A stretch of 64,000 nt of DNA from the NCBI RefSeq assembly GCF_003841465.1, contig NZ_REFZ01000003.1, positions 310,001 through 374,000 on the forward strand. Direction: 5' to 3'. Numbering within the stretch: the first letter of the stretch is position 1; each line of letters starts with the position of its first letter. Source of the DNA: Natrarchaeobius oligotrophus. Its GTDB lineage: Archaea; Halobacteriota; Halobacteria; Halobacteriales; Natrialbaceae. The notes under the pieces were generated by a model. The model saw only the letters and a list, made by a program, of their open reading frames with translations. It was not told where the DNA came from and did not search any database. Both the position numbers and the translations under genes were made by a program. Positions 1 to 64,000 of the stretch are shown piece after piece.

Positions 1-395
1 TATACGAACGGCGGTTTCAGATCCGTAACTCTTGTTTCTCCATTTAGTCGATGTACTTTGACGATCGGCTTTTCAGAGGAATCGAGAAAAACCCAGCTCG
101 TATCCGCACCAAGTCCATAATTTGGCCTCGACTCAAACAGTTCGGGTCGTTTAGCGAGCTGCTCTCGATCTTTACGCCACAACTTGTGTCGGCTGGGGTA
201 TTGCCCAGTCGTTATCGCTGAAACGCTTTGGAGCGTTCCTGTCGAGGGCGTAATCATCTTTCCAGCGATACCTGACCTCCCGACCCGTTTTGGAAGATGG
301 TCAGATCTCAGCGTGTCTGAAATGAATAAGACAACGTTCTCGACAGTAGTTCGATTCGATAACGTTCGTAAGGAATCGGTTGATGATATACTCAT
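1..395 (-). CDS. Alkaline-phosphatase/sulfatase superfamily protein, N-terminal part (runs off window)
   Basis: An ATG at 393-395 opens 131 codons that reach the window edge with no stop, so only the N-terminus is seen. Residues 21-35 read VVLFISDTLRSDHLP, the first metal-binding Asp block (D27) of the alkaline-phosphatase superfamily, which includes sulfatases, phosphodiesterases and phosphoglycerol transferases. Residues 59-70 (SAITTGQYPSRH) match the segment that follows the nucleophile in this fold. The sulfatase Cys/Ser-x-Pro-x-Arg formylglycine signature is not visible before it; the segment is Thr/Ser-rich (PSTGTLQSV). A Thr nucleophile, as in phosphoglycerol transferases or phosphodiesterases, is therefore possible, and 'sulfatase' is only a fold label. 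It is divergent from the glycerophosphotransferase gene at 644 and shares its AT-richer base composition. Confidence 0.6.
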   Translation of the reverse strand, partial: MSISSTDSLRTLSNRTTVENVVLFISDTLRSDHLPKRVGRSGIAGKMITPSTGTLQSVSAITTGQYPSRHKLWRKDREQLAKRPELFESRPNYGLGADTSWVFLDSSEKPIVKVHRLNGETRVTDLKPPFV

Positions 396-643
396 GAGAT
401 TATACTTCTTCAATTTGATCGAATCCGCCCCCCGCTGTCGATTGTCTCAGAGGGTAAATCTCATTGGGTACCCTCTCGGTAGATGGCGGTTTCAAATTCA
501 TAAGATACATATCGATTTCCTACCACTAACAATAGTAGATGCGCAATAGTGCGTCGCGATATTCATAATGTGCTTTCTCTATACTCTGTATGTATCCCGG
601 AAAGTATTTTCTACTCGGTTGAATCTACTTCTCGACGCAGGAC

Positions 644-1909
644 TTGCAAGGTGACTTGAAATTGCTTGATCGATCACAGAAGATCTACGATGCAGTAGCG
701 TTCCGTGTTCAGGAAACGCGACAGAGTGGGCCTCGCAATGATACGATTGCGGTAACGTTGCGGGAATCGACGTTAGATGCGGATACACTATCACTCGTTC
801 TTTTAGCCGAGAATCATCCCGCAATTACAACAGTATATTTGGTCGTAGAATCTCTCGACCGATTCCATCAGACGCACGAAGAACTCGTGTCTCAATTAGA
901 TTTACTTAATTTGAATATTGAAGCGGTTTCGTATCGGAGTGAATTACTCCAAACAGCGTTAATAGAATCGTGGATAACGTTTATCCGAAACTCGAGAGAT
1001 TTGCTCTATCACCGATTCCTAAACAGTGATCCAAAACGAAACTTCGTACAGATCTATCACGGGCTTGCTAAAGGGAGCGGTAACTTACGGAGAGATTCTC
1101 AGGAAAAACAGCGTGAAAAGAGACTCAATAGCCTCTCCTATCAAAAGCCGTTTTTGTCGAGGATATCCACAGCCGTCGATCTCTATACTGTTTCCACTGA
1201 TATTGAGCGATTCTACCGGTCTGCAGCGGACGGGATACAACCAGCACTTATTCAAAAGTGTGGCTATCCAAAATACGACCGGCTCTACGAACTGATAGAC
1301 TCAGAGGGCGCAAAACCAATCGTCCCGAAAGAAACGCAACGGACACTAGAAGCAGACGATGTTCAATACCGAATTCTATACGCACCGACTCACAGAGGTT
1401 CGTATGGATTGACGAAACTGTTTCCGTTCGATGATTTCGATATCAAAACGCTTCGTGCGGAATTAGCTTCTTGGAACGCCGAACTCTACATACGAACGCA
1501 CATTTCCGAAGAACGGGCTGGAACGTACGATGACGTGGTTGACGGTTCCGTGATCAAGTACGCAGGACACTCGTTCTCACCCTCATCTACCGAAATTCTC
1601 CCATATTTTGACGTGCTCGTAACGGATTATTCGTCGATATATACAGAATACCTCCCACTCGATAGACCAATCATCTTTGTTAAGGATACAGGTACGGACT
1701 ACTTTCGTAGTAAGGGGTTGGCACTCGATTACGGAACATACTTCCCCGGTCCAAAAGTCGATCGTCTTAATGATTTGACCACTGAGTTAGAGTTGAGTCT
1801 CAACGACAACCAGTATTATGCAGATGATCGCGAATTTGTAGCAAAAGCGTTACTTCCTGATCCAGACCAACAGTTCCTTGCAAGCGTTATGCAAAATTTA
1901 TCGCAGTAG
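644..1909 (+). CDS. CDP-glycerol glycerophosphotransferase family protein (paralogue 1)
   Basis: Family members are GT-B-fold enzymes that move glycerol phosphate (or a similar polyol phosphate) from a CDP carrier to a glycan or polymer, as in teichoic-acid synthesis. Visible family blocks are HGLAKGS near residue 139, YAPTHRG near 246 and the EILPYFDVLVTDYSSIYTEY block near 316-335. At 421 residues it is close to the bare catalytic domain, with no obvious membrane helix. The start is TTG: an in-frame stop at 620-622 leaves no ATG, and TTG at 656 or 662 are alternatives. A TATA-like AAGTATTTTC lies at 602-611. The protein is clearly paralogous to that of 8768-10018, matching through the DTLSLV, FGYPRYDR/CGYPKYDR, LYAPTH and VTDYSSIY blocks. 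The gene is AT-richer than DNA after 3.2 kb. The acceptor and CDP-donor are not knowable from sequence. Confidence 0.8.
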   Translation: MQGDLKLLDRSQKIYDAVAFRVQETRQSGPRNDTIAVTLRESTLDADTLSLVLLAENHPAITTVYLVVESLDRFHQTHEELVSQLDLLNLNIEAVSYRSELLQTALIESWITFIRNSRDLLYHRFLNSDPKRNFVQIYHGLAKGSGNLRRDSQEKQREKRLNSLSYQKPFLSRISTAVDLYTVSTDIERFYRSAADGIQPALIQKCGYPKYDRLYELIDSEGAKPIVPKETQRTLEADDVQYRILYAPTHRGSYGLTKLFPFDDFDIKTLRAELASWNAELYIRTHISEERAGTYDDVVDGSVIKYAGHSFSPSSTEILPYFDVLVTDYSSIYTEYLPLDRPIIFVKDTGTDYFRSKGLALDYGTYFPGPKVDRLNDLTTELELSLNDNQYYADDREFVAKALLPDPDQQFLASVMQNLSQ

Positions 1910-1937
1910 AATAATAAAAAGCCATTTCAGAATCTAC

Positions 1938-3062
1938 TCAGACACGTATCGAGGAAGAATCGAGGTATTTGTCAAAATATCTTCTCGCAGTTTTCTCTAG
2001 TGTGTACTCACTCGTGACGAGGGATTTTGCTTCTCGAGCTATGTGATTTCGATAATCGTCGTTCTTCACAAGTGATACTATTTTTTCACTGCAATGTTCT
2101 GGATTATCGACCTCGTGAAAGGACGCAACATCCTCGAACGGGCTTCGAAATTCCGGGATATCAGAGAAGACGCACGCGTTCTCTACTGCGAGTGCCTCGA
2201 GTGCGGCGACGCAGAACCCCTCCCATCGAGACGGCATCGCGTAGATGTCGATCTCGTCCATCATCTTGTATACCTGTCGCCGTTCCTCGAGGAATCCCAG
2301 TAAGTGGAGACGAGAGCTGTGTTTAGCAAGAGAAATCTGTCGCTCGAGTTCGGAACGGAGCGGACCATCGCCCGAAATGACGAGTTCGATCGGTCGATCG
2401 TAGTTCGCGTTCGCTCGGTCGACGGCGTCGATCAACACGTCGTGAGCCTTCTGTTCGGTGAGCATTCCGGCCGACCCGACGACAATTGCGTCGGGATGGA
2501 TGTCTGCAACGTCGTGGATACTCCAGTCAGTTTCGCGGGCACTTTCGAGCCGCTCGAGGTCCACGCCGTTTTCAACCACGGATACGGACGAGTTCGAGAC
2601 GAGACGATTTTCCCACCACGCGAAAGAGTCTCGAACGGATTCAGAAACGCAAGCGACCTCGTCGGCCAGCGCATTTGTGAGTCCGTTCGCGATTCGACCT
2701 TTTCGCGTAAAGCCGCCGTGGTTGTTGTGCTCCGTTACCACGATCGGTTTGCCGAGCCGGTTAGCGATGAGCTTCGCGTAAAATCCCGAGTGATTGTGAT
2801 GAGTGTGGACGATGTCGTACTCTTCTAGCACGGACCTCGCCTCACGATACTGTGTAGGAGTAACTCGATAGGAACTATCGGAAACGTCGAGGTTGTGAAT
2901 CTCAATCGAGTCCATGTTTCGAAACGGTTCGACGCCTTTCCAGGCGAGAATGCCGACGGTTTCAATTTCGTCGAGCGTCGCCTGCGTCGTCGCAAGATCG
3001 CCTGGCATGCTGGTGTCCCGAACGACGTTCACGACGTGACACACGCTAATCTCTCCGGCCAT
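1938..3062 (-). CDS. Glycosyltransferase family 4
   Basis: This 374-residue GT-B glycosyltransferase should transfer a sugar from a nucleotide donor to a glycan acceptor in the cytoplasm. The N-terminal acceptor half holds VHTHHNHSGFYAKL and VVTEHNNHGGF. The C-terminal donor half has VVGSAGMLTEQKAHDVLIDA, LVISGDGPLRSELE, LHLLGF and the EGFCVAALEALA block that carries the E-x7-E donor-binding pair of GT4 enzymes. The ATG at 3060-3062 is preceded on this strand by a TATA-like TTTGTATAGG about 20-27 nt upstream, which fits a leaderless start. It converges on the glycerophosphotransferase at 644-1909 with a 28-nt gap and diverges from the kinase gene at 3216. Sugar specificity cannot be read. Confidence 0.88.
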   Translation of the reverse strand: MAGEISVCHVVNVVRDTSMPGDLATTQATLDEIETVGILAWKGVEPFRNMDSIEIHNLDVSDSSYRVTPTQYREARSVLEEYDIVHTHHNHSGFYAKLIANRLGKPIVVTEHNNHGGFTRKGRIANGLTNALADEVACVSESVRDSFAWWENRLVSNSSVSVVENGVDLERLESARETDWSIHDVADIHPDAIVVGSAGMLTEQKAHDVLIDAVDRANANYDRPIELVISGDGPLRSELERQISLAKHSSRLHLLGFLEERRQVYKMMDEIDIYAMPSRWEGFCVAALEALAVENACVFSDIPEFRSPFEDVASFHEVDNPEHCSEKIVSLVKNDDYRNHIAREAKSLVTSEYTLEKTARRYFDKYLDSSSIRV

Positions 3063-3179
3063 TCGATTACCATCTCCTATACAAACTCACCTGATAGATG
3101 TTTTGACCTCGGACTCGCCAAATTGTGCACCGGAACAATACGAGTCGTAATAGAATCGACCTGACACGCAGAAGGAGTG

Positions 3180-3190
3180 CTTATTTATTT
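3180..3190 (+). promoter_or_regulatory. TATA-like box of the kinase-amidotransferase-cytidylyltransferase genes
   Basis: CTTATTTATTT is an isolated AT-rich block centred about 30 nt before the ATG at 3216. That spacing is the usual one for a haloarchaeal leaderless promoter, and it argues against the GTG at 3177, which lies upstream of the box. Confidence 0.6.
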
Positions 3191-3215
3191 CAGTAGTTCA
3201 TCTCCCCCGCTGTCA

Positions 3216-6200
3216 ATGCAGCCTCCAGTTGTCGTTATTCTCGGTGCCGGCCAACCCTTCTCCGGCACCGACCCCGCCGCGCTCACGCGAACGTCCGGCG
3301 ACAGGCGCGCTCTCGACTGGCTCCTCGAGAGCTTCCAGCACGAACTCGAGGAACCCGAGATCCACTTCGTCGGCGGGTATCGGATCGACGAGGTGATCGA
3401 ACAGTATCCCGACATTCACTTCTCGCGAAACGAAGACTGGGAGGAGTCCGGCACCGTCGGCTCGCTGCTGTCGGCGCCGCTGCCCGACGAGCGGGAGCTG
3501 TACGTCTGTTACGCCGACACCGTCTTCCAGGCGGACGTCGTCGAGTCCCTCCGCGAGGACGCGGGGGACGCCACCGTCGCCGTCGACACCGAGTGGCGGA
3601 CTCGATACACCGACCGCGACGAGGAGAGCCTCGAGCGCGCCGAGAAAGTGCGACTCGAGGGCGGCGAAATCGCGGCGATTAGCACGGAGGTGCCGCTCGC
3701 GGAGACCGACGCGGAGTTCACGGGCCTGTTGCGTCTCTCGCCCGACTGCATCGAGCGGCTGCTCGAGCTGGCGAGCGCGGGCGTGGTCGACGAGACGGAC
3801 GACCTGCCGTCGCTCGTCAGACTGCTCAACGTCGACGTGGACGTCGCTCCGGTCGACGTACGCGGCAACTGGGCCGAACTCGAGACCGCGGACGACCTGG
3901 CGCGGTTCGTCCTGGATACGAAGGCGAACACGCTTCGGCGACTGGAGTCGGTCGTCGAGCGCAGCGTCATCGAGGATCAGTACACGTTCACCGCGGGCGA
4001 GTGGGAAGCGGACCCGGACGCCGTCCTCGGGGGGGTTCGGGCGACGTTCGACGACGACGTCATCGTTCGCAGCAGCGCGCTCGCGGAGGACACCTGGGAC
4101 GAGTCGAACGCCGGCAGGTTCGAGAGCGTCCTCGACGTTCCGGTCGACGATCCGACCGCGCTCGAGGGGGCGATCCAGCAGGTCGTCGACTCGTATCCGA
4201 ACGGAAACCCGGACGATCAGGTCCTCGTCCAGCCGATGCTGACCGACGTCGACCACAGCGGCGTCGTGATGACCCGGTCGGTCGAGACGGGCAGTCCGTA
4301 CTACGTGATCAACTACGACGCGGCCACCGGGAGCACCGAGTCGGTCACCGACGGCAGCGGCGAGGCCATCCGAACCGCCATCGTCCGCAAAGCACAGCTC
4401 GATGGGGCGACCGACGTCGAGGACGTCGTCACCAGCCACGCCCAGGCGCCGGCGGGCATCTCGCTCGAGGACGTCCTCGCCGCCGTCCGCGAACTCGAGG
4501 ACGTGATCGGACACGACAGCCTCGACGTCGAGTTCGCCACCACGGCCGACGGGACGGTCCACGTGCTGCAGGTCAGGCCGATGGCGCTCGACCCCGCCGA
4601 CGAAACGGTGGACGACGGGGCGATCGCCGAAACCGTCGACGAGGCCCGACGACGCTTCCACGAGGCGCAGGCTCCATCGCCGTTCGTCCTCGGCGAGCGG
4701 ACGATTTTCGGCGTGATGCCCGACTGGAATCCGGCGGAGATCATCGGTCGCAAGCCGAAGCTGCTCGCCGACTCGCTGTACCGGTATCTCGTCATGGACG
4801 AAGTCTGGGCCCGCCAGCGCGCCGAGTACGGCTACCGCGACGTGCGACCGCAGCCGCTGATGCGAAGCTTCGCGGGCCAGCCGTACGTCGACGTCCGGGC
4901 CGTGTTCAACTCGTTCGTTCCCGCCTCGGTTCCGGACGAACTCGCCGAGCGACTCGTTTCGTACTCCCTCGACCGCCTCGAGGCGAACCCCGAACTCCAC
5001 GACAAGGTCGAGTTCGAGATCGCGATCACGTGTCTCACGTTCGACTTCGAGACCCGGGCCGAGCCGATGCTCGAGGCCGGCTTCACGCTGGACGAACTCG
5101 AGCCGCTCCGGGAAGGATTGAAAGGGATCACCCACACCGCGTTCGACCGCGTCGACGACGACTACGAGCGGGTGGATCGACTCGAGGAGCGGTACGCCGA
5201 GATCGACGGGAGCGAGCTCCCGCCGCTTCGGAAGGCGCGAGCGCTCCTCGAGGACTGTCGGCGGTTCGGTACGCTCCCGTTCGCCCACCTCGCCCGGTCC
5301 GGATTCGTCGCCGTCTCGCTTTTGCGCTCGCTCGAGCGAAAGGGGGTCCTCGAGAGCGAAGACGTCGCCCGGTTTCTCAACTCGCTCAACACGGTCGCAC
5401 GGGAGTTCGAACGCGACGGCCACCGCGTCGCGGCCGGCGAGCTGGCGTGGGAGGCGTTCGTCGAGCGCTACGGCCACCTCCGGCCGGGAACCTACGAGAT
5501 CACGTCGCCGGCCTACGCGAACGATCCGGAGACGTACCTCCGGCCGGTGGCCGAGTCGGCAGAGAAACCTCCGTCCCACCCGGATCCCGGTGACGCGTGG
5601 GACGAGGGGACGCGAGCCGCGATCGAAGACGAACTCGAAACGATCGGGTTGCCGGCCGACTGCGATCGGTTCGTCGAGTTCCTCACGAGCGCCATCGAGG
5701 GACGGGAGTACGCGAAGTTCGTCTTCTCGCGGAACCTGAGCGAGGCGATCGAACAGCTCGCGGCGTTCGGCGAGCGCCACGGCCTCGACAGGGAACAGCT
5801 CTCGCACGTTCCGCTCGAGGACCTCTTCGAACTGTCCGCGAACCACCCGCCGGGCGAAATCGGAGCGTGGCTCGCGAACCGGGCTCGAGAGGGACGGCGT
5901 CGTCACGTCGTCGCCCAGTCGGTCGAGCTTCCGCCGCTGTTGCTCGACGACGCCGATTTCGACGTGTTCGAGCGACCCGCCCGCGAGGCGAACTTCGTCA
6001 CGGACCGGACGATCAGGGCGGAGGTCGTGGAAATCGAGACGATCGACGAGACGACGACGGACCTCGACGATCGGATCGTGCTCATCCCGCAGGCCGATCC
6101 CGGATACGACTGGCTGTTCGGCCACGACATCGCGGGGCTCGTCACGATGTACGGCGGGGCGAACTCCCACATGGCCATTCGCGCCGCCGAGTTCGACCTC

Positions 6201-6299
6201 CCGGCCGCCATCGGCGTCGGCGAAAACCGGTACGAACAGCTGCGCGCGGCCGACGTCCTCGAGCTCGATTGCTCCGGACGGACGATCCGGGAGCGCTAA
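3216..6299 (+). CDS. Dikinase-type ATP-dependent phosphotransferase fused to a cytidylyltransferase-like domain (candidate glutamine kinase)
   Basis: This 1,027-residue protein has three parts. Residues 1-235 form a nucleotidyltransferase-like domain. Its YADTVF (100-105), VAVDTEWRTRY and GNWAELETADDL (217-228) blocks align with those of the enzyme at 7081-7842, but the P-loop-like GEGTRLRP and the following PK are replaced (LGAGQPFSG), so this copy is probably non-catalytic. Residues 240-470 are the ATP-grasp of PEP synthase/pyruvate dikinases (IVRSSALAED at 283-292, SNAGRFESVL at 297-306). A long helical middle region leads to the swivelling phosphohistidine domain with GGANSHMAIRAAEFDLPA and His985. 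There is no PEP-synthase C-terminal TIM barrel. That architecture, with the two genes downstream, is the one known for Campylobacter Cj1418, which phosphorylates the amide N of L-glutamine. Glutamine as substrate is inference. ATG 3216 was chosen from the TATA box at 3180-3190. Confidence 0.8.
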   Translation: MQPPVVVILGAGQPFSGTDPAALTRTSGDRRALDWLLESFQHELEEPEIHFVGGYRIDEVIEQYPDIHFSRNEDWEESGTVGSLLSAPLPDERELYVCYADTVFQADVVESLREDAGDATVAVDTEWRTRYTDRDEESLERAEKVRLEGGEIAAISTEVPLAETDAEFTGLLRLSPDCIERLLELASAGVVDETDDLPSLVRLLNVDVDVAPVDVRGNWAELETADDLARFVLDTKANTLRRLESVVERSVIEDQYTFTAGEWEADPDAVLGGVRATFDDDVIVRSSALAEDTWDESNAGRFESVLDVPVDDPTALEGAIQQVVDSYPNGNPDDQVLVQPMLTDVDHSGVVMTRSVETGSPYYVINYDAATGSTESVTDGSGEAIRTAIVRKAQLDGATDVEDVVTSHAQAPAGISLEDVLAAVRELEDVIGHDSLDVEFATTADGTVHVLQVRPMALDPADETVDDGAIAETVDEARRRFHEAQAPSPFVLGERTIFGVMPDWNPAEIIGRKPKLLADSLYRYLVMDEVWARQRAEYGYRDVRPQPLMRSFAGQPYVDVRAVFNSFVPASVPDELAERLVSYSLDRLEANPELHDKVEFEIAITCLTFDFETRAEPMLEAGFTLDELEPLREGLKGITHTAFDRVDDDYERVDRLEERYAEIDGSELPPLRKARALLEDCRRFGTLPFAHLARSGFVAVSLLRSLERKGVLESEDVARFLNSLNTVAREFERDGHRVAAGELAWEAFVERYGHLRPGTYEITSPAYANDPETYLRPVAESAEKPPSHPDPGDAWDEGTRAAIEDELETIGLPADCDRFVEFLTSAIEGREYAKFVFSRNLSEAIEQLAAFGERHGLDREQLSHVPLEDLFELSANHPPGEIGAWLANRAREGRRRHVVAQSVELPPLLLDDADFDVFERPAREANFVTDRTIRAEVVEIETIDETTTDLDDRIVLIPQADPGYDWLFGHDIAGLVTMYGGANSHMAIRAAEFDLPAAIGVGENRYEQLRAADVLELDCSGRTIRER

Positions 6300-6439
6300 C
6301 GACGTCTCGGTCGACGGCCGGCCGAACGCGTGTCGGCGATGCTCCCCGACCGTCGAACGACCGCCGACGACTTCGCCCCGGATACCGAACCGGAGGATCT
6401 TTCGCTGTATTCAATTGAGTGGAGCGCCAACTCCCGTCG

Positions 6440-7081
6440 ATGGGACGTCTCGGCATCACCCAACGCGTCGAGGTCGTCGAGGAGTACGACGAGCGACGCG
6501 ACTGTCTCGATCAGCGCTGGGCCGAACTCGTCGAATCGATGGGACACGTTCCGATCCCGTTGGCGAACCTGGTCGACGATCCGGCCGACTACCTCGAGGC
6601 GCTCGCGGTCGACGGCCTCGTCCTCACCGGCGGCAACGATCTGCGTCACCTCGCGGACGCCGAGAACGTCGCCCCGGAGCGCGACGAGTTCGAGGCAGCC
6701 GCCCTCGAGTACGCGCTCGACGAGGAACTCCCCGTCCTCGCCGTCTGTCGCGGGATTCAACTTCTGAACGTCCACTTCGGCGGATCGCTCGGTCGGGTCG
6801 AGGATCACGTCGCTCGCGACCACCGCGTTCGGTTCGAACGCGGCGTCGATTTCGCGCCGGAGGAGCCGATCACGGTCAACAGTTACCACGGCTACGGAAT
6901 CGAGCGCGAGGACGTCGCGGAGCCGCTCGAGACGATCGCCGTCGCCGAGGACGGATCGATCGAGGGTCTCGCCGTGCCGGACCGGCCGATCGTCGGCGTG
7001 ATGTGGCACCCCGAACGCGACTCGCCGGCGGCCGCGGTGGATCGCCAGCTTTTCGAGCGTCTGTTCGGTGGTCGGTACTGA
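6440..7081 (+). CDS. Class-I glutamine amidotransferase / peptidase C26-type hydrolase (candidate gamma-glutamyl-CDP-amidate hydrolase)
   Basis: A 213-residue stand-alone GATase1. The nucleophile is Cys103 in VLAVCRGIQLLN, and the partner His190 and Glu192 are in VMWHPERD, so the triad is intact. The N-terminus GITQRVEVVEEYDERRDCLD, the VLTGGNDL turn (61-68) and NSYHGYGIE (147-155) recall the Cj1417 / gamma-glutamyl hydrolase branch rather than synthase subunits such as HisH. In Campylobacter that enzyme cuts glutamate from gamma-glutamyl-CDP-amidate to leave cytidine diphosphoramidate. The ATG at 6440 was preferred to GTG 6419 because the family starts just before GITQR. Its stop overlaps the next ATG by 1 nt (TGATG at 7079-7083), so translation is probably coupled. 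It lies 140 nt after the kinase gene. A PuuD-like hydrolase is the alternative. Confidence 0.82.
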   Translation: MGRLGITQRVEVVEEYDERRDCLDQRWAELVESMGHVPIPLANLVDDPADYLEALAVDGLVLTGGNDLRHLADAENVAPERDEFEAAALEYALDEELPVLAVCRGIQLLNVHFGGSLGRVEDHVARDHRVRFERGVDFAPEEPITVNSYHGYGIEREDVAEPLETIAVAEDGSIEGLAVPDRPIVGVMWHPERDSPAAAVDRQLFERLFGGRY

Positions 7082-7842
7082 TGAAAGCCGTTCACCTCGC
7101 CGCCGGGGAAGGAACCCGGCTGCGACCGATCACGGAGGATCTCCCGAAACCGCTCGTCGAGCTTGGCGGCCGGTCGCTGCTCGAACGAAACGTCGACACG
7201 CTCGAAGCGGCGGGCGTCGACGAACAGGTCGTCGTCACCGGCCACTGCGCCGACGAGATTCGAGACCGCGGCTACGAAACGGTGCACAACCCGGTCTACG
7301 ACGAGACCGACATGATCTACAGCCTGTTCTGTGCCGCCGACGCGTTTCCCGAGGACGACGACCTCGTCATCTCGTACGGCGACATCGTCTACGAGGAGGC
7401 GGTCGTCGACGCGCTGCTCGAGTGCGACGCGCCGCTGTGCGTGGTCGTCGACCGCGAGTGGCGGCGGCTCTGGGAGCTTCGGTTCGACGATCCGCTCGAC
7501 GACGCGGAGACGCTCTCGATGGACGACGACGGCCGAATCCACGAGATCGGCGGCGACACCGACGACTACGACGAGATCGACGCCCAGTACACCGGCCTGC
7601 TGAAGGTGCGCGCGGATCACGTCGACGAACTCGTCGAGGAGTACCGGTCGCTCGAGGCGGGTGCGGACGGCTACGTCTCGATCGACACGACGGCGTTTTT
7701 ACAGCGGTTGATCGACGGCGGCTGGAACGTTGAAGGGGTTCCCGTGGACGGGAAGTGGCTCGAGGTTGACTCGACCCAGGACCTCGAGACCTACCGCGAA
7801 CTGTACCGGTCGGGAGAGCTGTCGGAGATTCTGTCGCTGTAG
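7081..7842 (+). CDS. Nucleotidyltransferase, LicC/phosphoglutamine cytidylyltransferase type
   Basis: A 253-residue GT-A-fold nucleotidyltransferase. Catalytic signatures are complete: LAAGEGTRLRP (6-16), Lys23 in LPKPLVELGG, the metal Asp101 in VISYGDIVY, then DREWRRLWELRFDDPLDDAE (124-143), DEIDAQYTGLLK (164-175) and a late metal site KWLEVDS (225-231). It should join a phosphorylated small molecule to a nucleotide, most often CMP from CTP. The ISYGDIVY, RFDDPLxDAETL and AQYxGL blocks are those I recall for Campylobacter Cj1416, which makes gamma-glutamyl-CDP-amidate from glutamine phosphate and CTP; phosphocholine cytidylyltransferases (LicC) are the other close group. It overlaps the amidotransferase gene by 1 nt and is paralogous to the N-terminal domain of the protein at 3216-6299. 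Substrate assignment rests on this context. Confidence 0.85.
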   Translation: MKAVHLAAGEGTRLRPITEDLPKPLVELGGRSLLERNVDTLEAAGVDEQVVVTGHCADEIRDRGYETVHNPVYDETDMIYSLFCAADAFPEDDDLVISYGDIVYEEAVVDALLECDAPLCVVVDREWRRLWELRFDDPLDDAETLSMDDDGRIHEIGGDTDDYDEIDAQYTGLLKVRADHVDELVEEYRSLEAGADGYVSIDTTAFLQRLIDGGWNVEGVPVDGKWLEVDSTQDLETYRELYRSGELSEILSL

Positions 7843-7871
7843 GGCGCAACGATCGCTCGAAACACGACGGG

Positions 7872-8612
7872 TCACCGACTCCGATCGTACCGAGAGAGGC
7901 GTCGAGCGTGGATGAGCAGTTCGGGTCCGAAGATCGCGACCGTGTACGCGGCGTAGAGGAGCAACCAGAGGTCGATCGCGCCGAGGACGACGCCGAGAAA
8001 GAGTAGTGGGGCTTTGAAGCTCGATACGACGCCGGCGAGCATTCCGGGGGTGATCTCGAGATCGGTGGACGGCTCTTCGTCGGTCGCCGGCAGCAGCTGC
8101 GTCGTCTTGTACAGGACGAGCCATCGGACGAGGCGGAAGACGACCTCGACGGTGGCGACGCCGAACCAGAGTATTGCACTCACCTCGAGAAAAGCGAACG
8201 CGTCCGTTCTGTAGAGCGCAACGGCGACGACGAACGGGGTCGCCACGTGATAAATCACGCCGACGAACCAGTCCAGAAACGCGCCGAACGCGCTCGAAGT
8301 TTCGTTGTATCTGGCCACGACGCCGTCGACGAAGTCGAGAAGGTACCAGAGGTTGAGCAGTACGGCACCGAAAGCGAGCGCGGTGAACGACGTCCCGGTT
8401 GCGATCGAGACGAGCCCGACACACAGAACGACCGCACCGATCGCGGTAACGTGATTGGCCCCGAGCCCGAATCGAAGGAACAGCGGTGCGACGTAGAACG
8501 AGAGCGGGCGAACGACGAGAAACGCCCAGAAGTGGTTTTGAAAGTCCGACTGACGTTTCTCGTCGGGGTGTTGCCGTTTCAGCTCGCTCGGCGAAACCGA
8601 CGAATCAGACAT
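7872..8612 (-). CDS. CDP-alcohol phosphotransferase family membrane protein with an altered catalytic motif
   Basis: A 246-residue polytopic protein of the CDP-alcohol phosphotransferase fold, which moves a phospho-group from a CDP-linked donor to an alcohol within the membrane. The motif D93-x2-D96-G97-x2-A100-R101 (DFVDGVVAR) is intact, as are G110 and D114. The last Asp of the DxxDGxxAR-x8-GxxxDxxxD signature, usually described as the catalytic base, is Gly118 here (FLDWFVG). Hydrophobic stretches suggest six or so helices. The ATG is at 8610-8612. The gene converges with the cytidylyltransferase (29-nt gap) and lies 155 nt upstream of the second glycerophosphotransferase on the same strand. 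The donor may be the CDP-compound made by the neighbouring enzymes; that is inference. Confidence 0.82.
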   Translation of the reverse strand: MSDSSVSPSELKRQHPDEKRQSDFQNHFWAFLVVRPLSFYVAPLFLRFGLGANHVTAIGAVVLCVGLVSIATGTSFTALAFGAVLLNLWYLLDFVDGVVARYNETSSAFGAFLDWFVGVIYHVATPFVVAVALYRTDAFAFLEVSAILWFGVATVEVVFRLVRWLVLYKTTQLLPATDEEPSTDLEITPGMLAGVVSSFKAPLLFLGVVLGAIDLWLLLYAAYTVAIFGPELLIHARRLSRYDRSR

Positions 8613-8767
8613 CGCTCGGTGGTTTCGTTCCTCGTACCAAAGGTCATTCGACTGGCCAGCACGGACGGCTGCTCCCGGCTTCCGAGAGGGATTGAACGGG
8701 TATCGGACGGTCGTCCGCCGTTCGATCGAGAGCGGTGGCGCGAACCCGAACGAGCGCTGCTACCGTC

Positions 8768-10018
8768 TCAACGATCCGAGTGAAATTCGTCGAAAACAGC
8801 CTCGAGAAACGTATCGTCTCGCTCGGGCAGAAACGTGTCTCTGACGAACGCTCGTCGATCCTCGTACCTTTCCTCGCCGGCGAGACAGCGCTCGAGGTGA
8901 ACGAAGAAGGCTTCGGAGTCGTCGATCTTCTCCCCGGGGAAGTATCGGTCGTAGTCGAACGCGAGGCCACGGGTTTCGAGAAACGCCTCGTGATCGTCCG
9001 TGAGGAAGACGATGGGACCGTCGAACGGAAGAAAATCGACGTAGATGGAGGAGTAGTCGGTGACGAGCGCATCGAAGTACGGGAGAATTTCGATGGGGGA
9101 CTGGGCGAACGTCGTTCCGGCGTATCGAATCAGTTCGCCGTCGATGTACTCGTCGTAGATACCGTCGTCGTCCTCGAGCGGATGCATTCGCACGTAGAGG
9201 ACCGCGTCGCGTTCGGCCAGAAAGTCCCGAAACCGGTCGACGTCGAACCCGTCGAACGGAAACAGGGTCGTCTCGTACGCGCCGTCCTTGTGCGTCGGTG
9301 CGTAGAGAAACCGATACGATGCACCGTCGTTTTCGAGTTCCTCGCGCGACCGTTCGGGAACGATCGGTGTCGCAGTCCCCGATCGCAACGCGCGGATCCG
9401 ATCGTACCGGGGATATCCAAACGTTCGAAAGAGAGACGGCTTCTTGCCCTCGGCCGTTACCCTGAAGTGTCGCTCGACCTCCGATTCGATCGACTGTGCG
9501 TCGACGCCGACCGCGGAAAGCGACATCAGTCGACTCGGATACGACAGCTCGTTCGAACGTGAGCGACGCTGGCGCTCGAGCTGTTTCGTTCGAAGGTTTC
9601 CGTACGCCTTGGTGATGATTCCGTGATGGATTCTGATAAACGTCCGCGACGGCGTGCGGTTGCACAGCCGGTAGTTCCAGAGGTCGTACCTCGTCGTGAA
9701 GAAGACGAACGAGGAGTCGACCAGCCCTCGAACGAACGCCCTCGAGTGCTCTTCGACGACGGTCACGCTCGCACCTCGTTCCTCCAGGCACGGGACGATA
9801 CGTCGAGACGTCTTCTCGAAGATTTTCGGAGACCGTACGACGAGGTAGATGTCCCAATCGGACAACGAGCGGGAGATCTGTGCCACGAGCGAAAGCGTAT
9901 CCGGCCCAAACGATGAGCCCCTGAGGTAGATCGTCACGGCAGTACCGGGTCGTTCCCGACGCAGATCGGCCGAAAGAAATCGAAGAGGGGCCGTCGTCAG
10001 ATACTCCCGAAATCCCAT
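8768..10018 (-). CDS. CDP-glycerol glycerophosphotransferase family protein (paralogue 2)
   Basis: A 416-residue homologue of the 644-1909 product. Shared blocks include HHGIITKAYGNLR, FGYPRYDR, FLYAPTHKDG, VLYVRMHP and ILPYFDALVTDYSSIY, the family's acceptor/donor signature. Unlike paralogue 1 it has the GC-rich codon use of the surrounding chromosome, so the two copies probably have different histories. I chose the ATG at 10016-10018 because it aligns with the paralogue's start; a GTG at 10078 would add 20 Arg/Ser-rich residues and sits nearer the TATA-like box at 10124-10132. Its role should be transfer of glycerol phosphate or another CDP-activated phospho-group to the glycan assembled by the neighbouring glycosyltransferases. 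The donor is unproven. Confidence 0.82.
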   Translation of the reverse strand: MGFREYLTTAPLRFLSADLRRERPGTAVTIYLRGSSFGPDTLSLVAQISRSLSDWDIYLVVRSPKIFEKTSRRIVPCLEERGASVTVVEEHSRAFVRGLVDSSFVFFTTRYDLWNYRLCNRTPSRTFIRIHHGIITKAYGNLRTKQLERQRRSRSNELSYPSRLMSLSAVGVDAQSIESEVERHFRVTAEGKKPSLFRTFGYPRYDRIRALRSGTATPIVPERSREELENDGASYRFLYAPTHKDGAYETTLFPFDGFDVDRFRDFLAERDAVLYVRMHPLEDDDGIYDEYIDGELIRYAGTTFAQSPIEILPYFDALVTDYSSIYVDFLPFDGPIVFLTDDHEAFLETRGLAFDYDRYFPGEKIDDSEAFFVHLERCLAGEERYEDRRAFVRDTFLPERDDTFLEAVFDEFHSDR

Positions 10019-10123
10019 ACGAAACGAAAGATCGCTAGAGGAGCATAGTCGTTGCCGTCTACGACGAACGAGCGACACCGACGATACACGGATCTCGAGG
10101 CCGTCGAAATATCACATGGCAGA

Positions 10124-10132
10124 TGTATATAT
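10124..10132. promoter_or_regulatory. TATA-like box in the divergent region between glycerophosphotransferase 2 and GT2
   Basis: TGTATATAT is the only strong AT block in the 180 nt between the two divergent genes. It is near-symmetric, so direction is not certain. For the minus-strand gene it would place transcription near 10100. Confidence 0.35.
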
Positions 10133-10199
10133 CGCCGAACGCTGACGTTCGAAGTTCGAGTTCCGCAGTAGTTTTCACGATCCCTTCCAACCATGGGTC

Positions 10200-11345
10200 A
10201 TGGCGCTGTTGATCACTCTCGCGGCGGTCTTACTCGCAGTTACGGCTCTGCCGTACGTATGCTATCTCGTTCTGTACGCGATCGTCGCGCCGTCGGGTTC
10301 GCCGGCGGCGAAGGAATCGATCGAGCCGACGGTCAGCGTCGTTCTGCCGACGTACAACGAGTCCGGCATCGTCGAGCGAAAGCTCGAGAACCTGCAGACG
10401 GTCGACTACCCCGCGGAGAAGATGGAGCTGGTCGTCGTCGACTCGAGCGACGACGAGACGCCGGCGCTCGTCCGGGAGTACGCCGAGACGCACGACGAGT
10501 TCCCGGCGCTCACGATCATCGAAGAAGAGGAGCGTCGCGGGCTCGCGCCGGCGCTCAACGACGCCTACGAGGCGGCCGAGGGCGAGATCGTCGTCAAGAC
10601 CGACTGCGACTCCATGCTCGACGAACGAACCGTTCGGGAGGCGATCGCGAACTTCGCGGACGAAGACGTCGACGCCGTCACCGGCCAGAACGTCGAGATT
10701 CCGGGCGGAAGCGACGTCGAGTCGAGCTATCGCGGCGTGCAGTCGCACATTCAGAGCCTCGAGTCCCACCTCGATTCGACGCTCATCTTCCACGGGCCGT
10801 TCTCCGCGTTTCGCAACGAGTCGATCGTGGCGCTCGATCCGAACTCGCTCGCCGACGACACCGAGCTCGCCCTGAAGATCCGGCGCAGCGGCGGTCGGGT
10901 GATCTTCGATCCGGCGGCCCACTACAAGGAGGCGGCTCACTCGAGTTTCCGGAAGCGGCGCACCCAGAAGGATCGACGGGCGATGGGACTGATTCGTCTG
11001 CTCGTGCAGCACCGGGACGCGCTCTTTCGGTACGGACGGTACGGACGGATCGTGCTTCCGTTCAACTGGTGGTTCATGATCGCATCGCCGTGGCTGTTGC
11101 TCGCGAGCGTGCTCGCGGTTACCGCGGCGGCCGTCTCGGTGGCCGGGATCGCGGGCGCGAGCGTGCTCGTCCCGCTTCTGGCGTTCGTGTGGCTCGGCCA
11201 GGCGGATCGGCTGGGGCCGATACAGCCGGTGTACGCGATCTTCGACACGCAGGTGTCGCTGCTGCGAGCGAGCGTCGAACTCGTCCGGGGAGAGAGCGAC
11301 GGGACGTGGGAGGTCGACGCCGAACTGCGAGAGGCGTACGAGTAA
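10200..11345 (+). CDS. Membrane-anchored glycosyltransferase family 2
   Basis: A 381-residue processive-type GT2. Residues 1-30 form a membrane helix, followed by the GT-A catalytic domain: SVVLPTYNESGIVERKLENL, ELVVVDSSDDETPALV, the metal-binding KTDCDSMLDER, an acceptor segment FHGPFSAFRNESI and LADDTELALKIRRSGGRVIF. Two more hydrophobic segments lie near the C-terminus (about residues 290-345), so the catalytic domain faces the cytoplasm. Such enzymes extend a lipid-linked glycan or make a polysaccharide. The ATG at 10200 was preferred to the out-of-frame ATG at 10193. The gene sits in the glycan locus between a glycerophosphotransferase and a TnpB element, upstream of aglB. Confidence 0.88.
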   Translation: MALLITLAAVLLAVTALPYVCYLVLYAIVAPSGSPAAKESIEPTVSVVLPTYNESGIVERKLENLQTVDYPAEKMELVVVDSSDDETPALVREYAETHDEFPALTIIEEEERRGLAPALNDAYEAAEGEIVVKTDCDSMLDERTVREAIANFADEDVDAVTGQNVEIPGGSDVESSYRGVQSHIQSLESHLDSTLIFHGPFSAFRNESIVALDPNSLADDTELALKIRRSGGRVIFDPAAHYKEAAHSSFRKRRTQKDRRAMGLIRLLVQHRDALFRYGRYGRIVLPFNWWFMIASPWLLLASVLAVTAAAVSVAGIAGASVLVPLLAFVWLGQADRLGPIQPVYAIFDTQVSLLRASVELVRGESDGTWEVDAELREAYE

Positions 11346-11422
11346 ACTACCCTACCCTACTTCGCTCACCCCATACGGGATTCGCTCGTTGAGGGGAGGG
11401 CTTTGATGTGGACTCCCGACAA

Positions 11423-12667
11423 TCAGCCGCCAGCAATAGGCTGGTGACTCTCGCCGTTCAACGCCCCACCATTCACACGCACGTCTACTGGTGCGTCTCC
11501 GCTCCCCGACGTGGGCGAGGAGCGGAGTCTGTGTTTCCGTTTTCGAGCATACCGTAGTCCGATATTCTTCGCTGCATTGTAGTCCGCGTTCACCTCGTAG
11601 CCGCATTTCTGGCACTCGAAGTGTTCTCCGTGGCGGTTGTTCTCATGCGTGAACTCACAGTCTGTCCGAGAACAGCGTTGGGACGTGTGGTTCGGCTCGA
11701 CTTGCTCCACGGAGACGCCCTGTTCGGGCGCTTTGTACTCGACGTACTCGACAAGGCGTCGGAACGCCCAGATGTGGTGCCACTTCGCCTGTGGAAGCCG
11801 CTCGCGGATGTCCGTTAGGTCCTCGAACGCGATCACGTCGCAGTCGTGTTCGACGGCTTCCGAAACGATCTCGTTGGCGACGATGTGGATGTACTGTTTC
11901 CGCCACGCTTCTTCGCGTTTTCCGAGGCGAAGGAGCGCGTTGTGCGCGGCTTGTGTCCCGCGCTGTTGCATCTCACCACGTCGCGTCTCGAACTCGCGGC
12001 ACCAGTGATCGTATTCGTCGCCCTGCCAGAACGTGCCGGTCGAAGCTACTGCGAGGCTGTTAAGGCCGAGGTCGATACCGAGGACTGTTTGGTGCCCGGT
12101 ATCTGCCGAAACCTCGGACTCGTCGTCATCGGACTTCCGCGTTGTGATGTGGAAGTGGAACTCGTCGGTTGCCTTGTCGTATTGGAGTGTACTCGCCCGG
12201 AACTCGTAGTCCTTCGAGAGAACGTACTGTTCGTAGGGCGTCGGGCTGTCCGCTGGGAGTTCAAAATCACACTCAACATGCCCGTTGACAGTTGAGAGCG
12301 AGACGTTGTTCCGGTAGAAGGTCGCACTCCGCTTGTCGTAAAGCATACTCCACGACGTGAACTCCGGTTGGCTCACACGTTTGCCCTGTTTCCACCGTTC
12401 GACGCACCCTTTCGTCGCTTGGACGGCGCGTCGGATGGCTTCTTGAACGAGGTTCGCGGTGAGGTCGGTTTCCTCTCGTAGTTCCTCGTAGAGCGCGTCC
12501 CGCGCGGTCGTGTTCGCCGTAACGCAGTTCGTGTAGGAGTCGTCGTCCCAACAGAACTCGGCGGCACGGTTCGCGCAGTGAAGAAACTGTCGCGCGGATT
12601 CGTGGAGGTCGTCGCGGCGCTCATCGGGCACGACGAGTTTGACCGGCGCGGTTCGACGCACCACCAT
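11423..12667 (-). CDS. tnpB: TnpB (RNA-guided nuclease, IS1341-type OrfB)
   Basis: A 414-residue TnpB with an N-terminal HTH/OrfB region, RuvC-like nuclease and zinc ribbon. The three RuvC acidic residues are present: D199 in GIDLGLNSLAV, E282 in AFEDL and D362 in NADYNAAKNIG. Zinc-ribbon cysteines are C332, C337, C352 and C355. The reading frame is full length for haloarchaeal members, so nuclease activity may be retained. TnpB proteins use a guide RNA made from the 3' end of their own gene and cut DNA next to a short target motif; haloarchaeal tnpB genes are also known to give sense-overlapping 3' transcripts. The ATG at 12665-12667 is leaderless relative to the TATA box at 12691-12700. Without tnpA in the window, movement would need help in trans. 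Confidence 0.93.
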   Translation of the reverse strand: MVVRRTAPVKLVVPDERRDDLHESARQFLHCANRAAEFCWDDDSYTNCVTANTTARDALYEELREETDLTANLVQEAIRRAVQATKGCVERWKQGKRVSQPEFTSWSMLYDKRSATFYRNNVSLSTVNGHVECDFELPADSPTPYEQYVLSKDYEFRASTLQYDKATDEFHFHITTRKSDDDESEVSADTGHQTVLGIDLGLNSLAVASTGTFWQGDEYDHWCREFETRRGEMQQRGTQAAHNALLRLGKREEAWRKQYIHIVANEIVSEAVEHDCDVIAFEDLTDIRERLPQAKWHHIWAFRRLVEYVEYKAPEQGVSVEQVEPNHTSQRCSRTDCEFTHENNRHGEHFECQKCGYEVNADYNAAKNIGLRYARKRKHRLRSSPTSGSGDAPVDVRVNGGALNGESHQPIAGG

Positions 12668-12690
12668 ATTTCAGAGTACTACTCGACGGT

Positions 12691-12700
12691 ACTTATACAT
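12691..12700 (-). promoter_or_regulatory. TATA box of tnpB
   Basis: On the minus strand the sequence reads ATGTATAAGT, 24-33 nt before the tnpB ATG, in an otherwise GC-rich flank. Confidence 0.6.
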
Positions 12701-12758
12701 TTGAGAGTCGGGTAGCTACCGTCGTGCGGTTGCACCGTCCTTCGTCGGTTTCTGCTTA

Positions 12759-12855
12759 CGGGCCGTAGGCCCGTTCGCACGGCCCGAGGGATCTTCGATC
12801 CCTCGCTGTCCTCTCCGACCGACTCGCTCGCTACGCTCGCTCCTTGAGGTCGGAG
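12759..12855. repeat. Cluster of three intergenic hairpins next to the TnpB element
   Basis: Three inverted repeats follow each other. The first has CGGGCC at 12759-12764 pairing with GGCCCG at 12768-12773 (3-nt loop). The second has CGAGGGATC at 12785-12793 pairing with GATCCCTCG at 12797-12805 (3-nt loop). The third has CTCCGACC at 12813-12820 pairing with GGTCGGAG at 12848-12855; its loop carries GCTCGCTACGCTCGC. All stems are perfect. They lie between the tnpB promoter and the 3' end of the GT4 gene, so they may end that gene's transcript or be a REP-like element. Confidence 0.55.
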
Positions 12856-12922
12856 GCTCCATCTCGAATTATGCTGAACGGCCGTCGCGGAGCGTCACCT
12901 GCCGTAGAACTGTCGCGAACAC

Positions 12923-14074
12923 TCAGTTCGCTCGCGCGGAGACCGACTCGAGAATCCGTTCGTACCTGGCGACCGCCGCGTCGAAGGTGAACTCTCGCTG
13001 GATGAGCGCTCGACAGTTCCGACTCATCTCCGACAGCGAGTCGTCGTCCAGCAGGTTCGCGAGTTCCGTCGCGATTTCGTCCGGATCTCGAGTCCGCATC
13101 AGCGCGCCGGTTTCGCCCTCGCGGACGACGTCGGGAACGCCCGAAACCGGCGTCGCGTAGACCGGCGTTCCGCACGCGAACGACTCGAGGATGGTCGTCG
13201 GGAGCCCCTCCGTGGGATGCGACGGGAGGACGAGGAGGCGCATCCGGGAGAGTTCGTGCGGGACGCGGTCGTGGTCCACCCAGCCCTCGATTTCGACCCG
13301 GCCGTCTCGTACCTCGTCGGCTACCTCCGCCGAAAGCCAGTCCGACAGCGCGCCACCGCCGACGAACCGGAACGTCACGTCGGACGGCAGCCGCGTCGCG
13401 ACGGCAGCCAGCGTCCGAACGCCTTTCTCTTCGTCCATCCGTCCGAGGTAGCCGACGACGGCGTCGCGATCGTCGTACGCCACGCGAGGTCCGAACTCGT
13501 CCGCGTCGATGAACCGGGCACCGTTGGGATACAGCTTGTGCTCGTAGCCTTCGAGTCCGAGTTCGGTCGCCATCGCGGGCGTGTACGTGACGATCGCGTT
13601 CGACAGTCGGTAGCCGATCCGCTCGAGCAGCCAGACGCAGCCGGCGAGAGCCCTCGCGACGATCAATGGAACGCGACGTTCCCACCGAATGCGAAGCGCC
13701 AGCGGGACGTTGGCTCGAGGCTCGACGATCACCGTCTTTCCGGAGAGGCGAGCGACCAGAATCGGGAGGACGTACGCGACGGGTCCGAAAAAGAGGACGA
13801 TCTCTTCGTCGCGTCGTCGAACGGCGCGACTCATCCGAAGCTGCATGAAGAGAAAGTAGATCGCGGCGATCGGGATACTGTCAGGGAAGTCGCGATCGCT
13901 CAGTTCGGTCACGTCGTACGCCGCTCGCAACCCCGCGTCGGAGAGCGCGATCGTTACTAGCGAAACACTCGTTATCTCGGACAAAATCTCGAGAAGTTCG
14001 CCGGTTGCCGTCGGATCGGCCTCGCCCAGCGGCTGGGTGACGACGCAGATGTCTTCGTCCATCGATTCCAGCAT
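12923..14074 (-). CDS. Glycosyltransferase family 4
   Basis: A 383-residue GT-B glycosyltransferase. The N-terminal half contains the hydrophobic IPIAAIYFLFMQLRMSRAVRR and VLFFGPVAYVLPILVARLSG segments, suggesting membrane association. The C-terminal donor domain has VVGYLGRMDEEKGVRTLAAV, FRFVGGGALSDWL, LLVLPSHPTEGLPTTILESF (the family E-x7-E region) and GTPVYATPVSGVPDVV. It would add a sugar to a lipid-linked or capsule glycan on the cytoplasmic side. The ATG is at 14072-14074; an internal Met at residue 5 is an alternative. It is divergent from aglB, with 252 nt between the starts. This context supports a role in the N-glycan assembled for AglB, though the sugar is unknown. Confidence 0.87.
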   Translation of the reverse strand: MLESMDEDICVVTQPLGEADPTATGELLEILSEITSVSLVTIALSDAGLRAAYDVTELSDRDFPDSIPIAAIYFLFMQLRMSRAVRRRDEEIVLFFGPVAYVLPILVARLSGKTVIVEPRANVPLALRIRWERRVPLIVARALAGCVWLLERIGYRLSNAIVTYTPAMATELGLEGYEHKLYPNGARFIDADEFGPRVAYDDRDAVVGYLGRMDEEKGVRTLAAVATRLPSDVTFRFVGGGALSDWLSAEVADEVRDGRVEIEGWVDHDRVPHELSRMRLLVLPSHPTEGLPTTILESFACGTPVYATPVSGVPDVVREGETGALMRTRDPDEIATELANLLDDDSLSEMSRNCRALIQREFTFDAAVARYERILESVSARAN

Positions 14075-14292
14075 TTAGTGGAAGACTCAAGTAGTTCATC
14101 GTTTTCACCGTCCTCGAGCGGGTTTTGAACGGCTTGCTGTCGCTACGTGGCGGCGGGCCACTGACCGTTCGCGGTCGGATCGGGCTGGCGGACAACACCC
14201 CATATTGCAGGATCCGATCGATCCGTCCCGACGTTCGCGTTAGACCGACAATCGTGATCGGGTACCGTTTTGTGAGGCGTCCAAAGATGACA

Positions 14293-14303
14293 AAGTTTAT
14301 TCG
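14293..14303 (+). promoter_or_regulatory. TATA-like box of aglB
   Basis: AAGTTTATTCG is centred about 29 nt before the ATG at 14327, the spacing of a leaderless haloarchaeal promoter. Confidence 0.55.
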
Positions 14304-14326
14304 CCGCTTAGCACTGGTGGGAGCTA

Positions 14327-17299
14327 ATGAGTACAGACACCGAACGCGTCGACGGGGAAACCGAGACGTCCCCCTCGTTCCTCTCGACGTGGGAAGAGTG
14401 GTATCACGTCCCCGTTATCGGGGTCGTGATGCTGTTTATGTTCTGGGTGCGGACCCAGTCGTACGATCGGTTCGGCATGGAAGACGGCGTGCCCTCGCTG
14501 GCGGCCGTCGACTCGTGGTACCACTGGCGGACGGTCCAGTGGACGGCGGAGAACTATCCGCGGACGATGCCGTACGAAATCTGGACGGGGTTTCCGACCG
14601 GAGAGTACGTCGGGCAGTTCGGCACGCTGTTCGACCAGATCATCGTGACGATCGCGATGATCGTCGGGCTCGGCGATCCGTCGCCCGAGACGCTCTACAC
14701 CGTCTCCCTCCTCGCAGTGCCGGCGATGGCCGCGCTCGTCGCCATTCCGGTGTTCTACATGGGTCGACGCCTCGGCAGGACGATCGGCGGAATCGCCTCC
14801 GTCATCCTGCTCGCGCTCGCGCCCGGCCAGTTCCTCTCGCGGACGGTCACCGGACAGCTCCAGCACCACGTCGCCGAAGTGCTGTTCATGGCGATCGCCG
14901 TGCTGGCGATGATGGTCGCGCTCCGCGTCGCCGAGCGCGAACGTCCCATCTACGAGCTGGTCGCTGACGGCGACTGGGACGCCCTTCGAACGCCGACGAT
15001 CTACAGCGCGCTTGCAGGCATCGCACTCTCGCTCTACGTCTGGGTCTGGCCGGCGGGCGTCGTTCTGATCGGCATCTTCGGCGTCTTCTTCGCCGTGCAG
15101 CTCTGTCTCGACTACGTTCGCGGCGTTTCGCCGGACCACGTCGCGTTCGTCGGCGCGGTCAGTTTCGGTATCACCGCAGTCGCGACCCTCCTGTTGATGG
15201 AACGGCCCGAGTTCGGCAGTCCGTCGAACTTCGGACTGCTCCAGCCCGCGACCGCGGCGCTCGTCGCGGTAGGCTGTGTCTTCATGGCCTGGCTCGCCCG
15301 CCAGTGGGACGGCCGCGAGATCGACCGACAGTACTACCCGGCCGCGATCGGCGGTTTGATCGTCGCCGCGTTCGGGGTCATGTGGCTCGTGCTCCCGGAC
15401 CTCTACAGCACGCTGATCGGCAACCTCACCGGCCGGCTGTTGCCGATCGATCCGAGCGCCACGACGCTCACCATCCAGGAGGCCCAGCCGCCGGCGGACT
15501 TCACCGCACACGTCTTCAACGAGTTCGGCGCGGCCTTCTACACGATGCTCGTGGGGCTCGGACTGCTGATCGCGCGACCGTTCCTCGGGCGCGAGTACCG
15601 CACCGAGTACACGCTCGTGATCGTCTGGTCGCTGTTCCTGACGAGCATGGCCGCGACCCAGGTCCGATTCTCGTACTATCTGCTGCTCGCCGTCGCGGTC
15701 GTCAACGCGGTCGTCGTCGCGGAGACGCTGCGGTTCCTCGACTTCGACGCCTCCGTCACGGACGGGATCGACTCGCTCAGGGGGGTCGAAGCCTACCAGG
15801 TGATCGTCCTCGTGATGGTCGTCCTGTTGCTGTTCGCGCCGCTGCTGCCGCCGGTCGCCGCGGCTGGAACGACCGCGTGGGACCGCGGCGGAGCCGCACA
15901 ACCGCACCACTCCTCGACCGCGTGGGAGCCGTCGAACCAGTGGCTCGCCGAGAACACGCCCGAGCCCGGCGACTGGGGCGGGGCTGACAACGCGAGCGAA
16001 CTCGACTATTACGGCACCTACGACTACCCGGAAGACGGGGACTTCGATTATCCCGTCGGCTCGTACGGCGTGCTCTCGTGGTGGGACTACGGCCACCTGA
16101 TAACGGTCCAGGGCGAGCGGATTCCCCACTCGAACCCGTTCCAGCAGAACGCGCGCTCGTCGTCGGCGTTCCTGACCGCCGACTCCGAGGAGCGATCGGA
16201 GCTCATCCTCGACGCCATCGCCGCGGGCGAGTCGCCCAGAGATCACACGAACGAACAGCTCGAGGCGATGATCGCGGAGAACGAGGACGCCCACGAGGAG
16301 ATCCGGTACGTCATGATCGACCACGAGATGGCCGGCGGCAAGTTCGCGGCGATCACCCAGTGGACGGGGCCGGAGTACGCCCACTACACGACGCCCGAGG
16401 ACTTCGAGCCGGGCGAGCAGATCGACCGCGACGAGGTGGCAGAACGGTTCGCGCACGTGCCGTACGACGACACGACGCTGTCGCGGCTGTACTTCGACGA
16501 CGCGGCCGGGATGGAGAACTACCGGCTGGTTCACGAAAACGACGAGGATATGGCCGGGTTCGTCAGTTACGCCATCGTCGACGCCGACACGGACCGGGTC
16601 CTGCTCGACGAGAACGGCGAGCCCGAGGTGTTCGTCAACCGGATGGTCACCCCGCAGGTCCAACAGGAGCTGGCGTTGTTGCAACAGCACCCGCAGTACG
16701 AACACGTCGACGTCGAGATCTTCGACCAGCGAGAGGGTCCCGCGGTCAAGACCTACGAGCGCGTCGAGGGCGCGACGATCACCGGCTCGGCGGACGTCTC
16801 GGACCACGAGGAGGCGACCGTGACCGCCGTCGTCGAGCTCGAGTCGGGAGCCGACCGCGGCACGTTCGACTACGTCCAGGAGGCCGAACTCGACGAGAGC
16901 GGCGAGTTCGAGCTGACGGTGCCGTACGCGACGAACGACGAACTCGGCGTCGAGGACGGCTACACGAACAGCGCCGTCGAGGCGACCGAGGAGTACACCG
17001 TCACCGTCACCGCACCCGCCGCCGACGACGACGGCTTCGAGGTGTACGAGGGCGAGACGGCCGTCCCCGAGACCGCCGTTGTCGCGGGCGAGAACGTCGA
17101 CGTCACCCTCGAGGAGGTCGCCTTCGAGGACAGCGAGGCGGCCGACGACGAGGAAGAAGGCGAAACCGACGACGCGAACGAAACCGACGACGGGACGGAC
17201 GGTGAGGCCGTGGATCCGATCGGCGATCAGGACGCGACCGGTGAGAACGGAGAGGACGAGGCCGCGGCCGGTTCGGTCGCCGCCGAGGCGGCGGGCTAG
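14327..17299 (+). CDS. aglB: Oligosaccharyltransferase AglB (STT3 family)
   Basis: The 990-residue AglB is the membrane enzyme that transfers a lipid-linked glycan to Asn in Asn-X-Ser/Thr sequons on exported proteins such as the S-layer glycoprotein. The N-terminal half (about 30-510) is a series of hydrophobic helices with the first external loop AAVDSWYHWRTVQW carrying the metal-site Asp. The hallmark WWDYG is at 585-589 (SWWDYGHLI). The C-terminal half is soluble and extracellular and ends in an Asp/Glu-rich tail (about 930-990), typical of a halophile. The start ATG at 14327 fits the TATA box at 14293-14303. Flanking glycosyltransferases at 10200 and 12923 probably build its donor. Length and motif agree with haloarchaeal AglB. 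Confidence 0.97.
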   Translation: MSTDTERVDGETETSPSFLSTWEEWYHVPVIGVVMLFMFWVRTQSYDRFGMEDGVPSLAAVDSWYHWRTVQWTAENYPRTMPYEIWTGFPTGEYVGQFGTLFDQIIVTIAMIVGLGDPSPETLYTVSLLAVPAMAALVAIPVFYMGRRLGRTIGGIASVILLALAPGQFLSRTVTGQLQHHVAEVLFMAIAVLAMMVALRVAERERPIYELVADGDWDALRTPTIYSALAGIALSLYVWVWPAGVVLIGIFGVFFAVQLCLDYVRGVSPDHVAFVGAVSFGITAVATLLLMERPEFGSPSNFGLLQPATAALVAVGCVFMAWLARQWDGREIDRQYYPAAIGGLIVAAFGVMWLVLPDLYSTLIGNLTGRLLPIDPSATTLTIQEAQPPADFTAHVFNEFGAAFYTMLVGLGLLIARPFLGREYRTEYTLVIVWSLFLTSMAATQVRFSYYLLLAVAVVNAVVVAETLRFLDFDASVTDGIDSLRGVEAYQVIVLVMVVLLLFAPLLPPVAAAGTTAWDRGGAAQPHHSSTAWEPSNQWLAENTPEPGDWGGADNASELDYYGTYDYPEDGDFDYPVGSYGVLSWWDYGHLITVQGERIPHSNPFQQNARSSSAFLTADSEERSELILDAIAAGESPRDHTNEQLEAMIAENEDAHEEIRYVMIDHEMAGGKFAAITQWTGPEYAHYTTPEDFEPGEQIDRDEVAERFAHVPYDDTTLSRLYFDDAAGMENYRLVHENDEDMAGFVSYAIVDADTDRVLLDENGEPEVFVNRMVTPQVQQELALLQQHPQYEHVDVEIFDQREGPAVKTYERVEGATITGSADVSDHEEATVTAVVELESGADRGTFDYVQEAELDESGEFELTVPYATNDELGVEDGYTNSAVEATEEYTVTVTAPAADDDGFEVYEGETAVPETAVVAGENVDVTLEEVAFEDSEAADDEEEGETDDANETDDGTDGEAVDPIGDQDATGENGEDEAAAGSVAAEAAG

Positions 17300-17433
17300 C
17301 GGCCGCGCCCGGACGGCCGCACCCTCGAGTCGCCGCCTTTCGATCCGTCGCGTCCGATTCCGGTCGCCGCGTTCGCGACGTTCCGACGACCGAAGCACAT
17401 ACGTGAGTCTCTCACCGACGTAAAGTCGCGCAG

Positions 17434-17778
17434 ATGCACCACACGAGTCCGTTCGAAATCGGGTGGCTGGATCCGCAGCTCGCGCCCGTTCTCCTGGGCG
17501 TGATCGTCCTGGCGGCCGTCGGGACGGCGATTCTGTTCGGCTGCGGGGTCGTGGCGTACTCGCGGCGGCGCTCGAGGCGGTACCTGCTGATCACGATCGT
17601 GCTCGGGTTGCTGGTCGCCCGGTCGATCGTCGGCCTCGGAACGGTCTTCGGGCTCGTGCCGATGACGGTTCACCACCTCGTCGAACACGGGATGGACTTC
17701 GCGATCGCGGTGCTCATCCTGTACGCGGTCTACCGGAGCGGACCGACCGGGGGCGACGGGTTCGTCGGGAGCGAGTGA
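17434..17778 (+). CDS. Small haloarchaeal membrane protein
   Basis: A 114-residue protein with three hydrophobic segments (about 17-40, 50-72 and 82-100), separated by the basic loop YSRRRSRRYLL. It starts MHHTSPFEIGWLDPQLAP and contains MTVHHLVEHGMDFAIAV. I recognise the pattern as a conserved haloarchaeal membrane protein often found next to a small winged-helix regulator, which is the case here (17814-18215, convergent, 35-nt gap). No enzymatic motif is visible. Function unknown. Confidence 0.75.
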   Translation: MHHTSPFEIGWLDPQLAPVLLGVIVLAAVGTAILFGCGVVAYSRRRSRRYLLITIVLGLLVARSIVGLGTVFGLVPMTVHHLVEHGMDFAIAVLILYAVYRSGPTGGDGFVGSE

Positions 17779-17813
17779 CGGGGAACGGTCGAACGACGGG
17801 CGGCCGACGTCCG

Positions 17814-18215
17814 TCAGTCGTCGGCGTCGAGCTGGCGTTCGCACTCGAGTCGCTGGCAGCCGACGACGAGCGAGTCCGGGACCGCCGACGCCTGTGAGTG
17901 CAACGCCTCGAAGACGGCGGCCACCTCCCCGAATCGCGAGCCGCGGGAGGCGACGAACGGCTCGGTCGACCACTCGACGAACTCCATCGACGAGAGCATC
18001 GGCAGGTGGGTGTGATACAGCTCCTGGCGGAGCGCCTTCGGATCGACGGGAACGTTCGGATTGAGCGCGCTCTCGGGTAGCGCCACGGTGTCGCCCTCGT
18101 CGACGTCCAGCAGGGAGACGATCAGCTGACGGCGCGGCTCGGCCGACGCGGCTCTGAACACGCGATCCCATCGCTGGATGACCCGTTTTCCGTTTTCGAA
18201 CCGTACTTCGGACAT
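17814..18215 (-). CDS. ArsR-like winged-helix regulator (haloarchaeal DUF7344-type)
   Basis: A 133-residue protein. The N-terminal half, WDRVFRAASAEPRRQLIVSL followed by VALPESALNP and LRQELYHTHLPMLSSMEFVE, is the helix-turn-helix of the haloarchaeal ArsR-like group, in which an HTH recognition helix is followed by a short wing. There are no metal-binding Cys pairs. It should be a DNA-binding regulator; its target is unknown, perhaps the convergent membrane gene at 17434. The ATG is at 18213-18215, and a TATA-like CTTTTTGAAA lies about 20-30 nt upstream on this strand. Confidence 0.72.
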   Translation of the reverse strand: MSEVRFENGKRVIQRWDRVFRAASAEPRRQLIVSLLDVDEGDTVALPESALNPNVPVDPKALRQELYHTHLPMLSSMEFVEWSTEPFVASRGSRFGEVAAVFEALHSQASAVPDSLVVGCQRLECERQLDADD

Positions 18216-18308
18216 GGGAACGATTTCTACGCGTTTTTCAAAAAGGATATCCCCCGACCGGGACGATCGTTCGGCGAGAGGGGAGCGAACCGACGACTCG
18301 GCCGACGA

Positions 18309-19046
18309 TCAGCCGAGTCGCTCGAGCACCTGCCGACCCTCGAGGTACGGAAAGTCGTGGCGGCTGGCGTAGGCGCGCGCATCGACGGGCGACAGCGCCT
18401 CGCCGGTCTCGTCGTCGAGCATCTCGCAGACGACGACGGCCGGGGGAAGGTCCGCCGCCTCGGCGAGGGCGACGCCGAGTTCGGTGTGACCCTCTCGCTG
18501 TGCGAGCAGGTCGGGTGCGGCTTTCAGCAGGTGGACGTGACCGGGGGTCCGGAACTCGGCGGCGAAGTCGACCTCGTGAGGGGCGGCAGCCGCGTCCGCG
18601 AGCGCCCGGATGGTCCGCGATCGATCGTTGTCGGTGATGCCGGTGTAGGTGTCGCGGTGGTTGACCGTCAGCGAGAACGACGAGCGTTCGTCGTAGCCGA
18701 GGTCGTGGTCGGTCGTCGCCGGGTGGTCGATGACCTCGGTGTAGAACGGGAGGTCGAACGCGTCGGCGACCTCGTGGCCGAGCGCCGCACAGACGAGTCC
18801 GCCGGCGTCGTTTCGCATCCTGGCGACGGCGTTCGGCGTGACCGCGTCGGCGTGGTAGATGACGTCCGTCTCGCCCTCCCGATCGGCGGCGTCGTGGACG
18901 AGCACCGGTTCGCCCGCCTCGAGCGAGGCGAGCGCCTCCTCGAGCGAGTCGGCGGATCGGTCGACGTCCGGATCGGCGTCGGCCGACGGCGTCGCGTTCG
19001 TTCCGCCGTCCGCGGCCGTCCGCGTCTCGCCTCGGCGTCCGCTCAT
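18309..19046 (-). CDS. ribB: 3,4-dihydroxy-2-butanone-4-phosphate synthase
   Basis: RibB converts ribulose 5-phosphate into 3,4-dihydroxy-2-butanone 4-phosphate plus formate for riboflavin synthesis. The 245-residue protein carries the metal/substrate loop [17 protein letters not shown], the [10 protein letters not shown] block, [17 protein letters not shown] and the [10 protein letters not shown] segment, all diagnostic of RibB. The first 40 residues are a low-complexity acidic extension not needed by the fold. Its ATG overlaps the stop of ribK by 4 nt (ATGA at 19043-19046 on this strand), so the two form an operon with coupled translation. Expression is probably controlled from the ribK promoter and its palindrome at 19797-19818. 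There is no GTP cyclohydrolase II domain fused to it. Confidence 0.95.
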
Positions 19047-19750
19047 CGTCGATCACCGACCGAGACGGTGACGTGGTCGTCGTCCTCGAGATCCAGTTCC
19101 TCGCGGAGTTTCACCGGCGCGATGAGCTCGAGCTGGTCGTCGTCGTGGTGGGTCCGCTCGGGTGCGATGACGTGGGCGTCCTCGTAGCTGTCGCCGTCGG
19201 CGGTCTCGACCGACGCGCGGTGACAGACCGCGGGGCCGTAGGTGCGCTCGTCGTCCTCCCAGCCGTCGATCGGGATGGGTTCGAGCGAGGAGACCGCGCC
19301 GCGTCGGCGGACGCTATCCTCCCGGAGGTCGACGTTCAGCGTGCCGGGAAACGGCTCGTAGCCCAGGCGCGTTTCGAACTGGCGTTTGTACCCCGACAGC
19401 GAGATGTAGTGGCGGCCCTCGCCCATGCCGCTCGTGACGGTTCCCTCGAGGGTGACCTCCGCGTCCGTCTCGAAGATCCGGCGGTAGTCCTCGTACTCGG
19501 CGTGAAGCGCCCGTTCGCCCTCGTCGGTCACCTCGACCCACTGGCCGTCGCTGACGGTGTCGCGCTCGAGCAGGCTCGCGCTCTCGAGTCGCTGGAGGCG
19601 ACGCGAGGCGGTCTGGTTCGAGGCGTCGAGCCGGGTCGCGAGATCCGAACACGAGATTTTGACGTCGCCCTCGAGCCCGCCCTCGAGCGCGAGCAGTTTG
19701 AGAACCGCGAGTTCGTCGTATCCGACGGCGGAGTCCGCTGTCGCTGACAT
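19043..19750 (-). CDS. ribK: CTP-dependent riboflavin kinase with N-terminal HTH (RbkR type)
   Basis: A 235-residue two-domain protein. Residues 1-90 are a winged helix: [53 protein letters not shown]. The C-terminal half is the archaeal DUF120 riboflavin kinase: [29 protein letters not shown] and [17 protein letters not shown]. It makes FMN from riboflavin with CTP. Such HTH-kinase fusions (RbkR) are known in archaea as regulators of riboflavin genes. I chose the ATG at 19748-19750 ([14 protein letters not shown]); a GTG upstream would add 45 residues that run through the palindrome. It overlaps ribB by 4 nt. Auto-regulation through 19797-19818 is inference. Confidence 0.93.
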
Positions 19751-19796
19751 ACACTCGAGTTTCGCGCCCGTCGGCAAAAGCGTATCGGATGTGGCA

Positions 19797-19818
19797 TGCA
19801 TAACAGTATCGTTATGCA
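19797..19818. promoter_or_regulatory. Palindromic candidate operator of ribK-ribB
   Basis: TGCATAAC and GTTATGCA form a perfect 8-bp inverted repeat with a 6-nt spacer, 47-68 nt upstream of the ribK ATG, in the place expected for the promoter. Because ribK encodes an HTH-kinase fusion of the RbkR type, this is a good candidate for its binding site. Confidence 0.55.
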
Positions 19819-20055
19819 GGTCGCGCGAGCGTCGGCGTAAACCCACCTTGGAGTAGCGAGCTAAAAACCCACCGGTGTCTCCCACGAGCGGCGGACGCCC
19901 CCAGACGGCGGTGGAAAGTGACGTCGGGAGTAACTGCTACGTGGACCCCGTCGGTCGGGAACGACCGGCCGATCGTACTGACCGCCGGATGTCGGTTCCG
20001 GAGCCACCGCGAGCCGTCCGGCGGTCGTTCCGGTACGTCGGTACGACGGGCCACA

Positions 20056-20997
20056 TCAGAGACCGGTCGCGATCGCGTCGTCGATCGCCGCGACGCGGTC
20101 CGGCTCGAACGTGAAAAACCCTTCCCAGATGCGGGGTTCGACCTCGCGACAGACGAGCGCGCCGCCCTCGGCTGCGACGGCCGATCGGTCGACGTCGAGC
20201 GCGTCGGAGCCGGCCGGTCGGAAGACGACGAACCACGAGTCGCGATAGGCCGGTCCGTCCCCGAGGTGTGTCGTCGCCTCGAGATCGGGTCTCGCCCCGT
20301 CGTCGACGCCGTAGAGGTGGACGTCGACGTCGGTCCGCTCGAGTCGCTCGTACACCGCTCGCGTCCCGACCTCGTCGTCGATTCGCGACAGCGACTGGAA
20401 CGCAGCGCGGAGCGTCCCGACGCCGATCGCGAACGCCGACTGCTCGAGGTACCGCGAGAGCAGGATCAACAGCAGTTTCTCCCTGTGAGCGAGGGGATAG
20501 CCGCGAAGCCGTAACCTGGTATCCGCGAGGCCGGCGAGGACGTCCGGTAGCTCGATCTCGCCGAGTTCGCGAGCGCCGGTGACGAACAGGTCCGAGTTGA
20601 TCGCGAGCAGCGAGTCGTACAGCGTCGCCATCGACGACGCCGCGGTCGGTTCGCCGTCCTCGAACAGGACGGCCGTCGAACCCTCGCTCTCGAGCGCCTC
20701 GGCGATCCCCGGACGGTCGTCGGCCAGAGCCGCCGGAGAGTGACTCCCGTCGAGGTCGACGTCGATCCGTTTCCCGTCGAACGCGTCCGCGAGCATCGAC
20801 ACGAGCGGGTCCGGTCCGTCGACGACGACGACGATCTCGAGGTCGGAGCCGTCGACGTCCTCGATGAGCGATCCGACGAGCACTGTCGGGGGTTCGGCCG
20901 GCCGAGTGGTAAGCGTTGTCGCCGCGGCGATCGCCTCGAGTACGGAGAAGCCGCGGTCGATCGCTCGAGCGGCGGGTGGAACCCGGGCGAGGCGCAT
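20056..20997 (-). CDS. DICT sensory domain protein
   Basis: This 313-residue protein has no membrane segment. It starts with VPPAARAIDRGFSVLEAIAA, followed by an alpha/beta sensor fold with VLVGSLIEDVDGSDLEIVVV, a helical linker and ILLSRYLEQSAFAIGVGTLRAAFQSLSRI, which is the DICT signature (a sensory domain first described in diguanylate cyclases and two-component systems). The last part (WFVVFRPAG ... EPRIWEGFFTFEPDRV) matches the haloarchaeal stand-alone DICT family. It probably senses a small molecule or light-linked signal and acts through protein contacts. No output domain is visible. The ATG is at 20995-20997. Confidence 0.75.
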   Translation of the reverse strand: MRLARVPPAARAIDRGFSVLEAIAAATTLTTRPAEPPTVLVGSLIEDVDGSDLEIVVVVDGPDPLVSMLADAFDGKRIDVDLDGSHSPAALADDRPGIAEALESEGSTAVLFEDGEPTAASSMATLYDSLLAINSDLFVTGARELGEIELPDVLAGLADTRLRLRGYPLAHREKLLLILLSRYLEQSAFAIGVGTLRAAFQSLSRIDDEVGTRAVYERLERTDVDVHLYGVDDGARPDLEATTHLGDGPAYRDSWFVVFRPAGSDALDVDRSAVAAEGGALVCREVEPRIWEGFFTFEPDRVAAIDDAIATGL

Positions 20998-21130
20998 CCG
21001 ATGGTAACGGGGCCGGGAGCGGGCGGAACGTCCGGAAGACCGAGCCGTCTCGAGAACCGAGGTCGATGGAGGTCAAGGCGTCTCGAGAACCGGACGTGTG
21101 GATTCGAAAACCGCGAACTGCGGACGCGGG

Positions 21131-22174
21131 TCAGTCGCCGGTGACGGGATCGCGCTCCCAGAACTCGCTGTCCTTGCGCAGCTTCGGGACCCAGGTGTCG
21201 CTGGTCTTCGAGAGCAAGGCGACTCGCGAGGCCGGCACGTCCTTGCACTCGGTGAACTCGGGCATGTACGCCATGACCTCCTCGGCGAACGCCACGACGT
21301 CGTCGTGGTCTGGCATCGACGAGCGGTCGAGCCGACCGCGGGAGTGGCCGACGTGCATGTACGCCTTCAGTTCGACGAAATCGGGGTCGGCCTGTCGGTA
21401 GAAGCCGGCGTACCAGTCGGGGTGGTGCATGTTCTCGCCGTCGACGAGCGTCGTCCGCAGGACGGTCCGGGTGTCGTCTTTCTCGGCGAGAACGTCCATC
21501 GTCTCGAGCAGCCGCTCCCAGGCGTCGTCCTCCATCGCCTTGACGACTCGATCGAACGTGTGGCGCTCCGGCGCGTCGACGCTGACGTACAGCTGGGTCG
21601 GATCGCACTCGCGTAACACCTCGGGGCGGGTGCCGTTCGAGACGAGGAACGTGGTGATATCGCGGTCGTGAAACGCCTCGATGAGTTCGGGGAGATAGGG
21701 GTACAGCGTCGGCTCGCCGTCGAGCGAGATGGCGACGTGGCGGGGCTCCATCGACTCCTCGAAGACCTCGCGGGGCACCTCGTCGTTGCCGCCGAAGCCC
21801 GAGAGCAGCTTCGTCTGGAGCTCGATCGAGGCGTCGACGACGGCTTCGGGGTCGTCCCACTCGACGTCGTCCATCTCGTAGGCGTGGCCGTTGTGATCGC
21901 GCCAGCAGAAGACGCAGCGCTCGTTACAGCGGACGACCGGCGTCATCTGGATGCACCGGTGGGACTCGATCCCGTAGTAGATGTTCTTGTAACACTTGCC
22001 CTCCCCGCGCAGGGCGTTCGCGGTCCAGCCGCAGGTCTGGGCCGCCGTGTGGTTCTCGCTGTGGTAGTCCGGACTCGAGACCTGGGCCGGGCCGCCGTCG
22101 GTGTCGTCGGTTTCCGCGGCGTCCTCGCGGCCGCTCGCCCGCGCGTCGACGCCGGAGTCGGCGGAGTCGCTCAT
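21131..22174 (-). CDS. twy1: S-adenosyl-L-methionine-dependent tRNA 4-demethylwyosine synthase (TYW1/Taw1)
   Basis: This radical-SAM enzyme condenses N1-methylguanosine-37 of tRNA-Phe with pyruvate to give 4-demethylwyosine, the first committed step of wyosine synthesis. The CxxxCxxC cluster motif is in VRCNERCVFCWRDHNG; other features are KNIYYGIESHRCIQMTPV, the VAISLDGEPTLYPYLPELIE turn and FLVSNGTRPEVL. At 347 residues it matches archaeal Taw1, which lacks the flavodoxin domain of eukaryotic TYW1. The N-terminal 45 residues are an acidic low-complexity extension. The ATG is at 22172-22174, with a weak TTTTGTCC box about 27 nt upstream. Confidence 0.95.
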   Translation of the reverse strand: MSDSADSGVDARASGREDAAETDDTDGGPAQVSSPDYHSENHTAAQTCGWTANALRGEGKCYKNIYYGIESHRCIQMTPVVRCNERCVFCWRDHNGHAYEMDDVEWDDPEAVVDASIELQTKLLSGFGGNDEVPREVFEESMEPRHVAISLDGEPTLYPYLPELIEAFHDRDITTFLVSNGTRPEVLRECDPTQLYVSVDAPERHTFDRVVKAMEDDAWERLLETMDVLAEKDDTRTVLRTTLVDGENMHHPDWYAGFYRQADPDFVELKAYMHVGHSRGRLDRSSMPDHDDVVAFAEEVMAYMPEFTECKDVPASRVALLSKTSDTWVPKLRKDSEFWERDPVTGD

Positions 22175-22357
22175 GTTGACGTCGCTTGGACGGGGGCGGA
22201 CAAAAGGCGTGTGGTGTGTCGCGTCCGCGAACCGAGCGTCGGCGACGGGAGAGCGATTCGGCGACTCGAGCGCGACGGGAGTCGAATCACCAGCCGGCGG
22301 GTGCGGGTCGACGAGCGCTCGGGCGAACCGACGGCACCGCGCCGGCGGACCCGCCGG

Positions 22358-22657
22358 TCACTTTCGGTGCGGTAAGGTACCCGGCTCGGCCGGATCGTCG
22401 TCCTCGGTCGTGACCTCTCGTTCGAAACCGTACAGCACCGGACCCGTGTTCGCGGTCAGGAGGACGCCGGTCAACGGTGCGGTGGGGACGAAGAGGTACA
22501 GTCCCACGCCGACCGCGCAGGTTCCCGCCGTGATCGTCGCCCACAGCAGCGGCCGCGCCATCTCGAGGCGCGTCGCGTCCCAGTAGACGGCCGCGAAGAC
22601 GGCGGTCGTAAGCGCCAGTCCGAGAAGCGCGGCGACGGGCTCGGCAACCGGACTCAT
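22358..22657 (-). CDS. Small three-helix membrane protein
   Basis: A 99-residue protein with three hydrophobic segments (about 8-26, 37-55 and 60-75) and a short charged C-terminal tail. The pattern LTTAVFAAVYWDATRLEMARPLLWA resembles a widespread haloarchaeal family of unknown function. The ATG is at 22655-22657. It lies between twy1 and a hypothetical gene on the same strand. No catalytic motif can be seen. Confidence 0.7.
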   Translation of the reverse strand: MSPVAEPVAALLGLALTTAVFAAVYWDATRLEMARPLLWATITAGTCAVGVGLYLFVPTAPLTGVLLTANTGPVLYGFEREVTTEDDDPAEPGTLPHRK

Positions 22658-22743
22658 ACTCGAATCTGGGTCGCTCGAGGCAAAAGCGTTCTGAGAGCGC
22701 CGCGACCTCGAAGCGGCGATCCGAAGCGCGAACCGGAATCGAC

Positions 22744-23427
22744 TCAGAACGGCAGCGCTTCACGTGCCGCTTTCGCGTACAGCCGCGGCGTCCGCCTGCG
22801 GGCCCCCTCGAGGGCGTGTTCGAGCGTCGCGGCGACGTGATCGTGGACGCCTGCGCCGTGTCCGACGAGGACGCGGTCGGGGTCGAACCGTCCCAGGGTC
22901 GATCGGGGCGGAAACGGCCGCAGCGCGGGGTGGACGCCGAGCCGTTCGGAGCCGGCGAGAAAGTAGTCGACGGTGCCGAGCGCCTCCGGGACGAGCAGGG
23001 TGTCGGTCGCCGGGTCGTAGAGCGCGACCTCCTGCCAGAGGCGGTTGTCGGCAACCACGTGGGCCTCGATACCGGAGTCCGAGAGTTCGTCGCTGAATCG
23101 GGCGACCGGGGCGTCGATGTCGTCGGTGACGCCCTCGAAGATCCGCGGGAGGTAGACCGGGACGTCGTGGCGGTTCGCCACGCGCTCTCCGTCCCGGACG
23201 TGCCTGTCGAGCAAGACGACGACGCCCCGAACGTCGCCGAACTCCGCCAGGAGCTCGTCCAGGCCCTCGGCGTCGACTGGATCGACGACCCAGACGTCAC
23301 CGTCGACCGCGAGCGCGTGGCTCGCACGCTGCATCCGCTCGTCGGGGTGGGCGATCCAGCCGACGCCGTCGTCGTAGCGGTCGATCTCTCGAAACTCGCT
23401 CGCTCGTTCGTCGACGCGAAACCCCAT
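22744..23427 (-). CDS. Haloarchaeal conserved protein, possibly a divergent metallo-beta-lactamase-like fold
   Basis: A 227-residue soluble protein. Alternating strand/helix segments (WVVDPVDAEGLDELLAEFGD, GVVVLLDRHVRDGERVANRH, VALYDPATDTLLVPEALGTV, RVLVGHGAGVHDHVAATLEH) have the order of a metallo-beta-lactamase fold, but the HxHxDH metal motif is replaced (LLDRHVRDGER). I cannot assign a function, and the MBL resemblance is an impression from the strand pattern rather than a motif match. The ATG is at 23425-23427; GTTTAAGG about 25-30 nt upstream on this strand makes a good leaderless promoter. Confidence 0.65.
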   Translation of the reverse strand: MGFRVDERASEFREIDRYDDGVGWIAHPDERMQRASHALAVDGDVWVVDPVDAEGLDELLAEFGDVRGVVVLLDRHVRDGERVANRHDVPVYLPRIFEGVTDDIDAPVARFSDELSDSGIEAHVVADNRLWQEVALYDPATDTLLVPEALGTVDYFLAGSERLGVHPALRPFPPRSTLGRFDPDRVLVGHGAGVHDHVAATLEHALEGARRRTPRLYAKAAREALPF

Positions 23428-23557
23428 ACCGAACGTACGGATTTCCGACCCTTAAACGATCGCGTCGGTGCGAACGCGGCGAGATCGCGGGCCCGACCGC
23501 CGGGACGACTCGTCGAGGAGACGGGGTTCTATGCCGCCGGCCGACGTAGCCGACGAC

Positions 23558-24238
23558 ATGCTCACCGGCCTCTCCTGGCTCGCCCTCGAGGCGAAGTACC
23601 TCGAGCCCGCCGAGCGGTTCTACGCCGAGACCCTCGAGATGGACTGCGAGCGCCGCGAGAACGAACTGCGCTTTCTCGCCGGCGAGACCGACCTGATCTG
23701 TCGACGGCCGACGTCGACTCCCCGCGGCGGCCTCCACACCCACTTCGCGCTGTCGATCCCCGCCGAGGAGTACGACGACTGGTGGGATCGCCTGAGCGAG
23801 GCGTACGACCTCGAGGAGGCGCGATTCGGGCCGTCGAAGTCGCTGTACCTCTACGATCCCGACGGCAACTGCGTCGAACTCGGCCAGCGCGACGTGGCGG
23901 GGCCCGGAGTCGACGGGATCTTCGAGGTCGTCCTCGAGGTCGAGTCGATCGACCGCGCCGGGTCGTTCTACGCGGATCTCGGATTCGAGACGGTCGACGT
24001 CGGCGACGGGCGAAAGCGAATCCGGATGGACGGGCCGATGGCACTCGAACTCTGGGAGCCCCACCTCGGCATCGCCGACGCGCGCGGCGGCGTCCACGTC
24101 GACCTGGGGTTCGAGACCGCCGATCCCGACGCGGCGGTCGAGGCGGTCGCCGACCGCGCCCGCCGACTCGAGGCGGTCGCCGAGGGGAGACGCCTCCGGG
24201 ACCCGGACGGACACGTGTTGACGTTCGTGACGAGCTAG
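23558..24238 (+). CDS. Two-domain VOC (glyoxalase/dioxygenase-like) protein
   Basis: A 226-residue protein with two VOC modules. The first (1-115) has LSWLALEAKYLEPAERFYAE, GGLHTHFALSIP and LYLYDPDGNCVELGQRD. The second (120-226) has FEVVLEVESIDRAGSFYADL, GVHVDLGFETADP and RRLRDPDGHVLTFV. VOC proteins bind a divalent metal and act as glyoxalases, dioxygenases or resistance proteins. Candidate metal ligands are the His of module 1 and the Glu of the VELG and LEL segments. The substrate is unknown. ATG 23558 (MLTGLSW) was preferred to ATG 23531 because homologues begin at LTGLSWLAL; the earlier start would add nine residues. Confidence 0.82.
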   Translation: MLTGLSWLALEAKYLEPAERFYAETLEMDCERRENELRFLAGETDLICRRPTSTPRGGLHTHFALSIPAEEYDDWWDRLSEAYDLEEARFGPSKSLYLYDPDGNCVELGQRDVAGPGVDGIFEVVLEVESIDRAGSFYADLGFETVDVGDGRKRIRMDGPMALELWEPHLGIADARGGVHVDLGFETADPDAAVEAVADRARRLEAVAEGRRLRDPDGHVLTFVTS

Positions 24239-24245
24239 TCGAGCG

Positions 24246-24425
24246 TTAAAACATCCCGAAGCTCTGGAGGACGCTCGTCACGAGCGACTTCACGACCAGC
24301 CCGAGGCCGGCGAGCACCAGCGCGATCCCCGCCGCGATCACGATGTTCGCGTACGCGATCACGCCGATTCCGGCGAGCAGCGTCACGATTCCGACGATAC
24401 CGAGCGGCCCGAGTTTGTCCAGCAT
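24246..24425 (-). CDS. 59-residue glycine-rich membrane protein
   Basis: A small protein starting MLDKLGPLGIVGIVTLLAGI, with two hydrophobic helices (about 8-26 and 28-48) and ending SVLQSFGMF. It is of the small Gly-rich haloarchaeal membrane type (DUF7470-like). The ATG is at 24423-24425; TTTTATCACC lies about 25-35 nt upstream on this strand. It diverges from eif1A. No function is known to me. Confidence 0.75.
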   Translation of the reverse strand: MLDKLGPLGIVGIVTLLAGIGVIAYANIVIAAGIALVLAGLGLVVKSLVTSVLQSFGMF

Positions 24426-24579
24426 ACACTCCGTGCTCGAGGCGAGGGTGATAAAACGACCCGATTTTCGTCCCGACGGTCGCGTCGACGAGCGGTTTTC
24501 GGAGAACGTTACCGAAAGACCGACAGTCCCACGATCCGATCGATAAAGGGTTAAACGGCTCGGACGCGAACCTCGCGGC

Positions 24580-24870
24580 ATGAGCGACGACGGAGAGGGC
24601 GGTCGGAAGAACCTCCGGATGCCGGACGGCGACGAGGTCTTCGCGACCGTCACGAACATGCTCGGAGCGAATCGCGTCAAAGTACGCTGTGCGGACGGCA
24701 AAGAGCGCACCGCGCGGATCCCCGGCAAGATGCAAAAGCGCATCTGGATCCGCGAGGACGACGTCGTGCTGGTCGAACCCTGGGACTGGCAGGACGAGAA
24801 GGCCGACATCACCTGGCGCTACGAGAAAAGCGACGCCGACCAGCTCCGCCGCGAAGGCCACATTCAGTAA
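24580..24870 (+). CDS. eif1A: Translation initiation factor eIF-1A (aIF1A)
   Basis: A 96-residue S1/OB-fold factor that binds the A site of the small ribosomal subunit during initiation. It reads [40 protein letters not shown] and [20 protein letters not shown], all highly conserved in archaeal aIF1A. The acidic N-terminal tail is short. The ATG is at 24580. An AT-rich box (ATAAAGGGTTAAAC, 24543-24556) lies 24-37 nt upstream, consistent with a strong leaderless promoter. Confidence 0.97.
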
Positions 24871-25142
24871 CGACGACTCGTTCTCGCGTCCGTCCCCGAC
24901 CGCGAGCCACGGCGCCGACAGGTACGACGTTCGAGTGACCGTCGCGGCGGTTCGTCGACGCGTCGAACCGCTCGAGACGCGTTCCGTCGCCGCGGCCGGC
25001 TCCCGGCGTTCGAGCGGAGACGGTGGCTCCCCGAGTTCGGTTCGAGTGGAAACGGTCCCCTCTCGAGTTCGACGCGAGACGACACCGGAACGGCGACGGG
25101 ATCGCGAGCGCTGCCGGTGGGGGTCGAGGCTGTGAGAAGGCG

Positions 25143-25889
25143 TCAGGAGACGAACGCGACGAACAACACGTAGGCGTAGACGTTGTTGAGCAGGTGCAAC
25201 AGCCAGGGGCCGACGATGCTGTCGAAACGCAGGCGCAGGATCGTCGGAAAGATCGACCAGCCGGCGATCGCCAGCACGCCGGCGACGCCCAGGTGGGGGT
25301 AGTGCAACGCGGCGAAGAGCGCGATCGTGGCGAGGCCGGCGGCGACCGGCGACCAGCCGCGACCGAGGAGGGTGCCGAGCAACAGCCCCCGGTACAGCGC
25401 CTCCTCGACGACGGGCGCGAGCAACACCGCCCCGAAGACCACCGCCGCGAGCGTCGCGGGGTCGGTGACGTCGTACGCGAACGGCTCGAGTCCGAAGCCG
25501 GCGAGCGCGGCCGCCTCGAGCCCGGCGACGAAGCCGCCGACGCCGAGCGGGACGAACGCGAGCGTCCAGCCGAGTTCGACCGGGCTCGGGCGGGAAACCG
25601 GAAACGCCGCTCGCCGTTCCCCGGGCTCGAGGCGAACCCAGACGATCGCGAAGACGACGAGCAGCGACGCGCCCGAGGACGCGTAGAGGACCGACGCCGG
25701 GATCACCTCGACGTCGCCCCCCTGGAATCCGATGTAGGCGGCGATCAGAACGAACAGCAACGCGATGACGCCGACGGCGGAAGCGAGGCCGAGCGCCAGC
25801 CGGTCGGCCAGCACGTCGACCCCGTCGGCGAGCGAGTCGTGGACGAACGCCGACGACCACACGGAGGACGAATCGCTCGAGTGTGCCAT
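25143..25889 (-). CDS. CPBP family intramembrane glutamic endopeptidase
   Basis: A 248-residue membrane protease-like protein (CAAX protease and bacteriocin-processing family). Motif 1 is APVVEEALYRG, with the tandem Glu pair and Arg; motif 2 is LFAALHYPHLG; motif 3 is LLHLLNNVYAY. All the residues proposed for catalysis (Glu-Glu, Arg, two His) are present. Six to eight helices are apparent. The ATG at 25887-25889 was chosen because the region upstream is Arg/Ser-rich shadow sequence and the TATA box at 25911-25920 has leaderless spacing. The substrate is unknown. Confidence 0.9.
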   Translation of the reverse strand: MAHSSDSSSVWSSAFVHDSLADGVDVLADRLALGLASAVGVIALLFVLIAAYIGFQGGDVEVIPASVLYASSGASLLVVFAIVWVRLEPGERRAAFPVSRPSPVELGWTLAFVPLGVGGFVAGLEAAALAGFGLEPFAYDVTDPATLAAVVFGAVLLAPVVEEALYRGLLLGTLLGRGWSPVAAGLATIALFAALHYPHLGVAGVLAIAGWSIFPTILRLRFDSIVGPWLLHLLNNVYAYVLFVAFVS

Positions 25890-25910
25890 ACGTGCCGTTT
25901 CGGGTGACGA

Positions 25911-25920
25911 TAGATAAACA
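25911..25920 (-). promoter_or_regulatory. TATA box of the CPBP protease gene
   Basis: The minus strand reads TGTTTATCTA, 22-31 nt before the ATG at 25889. Confidence 0.55.
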
Positions 25921-26510
25921 CGTTGGATAGTTGAACGAATCGCGCGTCGGGTCGTCGACCGGAGCGGCCGCGCCATCGGCGTCCCCGGCGTCACCGAACA
26001 CGCGGCGCGCCGGCGCGGCGTCCGAGCGACCGCGAGGTCGCCGCGTCGACTCGCGAGGGACGAACGAGCGACGCGAGTGAGTCGGCTGGGGAGGGCGTGG
26101 CGCTGGAGAGAACGTGGCGTCGGCGGAGAGTCGGCGGAGTGCGACGCTCGAGCGTCGCGGTCACCGCGCTCGAGCGGGCTGGCCGACCAAGTGCTCGAGA
26201 AACGATCCCGTTCCGTCTGAACGAACGTTGCGGGCACGTTGTTCGAGCGTACGCCGGCCGGCTCGAGCGTCGCGAACACGGTACTCGAGCGGACACCGAC
26301 ACACTCGAGCGGACACGGTGCGTCACCGACACACTCGAGCGGACACGGTAGTCGAGCGGACGCGATCGACTCGATGGCCGGTCGCGCGCCGCGTTCGCCG
26401 GCAGGACCCGCAACCGGCGGCTCCGAAACCGTCACAGCGGGCGATCGGGCGGGGAAGACGGCCGCCCCCTCGAACGACCCTCCAGCGACGTTCCTTCAGG
26501 ACATTCCAGT
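25921..26510. other. Gene-poor stretch rich in CTCGAGCG
   Basis: I see no convincing gene in these 590 nt. Open frames exist on both strands but are Arg/Ser/Pro-rich, as expected from GC-rich non-coding DNA. The word CTCGAGCG recurs many times, and one part is a 30-nt tandem repeat (26294-26349). It separates the CPBP protease gene from a candidate RNA gene. Confidence 0.5.
26294..26349. repeat. 30-nt-period tandem repeat
   Basis: A 26-nt block starting CACCGACACACTCGAGCGG occurs identically at 26294-26319 and 26324-26349. A partial third copy of its core (CTCGAGCGGACAC) lies at 26284-26296, and a degenerate one at 26351-26363. The spacer is too short and the copies too few for CRISPR. Confidence 0.7.
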
Positions 26511-26521
26511 AATTATATTAT
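26511..26521 (+). promoter_or_regulatory. Strong TATA-like box upstream of the candidate RNA
   Basis: AATTATATTAT is a conspicuous AT block in GC-rich DNA. A start of transcription about 25 nt downstream (near 26540) would fall just before the hairpin cluster at 26573-26686. Confidence 0.45.
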
Positions 26522-26539
26522 CGTTCAGTTCGTCTGTCA

Positions 26540-26690
26540 CGATGGAAGCCGCTCGCCCCGACGGAGAACGCGGGGGCATGCGTACGAAATGCCCCGGGTG
26601 TAGGAGGCACCCGAGGCGGGTGGCTTCCAAACGATCGCGTTTGGCTGCCATGCTTTCGTTACTGCCACCGAGACAAAAAGGTCTCGCACG
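26540..26690 (+). ncRNA. Candidate structured non-coding RNA with four consecutive hairpins
   Basis: Four perfect stems follow a TATA-like box. GGGGCAT (26573-26579) pairs with ATGCCCC (26589-26595). CGGGTG (26595-26600) pairs with CACCCG (26608-26613). GGTGGC (26619-26624) pairs with GCCACC (26664-26669) and encloses CCAAACG/CGTTTGG (26627-26633/26638-26644). Last, CGAGAC (26669-26674) pairs with GTCTCG (26681-26686). Stems 1 and 2 share base 26595 and stems 3 and 4 share base 26669, so neighbouring stems can each be complete only by turns at those bases. I do not recognise the family: it is not SRP RNA, RNase P RNA or a tRNA. A 91-codon open frame from ATG 26542, with CPGC and CSSC pairs, crosses the same bases but looks like chance coding. 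Ends are estimates. Confidence 0.35.
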
Positions 26691-26813
26691 ACGGTTCAGT
26701 ATCGCCATCGATCGATCACCGACTCGAGCCGGTGACCGCGACAGCGCGCGTCGCACGTGCTCGAGCTGCTTCGAACGTGGACCACGGGGACGACGACTCG
26801 AGGGGCCGCGCCG

Positions 26814-27056
26814 ATGAGTTCCGGGCGCGAGTCCGCCGACGCGGCGAGCGACGGCGCTCCCGAGTTCGTCTGCGACCGCTGCGGCGACGTCCGCCCGGCG
26901 GATCGGGTGATCCGCCTCTCGAGCGAGCCCTGTCCGGCCCTCGCCGACCGGTACGACCCCGTCGTCCGGACGTGGTGTGCCGACTGCGTCGCGGGGATCG
27001 GACTGCTCGCGTTCTCGGTCGAGACTCGAGCGCGTCCGCCGGTCGAACCGGAGTGA
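26814..27056 (+). CDS. Small zinc-finger protein (two CxxC pairs)
   Basis: An 80-residue protein. FVCDRCGDVRPADRVIR holds one Cys pair and RTWCADCVAGIGLL the second, a classic treble-clef or zinc-ribbon spacing of about 35 residues. Such small Cys-pair proteins are abundant in haloarchaea; most lack a known role, and some are regulators. The ATG at 26814 was chosen because the 19 residues upstream in frame (MLELLRTWTTGTTTRG) look non-coding. It lies just after the candidate RNA at 26540-26690. Confidence 0.7.
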   Translation: MSSGRESADAASDGAPEFVCDRCGDVRPADRVIRLSSEPCPALADRYDPVVRTWCADCVAGIGLLAFSVETRARPPVEPE

Positions 27057-27115
27057 CGAGCGCTCGAGAAACACCGCTTTCCGACCTCTCGAACGGCGAC
27101 GTCGGTCGCGTCCGA

Positions 27116-27280
27116 TCAGGCCGACGCGACGTCGTCGTTCGGGCGCGGCGTCGTGATCTCGAGGGAGATTTCGATGCGCTCGTACGGGACGAACGGCCGT
27201 TTTGCCCGGCCGGCGCGCTCGAAGTGAACGACGTCGTACTCGGCGAGACTCGAGGTCGTCGTAGCGACCGACGATCCCAT
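27116..27280 (-). CDS. 54-residue uncharacterised protein
   Basis: An ATG at 27278-27280 opens 54 codons ending in TGA (27116-27118). The protein begins MGSSVATTTSSLAEYDVVHF and continues RAKRPFVPYERIEISLEITT. Its composition is balanced (Tyr, Phe, Ile, Glu, not the Arg/Ser/Pro of shadow frames), and its strand-like VPYERIEISLEI suggests a folded beta unit. A perfect 18-bp palindrome lies 13 nt upstream of the start and contains the only TATA-like sequence. Nothing else fits in 27057-27355. Function unknown; I do not recognise the family. Confidence 0.55.
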   Translation of the reverse strand: MGSSVATTTSSLAEYDVVHFERAGRAKRPFVPYERIEISLEITTPRPNDDVASA

Positions 27281-27292
27281 CGAACCACCGAT

Positions 27293-27310
27293 GTTGGTGT
27301 ATACACCAAC
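27293..27310. promoter_or_regulatory. Perfect 18-bp palindrome in the promoter of the 54-residue gene
   Basis: GTTGGTGTATACACCAAC equals its own reverse complement. Its centre holds TGTATACA, which is also the best TATA candidate, about 22 nt from the ATG at 27280. A dimeric repressor bound here would block the promoter. Confidence 0.6.
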
Positions 27311-27355
27311 GACGAGTCGAGCGATCCACCGCGATCGCCGCGCACGCGACGACCG

Positions 27356-27556
27356 TCAGTCCTCGACGAGTTCTGCCTCGATTCGCGACAACGTGTCGTG
27401 GATTCGATAGAGGAGCGCGAGCGCGACGAGCAGAGCCGCGAGCACGAGCAGCGAGAGCAGTTCGCCGTTGCCGATGGCGTACAGTAGCAGGTACGGGAGG
27501 GACAGCGCGCCGAGGACGCCACCGACGATCACCCAGTGTGAGTCCGTGTTCACCAT
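27356..27556 (-). CDS. 66-residue two-helix membrane protein
   Basis: Starts MVNTDSHWVIVGGVLGALSL and has two hydrophobic helices (about 8-30 and 32-52), then a charged amphipathic tail (RIHDTLSRIEAELVED) that may be cytoplasmic. The ATG at 27554-27556 fits a TATA-like ATCTTACC about 25-30 nt upstream; an upstream ATG at 27613 would add 19 residues. It is divergent from the gene at 27767. Conserved pattern, unknown function. Confidence 0.62.
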   Translation of the reverse strand: MVNTDSHWVIVGGVLGALSLPYLLLYAIGNGELLSLLVLAALLVALALLYRIHDTLSRIEAELVED

Positions 27557-27766
27557 CCGTAATCGGACGGTTCGCTCGAGGTGGGGTAAGATTGCACGAT
27601 TCGCTCCCGACATCGTCCCACCTTCCCGGTTCCCCGATACCGCGCGACTCCCCTCGAGCGACCCGGACGCGCCAGATACCGGTCCGTTCTTCCCCGATAA
27701 AAGCGTCATTTTGTGCCGGAAGATAGCAATCAAAATGTATCCACGGTCAAAATAAAATGGCGCACC

Positions 27767-28039
27767 GTGTCGAACTCGAGCGAACCGAAGCCGTGGTTGC
27801 AAACGGAGTGGGTAGTGCCGACCGTGGCGGGCGCGAACGTGGCCGCGTTCGGGGCGTTGAACGCGAAAACGATGTACGTGGCCTTCGGCGCGAGTCTCGT
27901 CTGTTTCGGACTGCTCGCGTTCGGTACGTGTCGTTCGCCGCGATTCGAGCGCTGGGCGAACGCGAACTCGCTCGAGCACAAACTCGGCGCCGCGATGCTG
28001 TTCGTATTGCTCGCGTATCTGCTCCGGACGGGATCCTAA
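27767..28039 (+). CDS. Small three-helix membrane protein
   Basis: About 90 residues from GTG 27767, running WLQTEWVVPTVAGANVAAFG, KTMYVAFGASLVCFGLLAFG and HKLGAAMLFVLLAYLLRTGS, so three hydrophobic segments with charged turns between. A TATA-like AAAATGTATCC lies at 27732-27742. The GTG start is a best guess; the frame is open further upstream without an ATG. It precedes the MFS gene at 28193 by 153 nt. Unknown function. Confidence 0.58.
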   Translation: MSNSSEPKPWLQTEWVVPTVAGANVAAFGALNAKTMYVAFGASLVCFGLLAFGTCRSPRFERWANANSLEHKLGAAMLFVLLAYLLRTGS

Positions 28040-28192
28040 CGTCCTCGCCGCCGGGCCGTGCGAATCGGCTTTGAGGGCCGAAACCGAACCGCGAAACCGA
28101 CGCGTCCGACTCCGGTGGCCGACCGATCCACCGAGCCGGCGTCGAGTGCCGGATTCAGTGCGTTTTTCACTCGATGTGCGCGAGTTCGAGTC

Positions 28193-29380
28193 GTGGACAC
28201 GGAGAGTGCAGCGCGTCCCGACGGGACCCGCAGCTGGATCGTGGCCGTCGTCGGCGCGGTCGCGATGGTCTTTACGTTCGGAACCCCGATGTCGTACGGG
28301 ATTTTCCGCGATCCGTTCAGCGACGCGTTCGGCGCGTCGCCGATTTCGCTCTCCGTCGCGTTCGCGATCATGCTGTTTGCCTTCTACATCGGCTCCGGAC
28401 TCGTCGGCGTCTTCGGCGTCCGGGCTCCCGCGCGGGCGTTGCTGTTCGTCTGTACGCTCGCGTTAGCCTGTCTGGCACCGTCGCTGTACCTCGTCGACTC
28501 GGTCGTCGCGCTGACCGTCGTGTTCGTCGTTCTCGGCCTCGCGCTGGGGACGGGATTCGTCGTCATCGCGTCGGTCGTCCCGCGGTGGTTCGAGGTGCGA
28601 CGCGGGACCGCGACGGGGCTCATCTTCGCCGGCAACGGGTTCGGCCTGTTCGTCGTCCCGCCCACCTGGCAGTACGCGCTCGCGGAGTTCGGCGTGCGTC
28701 GGGGCTTTCTCGTCGTCACGACGGTGACCGCGTTCACGTTTCTCCTCGCGACCGCCGTCTGCGAGCGTCCCGCGTGGGTCGAGCGCTCGAGCGCGAGCGC
28801 GGAGGAGCTGCTCGAGTGGCTCGGTCGCCTGGCGGGCACCCGAACGTTTCGGCTGCTGTTCGTCGGCATGGCGCTCTCGTTCGCGTGGTACCAGCTGCTC
28901 GCCGCGTTCGCCGTCGACCTCTTCGCCTATCGCGGGCTGACGCAAACCGGCGCCTCGGTCGCGTTCGGACTCATCGGCGGCGTCAGCATCGTCTCCCGGA
29001 TCAGCGGCGGCTACCTCGGCGATCTCGTCGGTACCCGCAGCGCGTTCCTCGCGTCGCTCGTCTGCGTCAACTTCGGCGTCGTCCTGCTGTTTTTCCCGGG
29101 CGTTCCGACGATGCTCGTCGCGGTGTTCCTGCTCGGTCTCGGGCTGGGCGGCTCCGCGACGCTGTACATTCCGCTCGTGATGAACATCTACGCGTCGGAG
29201 ATGGACACCGCCATCGTCGGCGTCTTCACCGGATCGGGCGGGATCGCAGCGCTGGCGATGCCGCCGCTCGGAACCGCCAGCGTCGCCTACACCGACGGGT
29301 TCACCGTCGCGATCGGACTGACGCTCGCCACCATCGCCTGCGGAACGTGGGCGGTGACGGCCGGCACGTCCGGAACGTAG
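28193..29380 (+). CDS. MFS transporter (OFA/monocarboxylate-like)
   Basis: A 395-residue, 12-helix secondary transporter. The first half has FGTPMSYGIFRDPFSDAFGA and SVVPRWFEVRRGTATGLIFA, with the basic loop and GLIFAGNG typical of the oxalate/formate antiporter and monocarboxylate group. The second half begins after a cytoplasmic loop rich in Ser/Glu (SSASAEELLEWLGRLAG) and contains GLIGGVSIVSRISGGYLGDL. The substrate, probably a small carboxylate, is not identifiable. GTG 28193 was chosen because the residues before it are Arg/Pro-rich shadow sequence and a TTTTTCAC box lies about 25 nt upstream. Confidence 0.82.
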   Translation: MDTESAARPDGTRSWIVAVVGAVAMVFTFGTPMSYGIFRDPFSDAFGASPISLSVAFAIMLFAFYIGSGLVGVFGVRAPARALLFVCTLALACLAPSLYLVDSVVALTVVFVVLGLALGTGFVVIASVVPRWFEVRRGTATGLIFAGNGFGLFVVPPTWQYALAEFGVRRGFLVVTTVTAFTFLLATAVCERPAWVERSSASAEELLEWLGRLAGTRTFRLLFVGMALSFAWYQLLAAFAVDLFAYRGLTQTGASVAFGLIGGVSIVSRISGGYLGDLVGTRSAFLASLVCVNFGVVLLFFPGVPTMLVAVFLLGLGLGGSATLYIPLVMNIYASEMDTAIVGVFTGSGGIAALAMPPLGTASVAYTDGFTVAIGLTLATIACGTWAVTAGTSGT

Positions 29381-29419
29381 GCGGTCGATCGAAGCCCCAC
29401 ACCGGCGCTCGAGCCCACG

Positions 29420-30541
29420 CTACAGGTCGGCGACGTCCTCGATGGCGTCGGTCAGCGCCTCGATGCTCTCGAGGTCGTGTTCGCCCATGTGGCCGATGCG
29501 GAACGTTCGCTCGCCGAGTTGCGAGCCGTAGCCGTTGGCGAAGACCATGTCGTACTCCCGGCTTACGGCCTCGATGGTCTCGGCGACGTCGATTCCCCGG
29601 GTGTTCTCGATGCAGGCGACCGTCTGCGATTCGTAGCCCGCTTCCGGGAACGTATCGAAGTGCTCGCGGGCCCACTCGCGGGTGTACTCGGCCATCGCGC
29701 GGTGACGTTCGTCACGGGCGTCGTGGCCCTCCTCGAGCATGTGTTTCATCTGCGTGCGGTAGGCAAGCATGACGGGAATCGCGGGCGTCGAGTGGGTCTG
29801 GCCCTTCCGGTCGTAGTAGTCGATCGTCCGCTGGAAGCCGCCGTACCAGGAAGCCGAGTCGCTCTCGAGTTCGCGCTCGTAGGCGTCGTCGCTGACGACG
29901 CAGACGGCCAGACCGGGCGGCATGGCGAAGGCCTTCTGGACGGAGGTGAAGATGACGTCGATGCCGTGGGCGTCGATGTCGACGTAATCGCCGCCGAGCG
30001 AGGAGACGGCGTCGACGACGAAGGAAGTGTCCGGGTACTCGGCGACGACGTCGCCGATCTCCTCGACGGGGTTGCGGACGCCGGTCGAACTCTCGTTCAT
30101 CACGCAGGTGACGGCGTCGTACTCGACGTCCGATGTCTCGAGGGCCTCGCGGACGTCCTCGGGTTTGACCGCCTTGCCCCACTCGTACTCGAGGGTATCG
30201 ACGGTCTTGCCGAGGCGTTCGGCGACGTTCGCCTGGCGCTCGCTGAAACTGCCGCAGGTCGTACAGAGGACGCGCTCGTCGACCAGGTTCAGAATCGAAC
30301 TCTCCATGAACTCGGTCCCCGAGCCGGTGAGGACGACGACGTGGTTGTCGGTGTCGAGAAACTCCTTCGTGTCCTCGACGACCGTCGTGTAGAGATCCGT
30401 CATGCGGTCCATCCGGTGGCCGAACATCGGCTCGCACATCGCCTCGATGACGTCCTCGCGAACCTCGGTCGGACCGGGGATGTACAGCGTCTTGTCTGGA
30501 TAGTCGTCTTTGTATTCGCGTTTCGTGGGCACGGAAACCAC
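29420..30541 (-). CDS. Class-V aminotransferase (alanine-glyoxylate/serine-pyruvate type)
   Basis: A 373-residue PLP enzyme. The N-terminus YIPGPTEVREDVIEAMCEPM binds substrate, GSGTEFMESSI and TGVRNP line the cofactor site, FVVDAVSSLGG carries the PLP-ring Asp, and the Schiff-base lysine is in IFTSVQKAFAMPPGLAV. The fold and length match archaeal alanine-glyoxylate or serine-pyruvate aminotransferases, which interconvert amino acids and glyoxylate/pyruvate. The substrate is not certain. The first codon is GTG (30539-30541); a second GTG three codons on (30532) is equally likely. It is convergent with the MFS gene at 28193 with 39 nt between. Confidence 0.9.
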   Translation of the reverse strand: MVSVPTKREYKDDYPDKTLYIPGPTEVREDVIEAMCEPMFGHRMDRMTDLYTTVVEDTKEFLDTDNHVVVLTGSGTEFMESSILNLVDERVLCTTCGSFSERQANVAERLGKTVDTLEYEWGKAVKPEDVREALETSDVEYDAVTCVMNESSTGVRNPVEEIGDVVAEYPDTSFVVDAVSSLGGDYVDIDAHGIDVIFTSVQKAFAMPPGLAVCVVSDDAYERELESDSASWYGGFQRTIDYYDRKGQTHSTPAIPVMLAYRTQMKHMLEEGHDARDERHRAMAEYTREWAREHFDTFPEAGYESQTVACIENTRGIDVAETIEAVSREYDMVFANGYGSQLGERTFRIGHMGEHDLESIEALTDAIEDVADL

Positions 30542-30730
30542 CTGAGTACGCCTTACTGTGCGGCGAGGCGGTATGGTACTTTTGATGCGCCTCGAACGCG
30601 AGAACCGCCGAACGGGATCGGCGCGGTCGCGAAGTCGAGAGGGTGGGCTCGTTCAAAGCAGGGTGAACGGGACGCCCGCCGACGCGAAGAGGCCGCGACG
30701 AACCGCGGACCGAAAGACTCGATGCCGGCG

Positions 30731-31759
30731 TCAGTCCGCACACTGGTGGCTGGACGCGCCGTCCCGTCGATCGGTCGACGAGTCGGCCACGTAGGCGTTG
30801 CCGCCGACGACGACGCCGGACGAGGGCGTCCCGCGACGGCACGGGCCGTAGCCGAGTCGCGGCCCGACCGTCCGCCAGAGCGCGTCGATCTTACAGAGCG
30901 CGAAGCCGACGACGATCAGGACGAATCCGAGGATCGTCGCGGCCGTGATCGACTCGCCGAGGACCGCCCAGCCGAACAGCGCCGCGACGACCGGTGCGGC
31001 GTAGTTGACCAGGCTGATCTCCGCCGCGCCGACGCGCTCGAGCAACACGAAGTACAGCAGGAACCCGCCGGCGGTCGAGACCAGGCCCAGGTAGGCGAGC
31101 GCGCCGATCGTGGCCGGCGTGATCTCGAGGCCCGTGGCGCGTTCGGCGGGGTGGGCGACGCTGAGCGCGTGCAGGATGGCCGCGCCGAGGACCATCGCCC
31201 ACGCCTGCAGCGAGACGACCGGCAGCGTCCCCTCGAGGCGCTCGATCAGCACCGAGCCGAGCGCGAACGAAAGCGCCGCGAGGAACAACAGCGCGATGCC
31301 GAGACCGTGACCGTCGAGCGAACCGCCCGATCGGGCGATGACGACGATCCCCGCCAGACCGACGACCAGGCCGACGACGGCCGGCGCGCGGACCCGCATC
31401 CGGGGAAGCAACGCCAGCGCGAGCGGCGGCGTCAGAATCGGAATGAGGCTCATCACGATCGCCGCGACCGCGCTCGAGACGTACGACTGTCCCACGAAGA
31501 GCAGTCCGAAGTGGACGCCGACGAGCAACACGCCGCCGACGCCGATGCCCAGCCAGTCCGCGCGCGTCTTCGGCCGCCACTCCGCGCGGAGGCCGAGGAC
31601 GAGGAGCGCGAACGCGATCGCCGCGACGTCGAAACGGAGCGCCGCGAACAACAGCGGGGGCAGCGTCTCGAGGCCGATTTCGATCGCGCTGAACGCGGTC
31701 CCCCACGCGACTGCGAGGGCGACGAACAGCACGACGTCTCGATTCAAGGTCATATACAT
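30731..31759 (-). CDS. EamA/DMT superfamily transporter
   Basis: A 342-residue, ten-helix transporter made of two EamA repeats: AVAWGTAFSAIEIGLETLPP opens repeat 1 and GALAYLGLVSTAGGFLLYFV lies in repeat 2, with APVVAALFGWAVLGESITA near its end. Members export amino acids or nucleotide derivatives. The C-terminus carries a 40-residue hydrophilic tail (RRGTPSSGVVVGGNAYVADS) unusual for the family, probably an extension by read-through of GC-rich DNA. The ATG at 31757-31759 has a second Met two codons later. Confidence 0.88.
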   Translation of the reverse strand: MYMTLNRDVVLFVALAVAWGTAFSAIEIGLETLPPLLFAALRFDVAAIAFALLVLGLRAEWRPKTRADWLGIGVGGVLLVGVHFGLLFVGQSYVSSAVAAIVMSLIPILTPPLALALLPRMRVRAPAVVGLVVGLAGIVVIARSGGSLDGHGLGIALLFLAALSFALGSVLIERLEGTLPVVSLQAWAMVLGAAILHALSVAHPAERATGLEITPATIGALAYLGLVSTAGGFLLYFVLLERVGAAEISLVNYAAPVVAALFGWAVLGESITAATILGFVLIVVGFALCKIDALWRTVGPRLGYGPCRRGTPSSGVVVGGNAYVADSSTDRRDGASSHQCAD

Positions 31760-32094
31760 TCAGACGATCCCGCGACTACTTGTGAGTTGGGATTTGGTAC
31801 GCTCGAGACCGCTACCGCCGGAATTCATCGAGAAGTGGTAACACAGGTCATTGGTGATTGATGGTGTGTTACTCAGTCGTATGATACACTACGGCGATCG
31901 CCGAGTCGGACGGACGCGGCGGGGTTCGAAGGACGGAGGGACGATCCGAGCCGCTCGAAGAACGGAACCGTATCCAGGCCGCTCGTGAAACGGAGACGCG
32001 AACCGCGGGGCTCGAGGACCGGACGCCGAGAACGAAAACCGAACGACGGGACGGCCCCGTCGAGAGAAGAACCGCCGTCGAAGAGGGGTGCGTC
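31760..32094. other. Intergenic, no gene seen
   Basis: In these 335 nt between the DMT transporter start and the halocyanin stop I see no coding frame or strong repeat. A short imperfect inverted repeat, GTGT(N16)ACAC, lies around 31866-31889 in a locally AT-rich patch. Confidence 0.4.
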
Positions 32095-32568
32095 TTACTC
32101 GACCTGAATGTCGCCGACCATCGTGTTCTCGTGGGGCTCGCAGACGTAGGACGCCATCTCGCCGCTGGCGGTGAACTCGAGGATCTGGTCGTCGCCGGGG
32201 TCGTCGGTCTGGTCGGTTTCGAGGTCGTCGACGACGTCGCCGCCGTCGTCGCGGATCTCGATGTTGTGGGGCGTGCCGTCGCCTTCGGTCCAGCCGATCG
32301 TGTACTCCTCGCCGTCCTCGAGGATCAGCGTCGGGTTCGTCTCGCCCGCGATCTCCGAGGGCTCGAGGCCCTCCCAGCCGCCGGTCTGCCCGTCGAAGCG
32401 GATGTCCTCGCCGGCCGCGATGGTGACGCCGTCACCGTTGCCGTTGCCGTCGCCGTTTCCGTTGCCGTTTCCGTCGTCGTCGTTACACCCTGCGACGAGC
32501 GCGGTTGCGGCGGCTGCACCGGTGAGTTTCATCGCTGTTCGCCGCGTAACTGCGTTGTCGTGCGTCAT
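32095..32568 (-). CDS. Halocyanin-like blue copper lipoprotein (Tat substrate)
   Basis: A 157-residue secreted electron carrier. The N-terminus RRTAMKLTGAAAATALVAGC has a twin-arginine signal and an LVAGC lipobox, so it should be exported folded by Tat and lipid-anchored at Cys28 outside the membrane. An Asn/Asp/Gly-rich linker (29-48) follows. The cupredoxin domain supplies type-1 copper ligands: His101 in TPHNIE, then Cys143, His146 and Met150 in YVCEPHENTM. It would pass electrons to or from membrane complexes. The ATG at 32566-32568 is leaderless with the TATA box at 32592-32601. Confidence 0.92.
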   Translation of the reverse strand: MTHDNAVTRRTAMKLTGAAAATALVAGCNDDDGNGNGNGDGNGNGDGVTIAAGEDIRFDGQTGGWEGLEPSEIAGETNPTLILEDGEEYTIGWTEGDGTPHNIEIRDDGGDVVDDLETDQTDDPGDDQILEFTASGEMASYVCEPHENTMVGDIQVE

Positions 32569-32591
32569 CAGGCGACCGTTAGATATGACCA

Positions 32592-32601
32592 CATAAAAAT
32601 G
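32592..32601 (-). promoter_or_regulatory. TATA box of the halocyanin gene
   Basis: The minus strand reads CATTTTTATG, 24-33 nt before the ATG at 32568. Confidence 0.5.
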
Positions 32602-32920
32602 GGTATCCTCTATCCGTACGTAGTGATGCGAATACATACCAAGATTTGCATTATTCCCGAGACGAGTGAACGTTTGTCTCGTTATCGGCGGAAAACGACC
32701 TCGAGCGATGGAAGAGACGAGGGCATCCGGCGGACGGCGGAGTGACTCGAGTCCGGGCCCTCTCCGCTGACGCCGCCAACGCAACTCGCGGCCGCGCCGA
32801 CCCATTAGTTAGAATTTTTACACAGCCTCGCTCCAATTTCCACAATTTCCGCACGTATCCACTCTCTCGGCCAGCACCTATTTGATCGAAAGGTGATATT
32901 GATTCGTGAGTCGAGGGCGA
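32602..32920. other. Intergenic between halocyanin promoter and a small uncertain gene
   Basis: About 320 nt with alternating AT-rich (32620-32690, 32805-32910) and GC-rich patches. I see no coding frame I would defend. The AT-rich part near 32880-32910 could hold a plus-strand promoter for the FlaG-like gene. Confidence 0.35.
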
Positions 32921-33106
32921 ATGAAGCGAGTCTCGGGGATCGGACGACTGCGGTCGAACTGGCGTCGCGCGTGCGCCCAGCGGGGGCACAACGGCGGGTC
33001 GAGGCGCGGTCCGGTGACGGACCGCCGGCCGCGAAACGAGAGCGAGCGCGTCGCCCGCCGAGTCGACGATTTCCACGCCGAGACCGAACGGCGGGGACGG
33101 CGATAG
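32921..33106 (+). CDS. Uncertain 61-residue basic protein
   Basis: An ATG-started frame ending 4 nt before the FlaG-like gene, so the spacing is operon-like. The product is Arg-rich (MKRVSGIGRLRSNWRRACAQ ... RVARRVDDFHAETERRG), unlike the acidic neighbours. That may mean a nucleic-acid-binding peptide or simply non-coding DNA. No family is recognised. Confidence 0.25.
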   Translation: MKRVSGIGRLRSNWRRACAQRGHNGGSRRGPVTDRRPRNESERVARRVDDFHAETERRGRR

Positions 33107-33110
33107 GCCC

Positions 33111-35137
33111 ATGTCCGGCGTCACGGCAACGCATCTCATCTTCTTCATCGTGGTGATTCTCGTCTCGGGAGCCTTCGCCGTCGCGCTCACGTCGTCAGCG
33201 ACGCGATCGAACGGCACGGATCGACGCAGATCGAGGAGATCGAAACCGACGTCGCCGTCGTCAGCGACGCCGAAAGCCCCACCGCCGTCTACGATCCGCG
33301 GGACGCGAACGACGAGATCACCGTGCTCGTCAAGAACACCGGAACGAGCCCGATCGACGTCGATAGCGCTGTCGACGTGCTGGTCGACGGCGAGTACGTC
33401 TCCGACCGGAACGTGACGATCGCCGGCGATTCGACGGCGACGAACTGGCGGCCGGGAGCGACCGCGCGGATCACCGTCGAACGCGAACTCGAGCCCGGAA
33501 CCCACCGGGTCGTCGTCCGCGTGGCGTCGAACGAGGCCGCCCTCGAGTTCGAGGTGCCGGTCGTCGACGAACCTGCCGACGTCTCCTACGTGGCGGATCC
33601 GGAGAACGAGACCGTCGACGACGGGGAGACGATCACCTACGACGTGACGGTGACCGACGGGTTCGGCGATCCGGTCGACGGCGTCGAGGTCGAGGCCGAC
33701 GCGACGGACGGGTTCGACGTCGATATCGACGGCGACGGGGACGTGACGACCGGAACGACCGGAAGCGACGGAACGGTGACGTTCGACGTCAGCTCCGACA
33801 CGTCACAGGAGGACGTCGACGTCGCGTTCACCGAGCTGGTCAACGACCACTCGGCCACCGGCCAGGCGACCTGGGAGGGCGAGCAGGAGGACGGTACGCT
33901 CTCCGGGACGGTGACGACGAGCACGGAAGACGGCGAAGACGAGGACCTCGAGGGCGAGGAGGTGACGATCGAGAGCAGCCCGACGCGGACGACGACGATC
34001 GAAGACGACGGCACGTACGACTTCGGCTCCGTCGAGGGCGGCGAGTACGCGTTCCGGATCGACGCCGACGGCCACCGAACGTACGAGACGACGATCATCG
34101 TCGACGACGAGACCACGAAGGACGCCTCCCTGGCCGGGAACGTCGAGAACGTCGACGCGGGAACCGGCTTCACCTCGCTCGCGGCCGCGGCGGACGACGT
34201 CGGAGACGGCGAGACGCTCGAGCTCGCGGCGGCGACGTACGACGAGTCCGGCGGCGCCGCCGCGGTCGCGGTCGACGCCGCCGACGTGACCGTTCGATCG
34301 CTCGGCGACCGCGACGAGACCGTCCTCGACGCCGGCGGTGCGGACGCGGGTCTGGCGGTGACGGGCGACGAGGTCTCGGTCGACGGACTCACCGTCCAGA
34401 ACGTCGACTCGTCCGGGATCGGCGTCTCGCTCGAGTCCGTCGTCGAATCGAGACTCGAGAACGTGGCCGTCGTCGGCGCGGGAACGGGCGTCGACGTCTC
34501 CGGCTCCGAGCAGGTGGAGTTCGAGGGGATCGACGTCTCCGCGAACGGCGACGGCGTTCGCGTTTCCGGGAGTCAGATCGTCACCCTCCGGGAGAGTTCC
34601 GTCTCCGACAACGCCGGCGGCGGGATCGTGGTTACGGATACCACCGACGTGACGGTGAGCGACAGTATCGTCTCCGACAACGGCGGCGACGGAGTGCGGA
34701 TCGTCGACGGCGACACGATCAGCGTCGACTACAGCCGCTTCGCGAACAACGACGCGGACGGGATGCAGTTCCGCGACACCAGATACGTCGAGGTGGTCTA
34801 CAGCGAGATGGTCGAAAACGGAGGCAACGGCGTTCTCGTCCAGGCCGACGAGGAGACGATCGATCCGAGCGTCGAATACTACCGAATCTGGTTCAACGAC
34901 GTCGCGGACAACGACGAGTACGGGATGTGGGCCGAAGACAGCGACAAACCCGACGGCGGAAACGACGACCTCGGCGGCGGCGAGCTCGTCGTCGACGACG
35001 AGAGGATCAACGGCGAGGAGAACTGGTGGGGCGACGAGGACGGACCCGAGGCGGAGGGAGCGAACGGCGTGAGCGGCGAAACCGTCAGGTACGAGCCGTT
35101 CGCCGACGAGGAAATTTCCCAGGCCGGAACGCGGTGA
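33111..35137 (+). pseudogene. FlaG-like N-terminus joined by a frameshift to a beta-helix surface protein
   Basis: The first 28 codons (MSGVTATHLIFFIVVILVSG...) encode a single membrane helix like that of archaellum FlaG/FlaF proteins. The homologous continuation (DAIERHGSTQIEEIETDVAV, then DEITVLVKNTGTSPIDVDSA, the FlaG beta-domain) is in another frame, entered near 33191-33196 by loss of one or four bases. From there the frame is open to 35137. After the FlaG-like domain comes an Ig/carboxypeptidase-regulatory-like pair (about 33590-34140) and then NosD/PbH1-type right-handed beta-helix repeats (GIVVTDTTDVTVSDSIVSDN and similar). The product would be anchored in the membrane and displayed outside as an adhesin-like stalk. 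Cause of the shift (mutation, sequencing error, or slippage) is open. Confidence 0.7.
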
Positions 35138-35162
35138 GAGCGCGTCGGGCTTCGTCACGGTG

Positions 35163-35236
35163 GCCGCCTCGAGACCGGTTCGCCGGGTGGCGGTGACGAG
35201 CCGCCTCGAGACCGTTCCGGCGAGTGCGGTGACGGA
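35163..35236. repeat. 37-nt degenerate direct repeat, two copies
   Basis: GCCGCCTCGAGACCG starts copies at 35163 and 35200, each running 37 nt and ending GGTGACG plus one or two bases. A third fragment (CCGTCTCGAGA) follows at 35237. It lies between the beta-helix gene and tyrS. Confidence 0.55.
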
Positions 35237-35288
35237 CCGTCTCGAGATATCGCATCAGGTGGTGGACGCGCTATCAGCGTTCACAAAG

Positions 35289-35297
35289 TCATAAATC
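35289..35297 (+). promoter_or_regulatory. TATA-like box of tyrS
   Basis: TCATAAATC is centred about 31 nt before the ATG at 35324. Confidence 0.5.
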
Positions 35298-35323
35298 CGT
35301 TCGCTGATTCCGGTCAGGTAGAG

Positions 35324-36304
35324 ATGGACACCTACGACCTGATCACGCGAAACGCCGAGGAGGTCGTCACCGACGAGGAGGTGCGCGAACTCGCCGCCGA
35401 TCCGGCCGGCAAGCGCGCGTACGTCGGCTACGAGCCCTCCGGCGTCTTGCACATCGGCCACCTGCTGACCGCGAACAAGCTGATCGACCTCCAGGACGCG
35501 GGCATGGACGTCGTCGTCCTGCTCGCGGACGTCCACGCCTACCTCAACGGCAAGGGAACCTTCGAGGAGATCCGCGAGACCGCAGAGCGGATGAAAGCCC
35601 AGTTTCTCGCCTACGGCCTCGAGGAAGAACGCACCGAGTTCGTCTACGGCTCGACGTTCCAGCTCGATGAGGAGTACACGCTCGACCTGCACGAACTCGA
35701 GCTCTCGACGACGATGAACCGCGCCCAGCGGGCGATGGCCGAACTCCAGTCCGGCGAGACGGCGAAGGTGAGCCACCTCGTCTACCCGCTGATGCAGGCG
35801 CTCGACATCGAGTATCTGGATCTCGATCTGGCCGTTGGCGGGCTCGACCAGCGAAAGGTCCACATGCTCGCCCGCGAGGAACTGCCCGAACTCGGCTACG
35901 AGGTCCGCCCCTGTCTGCACACGCCGATCGTCGCCGACCTCGAAAGCGGCGAGGGGAAGATGTCCTCGAGCGAGGGCGTGACGATCTCGATGGAGGACTC
36001 GACCGACGAACTCGAGGAGAAGGTCAACTCGGCGTTCTGTCCGCCGACGCGCGATCCGGAGGGCGACCTCGAGAATCCCGTCCTCGAGCTGTTCGAGTAC
36101 CACGTCTTCCCCCGCTTCGAGGAGATCACGGTCGAACGGCCCGAAAAGTACGGCGGCGACCTCACCTACGAGGCCTACGAGGCGCTGGCCGCGGACCTCG
36201 AGTCGGGTGAGTTACACCCCGCCGACGCAAAGGGGACGCTCGCGTCGTATCTCGACGAACTGATCGCACCCGGGCGAGAGAAGCTCCGCGAGCTACGATC
36301 GTAG
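35324..36304 (+). CDS. tyrS: Tyrosyl-tRNA synthetase
   Basis: A 326-residue class-Ic synthetase that charges tRNA-Tyr. The ATP signature HIGH is in GVLHIGHLLTANKL and the KMSKS-type loop is GKMSSSEG. Tyrosine-pocket features are YVGYEPSG and the VYPLMQALDIEYLDLDLAVG stretch with QRKVHMLARE. The length is that of archaeal TyrRS, which lacks the bacterial S4-like domain. The ATG at 35324 is leaderless. It is followed after 131 nt by birA on the same strand. Confidence 0.97.
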   Translation: MDTYDLITRNAEEVVTDEEVRELAADPAGKRAYVGYEPSGVLHIGHLLTANKLIDLQDAGMDVVVLLADVHAYLNGKGTFEEIRETAERMKAQFLAYGLEEERTEFVYGSTFQLDEEYTLDLHELELSTTMNRAQRAMAELQSGETAKVSHLVYPLMQALDIEYLDLDLAVGGLDQRKVHMLAREELPELGYEVRPCLHTPIVADLESGEGKMSSSEGVTISMEDSTDELEEKVNSAFCPPTRDPEGDLENPVLELFEYHVFPRFEEITVERPEKYGGDLTYEAYEALAADLESGELHPADAKGTLASYLDELIAPGREKLRELRS

Positions 36305-36435
36305 CGTCGCTCCGGAGCGGCGACCCGAGCGATCCGCCGCGAACGAACGCCGATCGACGCCTCGCGAACGATTCGATCGGACGGCTTCCACCGATACCAC
36401 GACGATTCAAGTGGATTCCCCACCCCGTCTGGGGT

Positions 36436-37374
36436 ATGAACGAGACGCGACGCGCGATTCTCGAGGCCATCGCCGAGGAACCGGTCTCCGGTCCCGATCT
36501 GGCCGCGGCCCTCGACGTTTCGCGGGCGGCCGTCTGGAAGCACATCGAGGAGCTTCGGGACGCCGACTTCGAGATCGAGAGCGGACCCGACGGCTACGAG
36601 CTGCTCGCGGTGACCGCGTACAACGGCCCGGCGATCGAGTACGGACTCGAGGCTCCGTTTTCGATCGAGTATCACGACGCCGTCGAGAGTACGAACGACC
36701 TGGCGCGAGAACGCGCCGTCGAGGGCGCGGTCGACGTGGCCGTGCTGGCCGACCAACAGCGGGGCGGGCGCGGTCGCCTGGACCGGGAGTGGTCGTCGCC
36801 GCCGGGTGGCGTCTGGGTGAGCGTCGTCAACCGCCCGGCGATCGCGCCGCCGCGGGCACCGCTGTATACGCTCGCAGCCGCGGTCGCGACGGCGCGCGCC
36901 GCCCGGGAGGCGGGCGTCGACGCTCGCATCAAGTGGCCGAACGACGTGGTCGTGCCGGTCGACGACGACGGCGGCTACCTGAAGCTCGCCGGCGTGCTCA
37001 CGGAGATGGAGGGCGAAACCGACCGCGTCGAGTGGCTCGTCGTCGGCGTCGGCGTCAACGCGAACGTCGACGCAGCGACGCTGCCGGACCGGGCGACCAG
37101 CGTCCGCGAGCGGGCGGACGACGTCGACCGCAGGCGCTTCGTCCAGCGCCTGCTCGAGGAGTTCGACGGCCTCCGGACCGATCTCGAGGCGGTCGTCCCG
37201 GCCTGGCGCGAGCTGGCGCTGACGCTCGGTCAGCGCGTTCGAATCGAGCGGCCCCGCGACGCGGTGGTCGGCGACGCCGTCGACGTCACCGAGACGGGGG
37301 CGCTGGTCGTCGACACCGACGACGGCCGCGAGACGGTCTCGACGGGCGACTGCGAACACCTTCGACCGGTGTGA
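36436..37374 (+). CDS. birA: Biotin--[acetyl-CoA carboxylase] ligase with N-terminal HTH
   Basis: A 312-residue bifunctional-type BirA. Residues 1-60 are a winged helix (ILEAIAEEPVSGPDLAAALD, VSRAAVWKHIEELRDADFEI). The ligase core follows: HDAVESTNDLARERA, ADQQRGGRGRLDREWSSPPG (the biotinyl-AMP loop), WPNDVVVP with the biotin Lys, and a C-terminal SH3-like cap (VVPAWRELALTLGQRVRIER). It attaches biotin to carboxyl carrier protein and may repress transcription, as in E. coli. The ATG at 36436 is the first Met of the HTH. Confidence 0.95.
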   Translation: MNETRRAILEAIAEEPVSGPDLAAALDVSRAAVWKHIEELRDADFEIESGPDGYELLAVTAYNGPAIEYGLEAPFSIEYHDAVESTNDLARERAVEGAVDVAVLADQQRGGRGRLDREWSSPPGGVWVSVVNRPAIAPPRAPLYTLAAAVATARAAREAGVDARIKWPNDVVVPVDDDGGYLKLAGVLTEMEGETDRVEWLVVGVGVNANVDAATLPDRATSVRERADDVDRRRFVQRLLEEFDGLRTDLEAVVPAWRELALTLGQRVRIERPRDAVVGDAVDVTETGALVVDTDDGRETVSTGDCEHLRPV

Positions 37375-37530
37375 ACGCGTTCGGAGAAGACTCGTCGAAA
37401 GTCGACGCGGGACGGGAGTGAACGCCGTGTACGCTGGAGGCAGTCGCTACGAACGTCGCGTCCGGGGCGAGTGGAGGCTACGCTCGAGACCGACCGGTCG
37501 CTCTCGAGTCGACGACGGCGACGGGTGGCG

Positions 37531-38007
37531 TTACTCGACGGCGACCTGTGGCTGGTCCGTACCCTCCTCGACCGTCCGCCGATCCACGTTCACGGTCAAC
37601 ACCGGGACGGCGGCGCTTCGAACCACGCGCTCGGTCACGCTGCCGAGCAACAGCCGATCGATCCCGCCCCGGCCGTGGGTTCCCATCACGACGAGGTCGC
37701 ACTCGAGCGGGGTCGCCTCCTCGACGATGACCCGACTCGGCGAGCCCTCGAGGACGGCCGTCTCGACCGTGACGTCGTCGGGCGCGAGCTCTTCGACCCG
37801 GTCGACCGCCGCACGCCCCTCCTCGCGGAGGGCGTCGCTGATCCCCTCCCAGGCGGTTTCCATCGGCAGGCCGCCGTACCCGGCGGCGTTGACCACGTAG
37901 ATCGCACGGATCGACGCGTCGTGAGCGCGCGCGAGGTCGAACGCGTACTCGAGCGCGCGCTCGACCTCCGACGATCCGTCGGTCGGAACGAGGATGCGGT
38001 CGTACAT
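37531..38007 (-). CDS. Universal stress protein (UspA family)
   Basis: A 158-residue single-domain Usp. MYDRILVPTDGSSEVERALE opens the alpha/beta fold with the ATP-ring contact, and VVMGTHGRGGIDRLLLGSVT contains the GxxGx9GS ATP-binding motif, so it is of the ATP-binding type. It should act as a cytosolic stress-response dimer. I chose the ATG at 38005-38007, since the nine residues before it (MVCMRTHST) are absent from the fold. The TATA-like CTATTATAG at 38038-38046 precedes it by 31-39 nt. Confidence 0.93.
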   Translation of the reverse strand: MYDRILVPTDGSSEVERALEYAFDLARAHDASIRAIYVVNAAGYGGLPMETAWEGISDALREEGRAAVDRVEELAPDDVTVETAVLEGSPSRVIVEEATPLECDLVVMGTHGRGGIDRLLLGSVTERVVRSAAVPVLTVNVDRRTVEEGTDQPQVAVE

Positions 38008-38037
38008 CGTGCTATGTGTTCTCATACACACCACAAC

Positions 38038-38046
38038 CTATAATAG
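38038..38046 (-). promoter_or_regulatory. TATA box of the universal stress gene
   Basis: CTATTATAG on the minus strand, 31-39 nt upstream of the ATG at 38007, would give a leader of a few nucleotides. Confidence 0.5.
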
Positions 38047-38092
38047 TGTTGCTGTGTCGACGGTGACAGTCACGTCGACCGCCGAGACGGGA

Positions 38093-39121
38093 TCAGTCAG
38101 AACGACCGAAGACGGTGGTTCGCACGTCGTCGACGCCGGCGCGTCGGACGACGGCCCTGATCGGGTCCCTGACGCCGGCGAGGTTGTCGGAGTCGCCGTC
38201 GAGCACCAGCAGTCGAGCCTCGCGACCGGGTTCGATCAGACCGCAATCGAGCCCCGCGAGTTCCGCGCCGTTGATCGTGGCCATCCGGAGGATCTCCGGC
38301 GCCGAAAGCGCCGAGAGCTTGGAGAGGACCGCCATCTCGCGGAACATCGACGGCGAGTTGAGCATCACGTTGTCCGTCCCCAGCGCGAGCGTGGTTCGCT
38401 CGGCCAGTTCCTCGTACGGCGAGAGCCCGACGTCGGTGACGAGATTCGAACGCGGACAGACGACGACCGGCACCTCGCTGTCGGCGATGCGCTCCAGGTG
38501 AACCGGTTCGGGGTGGACGACGTGGACCAGAAAGTCCGGCTCGAGGTCGAGCGCCGGGTGGATGTCGCTTTCGTCGACCTCGCCCGCGTGGATCCCGAAC
38601 GGCTTTCCGGCCTCGCGGGTCGCCCGTCGCTCGCGGTCGAAAGTAGCGTCGTTGGCCCCGCTCGCGCCGAAGCCGTCGCCGGCTTCCATCGCCTCGACCG
38701 ACCCGCGAGCGAACGAAAGCGCCTCGATCTCGAGCCCCGACGACGCCTCCTCGAGCAGCTCGACGCCCGCGACGTCACCCTCGCGAAAGTCGAGACACGC
38801 CGCCGTGCCGGCGCGTTGCATGAACCGAAGCGACCGTCGCATCCCCTCGAGCAGGTCTTCGCGCGAGGCCTCCCGCAGGAGCCGGTGTTTCAGCCCGTCC
38901 GGCGGCGCGACTAGCTCCTCGAGCGAGAGTCCCCGGCCGGCTTCTTTCGCGATCGAGTCGCCGATGTGGGTGTGGGCGTTGACGAACGCCGGGGCCACGA
39001 TGTCCGACCCGTCGACCGACGCCTCCTCGACGGCCTCGATTCGTCCGTCGTCCCCGACGACGACTCGTCCCTCGATCGGTTCGAACTCACGACCCCGCAG
39101 TATCGTCCCCGTCAGTTCCAT
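38093..39121 (-). CDS. Amidohydrolase family protein (cytosine/guanine deaminase-like)
   Basis: A 342-residue metal-dependent hydrolase. NAHTHIGD supplies the first two metal His, HAGEVDE and the HVVHPEPVHLE segment the later His, and LGTDNVMLNSPSMFREMAVL the conserved Asp before the swivel. The C-terminal beta-strands (GLIEPGREARLLVLDGDSDN) complete the composite beta-sandwich typical of TRZ/ATZ deaminases. It probably deaminates a nucleobase, pterin or related heterocycle; the substrate is unclear. The ATG at 39119-39121 diverges from hisH. Confidence 0.88.
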   Translation of the reverse strand: MELTGTILRGREFEPIEGRVVVGDDGRIEAVEEASVDGSDIVAPAFVNAHTHIGDSIAKEAGRGLSLEELVAPPDGLKHRLLREASREDLLEGMRRSLRFMQRAGTAACLDFREGDVAGVELLEEASSGLEIEALSFARGSVEAMEAGDGFGASGANDATFDRERRATREAGKPFGIHAGEVDESDIHPALDLEPDFLVHVVHPEPVHLERIADSEVPVVVCPRSNLVTDVGLSPYEELAERTTLALGTDNVMLNSPSMFREMAVLSKLSALSAPEILRMATINGAELAGLDCGLIEPGREARLLVLDGDSDNLAGVRDPIRAVVRRAGVDDVRTTVFGRSD

Positions 39122-39241
39122 ACGGGACGTTCGCGGTCGAGCCCTTCAACCGTTCGGCGCGAGGCCGGCGGATCGTCGACCCGCCGCGGATTCGATCGCC
39201 CGAAAAGCAACGCACTTGAACGCGCCACGCCGAGTACCGGT

Positions 39242-39958
39242 ATGAACACCGTCGCGTCCGACACCGACAGCGCCCTCGCCTCCGTGGTCGTCGTCGACTA
39301 CGGGCTCGGAAACCTGCGAAGCGTGACCCGCGGCTTGGAGCGTGCGGGTGCAGACGTCGAAATCACGGACGATCCCGACGCGTTCGCCGCGGCCGACGGC
39401 GTCGTCCTCCCCGGCGTCGGCGCGTTCCGCGAGGGCGTCGAGAACGCCGATCCGATCCGCGACGAACTGCTCGCGGTCGCCGAAAGCGACACGCCGCTGT
39501 TCGGCATCTGCCTCGGCATGCAGATGCTGCTGACGACCAGCGAGGAGGGCGAAACCGACGGCGAGTCGGCCGTCCGCGGGCTCGATCTCGTTTCGGGCAC
39601 CAACGTCCGCTTCGCCGAGGGCCAGAAGGTCCCGCACATGGGCTGGAACGAACTGACCGTCGAACGCGAGCATCCGCTCGTCGACGGACTCGAGCGCGAG
39701 ACGGCGAACGGCTCGAGCGATCGCCGCCCGCGAGGAGGAAGCGTCGACGGCGAGCACGCCTACTTCGTCCACTCCTACTACGCGGTTCCCGACGACGAGC
39801 GCGCGGCGGTCGCGACGACGGAGTACGAACGCGAGTTCCCCTCGATCGTCGCCACCGACGACGGCACCGTCTTCGGCACGCAGTTCCACCCCGAAAAGAG
39901 CGGCGAGACGGGACTGCGGATCCTACGGAACTTCGTCGACATCTGCGCGGACGCCTGA
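39242..39958 (+). CDS. hisH: Imidazole glycerol phosphate synthase, glutaminase subunit
   Basis: HisH hydrolyses glutamine and channels ammonia to HisF to make imidazole glycerol phosphate in histidine synthesis. The class-I glutaminase triad is visible: Cys in LFGICLGMQMLL, and His and Glu in FGTQFHPEKSG. VVDYGLGNLRSVTRGLERAG and VPHMGWNEL are typical HisH blocks. A low-complexity insert (RETANGSSDRRPRGGSVDGE) sits before HAYFVHSYYA. The 238-residue length is slightly above the norm for that reason. No hisF or other his gene is next to it. ATG 39242. Confidence 0.96.
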   Translation: MNTVASDTDSALASVVVVDYGLGNLRSVTRGLERAGADVEITDDPDAFAAADGVVLPGVGAFREGVENADPIRDELLAVAESDTPLFGICLGMQMLLTTSEEGETDGESAVRGLDLVSGTNVRFAEGQKVPHMGWNELTVEREHPLVDGLERETANGSSDRRPRGGSVDGEHAYFVHSYYAVPDDERAAVATTEYEREFPSIVATDDGTVFGTQFHPEKSGETGLRILRNFVDICADA

Positions 39959-40099
39959 GACGGTTTACTGTACGTCAGTACCGGCGTACAGCAGACCGGG
40001 CGAATCGGCTCGATTCTCCAGTCCGGACCTCGAGCCGGTCGACCGTTCGACGCGATCCCGACAGGTATTACCGCGGCCGGATTCCGTATCGGTATATCA

Positions 40100-40579
40100 G
40101 TGCACCAACAACGGCGAGTCAGCCTCGTCGTCGGCGCGGTGGTTCTCCTCGTCCTCGCGTGGCTGCTCTGGATCGGCCTCGAAGCGCTCGCCGTCGAACC
40201 GCTGTCGGGAACGGCCGCGGCGACGCTCGTCGGCGCACTCGCACTGTTTCTCGGCGCGCTCGCGTTTCTCCTCGCCGGATTGCGAGAGCGGCTGACGGTC
40301 GCGGGGCGGACGCTCGAGTGGTGGCAACTGCAGAGCGTCGGCTTCGTCTGTCTCGGGCTCTCCATGACCGTCTCCGGGCTCGCACAGGAGTCGCTGCTCG
40401 CGTTCTATTCACTTTCGACGGTCGCGGCGGGGCTCGGCTTCGTCGCGTTCGGGATCCAGCGGCTGCGGACCGGCCTCCCCGAGGAGACGGAGCCGTCGAT
40501 GCGTCAGGTCGCGACGATCGTCGTGGGAACGATAGTCGGCTTCCTGCTGTTCGTGATCGTCGCGATCCGGCTCGCCTGA
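40100..40579 (+). CDS. Four-helix membrane protein
   Basis: A 159-residue protein with hydrophobic segments about 9-28, 38-60, 78-118 (probably two helices) and 140-158. QSVGFVCLGLSMTVSGLAQE and QRLRTGLPEETEPSMRQVAT connect them. I do not recognise the family. The GTG start at 40100 is the first possible; GTATATC lies only 10 nt before it, so transcription may begin close by or the start be further in. It is convergent with the SWIM protein gene. Confidence 0.65.
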   Translation: MHQQRRVSLVVGAVVLLVLAWLLWIGLEALAVEPLSGTAAATLVGALALFLGALAFLLAGLRERLTVAGRTLEWWQLQSVGFVCLGLSMTVSGLAQESLLAFYSLSTVAAGLGFVAFGIQRLRTGLPEETEPSMRQVATIVVGTIVGFLLFVIVAIRLA

Positions 40580-40588
40580 GCCGGTCGG

Positions 40589-40945
40589 TTACAACAGTTC
40601 GCGTACGTCCGAGTACCACATGTCGTGGTAGTCGACGTGGCCGACCCGGCGGGCGATCGCCACGGCGAGGACGTGCCAGCAGCAGTCGGTCGGATCGTCT
40701 GGATCGAGGTTGTACTCGCTGTCTTTGCACGTACAGCCGCCGTCCTCGACGATGTACTCGTCGTCGTACCCCACGACGATCGTGAAATCCCGGTAGGCCT
40801 TCACCCGATTTTCGCCGACGGCCTCGATCGCTCTGACGCCGCGGTCCCCGTGGAGGCGCGAGATCCGGTCGACGATCTCCGGCGTCAGCTCGCCGGCCTC
40901 CTCGAGTGCGGCCTGCCAGCGCTCGACGGGATTCGCGTCCGACAC
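40589..40945 (-). CDS. SWIM zinc-finger protein
   Basis: A 118-residue protein whose C-terminal half has the SWIM pattern CxC...CxH: CTCKDSEYNLDPDDPTDCCW and the following His. SWIM domains bind zinc and nucleic acids or proteins; in haloarchaea they occur as small stand-alone proteins. The N-terminal half is helical (VERWQAALEEAGELTPEIVD). The start is GTG 40943-40945. Its targets are unknown. Confidence 0.85.
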   Translation of the reverse strand: MSDANPVERWQAALEEAGELTPEIVDRISRLHGDRGVRAIEAVGENRVKAYRDFTIVVGYDDEYIVEDGGCTCKDSEYNLDPDDPTDCCWHVLAVAIARRVGHVDYHDMWYSDVRELL

Positions 40946-41028
40946 GTCCGTGACTGTGCGCCGAACTGTAAAATCCGTTTGGTTGTCGGGGTCGCCGATC
41001 GAGAGACGGCGCGGACGGGACGTGAAGG

Positions 41029-41460
41029 TTAGGGCAACGCCGCGACGAGTCGGTCGGTCGCCGCGGGGAGCGTTCTCGCGCGTGCGGCCGCGAGGGCGTA
41101 CTCGGCGGTCGCGGTCACCGCGACCCGCTCGGGCCGCGTCGAGGCGTGCAGTTCGAGGGTGCGGTCTGCGGTTCGGACGTCCGAGATCACGAGGTCAAGC
41201 CTGTAGTCGGCCAGGATCGGATGGGTCGACGTCTCGCGAGTCGACTCGACGGCGTCCACCGCCGCCGATCTGGCCTCGCGCACGTCCGACGCCGCCGACG
41301 GGCGCTCGAGTTCCGCGGCTCTCGAGCGCAGGTGATCGATCGCGCGAAGCTCGTTGTCCGCGCCGTACAGCGAGAGCACCGCTCGAGCGACCTGTCCGCC
41401 GTCGAGGAAGTCCGCGGCGGGTGCGAAGGGCCATATCGAACAGGCGGAGACGTCAGGCAA
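41029..41460 (-). CDS. Haloarchaeal conserved protein, unknown function
   Basis: About 143 residues. From TTG 41460 the protein runs [40 protein letters not shown] and [20 protein letters not shown], ending [18 protein letters not shown]. It is helical, then strand-rich, with no metal motif. The start is uncertain: GTG 41379 is the other option, and no ATG lies in frame in the upstream part. It is divergent from trm1. I do not recognise a named family. Confidence 0.5.
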
Positions 41461-41584
41461 GTATCTTTTCCAACGCGATGGCGTCGGTCGTGGCTCCCCT
41501 CGAGCGCACACCGCCCGAGCCGTCGGGGCGCGTCGAGCGCTCGAGACCGCACCGTTTTTCGCCCGCACCCGCAGAGAGTGGAGT

Positions 41585-42706
41585 ATGCGCGTCACCGAGG
41601 GCGGCGTCGAACTCGAGGTTCCCGGCGAGCAGACCGAGGGCGTCGAGGAGTCGGTGTTTTACAACCCGCGCCAGGAGCTGAACCGGGATCTGACGATCGC
41701 CACGCTGCGGGCCTTCCGCGAGCGCGAAGCGCGCGCGGAGACGTACCTCGACGCGATGACCGCGAGCGGCGTCCGCGGCGTCCGCGCCGCGGCCGACGGC
41801 TGGGACGTCACCTGCTGTGACCTCGAGGAGGACGCGGTCGAGCTCGCACGGGAGAACCTCGAGCGAAACGGGCTCGAGGGAGCGGTCGAACACCGCAACG
41901 TCAACGCGCTCGCACACGACGAGGCGTTCGACGTGATCGACCTCGATCCCTACGGCTCGCCGATGCCGTTCGCCGACGCGGCCTTCGCGCGGTGTCGGGA
42001 CCTGGTGTGTGTCACCGCGACCGACACCGCGCCGTTGTGTGGGGCCCACTTCAACAGCGGTATCAGGTCCTACAGCGCCGTCCCGCGAAACACCGACTAT
42101 CACCCCGAGATGGGCGTTCGCATCCTGCTGTCGGCGCTCGCGCGAAGCGCCGCCCGCTTCGACGTCGGCGTCCGGCCGATTTTCACCCACGCGACCAGCC
42201 ACTACGTCCGCACCTACCTCGAACTCGACCGGAAGGCGAGCGCGGCCGACGCGACCCTCGAGCACCTCGGCTCCCTCTCTCACTGCGAGGACTGTCTCTA
42301 CCGCGAGGCGGAGTACGGCATGATCGCCGATCCGCTCGAAACCTGTCCCGAGTGCGGTGGCGAACGCGTCCTCGTCGCCGGCCCGCTCTGGCTCGGCCCC
42401 TACCGCGACCCCGAGTTCGTCGCGGCGGTTCGCGAGGCGATTCCGGACGAGTTCGGTACCGCAGAAGCGGCCCGCGACCTCTGCGACGCACTCGAGGCCG
42501 AACTCGACCGCCCCACGCATTACGACCAACATAAACTGTGCAAGAACTGGGGACTGCCTGCGAACGCGATGGACGACTTTCTCGCCGACCTGCGGACGGC
42601 GGGATACGACGCCTCGAGGGCCCACTACGGCGGCACGGCGTTCAAAACTGACGCGACCGTCGGCGAGATCCGCGAGGCGACCGGCGGGAGTCTACAACAG
42701 GAGTGA
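41585..42706 (+). CDS. trm1: tRNA (guanine(26)-N(2))-dimethyltransferase
   Basis: Trm1 methylates G26 of many tRNAs using SAM. The 373-residue protein has [20 protein letters not shown], the SAM site [20 protein letters not shown], the catalytic DLDPYGSP motif, [20 protein letters not shown], and a C-terminal zinc-binding part ([23 protein letters not shown]). The ending [20 protein letters not shown] is typical. The ATG at 41585 has a TTTTTCGCC box about 25-30 nt upstream. Confidence 0.97.
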
Positions 42707-42790
42707 GAATTCGACTGGCATTCGTCAACGGACACAGGACCTCCGAGGAAACGTTCAGTTACCGAGCCGATTCGATCGATTCGTTCTTCA

Positions 42791-42988
42791 TCAGTAGAAC
42801 GACGAAATTTGAGGGTAGCCGACGGAAGACCGATAGGCAAGGACGATTTGCCCCACTCCCGCTACTGCGACCATCGTAGCAAAGATGACATGAGCCATGC
42901 TTTCGGCCGTCTATCCTCGAACGACCTGGACAGACCCGAAGATACTGAAGCAAATTCCCAGCGCAAACAACCAAAGCGTGGTGTTCAT
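42791..42988 (-). pseudogene. Small two-helix membrane protein interrupted by an in-frame TAG
   Basis: From ATG 42986-42988 the frame reads MNTTLWLFALGICFSIFGSV QVVRG, then TAG, then continues without another stop through TAESMAHVIFATMVAVAGVG and QIVLAYRSSVGY to TGA at 42791-42793. Both halves are membrane helices, so the natural product was probably one 65-residue hairpin protein. The second half has its own ATG and could be translated alone. The surrounding 42710-43100 is AT-richer than neighbouring genes. Confidence 0.5.
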
Positions 42989-43130
42989 ACCGTCTAATAG
43001 TATTTGCTATAGAGTTGGCGCGTTCTCAAACTCGTTCTCTGGAGAAGTCCCGCTTGGTCCGGAGGCTGCGTCCCGAAACTGCTGAGAAACGGTCCCTGCC
43101 TATTTGATCGCAGCTCACGTACGGTCTTCC

Positions 43131-44426
43131 GTGGTCGAGTACAGCGACGGACTCGAATTCGCCCGACGGCTCCTCAGAGTCGTCCAGACCCAACAGCTGA
43201 CGCTACTCGCGGCCGGCGTCGCCTTCTACGGCTTCATATCGCTCGTGCCGCTCATGTTGCTCGCGCTGGGGATCGCCGCCTCGATCGGCGGGGAAGCGCT
43301 CGCGAACCAGCTCACGGCGGCCGCGAGCGACGTGCTCACGCCCGCGGCCCAGGAAGTGCTCGCCGAAACCGTCCTCGACGACACCAGCCGACAGAGCGCG
43401 ACGGTCGTCGGCGCGATCGGGCTGCTCTGGGGCTCGAGTCGCGTGCTCCGAGGACTCGACCGGGCGTTCTCGGCGGTGTACGGCACTGCGGCGTCGAAGT
43501 CACTCCTGGACACGTTCTGGGACGCGACGATCGTCTTTCTCGTCATCTCGTTCGGCCTCGCGTTCGTCGCCGCTCTCGAGGTCGTGATCCGGTTTCTGCC
43601 GATCGTCGAACTCGGACCGTTCGGACCGGCGATGGTCCTGCTCGGCCTGCTGGTGACGTTCTTCCCGCTGTACGTCATCTTCCCCGACGCCGACGTCGGC
43701 TATCGGGAGGCGCTTCCGGGCGCGATCGTGGCGGCCTGTGGCTGGTTCGCCCTCAGTCGCGTTTTCTCGCTGTATGCGGATTTTGCCACCGGATACGCCG
43801 TCTACGGCGCACTCGGAGCCGTCTTTCTCGTGCTCATCTGGCTTTACGTGGGCGCGATCATCGTCGTCTTCGGCGCTGTGCTCAACGCCACGCTCACCGG
43901 ACGTGAAGTGGATCGGCAGCTACAAAGTCCCGGCGCTCGACAGGTTCCACTAGAAGCGATGACCGACGACGCCACGGGTGCCGACGAGGGGACGGATCGC
44001 TCGGACGCGCGCGAATCGGCGGGCACGCGCTCGAGCGCCCGGACGAGAGACCGGTCCGACGATCCCGAAGCACTCCGCGAGGAGATCGAACGCCTGCGCG
44101 ATCGCGTCGACTCCTTCGAGGAGAGCGTCGAACGCCGAACCGTCGAGCGCGGCACGCTCGAGGGCGAACTCAAGCGCTACGTTCGTCGCCGGGTTCGGCG
44201 CAATCACGCCCGCGGCTGGGGGCCGTACCTCGTGTTGCTGTACGGAACCGCGATGGCGATCGCGGCGTTTTACTTCCTCGACGGGATCTGGGCGATCCTC
44301 GCGATGTTCGTCGTCTGGACGTCGACGCTCGGCGTCTACCTGCTGATGATCCTCTTCGGCGTCGGCTTCTCGCTGCTCGACGTACCGGGTCGGATCCGAG
44401 ATTTCGTCGGCGAACGGCGATCCTGA
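43131..44426 (+). CDS. YihY/BrkB family membrane protein
   Basis: A 431-residue member of the YihY/virulence factor BrkB family (once mislabelled RNase BN). Six N-terminal helices carry LLAAGVAFYGFISLVPLMLL, LLWGSSRVLRGLDRAFSAVY and YGALGAVFLVLIWLYVGAII, all standard for the family. A long charged linker (about 270-355) with a coiled-coil-like segment (REEIERLRDRVDSFEESVER) follows, then two extra helices near the C-terminus, an addition common in haloarchaeal members. Function is unknown. GTG 43131 was chosen because CCTATTTGATC at 43099-43109 has leaderless spacing. Confidence 0.85.
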   Translation: MVEYSDGLEFARRLLRVVQTQQLTLLAAGVAFYGFISLVPLMLLALGIAASIGGEALANQLTAAASDVLTPAAQEVLAETVLDDTSRQSATVVGAIGLLWGSSRVLRGLDRAFSAVYGTAASKSLLDTFWDATIVFLVISFGLAFVAALEVVIRFLPIVELGPFGPAMVLLGLLVTFFPLYVIFPDADVGYREALPGAIVAACGWFALSRVFSLYADFATGYAVYGALGAVFLVLIWLYVGAIIVVFGAVLNATLTGREVDRQLQSPGARQVPLEAMTDDATGADEGTDRSDARESAGTRSSARTRDRSDDPEALREEIERLRDRVDSFEESVERRTVERGTLEGELKRYVRRRVRRNHARGWGPYLVLLYGTAMAIAAFYFLDGIWAILAMFVVWTSTLGVYLLMILFGVGFSLLDVPGRIRDFVGERRS

Positions 44427-44479
44427 TCGCGACGGGCTCCGAACGCAACCGTCGGTCGAAAAGAACGACCCGTCGCCCC

Positions 44480-45835
44480 TCAGAACGTCTCGAGGTAGCG
44501 ATCAAGTTCCCACTGGGAGACGTCGACGAGGTACTCCTCGAACTCCTGGGATTTGGCCTCGACGAACTTCGGCGCGACGTGTTCGCCGAGCGCCTCGTAG
44601 ATCACCGGATCCTCCTCGAGGGCGTCGACGGCTTCGCCGAGGTTCGTCGGCAGCGTGTCGATGCCGTACTCCTCGCGCTTTGCTTCGTCGAACTCGTAGA
44701 TGTTCTCGCGGACCGGATCCGGACACTCGAGATCCCGCTCGATACCCTCGAGACCGGCATGAATCATGACGGCGATCGCGAGGTAGGGGTTACACGACGG
44801 GTCCGGCGAACGCAGTTCGATGCGCGAGGCTGCGGGCACGCGGGCAGCGGGCCGGCGGATCAGCGCAGATCGGTTGCGGTCGGACCAGGCGACGTACACC
44901 GGCGCTTCGTAGCCGGGCACCAGGCGCTTGTAGCTGTTGACCGTCGGGTTCGCGATCGCCGTGATCGCCGGCGCGTGCTCGAGGACCCCCGCCAGGAACG
45001 AACGGGCGGTGTCGCTCAGGTTGAACTCGTCGTCGTCGTCGTGGAAGGCATTCTCGCCGTCCTCGGTGAACAGCGAGAGGTGGGTGTGCATGCCCGAGCC
45101 GTTGATCTTGGGGATCGGTTTGGGCATGAACGTCGCGTGCTGTCCGTGCTGGGCGGCGATGGCGCGGACGACGGTGCGGAAGGTGGCGACGTTGTCGGCG
45201 GTCGTCAGCGCGTCGTCGTACTCGAAGTTGATCTCGTGCTGGCCGCGGGCGACCTCGTGGTGGCTGGCTTCGATCTCGAAGTCCATCTCCTCTAAGCCGT
45301 AGATGATGTCCCGGCGGACGTCCGAGGCGAGGTCTTTCGGCGCGAGGTCGAAGTAGCCGCCGTGATCGGCCGTCTTCGTCGTTGCTCGTCCCTCGTCGTC
45401 CTCTTCGAAGAGGAAAAACTCCGGTTCGGGTGCAGCGTTGACCGTATAACCCATCTCTTCGGCGCGCTCGAGGGCGTTTTTGAGGACGCGACGCGGGTCG
45501 CCCTCGAACGGTTCGCCGGAGGAGGTGTCGTAGACGTCACAGATCATCCGCGCGGCGGCGCTGTCGTCTTTCTGTCGCCAGGGAAGCACCGCGAACGTCT
45601 CCGGATCCGGCACGAGACGCATGTCCGACTCCTGAATGCGCACGAAGCCCTCGATCGACGACCCGTCGAAGTAGATCCCCTCGGAAAACGCCTTCTCGGC
45701 CTGACGCGCCGGCACCGAGACGTTCTTCACCGTCCCCAGAATGTCCGTAAACTGCAGACGAAGAAAGTCCACGTCCTTCCGTTCGATCTCGTCGAGAACC
45801 GCCTGTTCCGTCTCGCTGATGTTTCCGCTTGTCAT
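44480..45835 (-). CDS. glnA: Glutamine synthetase type I
   Basis: A 451-residue GSI that makes glutamine from glutamate, ammonia and ATP. The N-terminal beta-grasp has [20 protein letters not shown] and [18 protein letters not shown]. The catalytic domain has [14 protein letters not shown] (metal Glu), [51 protein letters not shown] and [20 protein letters not shown]. No Tyr adenylylation site (NLYDLP) is seen, which fits an archaeal non-adenylylated enzyme. I used ATG 45833-45835 ([12 protein letters not shown]). It is divergent from lrp, a pairing known in haloarchaea, where Lrp regulates glnA. Confidence 0.97.
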
Positions 45836-45866
45836 CTTTCTCGTCGTGCTATCCAACCATCCCCGC

Positions 45867-45938
45867 TACTAAAACCCTACTGATCCGTGCAAATCTTCTC
45901 TCTCACTCGCGGAATTGTATATTCGTAAATTTCTAAAG
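45867..45938. promoter_or_regulatory. Divergent glnA/lrp promoter region
   Basis: The plus strand TACTAAAACCC (45867-45877) is read on the minus strand as GGGTTTTAGTA, a TATA-like box 32-42 nt before the glnA ATG. AATTTCTAAAGG (45928-45939) is the likely box for lrp, about 25-34 nt before ATG 45962. An AT-rich stretch (GAATTGTATATTCGTAAATT) between them is a likely Lrp operator. Confidence 0.45.
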
Positions 45939-45961
45939 GGGTGAGCGAGTGGGTACATGTG

Positions 45962-46423
45962 ATGACGTACGAAAATCTCGATGCAAAACTAGTGAATGCA
46001 CTTCTGGGAGACGGTCGCGCGAGCTTGCGAAGTCTCGCGGAGGAGCTCGACGTCTCGGTGACGACCGTCTCCAATCACCTCTCCGATCTCGAAGCGGAAG
46101 GCGTGATCGAGGGGTACACTCCGCGGATCGATTACGACGCCGTCGGCTACGACGTGACCGCCGTTATCCAGCTTCAGGTCGAGGGGAACGCGCTGCCGGA
46201 GATCACCGACACGCTTCGCGACCACCAGCAGATGATCAGCGTCTACGAGGTGACGGGCGATTACGACGTGATCGCGATCGGGAAGTTCAAGGATACCGAC
46301 GGGATGAACGATCAGATCAAGGCACTTCTCACCGATCCCGACATCAAAGCCTCGAACACGAGCGTCGTCCTCAACGCCGTCTCCGAGAACGAACAGTTCG
46401 AACTCGACGTCGAAGACGCCTGA
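45962..46423 (+). CDS. lrp: Lrp/AsnC family transcriptional regulator
   Basis: A 153-residue regulator. The N-terminal HTH ([40 protein letters not shown]) is followed by the RAM ligand-binding domain ([40 protein letters not shown]). It should bind as an octamer or dimer chain and respond to amino acids. Position next to glnA suggests control of nitrogen assimilation. ATG 45962 (MTYENLDAK) is preferred; a GTG seven codons upstream is possible. Confidence 0.95.
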
Positions 46424-46448
46424 TTCGGTTCGTTCGAACGCTTCGGCG

Positions 46449-48365
46449 CTACTCGTCTCCGTCAGCGAACGCGTCGACCGCGAGGTCGCGGTCGCCGGCC
46501 TGTGCGTTCCACAGCGTCGCGTACCGTCCGTCCGCCGCGAGTAACTCCTCGTGCGTGCCGCGTTCGACGATCCGGCCGTCGTCGAGGACGAGAATGGTAT
46601 CGGCATCTCTGACCGTCGAGAGGCGGTGTGCGATCGCCAGCGTCGTTCTGTCCGCGGTGAGCCTGTCGATCGATCGCTGGATCAACAGCTCCGTTCGCGT
46701 ATCGACGGCGCTCGTCGCCTCGTCGAGGATCACCACCGCCGGATCGTCGAGCACCGCTCGAGCGAGCGCGATCCGCTGGCGCTGGCCGCCCGAGAGTTTG
46801 ACGCCGCGTTCGCCGACGCGCGTCTCGTATCCCGCCGGCAACTCGGCGATGAACTCGTGCGCTCGGGCCGCCCGCGCGGCCTCCCGTACCGCCTCGTCGG
46901 AGGCGTCGAACCGTCCGTACCGGACGTTGTCCGCGATCGTTCCGTCGAACAGGAACGTCTCCTGACCGACGTAGCCGACCGCCGACCGGAGGGACGAACG
47001 CGACACGTCTCGCACGTCGTGGCCGTCGAGTTCGATCGATCCGCCCTGGACGTCGTACAGCCGCAACAGGAGTTTGAGCGCCGTCGACTTCCCCGCCCCC
47101 GTCGGACCCACCAGCGCCACCGTCTCGCCCGGTTCGGCCTCGAACGAGACGCCGTCGACGACCAGTTCGGACCCGTCGGACGCCGGCCGCGTCGCGTCGC
47201 TCGCGCCGTAGCCGAACGAGACGTCGTCGTACGTGACGCGACCCTCGACCGACTCGAGTTCGACCGGATCGTCCGGATCGTCGACGTGAACCGGGATGTC
47301 CATCAGCCCGAAGACGCGCTCGCTCGACGCTTTGGCGTTTTCGTACTGGTCGACGATGTTCGAGACCTCCGCGAGCGGATCGACGATCCGCTGGGTCAAC
47401 ATCAGGAAGACGACGAAGTCGCCGACCGAGAGGGTTCCGGTGAGCGGCCCGGGGGCGGCGTCGGTCGCGAGCCAGAGCCCGCCGACCAGGAAGGTCGCGA
47501 CGAAGGCGACGCCGGCGAGTAACTCCATGCCGGGCCGATAGACGTAGCTCAGTCTGAGGACGTCCATCGTCCTGTCGAAGAGGGTTCGCGAGGAGCGGCG
47601 CACGCGCCCGGCCTCGTAGGATTCGCTGGCGGTCGTCTTCGTCAGCCCCACGCCCGCGATCGCGTTCTCGAGGCGGGTGTTGAGTCGACCGACCGCGGAG
47701 CGCTGGCGGACGTACCGCGGTTCGACGACGCGCATGAACCAGATCGTGAACGCGACCATCGCCGGCACCGCAAACAGGGTGACGAACGCGAGCTGCCAGT
47801 TCAGATAGAAGAGTACGGCCGCGATGCCGCCGACCATCACCAGTAGCCGGGCCGAGTTCATCACCGCGTTGTCGAGGAACATCTCGAGGTTCTGGGTGTC
47901 GTTGTTCAACACGGCCATCACCTCGCCGGTCTGTTTGTCGTCGAAAAACGCCATGTCGAGCCGTTGCATCTGCCGAAAGCAGTCGACCCGCACGGCGTGC
48001 ATCACGCCGTGGGCGAACATGTTGGCCGTGACGCCGTAGAGCCAGGTGAAGACCGCGACGGCGAGAAAGGAGCCGGCGATGGCGGCGATCGCAAACCAGA
48101 ACTGAGCGAGCTGTTCGGTCGGTAGCCAGGCGTCGGGCACCAGCGGCAACTCGAACGGACCCGCCTCGAGGAAGATGGCGTCGATGGCGACCCCGAGCAA
48201 CAGCGGCGGAACGAGACTCGCCATCCGCGCGACGAAGTTCGCGGCCATCCCCGCCGAGAACCAGCCGAGACGGCCGGGCGCGTACTCGAGAAAGAGCCGC
48301 GAGAGCGGCCGGTCGACCTCCTCGCGGTAGGCGTCGAACGGGGTCTCGTCGTCGTGTGTACTCAC
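46449..48365 (-). CDS. ABC exporter, fused membrane and ATPase domains
   Basis: A 638-residue half-transporter of the ABC-B/MsbA type that works as a dimer. Residues 1-350 hold six helices. The nucleotide-binding domain has Walker A GPTGAGKST, the signature KLSGGQRQRIALARA, Walker B VVILDEATSAVD, and the H-loop TLAIAHRLSTVRDADTILVL. It probably exports a lipid, peptide or drug; the substrate is not readable. The GTG start (48363-48365) is the first candidate. It is convergent with lrp, 25 nt apart. Confidence 0.93.
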   Translation of the reverse strand: MSTHDDETPFDAYREEVDRPLSRLFLEYAPGRLGWFSAGMAANFVARMASLVPPLLLGVAIDAIFLEAGPFELPLVPDAWLPTEQLAQFWFAIAAIAGSFLAVAVFTWLYGVTANMFAHGVMHAVRVDCFRQMQRLDMAFFDDKQTGEVMAVLNNDTQNLEMFLDNAVMNSARLLVMVGGIAAVLFYLNWQLAFVTLFAVPAMVAFTIWFMRVVEPRYVRQRSAVGRLNTRLENAIAGVGLTKTTASESYEAGRVRRSSRTLFDRTMDVLRLSYVYRPGMELLAGVAFVATFLVGGLWLATDAAPGPLTGTLSVGDFVVFLMLTQRIVDPLAEVSNIVDQYENAKASSERVFGLMDIPVHVDDPDDPVELESVEGRVTYDDVSFGYGASDATRPASDGSELVVDGVSFEAEPGETVALVGPTGAGKSTALKLLLRLYDVQGGSIELDGHDVRDVSRSSLRSAVGYVGQETFLFDGTIADNVRYGRFDASDEAVREAARAARAHEFIAELPAGYETRVGERGVKLSGGQRQRIALARAVLDDPAVVILDEATSAVDTRTELLIQRSIDRLTADRTTLAIAHRLSTVRDADTILVLDDGRIVERGTHEELLAADGRYATLWNAQAGDRDLAVDAFADGDE

Positions 48366-48452
48366 TGGGAGCGCGATTGTGCGTCCACGCCTAAACTGCC
48401 ACCGGTTTCGGCAGCCGTGGCGGGGAACGCGGCTCGATCGCGACTCGAGACG

Positions 48453-48593
48453 CTACCGGAGGTACAGCACCACGACGCCGAGGACGAGCAACAGCAACCC
48501 CCACCACAGCGAGCGGCCGGGGAGAACGACGAGCACGAGCGTGACGACGCCGGAGGTGAACAGCGACCAGCCCAGGGTGGTTCGGTAGGCCAT
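48453..48593 (-). CDS. 46-residue two-helix membrane protein
   Basis: ATG 48591-48593 opens MAYRTTLGWSLFTSGVVTLV, continuing VLPGRSLWWGLLLLVLGVVV and ending LYLR. Two hydrophobic helices are joined by a short PGR turn. A TATA-like ACTATTTGG lies about 22-29 nt before the start on this strand. Function unknown. Confidence 0.7.
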   Translation of the reverse strand: MAYRTTLGWSLFTSGVVTLVLVVLPGRSLWWGLLLLVLGVVVLYLR

Positions 48594-48623
48594 AGACGTC
48601 GTAAGCGATCGAACCAAATAGTT

Positions 48624-48999
48624 CGTTTGCACGGCATCTCACGCCCGCCCCGGACGGTCGATCGAGACGAACTGTCGTCCCGACGTACCGGTACGGTCGG
48701 GCCCGTTTGCGGTCGTCCCCGGAACGGACGAACGACGACGGTGCGGCCGACGAACGGGACATCCGGACTCGAGCGGCTGCGCTCGGGGTCGAACTCGACC
48801 AACGAGTAACGCGAGGCCGGAAATCGGCGAGCCGGTGGTCGTGAGACGGACGAGCCGGCAGTTCGGCGCTACGGAGCCGCTCGAGAACGCGTTCGGTCCA
48901 CGGCGGTACGACGGCAGGTCGTGGTTCTCGTCGTTACCCGCTCGAGATATCGAATAGCAGGGATGGTGAGAAAGCGATCGCGAGCCTCGCGTTATGTGA
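48624..48999. other. Intergenic, no gene seen
   Basis: GC-rich stretch between the 46-residue gene promoter and the transposon-like hairpin at 49000. Open frames on both strands are Arg/Ser-rich. I see no feature other than a GAGATATCGAATAG AT-patch near 48942-48957. Confidence 0.4.
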
Positions 49000-49036
49000 T
49001 GAGCAGGCGCAAAACCTCGCCCTTCAGGGCGGGGAA
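49000..49036 (+). mobile_element. Solo IS1341-like right-end (guide-RNA-end-like) sequence
   Basis: GCAAAACCTCGCCCTTCAGG begins at 49009, followed by GCGGGGAAAATGTC. The hairpin CCTCGCCC (49015-49022) / GGGCGGGG (49027-49034) with a TTCA loop is the sequence that, in my knowledge, ends many haloarchaeal tnpB-only elements and their 3' RNAs. No tnpB is attached here. It could also simply be a terminator for minus-strand thermosome transcripts. Confidence 0.4.
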
Positions 49037-49056
49037 AATGTCAACCGCGTTTGCTC

Positions 49057-49082
49057 GCGGGCCGAACGCCCGCTCGCTTTTT
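49057..49082 (+). terminator. Stem-loop followed by a T run
   Basis: GCGGGC (49057-49062) pairs with GCCCGC (49068-49073) around CGAAC, and five T follow at 49078-49082 on the plus strand. It lies just after the solo element-like end and 28 nt past the thermosome stop on the other strand. Confidence 0.4.
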
Positions 49083-49109
49083 CGAGGGGTTCCTCCGGTC
49101 AGCCCTCGC

Positions 49110-50780
<1,671 letters not shown>

Positions 50781-50806
50781 AATCAAACGAATCTATGATT
50801 GTGCTT

Positions 50807-50817
50807 CTATATAATTG
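50807..50817 (-). promoter_or_regulatory. TATA box of the thermosome gene
   Basis: The minus strand reads CAATTATATAG, 27-37 nt before the ATG at 50780. Confidence 0.6.
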
Positions 50818-50851
50818 TACCGGTCGAAGTCCGCTCTTCGATTCGAACCGA

Positions 50852-50935
50852 TCACAGCTGACGGAGAAAATCGGCGGACGACGAGCGGATAGCGATCGGA
50901 TCATGTGAGCGATTCACGGAGATTTGATCGGTCAC
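50852..50935 (-). CDS. Possible 27-residue leaderless ORF upstream of the thermosome gene
   Basis: A GTG at 50933-50935 opens MTDQISVNRSHDPIAIRSSS ADFLRQL and then TGA. The minus-strand box GGTATATAATAGG at 50951-50963 sits at the right spacing for a leaderless start. The transcript could instead be a second, longer thermosome leader. A real peptide is unproven. Confidence 0.25.
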   Translation of the reverse strand: MTDQISVNRSHDPIAIRSSSADFLRQL

Positions 50936-50989
50936 GGCGAGCGGACCGTTTCCTATTATATACCGTTGCCGGTCGCTTCGCGTCTCGCG

Positions 50990-52318
50990 CTACGCACGCG
51001 CCGTTTCCGGGGCACGTTCGCGATAGATACGGGGGCTGTACAGCAGCGCGATGCAGACGAGTCCGCCGAGCGCGCCGACGGCGAGCGTCCCGAAACTCGT
51101 CCGCAACCCCGCCGTGTCCGCGATGTAACCGATGATGACCGGATAGACCGAACTGCCGACCATCGCGAGCGTCCAGATGTAGCCGAACGCGCGGCCTTCG
51201 AACTCGGCGGGAGCGATGTCGCTGATCAGCGCGTCGCGAGCCGGGTTCATGCCGAACTGCGTCGCGCCGATGAGGACGAACACGACCAGCAAAGAAAGCG
51301 CCGAGAGCTCGAGCGCCGCCAGGACGACGAGCGCGACCGCCGAGGTGCCCAGGAGCGTGACGAGGACCGTCCGGTAGTCGAACCGATCCGCCACGGCCCC
51401 GAGGACGAGCTGGGAGATCGCCCCGCTGATCATCAAGATGCCGAAGTAGAAGTTGGCGACGGAGGCGGGCTCGAACGTGTAGCCGACGATCGAGAACGAA
51501 AAGCCGTACACGCCCGAGACGAACGCCGGCGCGTACGTGATGAGGCCGTTGCCGGCGAACAGGATGAAAAAGAAGCTGAAGACCACGACGATCATCGGAA
51601 ACAGGAACTCGCGTCGATCCGTCTCGCCCTCCTGCGTCGCCGCCGACGAGTCGTTTCCGTCGGCGGTTTCGGGCGGTCGGGTTTCGTAGCGACCCGATCG
51701 GAAAGCGACGTACAGCCCGAACGCGTACGCGAAACCGAACAGGCAGATCCCGACGAGGATCCACTCCCACGGGAGAACGACGATGAAGACGCCGATCAGA
51801 AACGGAGCGACCGAGTCACCGACCTTGGAGGCGCTCCCCCACATTCCCAGCACCTTGCCCTTGTTGTCGGCCGAGACGTTGGCGGAGATCAGCGGATAGC
51901 CGACCGGGTGGATCGCGCTGTATCCCACGCCGACGACGAACATGCCGAGCGCCATGATCAGGTACGGCCCCGTAAACACCTGACCGAGCGCGTGGAGTTC
52001 GGGAATCGCCGGCCCGACGAGCGGCGCGATCACGAAGATGAGGTAGCCGAGCGACATCGCGACGAACGCCGGCACGAGGAGGTAGAGCCGATCGTACCGG
52101 TCCGCCAGGATTCCCATCGGGGCCTGAAAGAGGCCGCCCGCGAACATGGAGACGCTCACGAGCAGGCCGAGTTGCCACAGCGTCGTCTCGAAGTCGACGA
52201 CGAGAATCGGAATGAGCGGCGGAAACAGCCGGAAGAAGACGTGCTGGCCCGCGTGTGCGGACGAGATCAACGCGCCGAAGAGGAACTCGTCCCGAGACAT
52301 CGCAACGGTCGATCTCAT
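50990..52318 (-). CDS. MFS transporter
   Basis: A 442-residue, 12-helix secondary transporter. Loop 2-3 has APMGILADRYDRLYLLVPAF, the family G-x3-D-R-x-x-R/K-like motif. Other parts are SADNKGKVLGMWGSASKVGD and, in the second half, LVLGAVADRFDYRTVLVTLL and GATQFGMNPARDALISDIAP. A charged central loop (about 190-225) is Asp/Ser/Glu-rich. The substrate is unknown. The ATG at 52316-52318 has a CCTAAACACG box about 30-38 nt upstream; a Met six codons later is an alternative. Confidence 0.88.
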   Translation of the reverse strand: MRSTVAMSRDEFLFGALISSAHAGQHVFFRLFPPLIPILVVDFETTLWQLGLLVSVSMFAGGLFQAPMGILADRYDRLYLLVPAFVAMSLGYLIFVIAPLVGPAIPELHALGQVFTGPYLIMALGMFVVGVGYSAIHPVGYPLISANVSADNKGKVLGMWGSASKVGDSVAPFLIGVFIVVLPWEWILVGICLFGFAYAFGLYVAFRSGRYETRPPETADGNDSSAATQEGETDRREFLFPMIVVVFSFFFILFAGNGLITYAPAFVSGVYGFSFSIVGYTFEPASVANFYFGILMISGAISQLVLGAVADRFDYRTVLVTLLGTSAVALVVLAALELSALSLLVVFVLIGATQFGMNPARDALISDIAPAEFEGRAFGYIWTLAMVGSSVYPVIIGYIADTAGLRTSFGTLAVGALGGLVCIALLYSPRIYRERAPETARA

Positions 52319-52443
52319 GCCCGCTTCCTTCCGTCCGGACGCCCTTTCGTGTTTAGGAACCGGTGATCGTCGCTGATTGATCGCGGATCGGCTCCGTCGG
52401 GTGGCGAGCGAACGCGGTCGCTCGCCGACGCGAAACGCGACGG

Positions 52444-53196
52444 CTACGACTCGAGGGGATCGATCAGCGACGGCTCGTCGGTCGTCGGATCGTTGACCGC
52501 CCGCGAGACGGGGTAGGCCCGCATCTCGTCGCCGGGATGGGGCGAGAGCAGTGCCCGCGGGTCGTCGGCCGTCAACCAGCGTCGTTCGTCCTCGGGGCCG
52601 AGGATCACGGGCATTCGAGAGTGCAGGTCCGCGACGAGGTCGTTCGGCTCGGTGGTGACCACGGTGAACGTCTCGAGGAGCGCGTCGTCGCGGTCGACGT
52701 CGACCGCTCCGCCGGCGAAGTCGTCGAGTCCCGCCTGGGTGGTCTCGAGCCGTCGGCGCTGCCACAATCCGGCCATCGCGAACGGTCGATCGTCCCCGAA
52801 TCCGATCCTGTAGGGCCGATTGTCCACGTCGTCGACCCACTCGTAGAAGCCGTCGGCGGGAACGAGACACCGGCCCGCCGACGCCGCTTTACTCAGCTCG
52901 TCTCGTTCACCGAGACGGTCGGACGGTCGCCGGTAGGCCGACCGAAAGCTCGGCTTCTCGTCGATCGTCTCCGCTCTGGCGTTGACGAGCCCGTCGCTCG
53001 TTCGAGCCTCGTCGACCCACGGCGGGACCAGCCCCCACTCGAGGCGGCGGAGACGGTCGGGCGCTTCGTCGGTGATCACCGGCAGACGCTGACCGGGGGC
53101 GGCGTTGTACCGCGGCGAGAACGAGTCCGCGACGGTCGCGTCGAAGCGTTCTTCGAGGTCGTCGCGCTCGAGGACGATGGTGTAGCGGCCACACAT
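52444..53196 (-). CDS. SOS response-associated peptidase / HMCES (SRAP) protein
   Basis: A 250-residue SRAP-domain protein that forms a covalent thiazolidine link with abasic sites in single-stranded DNA. The catalytic Cys2 is in MCGRYTIV (Met1 is removed). YNAAPGQRLPVI holds the Asn partner, RCLVPADGFYEWVDD the active-site Glu, and ADLHSRMPVIL the His. All are intact. It likely protects replication forks from AP sites. An Arg-rich insert (RSAYRRPSDRLGERDELSKA) is as in other haloarchaeal members. ATG 53194-53196; it follows the MFS gene at 53220 on the same strand by 23 nt. Confidence 0.95.
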   Translation of the reverse strand: MCGRYTIVLERDDLEERFDATVADSFSPRYNAAPGQRLPVITDEAPDRLRRLEWGLVPPWVDEARTSDGLVNARAETIDEKPSFRSAYRRPSDRLGERDELSKAASAGRCLVPADGFYEWVDDVDNRPYRIGFGDDRPFAMAGLWQRRRLETTQAGLDDFAGGAVDVDRDDALLETFTVVTTEPNDLVADLHSRMPVILGPEDERRWLTADDPRALLSPHPGDEMRAYPVSRAVNDPTTDEPSLIDPLES

Positions 53197-53219
53197 ACGG
53201 GGGCCTACGTCGCGGAGAA

Positions 53220-54374
53220 TCAAACGGTTGCCCGTTCGGCCGAGTCGGCGCTTGCGGGCATCGCCCGAATAACGACCAAGAGGACGACCGCGAGCCCGAC
53301 CGGAATCCACATCGCGACGCCGATGCTCGTCAGCTCGGCGACGACGCCCACGACGAACGGAACGAACGCGGTTCCGGCGTAGGCCGCGCCGGTCGTGAGC
53401 GCGCTCATCGGACCGCTGTACTCCGGAACGATCTCGACGCCGTAGGCCGAAAGCAACGGGAACAGCGACGAGATGAGCAGCCCCGCACAGAAGATTGCCG
53501 CGAGCATCCCGACGCTCGTCCAGCCGATCGCGAGCGCGAACGCCGGAATCGAAAGCGCCGTCGTCACCAGCGATAGCCGAAGGTACGAGACCGAATCGAC
53601 GAGCTTCGCGTAAGCGTACCGTCCCGGAATGTACGCGAGCAGAAAGGCCGACAGCGCGAGGTTCGCGGTCGTCCGGTCGAGGAAGGTCCCGGCGTAGTAC
53701 GGAAGCCAGGTGAAGATCGTCCCCTCGATTCCGCCGGCCAGCGCGAGCGCGAGCAGCGTCGTGCGGACGCCCGAGCTCGAGAGCAGCGGCGCGAGAGCCT
53801 CCCGCTCGAGCGGCCGTTCGTCCCACGACGGAGGCTCGAGCGAGAGCACCGCGACGATCACCGGGACGATGCTCAGCGCGAGGAAGACGTACATCGCACG
53901 CCAGTCGGCGACGAGCAACACGGCGCTCGCGACCACGGGACCGACGACCGCACCGACGGCCCACGCGAGCGCGTACAGGACGAAGATCCGCCCGCGTCGG
54001 TCGGGATAGAGGTGGCTCAACAGCGGCCGATCCATCGCCCTGAAGACGCCCGCCGCGGCACCCTGTACGAGCAACGCGAACAGAAACAGCGCGTACACCG
54101 GTGCGACGGCGATCGCGAACAGCGAGAGCGCCATCGTCGCCGCGCCGGCGACGAGGACGTGACGCACGTCGAGGCGGCCCGCGAGCATCCCGACCGCCAG
54201 GATCGCCACGACGAAGCCGACCGTCCCCGCCGGCGCCACGAGTCCCAGCAGCGACTCCGAAACGCCGAACGTCCCCTCGAAGCTCGAGAGCAACGCGCCG
54301 CGAGACTGCATCGCCATCGCGTCGCCGGCCACGAAACAACACGCGGCACCGAGCCAGAGTCGTCGTCTCGTCAC
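53220..54374 (-). CDS. MFS transporter
   Basis: A 384-residue, 12-helix transporter. The first half has VAGDAMAMQSRGALLSSFEG and VAILAVGMLAGRLDVRHVLV (loop 2-3). MDRPLLSHLYPDRRGRIFVL lies before helix 5, and IEGTIFTWLPYYAGTFLDRT opens the second half. Its size and pattern suggest a drug or small-solute carrier; the substrate is unknown. The GTG start at 54372-54374 has a CTATATAGC-type box 20-28 nt upstream on this strand, so it is probably leaderless. It could be cotranscribed with the SRAP gene. Confidence 0.87.
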   Translation of the reverse strand: MTRRRLWLGAACCFVAGDAMAMQSRGALLSSFEGTFGVSESLLGLVAPAGTVGFVVAILAVGMLAGRLDVRHVLVAGAATMALSLFAIAVAPVYALFLFALLVQGAAAGVFRAMDRPLLSHLYPDRRGRIFVLYALAWAVGAVVGPVVASAVLLVADWRAMYVFLALSIVPVIVAVLSLEPPSWDERPLEREALAPLLSSSGVRTTLLALALAGGIEGTIFTWLPYYAGTFLDRTTANLALSAFLLAYIPGRYAYAKLVDSVSYLRLSLVTTALSIPAFALAIGWTSVGMLAAIFCAGLLISSLFPLLSAYGVEIVPEYSGPMSALTTGAAYAGTAFVPFVVGVVAELTSIGVAMWIPVGLAVVLLVVIRAMPASADSAERATV

Positions 54375-54589
54375 GGTCGTCCCTTCGAGCGCGGCTATCT
54401 ATATCTCGCGACTTTCGGACGGCTCCGGGACGGCTCGACGGGAGACGCCGCCGACGCGAAATCGAGCGTGTAGAACTGACGACGAATAAAAGTATCTCAT
54501 CCCGAGCTACCCATCAGTCGACGTTCGTGCAACTGTATTCGGAATCGTCGAAAAAAGACATGCTCGTTGCCGTAGTATGGTGAAACACC

Positions 54590-54841
54590 ATGCCACTATT
54601 CATGGACGTACACCGAAACGTCGACGGAATGGACGCCCGGGCCGCGATGGACGCCCACGAGATGGACGTCGAGATCCAGGACGAGTACGGCGTCGAGTAC
54701 AAGCGCTACTGGTGGGACGAGGACGCCGGAGCGGTCTTCTGTCTCTTCGAAGCGCCGTCGAAGGAGGCGGGCGAAAGAGTACACAGCGAGTCTCACGGCC
54801 TCACCGCCGACGAGATCTACGAGGTCGAAGAAGGCGAGTGA
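54590..54841 (+). CDS. DUF4242 family (nickel-binding-type ferredoxin-fold) protein
   Basis: An 83-residue protein starting MPLFMDVHRNVDGMDARAAM, with WWDEDAGAVFCLFEAPSKEA and RVHSESHGLTADEIYEVEEG. DUF4242 proteins form a small ferredoxin-like fold; the Streptomyces member SCO4226 binds nickel. The conserved His-containing DVHRNV and ESHGL segments are in place. Cellular role is unknown. The ATG at 54590 follows a small GGTG/CACC hairpin at 54580-54590. Confidence 0.85.
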   Translation: MPLFMDVHRNVDGMDARAAMDAHEMDVEIQDEYGVEYKRYWWDEDAGAVFCLFEAPSKEAGERVHSESHGLTADEIYEVEEGE

Positions 54842-54910
54842 TCGAGCGCGGGAACGCGGGTGGAGCGGTTCCGGCGGTTCCGCGTCGACGGGTTTCGGTT
54901 TCTCGCGACC

Positions 54911-54968
54911 CTACGCGGCGCTCGCGGGTGTGAAATCACGGAAGCGCCAGGACTGGGATTCGAACCCA
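54911..54968. repeat. Partial copy of the tRNA-Ser 3' half and its flank (attachment-site-like direct repeat)
   Basis: CTACGCGGCGCTCG through GCCAGGACTGGGATTCGAAC is an imperfect copy of 55075-55133, which covers the tRNA-Ser 3' end (24 nt, one mismatch) plus its downstream flank. The offset is about 164 bp. Such duplications are typical of tRNA-targeted integration or of a small tandem duplication. Confidence 0.6.
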
Positions 54969-55109
54969 CCTCCAGACGGTCCCGCTCGTTCGCTTCGCTC
55001 ACTGTGCGGGCTGCGACTGGCGTACGTTCAAATCCCGCTTCGTGACGTTTCGCGATTTCGAATAACTCGCGTCGCTACGCGCCGCTCGTCGGTAGTAAAA
55101 TCGCGAAAA

Positions 55110-55190
55110 CGCCAGGACTGGGATTTGAACCCAGAATCCCAAAGGGAACACGCTTTCCAGGCGTGCGCCTTACCGTTCGGCCATCCTGGC
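55110..55190 (-). tRNA. tRNA-Ser (anticodon GGA)
   Basis: Read on the minus strand from 55190, the acceptor GCCAGGA pairs with TCCTGGC. The D arm GGCCGAACGGTAAGG, the anticodon stem-loop CACGC-CTGGAAA-GCGTG with anticodon GGA, a long class-II variable arm (TTCCCTTTGGGA) and the T arm with GGGTTCAAATCCC follow. The discriminator is G, and TTTT comes just after. A long variable arm and G73 are serine identity elements. CCA is not encoded. Confidence 0.95.
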
Positions 55191-55217
55191 TCGAGTGAGC
55201 CTAGCCGCGTCGGTCGT

Positions 55218-55490
55218 TTAACTCTTACTTTTACCGTCGTCGCCGCGTGCGTCGGTCTCGTCCGTCGCTCGTCGTGCCGACCACGCGGCGATCCGGTGTT
55301 CGAGAACGTACGCGCTCGCCGCCGTTGCGAGCCCGACCGCCAGCGCGACGGCCGCTCCCTGTGCGATCGAGAGCAGCGGCTCGACGACCAGCGCGTAGCC
55401 CTGGACGAGGACCAGAAAGGCCATGAAGCCGACGGCACCCCACAGCAGGGCAGATTTGGCCCGCGGGGACGCGTTCGTCGGCGCACTCAC
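55218..55490 (-). CDS. Two-helix membrane protein
   Basis: About 90 residues. From GTG 55490 it starts MSAPTNASPRAKSALLWGAV, with hydrophobic helices about 13-34 and 42-63 and a charged tail (HRIAAWSARRATDETDARGD). A GTG three codons earlier is possible. The pattern matches a conserved haloarchaeal family without known function. It lies just downstream of the tRNA-Ser on the opposite-sense side (reads towards it). Confidence 0.65.
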   Translation of the reverse strand: MSAPTNASPRAKSALLWGAVGFMAFLVLVQGYALVVEPLLSIAQGAAVALAVGLATAASAYVLEHRIAAWSARRATDETDARGDDGKSKS

Positions 55491-55668
55491 GGAGACCACC
55501 TCGCCCTACCGTCGTTCGCGCTCGGCGCTGCGAGCGCACCGTCTGTTTCGTCGACCGGTTCCATACGGATTCGCTCTCACCGGCCGGGGATAAATTCGGT
55601 GGAGAGCAGGTGCCGGAGTCCCGAACCACACCACGTCAACAGACCGACGCCGGGTGTGGACCGGTGGA

Positions 55669-56880
55669 TCAAACGAGGACGTCCACCTCGTAGCCGGCCT
55701 CGCGCAGATCGGCGAGAAAGGCCTCGACGTGGTCCGGGCCGCGCATCTCGAGTTCGATCTCGACTTCAGTGTCGCTCATCTCGACGTCCCGCGACGTCCG
55801 GTCGTGGTAGATGGCGTAGATGTTCGCCCGATGGGCCGTAAAGATCTCGAGCAGGCGCTCGAGGGAGCCGGGCCGGTCCGTGAGGACGGTTCGGATCTTG
55901 AGGTAGCGGCCGGTTTCGACGAGGCCGCGGACGATGACGTTGGTGAGCGTGTTCAGGTCGACGTTTCCGCCCGAGAGGACGGGGACGATCGTTTCGTCGG
56001 GTTCGTACTCGAAGGCCTCGAACAGGAGTGCCGCGAGGGGGACCGCGCCCGCCCCCTCGACGACCGTCTTCGAGCGCTCGAGCAGGTACACCGTTGCGAC
56101 GGCGATCTCCGGATCGGAGACGGTGACGACCTCGTCGACGTACTCCCGAATGTGCGCGAACGTTCGCTCGCCGACGCTGCGGGTCGCGATCCCGTCGGCG
56201 ATCGTGTCGACGCCCTCGAGCGAGACGCGCTCTCCCGTCTCGAGCGAGCGTGCGGCGCTCGCAGCGCCTTCTGCCTGGACGCCGATGATGCGGGTGTCCG
56301 GGTTCTCTCCTTTGATCGCCGCCGCGATGCCGCTGATGAGTCCGCCGCCGCCGATCGGGACGACGACGGTCTCGACGTCGGGGCAGTCCTCCGCGATCTC
56401 GAGGCCGATCGTGCCCTGACCGGCCATCACCTGTTCGTCGTCGAACGCGTGAACGTAGGTGCGGCCCTCCTCTCGTTCGATCTCGTGGGCGCGTTCGGCG
56501 GCCTCGTCGTAGTCGGCCCCGTCGAGGACCACCTCCGCGCCGTAGTTGCGCGTCGCCTTCACCTTCGAGATGGGCGCGTACTCGGGCATGACGATCTTCG
56601 AATCGACGCCCGCACGGGAGGCCGCGAGCGCGACGCCCTGGGCGTGATTACCGGCGCTCGCGGTCACGACGCCGGCAGCCTTCTGCTCGGCCGAGAGCGT
56701 CGCGATCCGGTTCGTCGCGCCGCGGATCTTGAACGCGCCCGTGCGCTGGAACGTCTCCAGTTTCAGGTGAACGTCGGCTCCGGTCATCGCGGAGTAGGTG
56801 TGAGAGAACTCGAGCGGCGTGCGTCTGGACGTCTCTCGAACTCGCGGTCGCGCCTCGAGAACGTCCGAGCGGTCGAGCAT
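55669..56880 (-). CDS. ilvA: Threonine ammonia-lyase
   Basis: A 403-residue PLP enzyme converting threonine to 2-oxobutanoate and ammonia, for isoleucine synthesis or threonine breakdown. The Schiff-base Lys is in TGAFKIRGATNRIATL, SAGNHAQGVALAA binds the substrate, and VVVPIGGGGLISGIAAAIKG the PLP phosphate. The C-terminal ACT domain (IRTVLTDRPGSLERLLEIFT) suggests allosteric control. ATG 56878-56880 (MLDRSDVLEAR) was chosen; GTG 56886 adds two residues. A TATA-like CAGTATTTC lies about 25-35 nt upstream. A second box further out (57058-57068) and a hairpin (56981-57000) hint at a longer leader. Confidence 0.95.
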   Translation of the reverse strand: MLDRSDVLEARPRVRETSRRTPLEFSHTYSAMTGADVHLKLETFQRTGAFKIRGATNRIATLSAEQKAAGVVTASAGNHAQGVALAASRAGVDSKIVMPEYAPISKVKATRNYGAEVVLDGADYDEAAERAHEIEREEGRTYVHAFDDEQVMAGQGTIGLEIAEDCPDVETVVVPIGGGGLISGIAAAIKGENPDTRIIGVQAEGAASAARSLETGERVSLEGVDTIADGIATRSVGERTFAHIREYVDEVVTVSDPEIAVATVYLLERSKTVVEGAGAVPLAALLFEAFEYEPDETIVPVLSGGNVDLNTLTNVIVRGLVETGRYLKIRTVLTDRPGSLERLLEIFTAHRANIYAIYHDRTSRDVEMSDTEVEIELEMRGPDHVEAFLADLREAGYEVDVLV

Positions 56881-56980
56881 ATCCACGGATACGTCAGGGA
56901 CACCGAAATACTGTCGGACCGCGACGGCGTCGGTCGGCGGCGACCGAGTCGTCACTCGAGCGTCGTCGTCGAAACGGGAT

Positions 56981-57000
56981 GTGCTGCTAAAAAGCAGCAC
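56981..57000. promoter_or_regulatory. Perfect hairpin upstream of ilvA
   Basis: GTGCTGCT and AGCAGCAC form an 8-bp stem with an AAAA loop (TTTT on the minus strand). It lies 101-120 nt before the ilvA ATG and about 40-60 nt downstream of an upstream TATA-like box. A terminator for the GGCT gene is also possible. Confidence 0.45.
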
Positions 57001-57057
57001 GACAGGGAATACAGGGATGCACGGCGTGTGACGTGCGAGTGAAGAGGGGAACGCAGG

Positions 57058-57068
57058 ACACATAAATC
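57058..57068 (-). promoter_or_regulatory. TATA-like box upstream of the ilvA hairpin
   Basis: The minus strand reads GGATTTATGTG. Transcription would start near 57035 and give a leader of about 155 nt before ilvA that contains the hairpin at 56981-57000. Confidence 0.4.
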
Positions 57069-57145
57069 CCTGCCCTCCAGAGTGAAAGTGAAATCGAAAG
57101 ACTGCGACGGGGTGATCGGAGTGTCAGACGGGGGTACGACGGTCG

Positions 57146-57550
57146 TCATTCGTGGGGGCGTACCACGGCACCGGTTCGCTCGAGGACGGTTCGGACGCGG
57201 TCGCGAAACGCTCCCTCACCGGGCCAGTCGACGCGGTCGCCGACGCCGAGTCGCTCCGGGCGACCGACGTACACCTGAACCGGCCGGCCGTCGTTCGCGC
57301 GCGGAACGGAAACGCGGACGTAGAGGCCGCTCTCGACACCCTCGTACCGATCCAGTCGCTCGAGGGCGGCGCACTCGACGCACAGCAACCGCCCCTCCGC
57401 GCTCCCGCCCGGCGCGAGCGTCGGATACCGCCCCTCGATTCGGTGCAGTCCCTCGAGCGTCGCCTCCCCGTCGAAAGCGAATCGGCCGATCTCGAGGACG
57501 CGTTCGACGCGCGCTCGGTCCGTCAGCGTGCCGTAGACGAAGACCTGCAC
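57146..57550 (-). CDS. Gamma-glutamylcyclotransferase-like (AIG2/GGCT) protein
   Basis: A 134-residue GGCT-like fold protein. VFVYGTLTDRARVERVL is the YGxL signature loop, RIEGRYPTLAPGGSAEGRLL follows, and the catalytic acid is in LERLDRYEGVESGLYVRVSV. Such proteins act on gamma-glutamyl amines or dipeptides, but many have no proven substrate. GTG 57548-57550 was chosen: the box CCCAAAAGGG at 57573-57582 lies at leaderless spacing, and the sequence upstream is not conserved. Confidence 0.85.
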   Translation of the reverse strand: MQVFVYGTLTDRARVERVLEIGRFAFDGEATLEGLHRIEGRYPTLAPGGSAEGRLLCVECAALERLDRYEGVESGLYVRVSVPRANDGRPVQVYVGRPERLGVGDRVDWPGEGAFRDRVRTVLERTGAVVRPHE

Positions 57551-57720
57551 GTCGGGGAATCCGTCGGCGGCACCCTTTTGGGTGTCGACGGCTCGCGGGC
57601 GACGGGAGGGGGGCAGTTCGAGCGGCGAACGTCGATTGGGTCGTGAGCCGAACTCGACGGCGAACGGCGGCCGCGTCCTGAAGCGAACCCGACGGAAAAA
57701 TCGACGGCGATCGACCGTCG

Positions 57721-58869
57721 TTACCGCTTCTCGAGCGGGACGAGCTCCTGGTCGGAGGGACCGGTGTAGCGTGCGCGCGGGCGGATGAGGCGGTTGTCCT
57801 CCTGGTACTCGAGGACGTGTGCGATCCAGCCGCCGGCGCGGCTCATCGCGAAGATGGGCGTGTACATGTCGATCGGGATGCCGAGCTGGTAGTAGACGGA
57901 TCCCGAGTAGAAGTCGACGTTCGGGGCGATCCCCTTCTCGACGAGACCTTTCTCCTCGGTGAGGTATCGTTCGATCGTCGTCGTGTAGTCGTACCACTTG
58001 CCCTCGCCCTCCTCGGCGAGTTCCTCGCTGCGTTCCTGGAGGATCTTCGCCCGGGGATCCTTGACGTTGTAGACGCGGTGGCCGAAGCCGGGAATTCGCC
58101 GTCCCTCCTCGGTCGCCTGCTCGATCCACTCGCGGTGGTCGAGGTCGCTCTCGTCGATCTCGATCAGGACCTCCATGACGTCCTGGTTCGCGCCGCCGTG
58201 AAGCGGTCCCGAGAGCGCGCTGACGCCGCCGGTGACGGCGCTGTAGATGTCGGCCATCGTCGAGCCGATCACCATCGCGGTGAACGTCGAGGCGTTCAGG
58301 CCGTGGTCTGCGTGGAGGATCAGCGCCTGGTCGAACGTCTCGGCGGCGACGTCGTCCGGCTCCTCGCCCGTGAGCATGTAGAGAAAGTTGGCCGCCAGCC
58401 CCAGTTCGGGGTGGGGTTCCACGGGCTCTTCGCCCAGCCGGTACCGCTCGAACGCCGCGAGCGCGGTCGGGATCTTGGCGGTGATGCGCCGTCCCTTGCG
58501 CAGCGTCGCCTCGAGATCCCCGGGATCTGCGTCGTCTTCCGGCTCGGACGCGGAGAACATCGACACCGCCGTGCGGAGAGCGGCCATCGGGCGCTCGTCG
58601 GCGTCGGCGAGTCGCTCCATCGTCGCGAGTACGTTCTCGCTGACCTCGCGTTCGTCCTCGAGCGCGTCGGTGAACGCGGCGAGTTCGTCCTCGGTCGGGA
58701 GCTCGCCGTGCCACAGGAGATACAGGACCTCCTCGTAGCTCGCGCCGCGGGCGAGGTCCTCGATCGAGTAGCCGCGATAAATCAGTCGGCCGGCGTCGCC
58801 GTCGATGAAGCTGAGTTCGGACTCTGCGACTAAAACACCCTCTAGCCCTTTCTCGAGATCGTCAGCCAT
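57721..58869 (-). CDS. citZ: Citrate synthase
   Basis: A 382-residue citrate synthase condensing acetyl-CoA and oxaloacetate, the entry step of the TCA cycle. Catalytic blocks are LILHADHGLNASTFTAMVIG (His), SGPLHGGANQDVMEVLIEID (His), GFGHRVYNVKDPRAKIL (His/Arg) and GIAPNVDFYSGSVYYQLGIP (Asp). SFIDGDAGRLIYRGYSIEDL is the conserved N-terminal strand. The length matches the archaeal/Gram-positive dimeric type. 2-methylcitrate synthase is a less likely alternative. ATG 58867-58869. Confidence 0.96.
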   Translation of the reverse strand: MADDLEKGLEGVLVAESELSFIDGDAGRLIYRGYSIEDLARGASYEEVLYLLWHGELPTEDELAAFTDALEDEREVSENVLATMERLADADERPMAALRTAVSMFSASEPEDDADPGDLEATLRKGRRITAKIPTALAAFERYRLGEEPVEPHPELGLAANFLYMLTGEEPDDVAAETFDQALILHADHGLNASTFTAMVIGSTMADIYSAVTGGVSALSGPLHGGANQDVMEVLIEIDESDLDHREWIEQATEEGRRIPGFGHRVYNVKDPRAKILQERSEELAEEGEGKWYDYTTTIERYLTEEKGLVEKGIAPNVDFYSGSVYYQLGIPIDMYTPIFAMSRAGGWIAHVLEYQEDNRLIRPRARYTGPSDQELVPLEKR

Positions 58870-59038
58870 ACCCGCAGTTTCGCATCCCGATGGAAAAGTA
58901 TTGTCGTTTGGTCGTCCTCACGCCCGAACGCGTCCGATGTACCGGGTTCCTCGCCACCAGGGAAGGGACAGAACGGAGGGGGTCGCACCGAAAGTGGACG
59001 AACGTTCGCTCGAGTCGCCTCTGACGACGATTCGGTTG

Positions 59039-59680
59039 CTAGTTGTCCAAAATTGCGGCCATGAGTTTGGTCTGGGCGGCGGCCAGGTGTTCGGAAAACG
59101 TCGACCGCGCGACGCCGAGTTCGTCGGCCACCTCGGTCGCGTTCGCACCCTTCGGATACTCGAAGTAGCCCAGTTCGTGGGCCGTCTCGACGATCTCGCG
59201 CTGGCGAGGCGTCAACGCGTCGCGGTCGACGACGACCGGATCGGCCGAGTCGCCGTCGCGGTCCTGCGCGAGGTCCTCGACGATGACGCCGTCGAAGTGC
59301 TCGCGGAGCCCGTCGACGACGACGGCGATCTCCTCGAGGTCGAGGGTGTGAAACGAGAGCAACAGCGAGCCGTCGCGAGCGCGGACCGACGAGATCGGCG
59401 TGCCGGTTCCCTCGACGATCTCGCAGACGCAGCCGTCTCCCTCGCGCTCGAACCGGTACACCGCCGAGACGTCGTTCGACTGGACCGCCGTCAGGTCGGC
59501 GTCGACGGCGTCGCTCTCGATCGACGCGTCGGCGGGCGCGTCGAACTCCTCGACGGTCGACCCGTCCGACGCTCGCGTCCAGGTCACCGACTCGATCGGC
59601 TCGTCGGCGATCGCGGAGACGTCGGCGACCGGACAGTCGCCGGGATCGTGGACGACGACGGTTGCACGGAAGCCAGTCAT
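59039..59680 (-). CDS. HTH-10 family (bacterio-opsin-activator-type) transcriptional regulator
   Basis: A 213-residue protein. The C-terminal HTH-10 domain reads LTPRQREIVETAHELGYFEY PKGANATEVADELGVARSTF, then SEHLAAAQTKLMAAIL, the signature of the haloarchaeal Bat-like regulators. The N-terminal 150 residues form a strand-rich sensor (ATVVVHDPGDCPVADVSAIA, VSAVYRFEREGDGCVCEIVE) without a GAF or PAS signature. The ligand is unknown. ATG 59678-59680. It lies between citrate synthase and the reductase/FrhB-like pair; a role in controlling either is untested. Confidence 0.9.
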   Translation of the reverse strand: MTGFRATVVVHDPGDCPVADVSAIADEPIESVTWTRASDGSTVEEFDAPADASIESDAVDADLTAVQSNDVSAVYRFEREGDGCVCEIVEGTGTPISSVRARDGSLLLSFHTLDLEEIAVVVDGLREHFDGVIVEDLAQDRDGDSADPVVVDRDALTPRQREIVETAHELGYFEYPKGANATEVADELGVARSTFSEHLAAAQTKLMAAILDN

Positions 59681-59877
59681 AGCCGTTCGTACGGATCGAG
59701 CGGGCATAACCGGGACCGGGAATTCCCGCCGGGTGAAAACACCGCGCGGCGAACGCGATCGAAATCGCGGAGGTCGCCGCGTCACGAACGGAGCCATCCG
59801 AGCGTTGGACCGTAAATGACGAAATCGCGCGAGGTGGCCGCGCGCCCGCGGCGGCCGAGGGACCGGACAGACCGAAC

Positions 59878-61119
59878 TCAACACCACTCCTCGTACTGGT
59901 GGACGCGGGCGGGGTTGAGCGGCTGCGGTTCGCGATCGGTGCCGTCGTAGGCTCGGCGGTGGTCCTCGTAGGTGATGCCGACCTCGGCGTCGGGATCGAA
60001 GCCGCGCGGAAGGACGGACTCGGCGCGACGACGGTTCCACTCGGCGAGGCGTTCGAGCGGTTCCGGGCGTTCGATCTCGGTCGCCTCGAGTGCGTCTTCG
60101 GCCCGGTTCCACGCCGATCTTCCGTTGTTCGTTCGCACCACGACGGTCGTGTATCCCTCGTCGGTTCCGACGCTGCCGACGCTTACGTCCGCACCGCCGC
60201 CGACGAAGTCGGCGCACTCGTCGCAGCCGCGCAATCCGGCGGCGTCGAACGACTCGACGTCCGTCTCGAGGAGGAGTTCGCCCGCGTCGTCGACGGCCGT
60301 GAGCACGCCGCCGCCGACGTCGAGCGATTCGATCCGCTCCGGATCGACGCCGAGCGATTCGATCCGGGAACGCAGTCGGTCGTACTCGAAGCTCCGCGTG
60401 CACATCAGCGCGACCGTGAGGGCGATCGGATCGGCCGGCTCGTGACCGTAGCGACCGAGCGCCGTGGCCCCCTGGATCGTACAGGGCGTCCCGACGAGCG
60501 CGAGGTCCGGCTCCGCTCCGAGGTCCGCGTCGGCCAGCAGGTCCTCGATTTGCCCGAGCCCCATCGTCTGCGTGTAGATGCTTCCGCCCGCCTCAAGCAG
60601 GTCCTCGCGGGAGGTCGCGAGGAACGCGTCGGCGCGAAGCGGTTGCTCGTCGCTCTCTCTCGCGACGACCGCGCCGTCGATCTCGCCGGCCTCGAGCAAC
60701 GCGGCGAGCAACCCGGTCACGACGCCGCCGTCCTGGCCGGCTTCGGCGGGTCCGCCGGTCGCACGTGCGGCGTACGTTTCCGGCTCCTCGAGACCGCGTT
60801 CCTCGCCGGCGAGTTGGATCAGCCGCTCGTACCTGAGACCGCTGCGTGGACAGAAGTCCCAGCAGCGCGAGCAGCCGGTGCACATCCGGACGAGCGTCGG
60901 ACGCTTTTCCTCGGCGTCGATTCCGATCGAGTCCGACGGGCACGCCGCGACGCACGAGGCGCACTGGACGCACCGGTCGGCCTCGATAACGGCCTCGTCC
61001 AGGTCTCGAAACCAGATCTTCCCCGGCGCTTCCTCGACGTCGTCGTTCGACTCTCGCGGATCGCCGCCGACGCCCTTGGTCGGAACGGCCGGGGTCGCCG
61101 ACCGATCGTCGGCCGGCAT
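59878..61119 (-). CDS. FrhB/FdhB-like iron-sulfur protein (coenzyme F420 hydrogenase/dehydrogenase beta-subunit family)
   Basis: A 413-residue protein. Two [4Fe-4S] ferredoxin motifs are complete: CVQCASCVAACP (C50, C53, C56, C60) and CTGCSRCWDFCP (C80, C83, C86, C90). The rest is the FrhB/FdhB N- and C-terminal fold with GGVVTGLLAALLEAGEIDGA, VGTPCTIQGATAL and LRGCDECADFVGGGADVSVG, which in relatives binds FAD and oxidises F420H2. Its ATG directly abuts the stop of the reductase gene (61120), so the two are one operon and probably one enzyme system, with this subunit feeding electrons to the siroheme protein. F420 as donor is inference. Confidence 0.88.
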   Translation of the reverse strand: MPADDRSATPAVPTKGVGGDPRESNDDVEEAPGKIWFRDLDEAVIEADRCVQCASCVAACPSDSIGIDAEEKRPTLVRMCTGCSRCWDFCPRSGLRYERLIQLAGEERGLEEPETYAARATGGPAEAGQDGGVVTGLLAALLEAGEIDGAVVARESDEQPLRADAFLATSREDLLEAGGSIYTQTMGLGQIEDLLADADLGAEPDLALVGTPCTIQGATALGRYGHEPADPIALTVALMCTRSFEYDRLRSRIESLGVDPERIESLDVGGGVLTAVDDAGELLLETDVESFDAAGLRGCDECADFVGGGADVSVGSVGTDEGYTTVVVRTNNGRSAWNRAEDALEATEIERPEPLERLAEWNRRRAESVLPRGFDPDAEVGITYEDHRRAYDGTDREPQPLNPARVHQYEEWC

Positions 61120-63516
61120 CTAGCTCGCCTCCGTGCCGATCGCCGCCGGCTTCGTTCCCGCCGCCTCGGAGACCAGATTCCGGAGTTCGACGTCGGACCT
61201 CCGGCGGGTCCACTCGGCGAACGTCTCGCCCTCGTCGCGATCGGTCTCGTAGGCGAGCGTGACCGCCCGAACGACGGCCGGAACGTCGTCGATCGGCACC
61301 TTCCCGACGAGCCAGTCGATGAACTCGTCGTTCCCGAGGTCGCCGCCCAGTCCGACGTCGGCCGCCCGCCCGGACTCGTAGTCGTCGCGGTAGACCTCGC
61401 CGCGTAGGCCGACGTCGGCGATCTGTGGCTGGGCACAGGAGGCGGAACAGCCCGACAGGTGAACGCGAACGGCCTCGCGTTCGTCGGCGATTCCGACCGC
61501 CTCGGACCACTCGTCGAGGTCGCGGGCCCACCTGATCGCGCGGTTTTTCGTCTCGACGATGCCGTAATTGCAGAACTCCCGGCCGGTACAGGTGACGATT
61601 CCCCGCGAGAACGGACCGGGGTCGGGACCGTACCGGTCGACGACCGACGCCTCGAGGAACGACTCGAGGCGCTCGTCCGCGAGGTGGGGAACCAGCAAGT
61701 TCTGGTTCGGGGTCAGTCGCAGTTCGCCGCCGCCGAGTTCGTCGGCGAGACGCGCGAGCTCGCGGAACTCGTCGCCGCCCATCCGGCCGGTCGGGACGTT
61801 CAGTCCGACGGACGAGCGACCGTCGGTCTGCTCGTGGACGCCGACGTGATCGTCGCGGTAGTCGGTCGTCAGCACCTCGTCCGGCGTCTCGAACTCGAAG
61901 TCGGCGTAGGAGGCGAGTTCCTCGCGGAACCGCTCGACGCCGAGTTCCTCGACGAGAAAGCGCAGCCGGTTGACCGCGGTGTCGAGGTAGCTGCCGTAAT
62001 CAACGTAGAGGTCCGCCACCGCCTCGACGAGCTCCTCGACGCGGTCCGGTTCGACGAACAGCTCGAGGTCGGAGGCAACGCGCGGACCATCCGAGAGGCC
62101 GCCGCCGGCGCGGACGGCGAACCCGTCGCGGCCGTCCCTGATCGCCGGCGTGAACGCGAGGTCCTGAATCTGCGCGCGGGCGCAGTTCTCGTGACAGCCC
62201 GTCACGCTGATCTTGAACTTCCGCGGCAGGTTGGCGTAGTGAGGGTCGCCGAGGAAGCGCTCGCTGACGCGCTCGACGACCGGACGGACGTCGACGGTCT
62301 CGTTCGGATCGATCCCCGCGGCGGGGCAGCCGACGACGTTGCGCACCGAGTTGCCACACGCCTGCATCGTCTCGAGGCCGACCGCCTCGTACCGGGACCA
62401 GATTTCGTCGACGTCTCGGATCCGGATCCAGTGCATCTGGACGTCCTGTCTCGTGGTGAGATCGAGGTAGCCGTCGCCGAAGACGGGGTTCTGGTCGGGC
62501 CCGCCGTACTCTTCGGGCGCGCGGGCGAACTCGTCGGCGACCTCGCCGATCACGCTCGCCTGCTCGGCCGTCAGAATGCCGCCGGGTGCGCGCGTCCGGA
62601 GCATGAAGTAGCCCTCCTGTTTCTGGTGGTAGAGGCCGATCAGCTTCAGGTGGTTCGTGACGTCCTCGCCCAACTCCTCGATCATCGCCTCGAAGCCGCC
62701 CGCGTCGGCGTAGGAGCGAACCCGCGCTTCGAGTTCGACCGGGTTCCACTCGGCGGCTTCCGAACGGACCCAGTCGGTGAGGCTGCCCTCGTAGAAGGCG
62801 ACGTCTTCGTATCCGAGGTCCCCCAGCACGACGTAGGTGTGGCTCAGTCGCCGGGCGGTGTTGCAGTAGAGGACGATCCGTTCCTCGGGCCGAATACCTT
62901 TCGCGGCGAGCAGCTCCTCGAGTTCGTCCTCGGGCCGCAGCCGGCCGGACTCGTCGAGGAGGTCTTCCCACCCCACCTGGACCGCACCCGGGATGTGCGA
63001 CTGGTCGTACTCGGCGGGAGTGCGCGTGTCGACGACGATCGCGTCGCCCTCGACGGCAGCCTCGACCGCCTGGCGATCGACCAGCGGAGCGTCGTCGGTC
63101 AGTTCGGCCTCGTAGCTCGTCGGTGTCGGATCGGGTGTCTCGTCGGTGAGGTCGCCTCCGTCCTCGAGCCAGGCGGCGAGACCGCCGTCGAGCAGGGAGA
63201 GTCGCCCGTCGTGGCCGTAGACGGCGGCGGTGAGCAGGAACCGTGCGGCGTTGACGCCCTGTTCGTCGCAGACCGCGACGATCGAATCGTCGGGATCGAT
63301 GCCGGCCTCGCTCAGCAAGGCGGCGAAGTCGTCGGCGCTGGGGAGTTTCCCTGCGGCGACCCTGCTCGGATCGCGGAACTCCGCGGCCGGGACGTTCACG
63401 GCGCCGGGAACGTGACCGAGGTCTTCGTAGTCGCGTCTCGAGCGGACGTCGACGACCGTGACCGACTCGCAGTGGGCCTCGAGCCACGAGGGTGAGACGA
63501 CCGTCGGGTCGCTCAC
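61120..63516 (-). CDS. Double rhodanese domain fused to a siroheme sulfite/nitrite reductase
   Basis: A 798-residue fusion. Residues 1-120 and 135-260 are rhodanese domains, each with a Cys in the active loop: Cys83 (VAVCDEQGVNAARF) and Cys218 (VLYCNTARRLSHTY). From about 270 to 798 it is a NirA/SirA-type siroheme-[4Fe-4S] reductase of two repeated modules. The second has the C-x5-C / C-x3-C cluster ligands C643, C649, C690 and C694 (TCTGREFCNYG, SGCSASCAQPQ); the first has C441 and C445 in TGCHENCARAQ and C387 and C397. It should reduce sulfite or nitrite by six electrons, with sulfur handed to or from the rhodanese part. The start is GTG 63514-63516. Electron donor is probably the abutting FrhB-like protein. 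Confidence 0.9.
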   Translation of the reverse strand: MSDPTVVSPSWLEAHCESVTVVDVRSRRDYEDLGHVPGAVNVPAAEFRDPSRVAAGKLPSADDFAALLSEAGIDPDDSIVAVCDEQGVNAARFLLTAAVYGHDGRLSLLDGGLAAWLEDGGDLTDETPDPTPTSYEAELTDDAPLVDRQAVEAAVEGDAIVVDTRTPAEYDQSHIPGAVQVGWEDLLDESGRLRPEDELEELLAAKGIRPEERIVLYCNTARRLSHTYVVLGDLGYEDVAFYEGSLTDWVRSEAAEWNPVELEARVRSYADAGGFEAMIEELGEDVTNHLKLIGLYHQKQEGYFMLRTRAPGGILTAEQASVIGEVADEFARAPEEYGGPDQNPVFGDGYLDLTTRQDVQMHWIRIRDVDEIWSRYEAVGLETMQACGNSVRNVVGCPAAGIDPNETVDVRPVVERVSERFLGDPHYANLPRKFKISVTGCHENCARAQIQDLAFTPAIRDGRDGFAVRAGGGLSDGPRVASDLELFVEPDRVEELVEAVADLYVDYGSYLDTAVNRLRFLVEELGVERFREELASYADFEFETPDEVLTTDYRDDHVGVHEQTDGRSSVGLNVPTGRMGGDEFRELARLADELGGGELRLTPNQNLLVPHLADERLESFLEASVVDRYGPDPGPFSRGIVTCTGREFCNYGIVETKNRAIRWARDLDEWSEAVGIADEREAVRVHLSGCSASCAQPQIADVGLRGEVYRDDYESGRAADVGLGGDLGNDEFIDWLVGKVPIDDVPAVVRAVTLAYETDRDEGETFAEWTRRRSDVELRNLVSEAAGTKPAAIGTEAS

Positions 63517-63638
63517 GGACGATCACCCGTTCGGTCGTTTTCCGATCGATGGACGGCGACCGTGGCCGGAGCGCGTCCGGTTTCGTGGGACGTCAACGCC
63601 CGTCCGCTTCGTCCGTAGCGAGGAGTTCGCGTCGTCAT
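63513..63638 (-). CDS. Uncertain 41-residue ORF overlapping the reductase start
   Basis: ATG 63636-63638 opens MTTRTPRYGRSGRALTSHET and ends with a TGA that overlaps the GTG of the reductase gene (GTGA), a coupling arrangement. The peptide is Arg/Thr-rich and unrecognised, so this may be leader DNA. Confidence 0.2.
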   Translation of the reverse strand: MTTRTPRYGRSGRALTSHETGRAPATVAVHRSENDRTGDRP

Positions 63639-64000
63639 ACTGTATCCGGCGGTTGACGCGGCGGCCTCTTTCAGCTACGCATACGGGTGAATTCGGCCGT
63701 CGCTCCGGAACGCCGGCAGCAGGCCAACGGCGTTCGTGACAGTCCTATTACCCGTCATACGAACGACTACTATAGGCGGCTCGAAACGAAACCGACGCGG
63801 TGAGTCTCGAGGCGGCGGGGAACGATCGACCGGTTTCGTCGTCGACCGGGGCAATATGAGCCGGTGTCGAACGGCGTTCGGACGCAGCAGTCTTCGGAGT
63901 CGACGCCGCGGCGACGAGGGTCGCCGCTTGGCGGGACGCGACCCGACGAGTACCGGCAGAGCACCGTCGCTCGAGCGCGAAGAGAGACGTGACCGCTCGA
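63639..64000. other. Intergenic to the window edge
   Basis: No defensible gene. AT-rich patches at 63636-63655 (ATACTGTATCC) and 63744-63776 (CCTATTACCC, ACTACTATAGG) are promoter-like. An open plus-strand frame from ATG 63857 reaches the edge but is Arg-rich and unlikely to be coding. Confidence 0.35.

Follow-up and report, generated by a model that had tools for sequence, protein, structure and literature searches.

Relatives of the Campylobacter phosphoramidate enzymes in a haloarchaeal glycosylation locus: a predicted CDP-phosphoramidate route of a distinct subtype

Bonds between phosphorus and nitrogen are seldom met in biology, and to our knowledge the Campylobacter pathway, which decorates the capsule with O-methyl phosphoramidate (MeOPN), is the only worked-out route by which such a bond is placed on a glycan. 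A three-gene set lying among glycosylation genes of the haloarchaeon Natrarchaeobius oligotrophus raises the question of whether the same chemistry serves an archaeal surface, and how far along the pathway the resemblance extends. In Campylobacter, as far as the accounts cited here go, the steps are assigned to the L-glutamine kinase Cj1418, the N-phosphoglutamine cytidylyltransferase Cj1416 and the gamma-glutamyl-CDP-amidate hydrolase Cj1417 (PMC11800397, PMC10971088, PMC6429109). The window is the whole stretch analysed, 64,000 nt of contig NZ_REFZ01000003.1 (310,001 to 374,000, forward strand), and coordinates are positions within it (Table 1).

Table 1. Location of the three-gene set, its parts and its neighbours in the window
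Feature	Position	Strand	Details and basis
Candidate phosphoramidate transferase, TagF/Glyphos_transf family	644..1909	+	PF04464 108 bits; linkage
GT4 glycosyltransferase, glycan locus	1938..3062	-	PF00534
Kinase ORF	3216..6299	+	ATG start, 1027 aa
Nucleotidyltransferase-like N-terminal domain, fused to kinase	3216..3890	+	tblastn to bacterial/haloarchaeal relatives, Cj1416-like alignment, 2xme
Predicted L-glutamine kinase (Cj1418-like) part	3891..6299	+	NF004508 908 bits; 118/118 residues; rifampin phosphotransferase-like fold
His985 codon, expected phosphorylated histidine	6168..6170	+	aligns with H731 of the L126 Campylobacterales kinase
Predicted gamma-glutamyl-CDP-amidate hydrolase (Cj1417-like)	6440..7081	+	ATG start, 213 aa; alternative GTG at 6419; class-I amidotransferase fold, Cys103/His190/Glu192; NF045546
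Predicted N-phospho-L-glutamine cytidylyltransferase (Cj1416-like)	7081..7842	+	253 aa; start codon overlaps hydrolase TGA by 1 nt; Cj1416 profile 201 bits; GxGxR..PK and metal Asps intact
CDP-alcohol phosphatidyltransferase-family membrane protein, adjoins set	7872..8612	-	PF01066; weak archaetidylinositol-phosphate synthase similarity
Second candidate phosphoramidate transferase, TagF/Glyphos_transf family	8768..10078	-	PF04464 125 bits; linkage
GT2 glycosyltransferase, glycan locus	10200..11345	+	PF00535
GT4 glycosyltransferase, glycan locus	12923..14074	-	PF00534/PF13692
AglB oligosaccharyltransferase	14327..17299	+	STT3, AglB_core-like, AglB_L1

Three enzymes and their nearest relatives

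The open reading frames lie where the original prediction had placed them, in the order kinase, hydrolase and cytidylyltransferase, with a gap of 140 nt between the first two and the single shared nucleotide between the last two, and they are likely read from a single transcript. In public annotation such genes pass for a PEP-utilizing enzyme, a gamma-glutamyl-GABA hydrolase and a phosphocholine cytidylyltransferase. Taken at face value, these names would place the set in a locus for choline-phosphate decoration and reduce its members to look-alike paralogues of PEP synthase, PuuD and phosphocholine cytidylyltransferase, a reading that is already largely refuted and has next to nothing left in its favour: family scores, a reciprocal profile search, the conserved linkage of the three genes and the lack of a PEP-synthase barrel match in the kinase all speak against it. 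PEP synthase, PuuD and LicC, which the original prediction had named as the relatives whose closer kinship would overturn it, are ruled out as closest kin by the scores and the reciprocal search.

The kinase scores 908 bits (E = 5e-273) with the NCBIfam model NF004508 (PRK05849), for which the cut-off is 501, and the same model is the best match (1096 bits) of the kinase from L126, a Campylobacterales reference locus with the full C. jejuni gene order. Identity to Campylobacterales kinases is only 34-38%; in an alignment of 91 kinases all 118 near-invariant positions are retained, among them His985, which sits in the motif GGANSHMAIR. The kinase part comprises an ATP-grasp domain (aa 279-459), a central helical domain with the motif VMPDWNPAE and the swivelling domain that carries His985. 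PPDK_N and PEP-utilizers domains were identified in it, and the domain search gave zero matches to the C-terminal barrel of PEP synthase, in agreement with the earlier description of a dikinase-type protein lacking it. Structure comparison placed rifampin phosphotransferase as the nearest solved fold; a profile search of the PDB retrieved only PEP synthase/rifampin phosphotransferase and Enzyme I domains, and the kinase as a single-sequence query found no match there. Viral contigs searched with kinase patterns likewise gave no match.

The hydrolase, the sole match to NF045546 in the genome, has this model as its top NCBIfam hit (129 bits, E = 2e-37), followed by PuuD at 64. Its score lies below the curated equivalog cut-off of 250, as do the scores of Campylobacterota hydrolases encoded next to other glutamine kinases (189, 185 and 238 bits). 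The catalytic triad, claimed to be intact, is indeed present and kept in all 88 relatives of the family alignment, and of the 28 columns that at least 90% of them share, the protein retains 27. As for the cytidylyltransferase, a Campylobacterales Cj1416 profile run against the genome gave it 201 bits, the next score being the 68 bits of a domain fused to the kinase; other paralogues of the genome reached at most 48 bits, and haloarchaea without the set at most 51. Its signature and metal residues R13, P22-K23, D101 and D230 are all intact. Altogether, family-model scores, the Campylobacterales profile and conserved residues bear out the homology originally claimed: the three proteins are confirmed as relatives of Cj1418, Cj1417 and Cj1416, with activities that are predicted from their sequences.

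In about 80 independently found loci, bacterial ones, the three genes adjoin in nearly all cases, and the linkage was seen in at least 10 bacterial phyla and several archaeal lineages. Sulfotransferase-like genes are no more than a lead as partners of Campylobacter-type sets: one family is confined to loci with an APS kinase, but another stands opposite the set in Marinobacter. A set of Campylobacter-type descent could have changed its substrate to an amide or amine other than L-glutamine, and so yield a different nucleotide-activated phosphoramidate. The modest kinase identity, an extra domain with no assigned role and the hydrolase score under the curated cut-off leave some room for this; we nevertheless regard it as improbable, given that the central domain retains every near-invariant residue and that a glutamyl-releasing hydrolase accompanies nearly all kinases, consistent with a glutamine-derived intermediate.

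With glutamine as substrate, the kinase would use ATP to phosphorylate L-glutamine on its amide nitrogen, by way of a phosphohistidine at His985; the cytidylyltransferase would join the N-phosphoglutamine to CMP from CTP; and the Cys-His-Glu hydrolase would release glutamate, leaving cytidine diphosphoramidate (CDP-NH2). These steps correspond to the first half of the O-methyl phosphoramidate route in Campylobacter. Each of these reactions is extrapolated to the haloarchaeon from its homologues, and synthesis of the donor CDP-phosphoramidate by the set is a well-supported prediction.

A fused domain and the missing Campylobacter steps

Residues 1-225 of the kinase, overlooked in the original prediction, form an additional nucleotidyltransferase-fold domain, the one that reached 68 bits with the Cj1416 profile. 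A model of this domain matches the CTP:inositol-1-P cytidylyltransferase 2xme, and when it is aligned with Cj1416-like enzymes neither the GxGxR..PK signature nor the second metal Asp is present in it. In the kinase tree, extra-domain kinases constitute one supported, mostly bacterial clade in which five haloarchaea are nested; as part of the explanation that we favour, a few haloarchaea probably gained the set from bacteria as a distinct subtype. In one genome of the collection (G131) the kinase is a remnant only. A formyltransferase-like gene was rejected as a marker of the subtype, being present at 7 of 31 extra-domain loci and 10 of 48 others, with no association.

Genes for a CDP-amidate kinase (Cj1415) and for methyltransferases, which adjoin Campylobacter-type sets, are missing beside the sets of this clade. 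The original prediction had noted that the window contains no Cj1415-like kinase, and this now extends to the whole genome, where the APS_kinase domain of that family (PF01583) has no match and the Cj1415-like protein of L126 found nothing credible. As for its companion remark, that the window has no methyltransferase, Cj1419/Cj1420-type profiles have no match there or in the 20 kb upstream. Neither was a transferase of the Cj1421/Cj1422 type (DUF2972) found in the genome, with a single-sequence query that could miss a distant relative.

The CDP-phosphoramidate could still be 3'-phosphorylated and O-methylated as in Campylobacter by unlinked genes, giving ordinary MeOPN. The core enzymes are Campylobacter-like, generic methyltransferases are frequent in any genome, and there are Campylobacter species with the three genes in which MeOPN went undetected (PMC3907429). 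We consider this finish unlikely, since no APS_kinase-family gene occurs in this genome or genome-wide in five other haloarchaea with an extra-domain kinase, no Cj1421-like transferase was found, and a linked Cj1419/Cj1420-like methyltransferase accompanies 0/31 extra-domain loci against 34/48 others, although the two types correspond essentially to two clades and such locus counts are therefore not independent. Because of the extra N-terminal domain, the missing Cj1415 and methyltransferase genes and the TagF-like neighbours described below, the claim of a pathway shared with Campylobacter is valid only up to CDP-phosphoramidate; beyond this point the set represents a different subtype.

TagF-like transferases and the fate of the donor

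Two TagF-like genes flank the set in the window and a third (PF04464, 130 bits) lies just upstream, all above the family gathering cut-off of 22.1 bits. Such genes occur in 5 of 8 set-bearing haloarchaea, in all five within about 12 kb of the set, and in 56 of 386 other haloarchaea. Across loci they were found at 13 of 31 with the extra domain versus 2 of 48 without it, counts that are not independent as they come from two clades. A TagF-like gene adjoins the set on a Vibrio plasmid, and the bacterial TagF-like neighbour has a TagF-like fold. The association is incomplete: the gene is missing in 2 of 6 haloarchaea with an extra-domain kinase and was not detected in many bacterial extra-domain loci.

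Enzymes of the TagF type draw on a donor linked to CDP and set CMP free. As the subtype lacks the CDP-amidate 3'-kinase and linked methyltransferases, CDP-NH2 itself, not 3'-phosphorylated, may be the direct donor, from which a TagF-like (Glyphos_transf) transferase adjacent to the set would transfer an unmethylated phosphoramidate to a sugar of an AglB-dependent or other surface glycan, with release of CMP. This transfer, its acceptor and the absence of methylation are inferred; the locus holds a flippase besides AglB. The whole sequence, from CDP-NH2 made by the set to its direct use by a TagF-like enzyme on a surface glycan, is in our judgement probable.

A general activation route, in which N-phosphoglutamine or CDP-NH2 serves a non-glycan purpose such as a lipid head group (through the protein at 7872-8612) or a small molecule, is suggested by the CDP-alcohol phosphatidyltransferase-family gene directly downstream on the other strand. 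It seems a minor contender, for this gene was rejected as a constant partner, not being a conserved neighbour of the set in other haloarchaeal loci, and glycosyltransferases, flippases or AglB mark several set-bearing loci as glycan loci. A bolder extension of direct donation by CDP-NH2 is a second phosphoramidate branch, present in a clade of mainly marine and halophilic bacteria and, through gene transfer, on haloarchaeal N-glycans, in which CDP-NH2 feeds TagF-like transferases that attach the unmethylated group and the fused domain is a former cytidylyltransferase, no longer active, that now serves in binding or channelling; this we advance only tentatively.

Comparison with known phosphoramidate and TagF systems

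Like the C. jejuni MeOPN pathway, the haloarchaeal locus combines homologues of Cj1416, Cj1417 and Cj1418 in the usual order, with conserved catalytic residues, in a surface-glycan setting. It differs in the nucleotidyltransferase-like domain of the kinase, in having no Cj1415 (genome-wide) and no Cj1419/1420-like or Cj1421-like (DUF2972) genes in the locus, in its TagF-like transferases, and in an archaeal agl locus that replaces the kps capsule locus. The linked transferases share family and fold with TagF/CDP-glycerol glycerophosphotransferases (PF04464, 3l7j), whose donor is CDP-glycerol instead of the CDP-NH2 proposed here.

The original prediction knew of no such description in archaea, which no longer holds: a 2025 publication proposes, on structure-based prediction, an O-methyl phosphoramidate cluster in the Cobalt Borg, a Methanoperedens extrachromosomal element (PMC12660748). 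There too a predicted CTP:phosphoglutamine cytidylyltransferase lies within an archaeal glycoconjugate region; the likeness is one of description, and the main text names no glutamine kinase or extra-domain subtype (PMC12660748). The present locus brings the predicted enzymes of donor synthesis onto archaeal chromosomes, here in the midst of AglB glycosylation genes, and reveals the same three genes to be widespread in bacteria under PEP synthase-like, PuuD-like and phosphocholine cytidylyltransferase-like annotation, including a subtype without 3'-kinase and methylation that may use a TagF-like transferase.

Finally, phosphoramidate without the O-methyl group, as proposed here, has been reported from two bacterial sources, the lipopolysaccharides of Xanthomonas campestris and of Shewanella (PMC3907429, PMC8042644). 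The set offers a candidate route by which such unmethylated phosphoramidates could arise, and the surface sugars of this haloarchaeon may bear an unmethylated version of the Campylobacter tag.

Three enzymes and their Campylobacterales counterparts

The three open reading frames claimed in the original prediction are present where it placed them, and profile comparison bears out the likeness that it had seen to the Campylobacter enzymes Cj1418, Cj1417 and Cj1416. The kinase (1027 aa) combines a PPDK_N ATP-grasp domain with a PEP-utilizers swivelling domain (Pfam), and its residues 226-1025 match the NCBIfam model NF004508, which carries only the name 'hypothetical protein', with 908 bits (cut-off 501). 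For the hydrolase (213 aa), the top model was NF045546, gamma-glutamyl-CDP-amidate hydrolase, with 129 bits, below its curated cut-off of 250, versus 64 bits for PuuD. No specific family model matched the cytidylyltransferase (253 aa); among solved structures, LicC and CTP:inositol-1-P cytidylyltransferase come closest to it. On a Cj1416-type profile built from ten Campylobacterales cytidylyltransferases it reached 201 bits, against 68 for the kinase-fused domain and at most 48 for other paralogues of the same genome, and haloarchaea lacking the set gave at most 51.

Reference loci were fetched after searching the order Campylobacterales for genomes with NF045546. One of them, L126, holds two proteins in the place of Cj1421/1422 (the one tested being DUF2972), two methyltransferases, the kinase (1096 bits on NF004508), the hydrolase, the cytidylyltransferase and, one gene further, an APS-kinase-like gene, which is the cj1422-cj1415 order of C. 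jejuni. The window kinase is 34-38% identical to Campylobacterales kinases and keeps all 118 columns conserved at 95% or more in an alignment of 91 sequences, among them the central domain's VMPDWNPAE block and His985 of the NSHMAIR motif. Likewise, the hydrolase and the cytidylyltransferase keep 27 of 28 and 35 of 37 columns, respectively, conserved in at least 90% of relatives.

The window kinase, searched against 84,980 species genomes, gave 80 loci, spread over at least ten bacterial phyla. Nearly all untruncated loci have the three genes together, usually in the order kinase, hydrolase, cytidylyltransferase, with some rearranged or fused. Altogether, we consider it very probable that the set makes CDP-phosphoramidate (CDP-NH2). 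Two further kinase sequences were a homologue (33% identity) on a 9.5-kb phage clone of human faecal origin that is unannotated and unverified, and a C-terminal remnant alone in the haloarchaeon G131, a decayed set with hydrolase and cytidylyltransferase absent nearby.

Coordinates of the features discussed (window positions where no locus is named)
Feature	Locus	Coordinates	Strand
Kinase		3216-6299	
Hydrolase		6440-7081	
Cytidylyltransferase		7081-7842	
Oligosaccharyltransferase AglB		14327-17299	
OrfB/TnpB		11423-12667	minus
Third TagF-like gene	L099 (G000:C3)	15943-17226	
Sulfatase-family gene	L099 (G000:C3)	17223-18413	
Gene directly downstream of these two		644-1909	
Phage-clone kinase homologue	L153 (MT837632.1)	673-3009	
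Kinase remnant	L106	9405-9776	
TagD-like/kinase fusion	L103	11582-14470	
Sulfotransferase-like gene	L052	5372-6604	
Sulfotransferase-like gene	L148	15004-16215	
Formyltransferase-like gene	L018	8655-9554	

An additional kinase domain and two types of set

Residues 1-225 of the kinase form an additional domain, overlooked in the original prediction and about 30% identical to the adjoining cytidylyltransferase. The best PDB matches of the AlphaFold model (mean pLDDT 86.7) include CTP:inositol-1-P cytidylyltransferase and rifampin phosphotransferase. The domain has lost the GxGxR..PK signature and the second metal Asp but conserves other positions, the first metal Asp among them, so it is probably not an active nucleotidyltransferase, yet under selection. 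Kinases bearing it are grouped in a single clade (97% SH-aLRT), within which five haloarchaea nest as one group (100%), suggesting transfer from bacteria. The five also group in the cytidylyltransferase tree, and four of them in that of the hydrolase.

Other fusions occur at this N terminus. Several Acidobacteria carry a Cj1415-like APS-kinase domain there (L057, L060, L063, L066, L071, L080, L085, L090 and L095), and the haloarchaeon G288 a TagD-like CTP_transf_like domain, with a TagF-like gene nearby. A single 1312-aa alphaproteobacterial protein (L027) joins cytidylyltransferase, extra domain and glutamine kinase. The kinase of haloarchaeon G213 (L104) bears a different degenerate nucleotidyltransferase-like domain, and its set includes a Cj1415-like gene; it falls outside the clade and was treated separately.

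Gene content was counted in loci of at least 12 kb (48 sets without the extra domain, 31 with it), in a scan that used peptides of the window itself as seeds, with bacterial absences judged within the fetched flanks. A Cj1415-like kinase lies near 42/48 sets without the domain versus 0/31 with it (Fisher p = 3e-16), linked Cj1419/1420-like methyltransferases near 34/48 versus 0/31 (p = 2e-11) and TagF-like genes near 2/48 versus 13/31 (p = 5e-5), p-values that overstate the independent evidence because the counts track mainly one deep split of the tree. Genome-wide, no APS_kinase domain was found in the window's genome or in the five other haloarchaea of the clade; one directly adjoins the set in both G213 and G790, the latter an archaeon from a different group. 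Among the six sets lacking both extra domain and nearby Cj1415, three have the methyltransferases, and two of the remaining three (L050, L103) a TagF-like gene.

The set of that archaeon (L148, G790; L149, G733) is closer to the classical Campylobacter pathway, with all four genes (kinase, hydrolase, cytidylyltransferase, APS-kinase-like) near AglB. In L148 it is followed by a relative of sulfotransferase-like proteins of bacterial sets, a family (L052, L148 and others) confined to loci that carry the APS-kinase-like gene, a distribution that would fit use of a 3'-phosphorylated, PAPS-like donor. A formyltransferase-like gene (PF00551) lies near sets of both types without methyltransferases (L018 and 19 other loci).

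The glycan locus and a candidate transferase

The window set shares its locus with AglB and glycosyltransferases, a flippase and a sulfatase-family protein lie upstream of the window, and the G790 set is likewise near AglB; decoration of an N-glycan is the natural reading. By eye, a putative OrfB/TnpB of IS200/IS605 type, zinc ribbon included, was recognized between the GT2 and GT4 genes of this locus.

In teichoic acid synthesis, enzymes of the TagF type transfer a phospho-alcohol from its CDP-linked donor and release CMP. Two TagF-like genes (Glyphos_transf, PF04464) flank the set, and there is a third immediately upstream, outside the window. Among 394 haloarchaea, PF04464 occurs in 5/8 with the kinase versus 56/386 without it (p = 0.003), within ~12 kb of the set in all five; a TagF-like gene is missing from two of the six haloarchaea with the extra domain. 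In bacteria with the extra domain, a divergent version often follows the cytidylyltransferase; 10/10 members match PF04464, TagF gave the best PDB match to the structure model of one of them, and on a Vibrio alfacsensis plasmid this fourth gene is annotated as CDP-glycerol glycerophosphotransferase family. From gene linkage, the TagF-like protein is a candidate phosphoramidate transferase, and its chemistry acting on CDP-NH2 would yield an unmethylated phosphoramidate. We hold this whole explanation, including direct donor use of CDP-NH2, with less confidence than CDP-NH2 synthesis itself.

The original prediction knew of no archaeal description. O-methyl phosphoramidate genes, including CTP:phosphoglutamine cytidylyltransferase, were already predicted in 2025 for the Cobalt Borg (PMC12660748). 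For archaeal chromosomes, a literature search, with most subscription papers out of reach, found nothing on the set, nor on the extra-domain type. Unmethylated phosphoramidates have been reported on lipopolysaccharides of Xanthomonas and Shewanella (PMC3907429; PMC8042644). In Campylobacter the likely donor is the 3'-phosphorylated form (PMC11800397), whereas for the extra-domain sets described here we propose CDP-NH2 itself.
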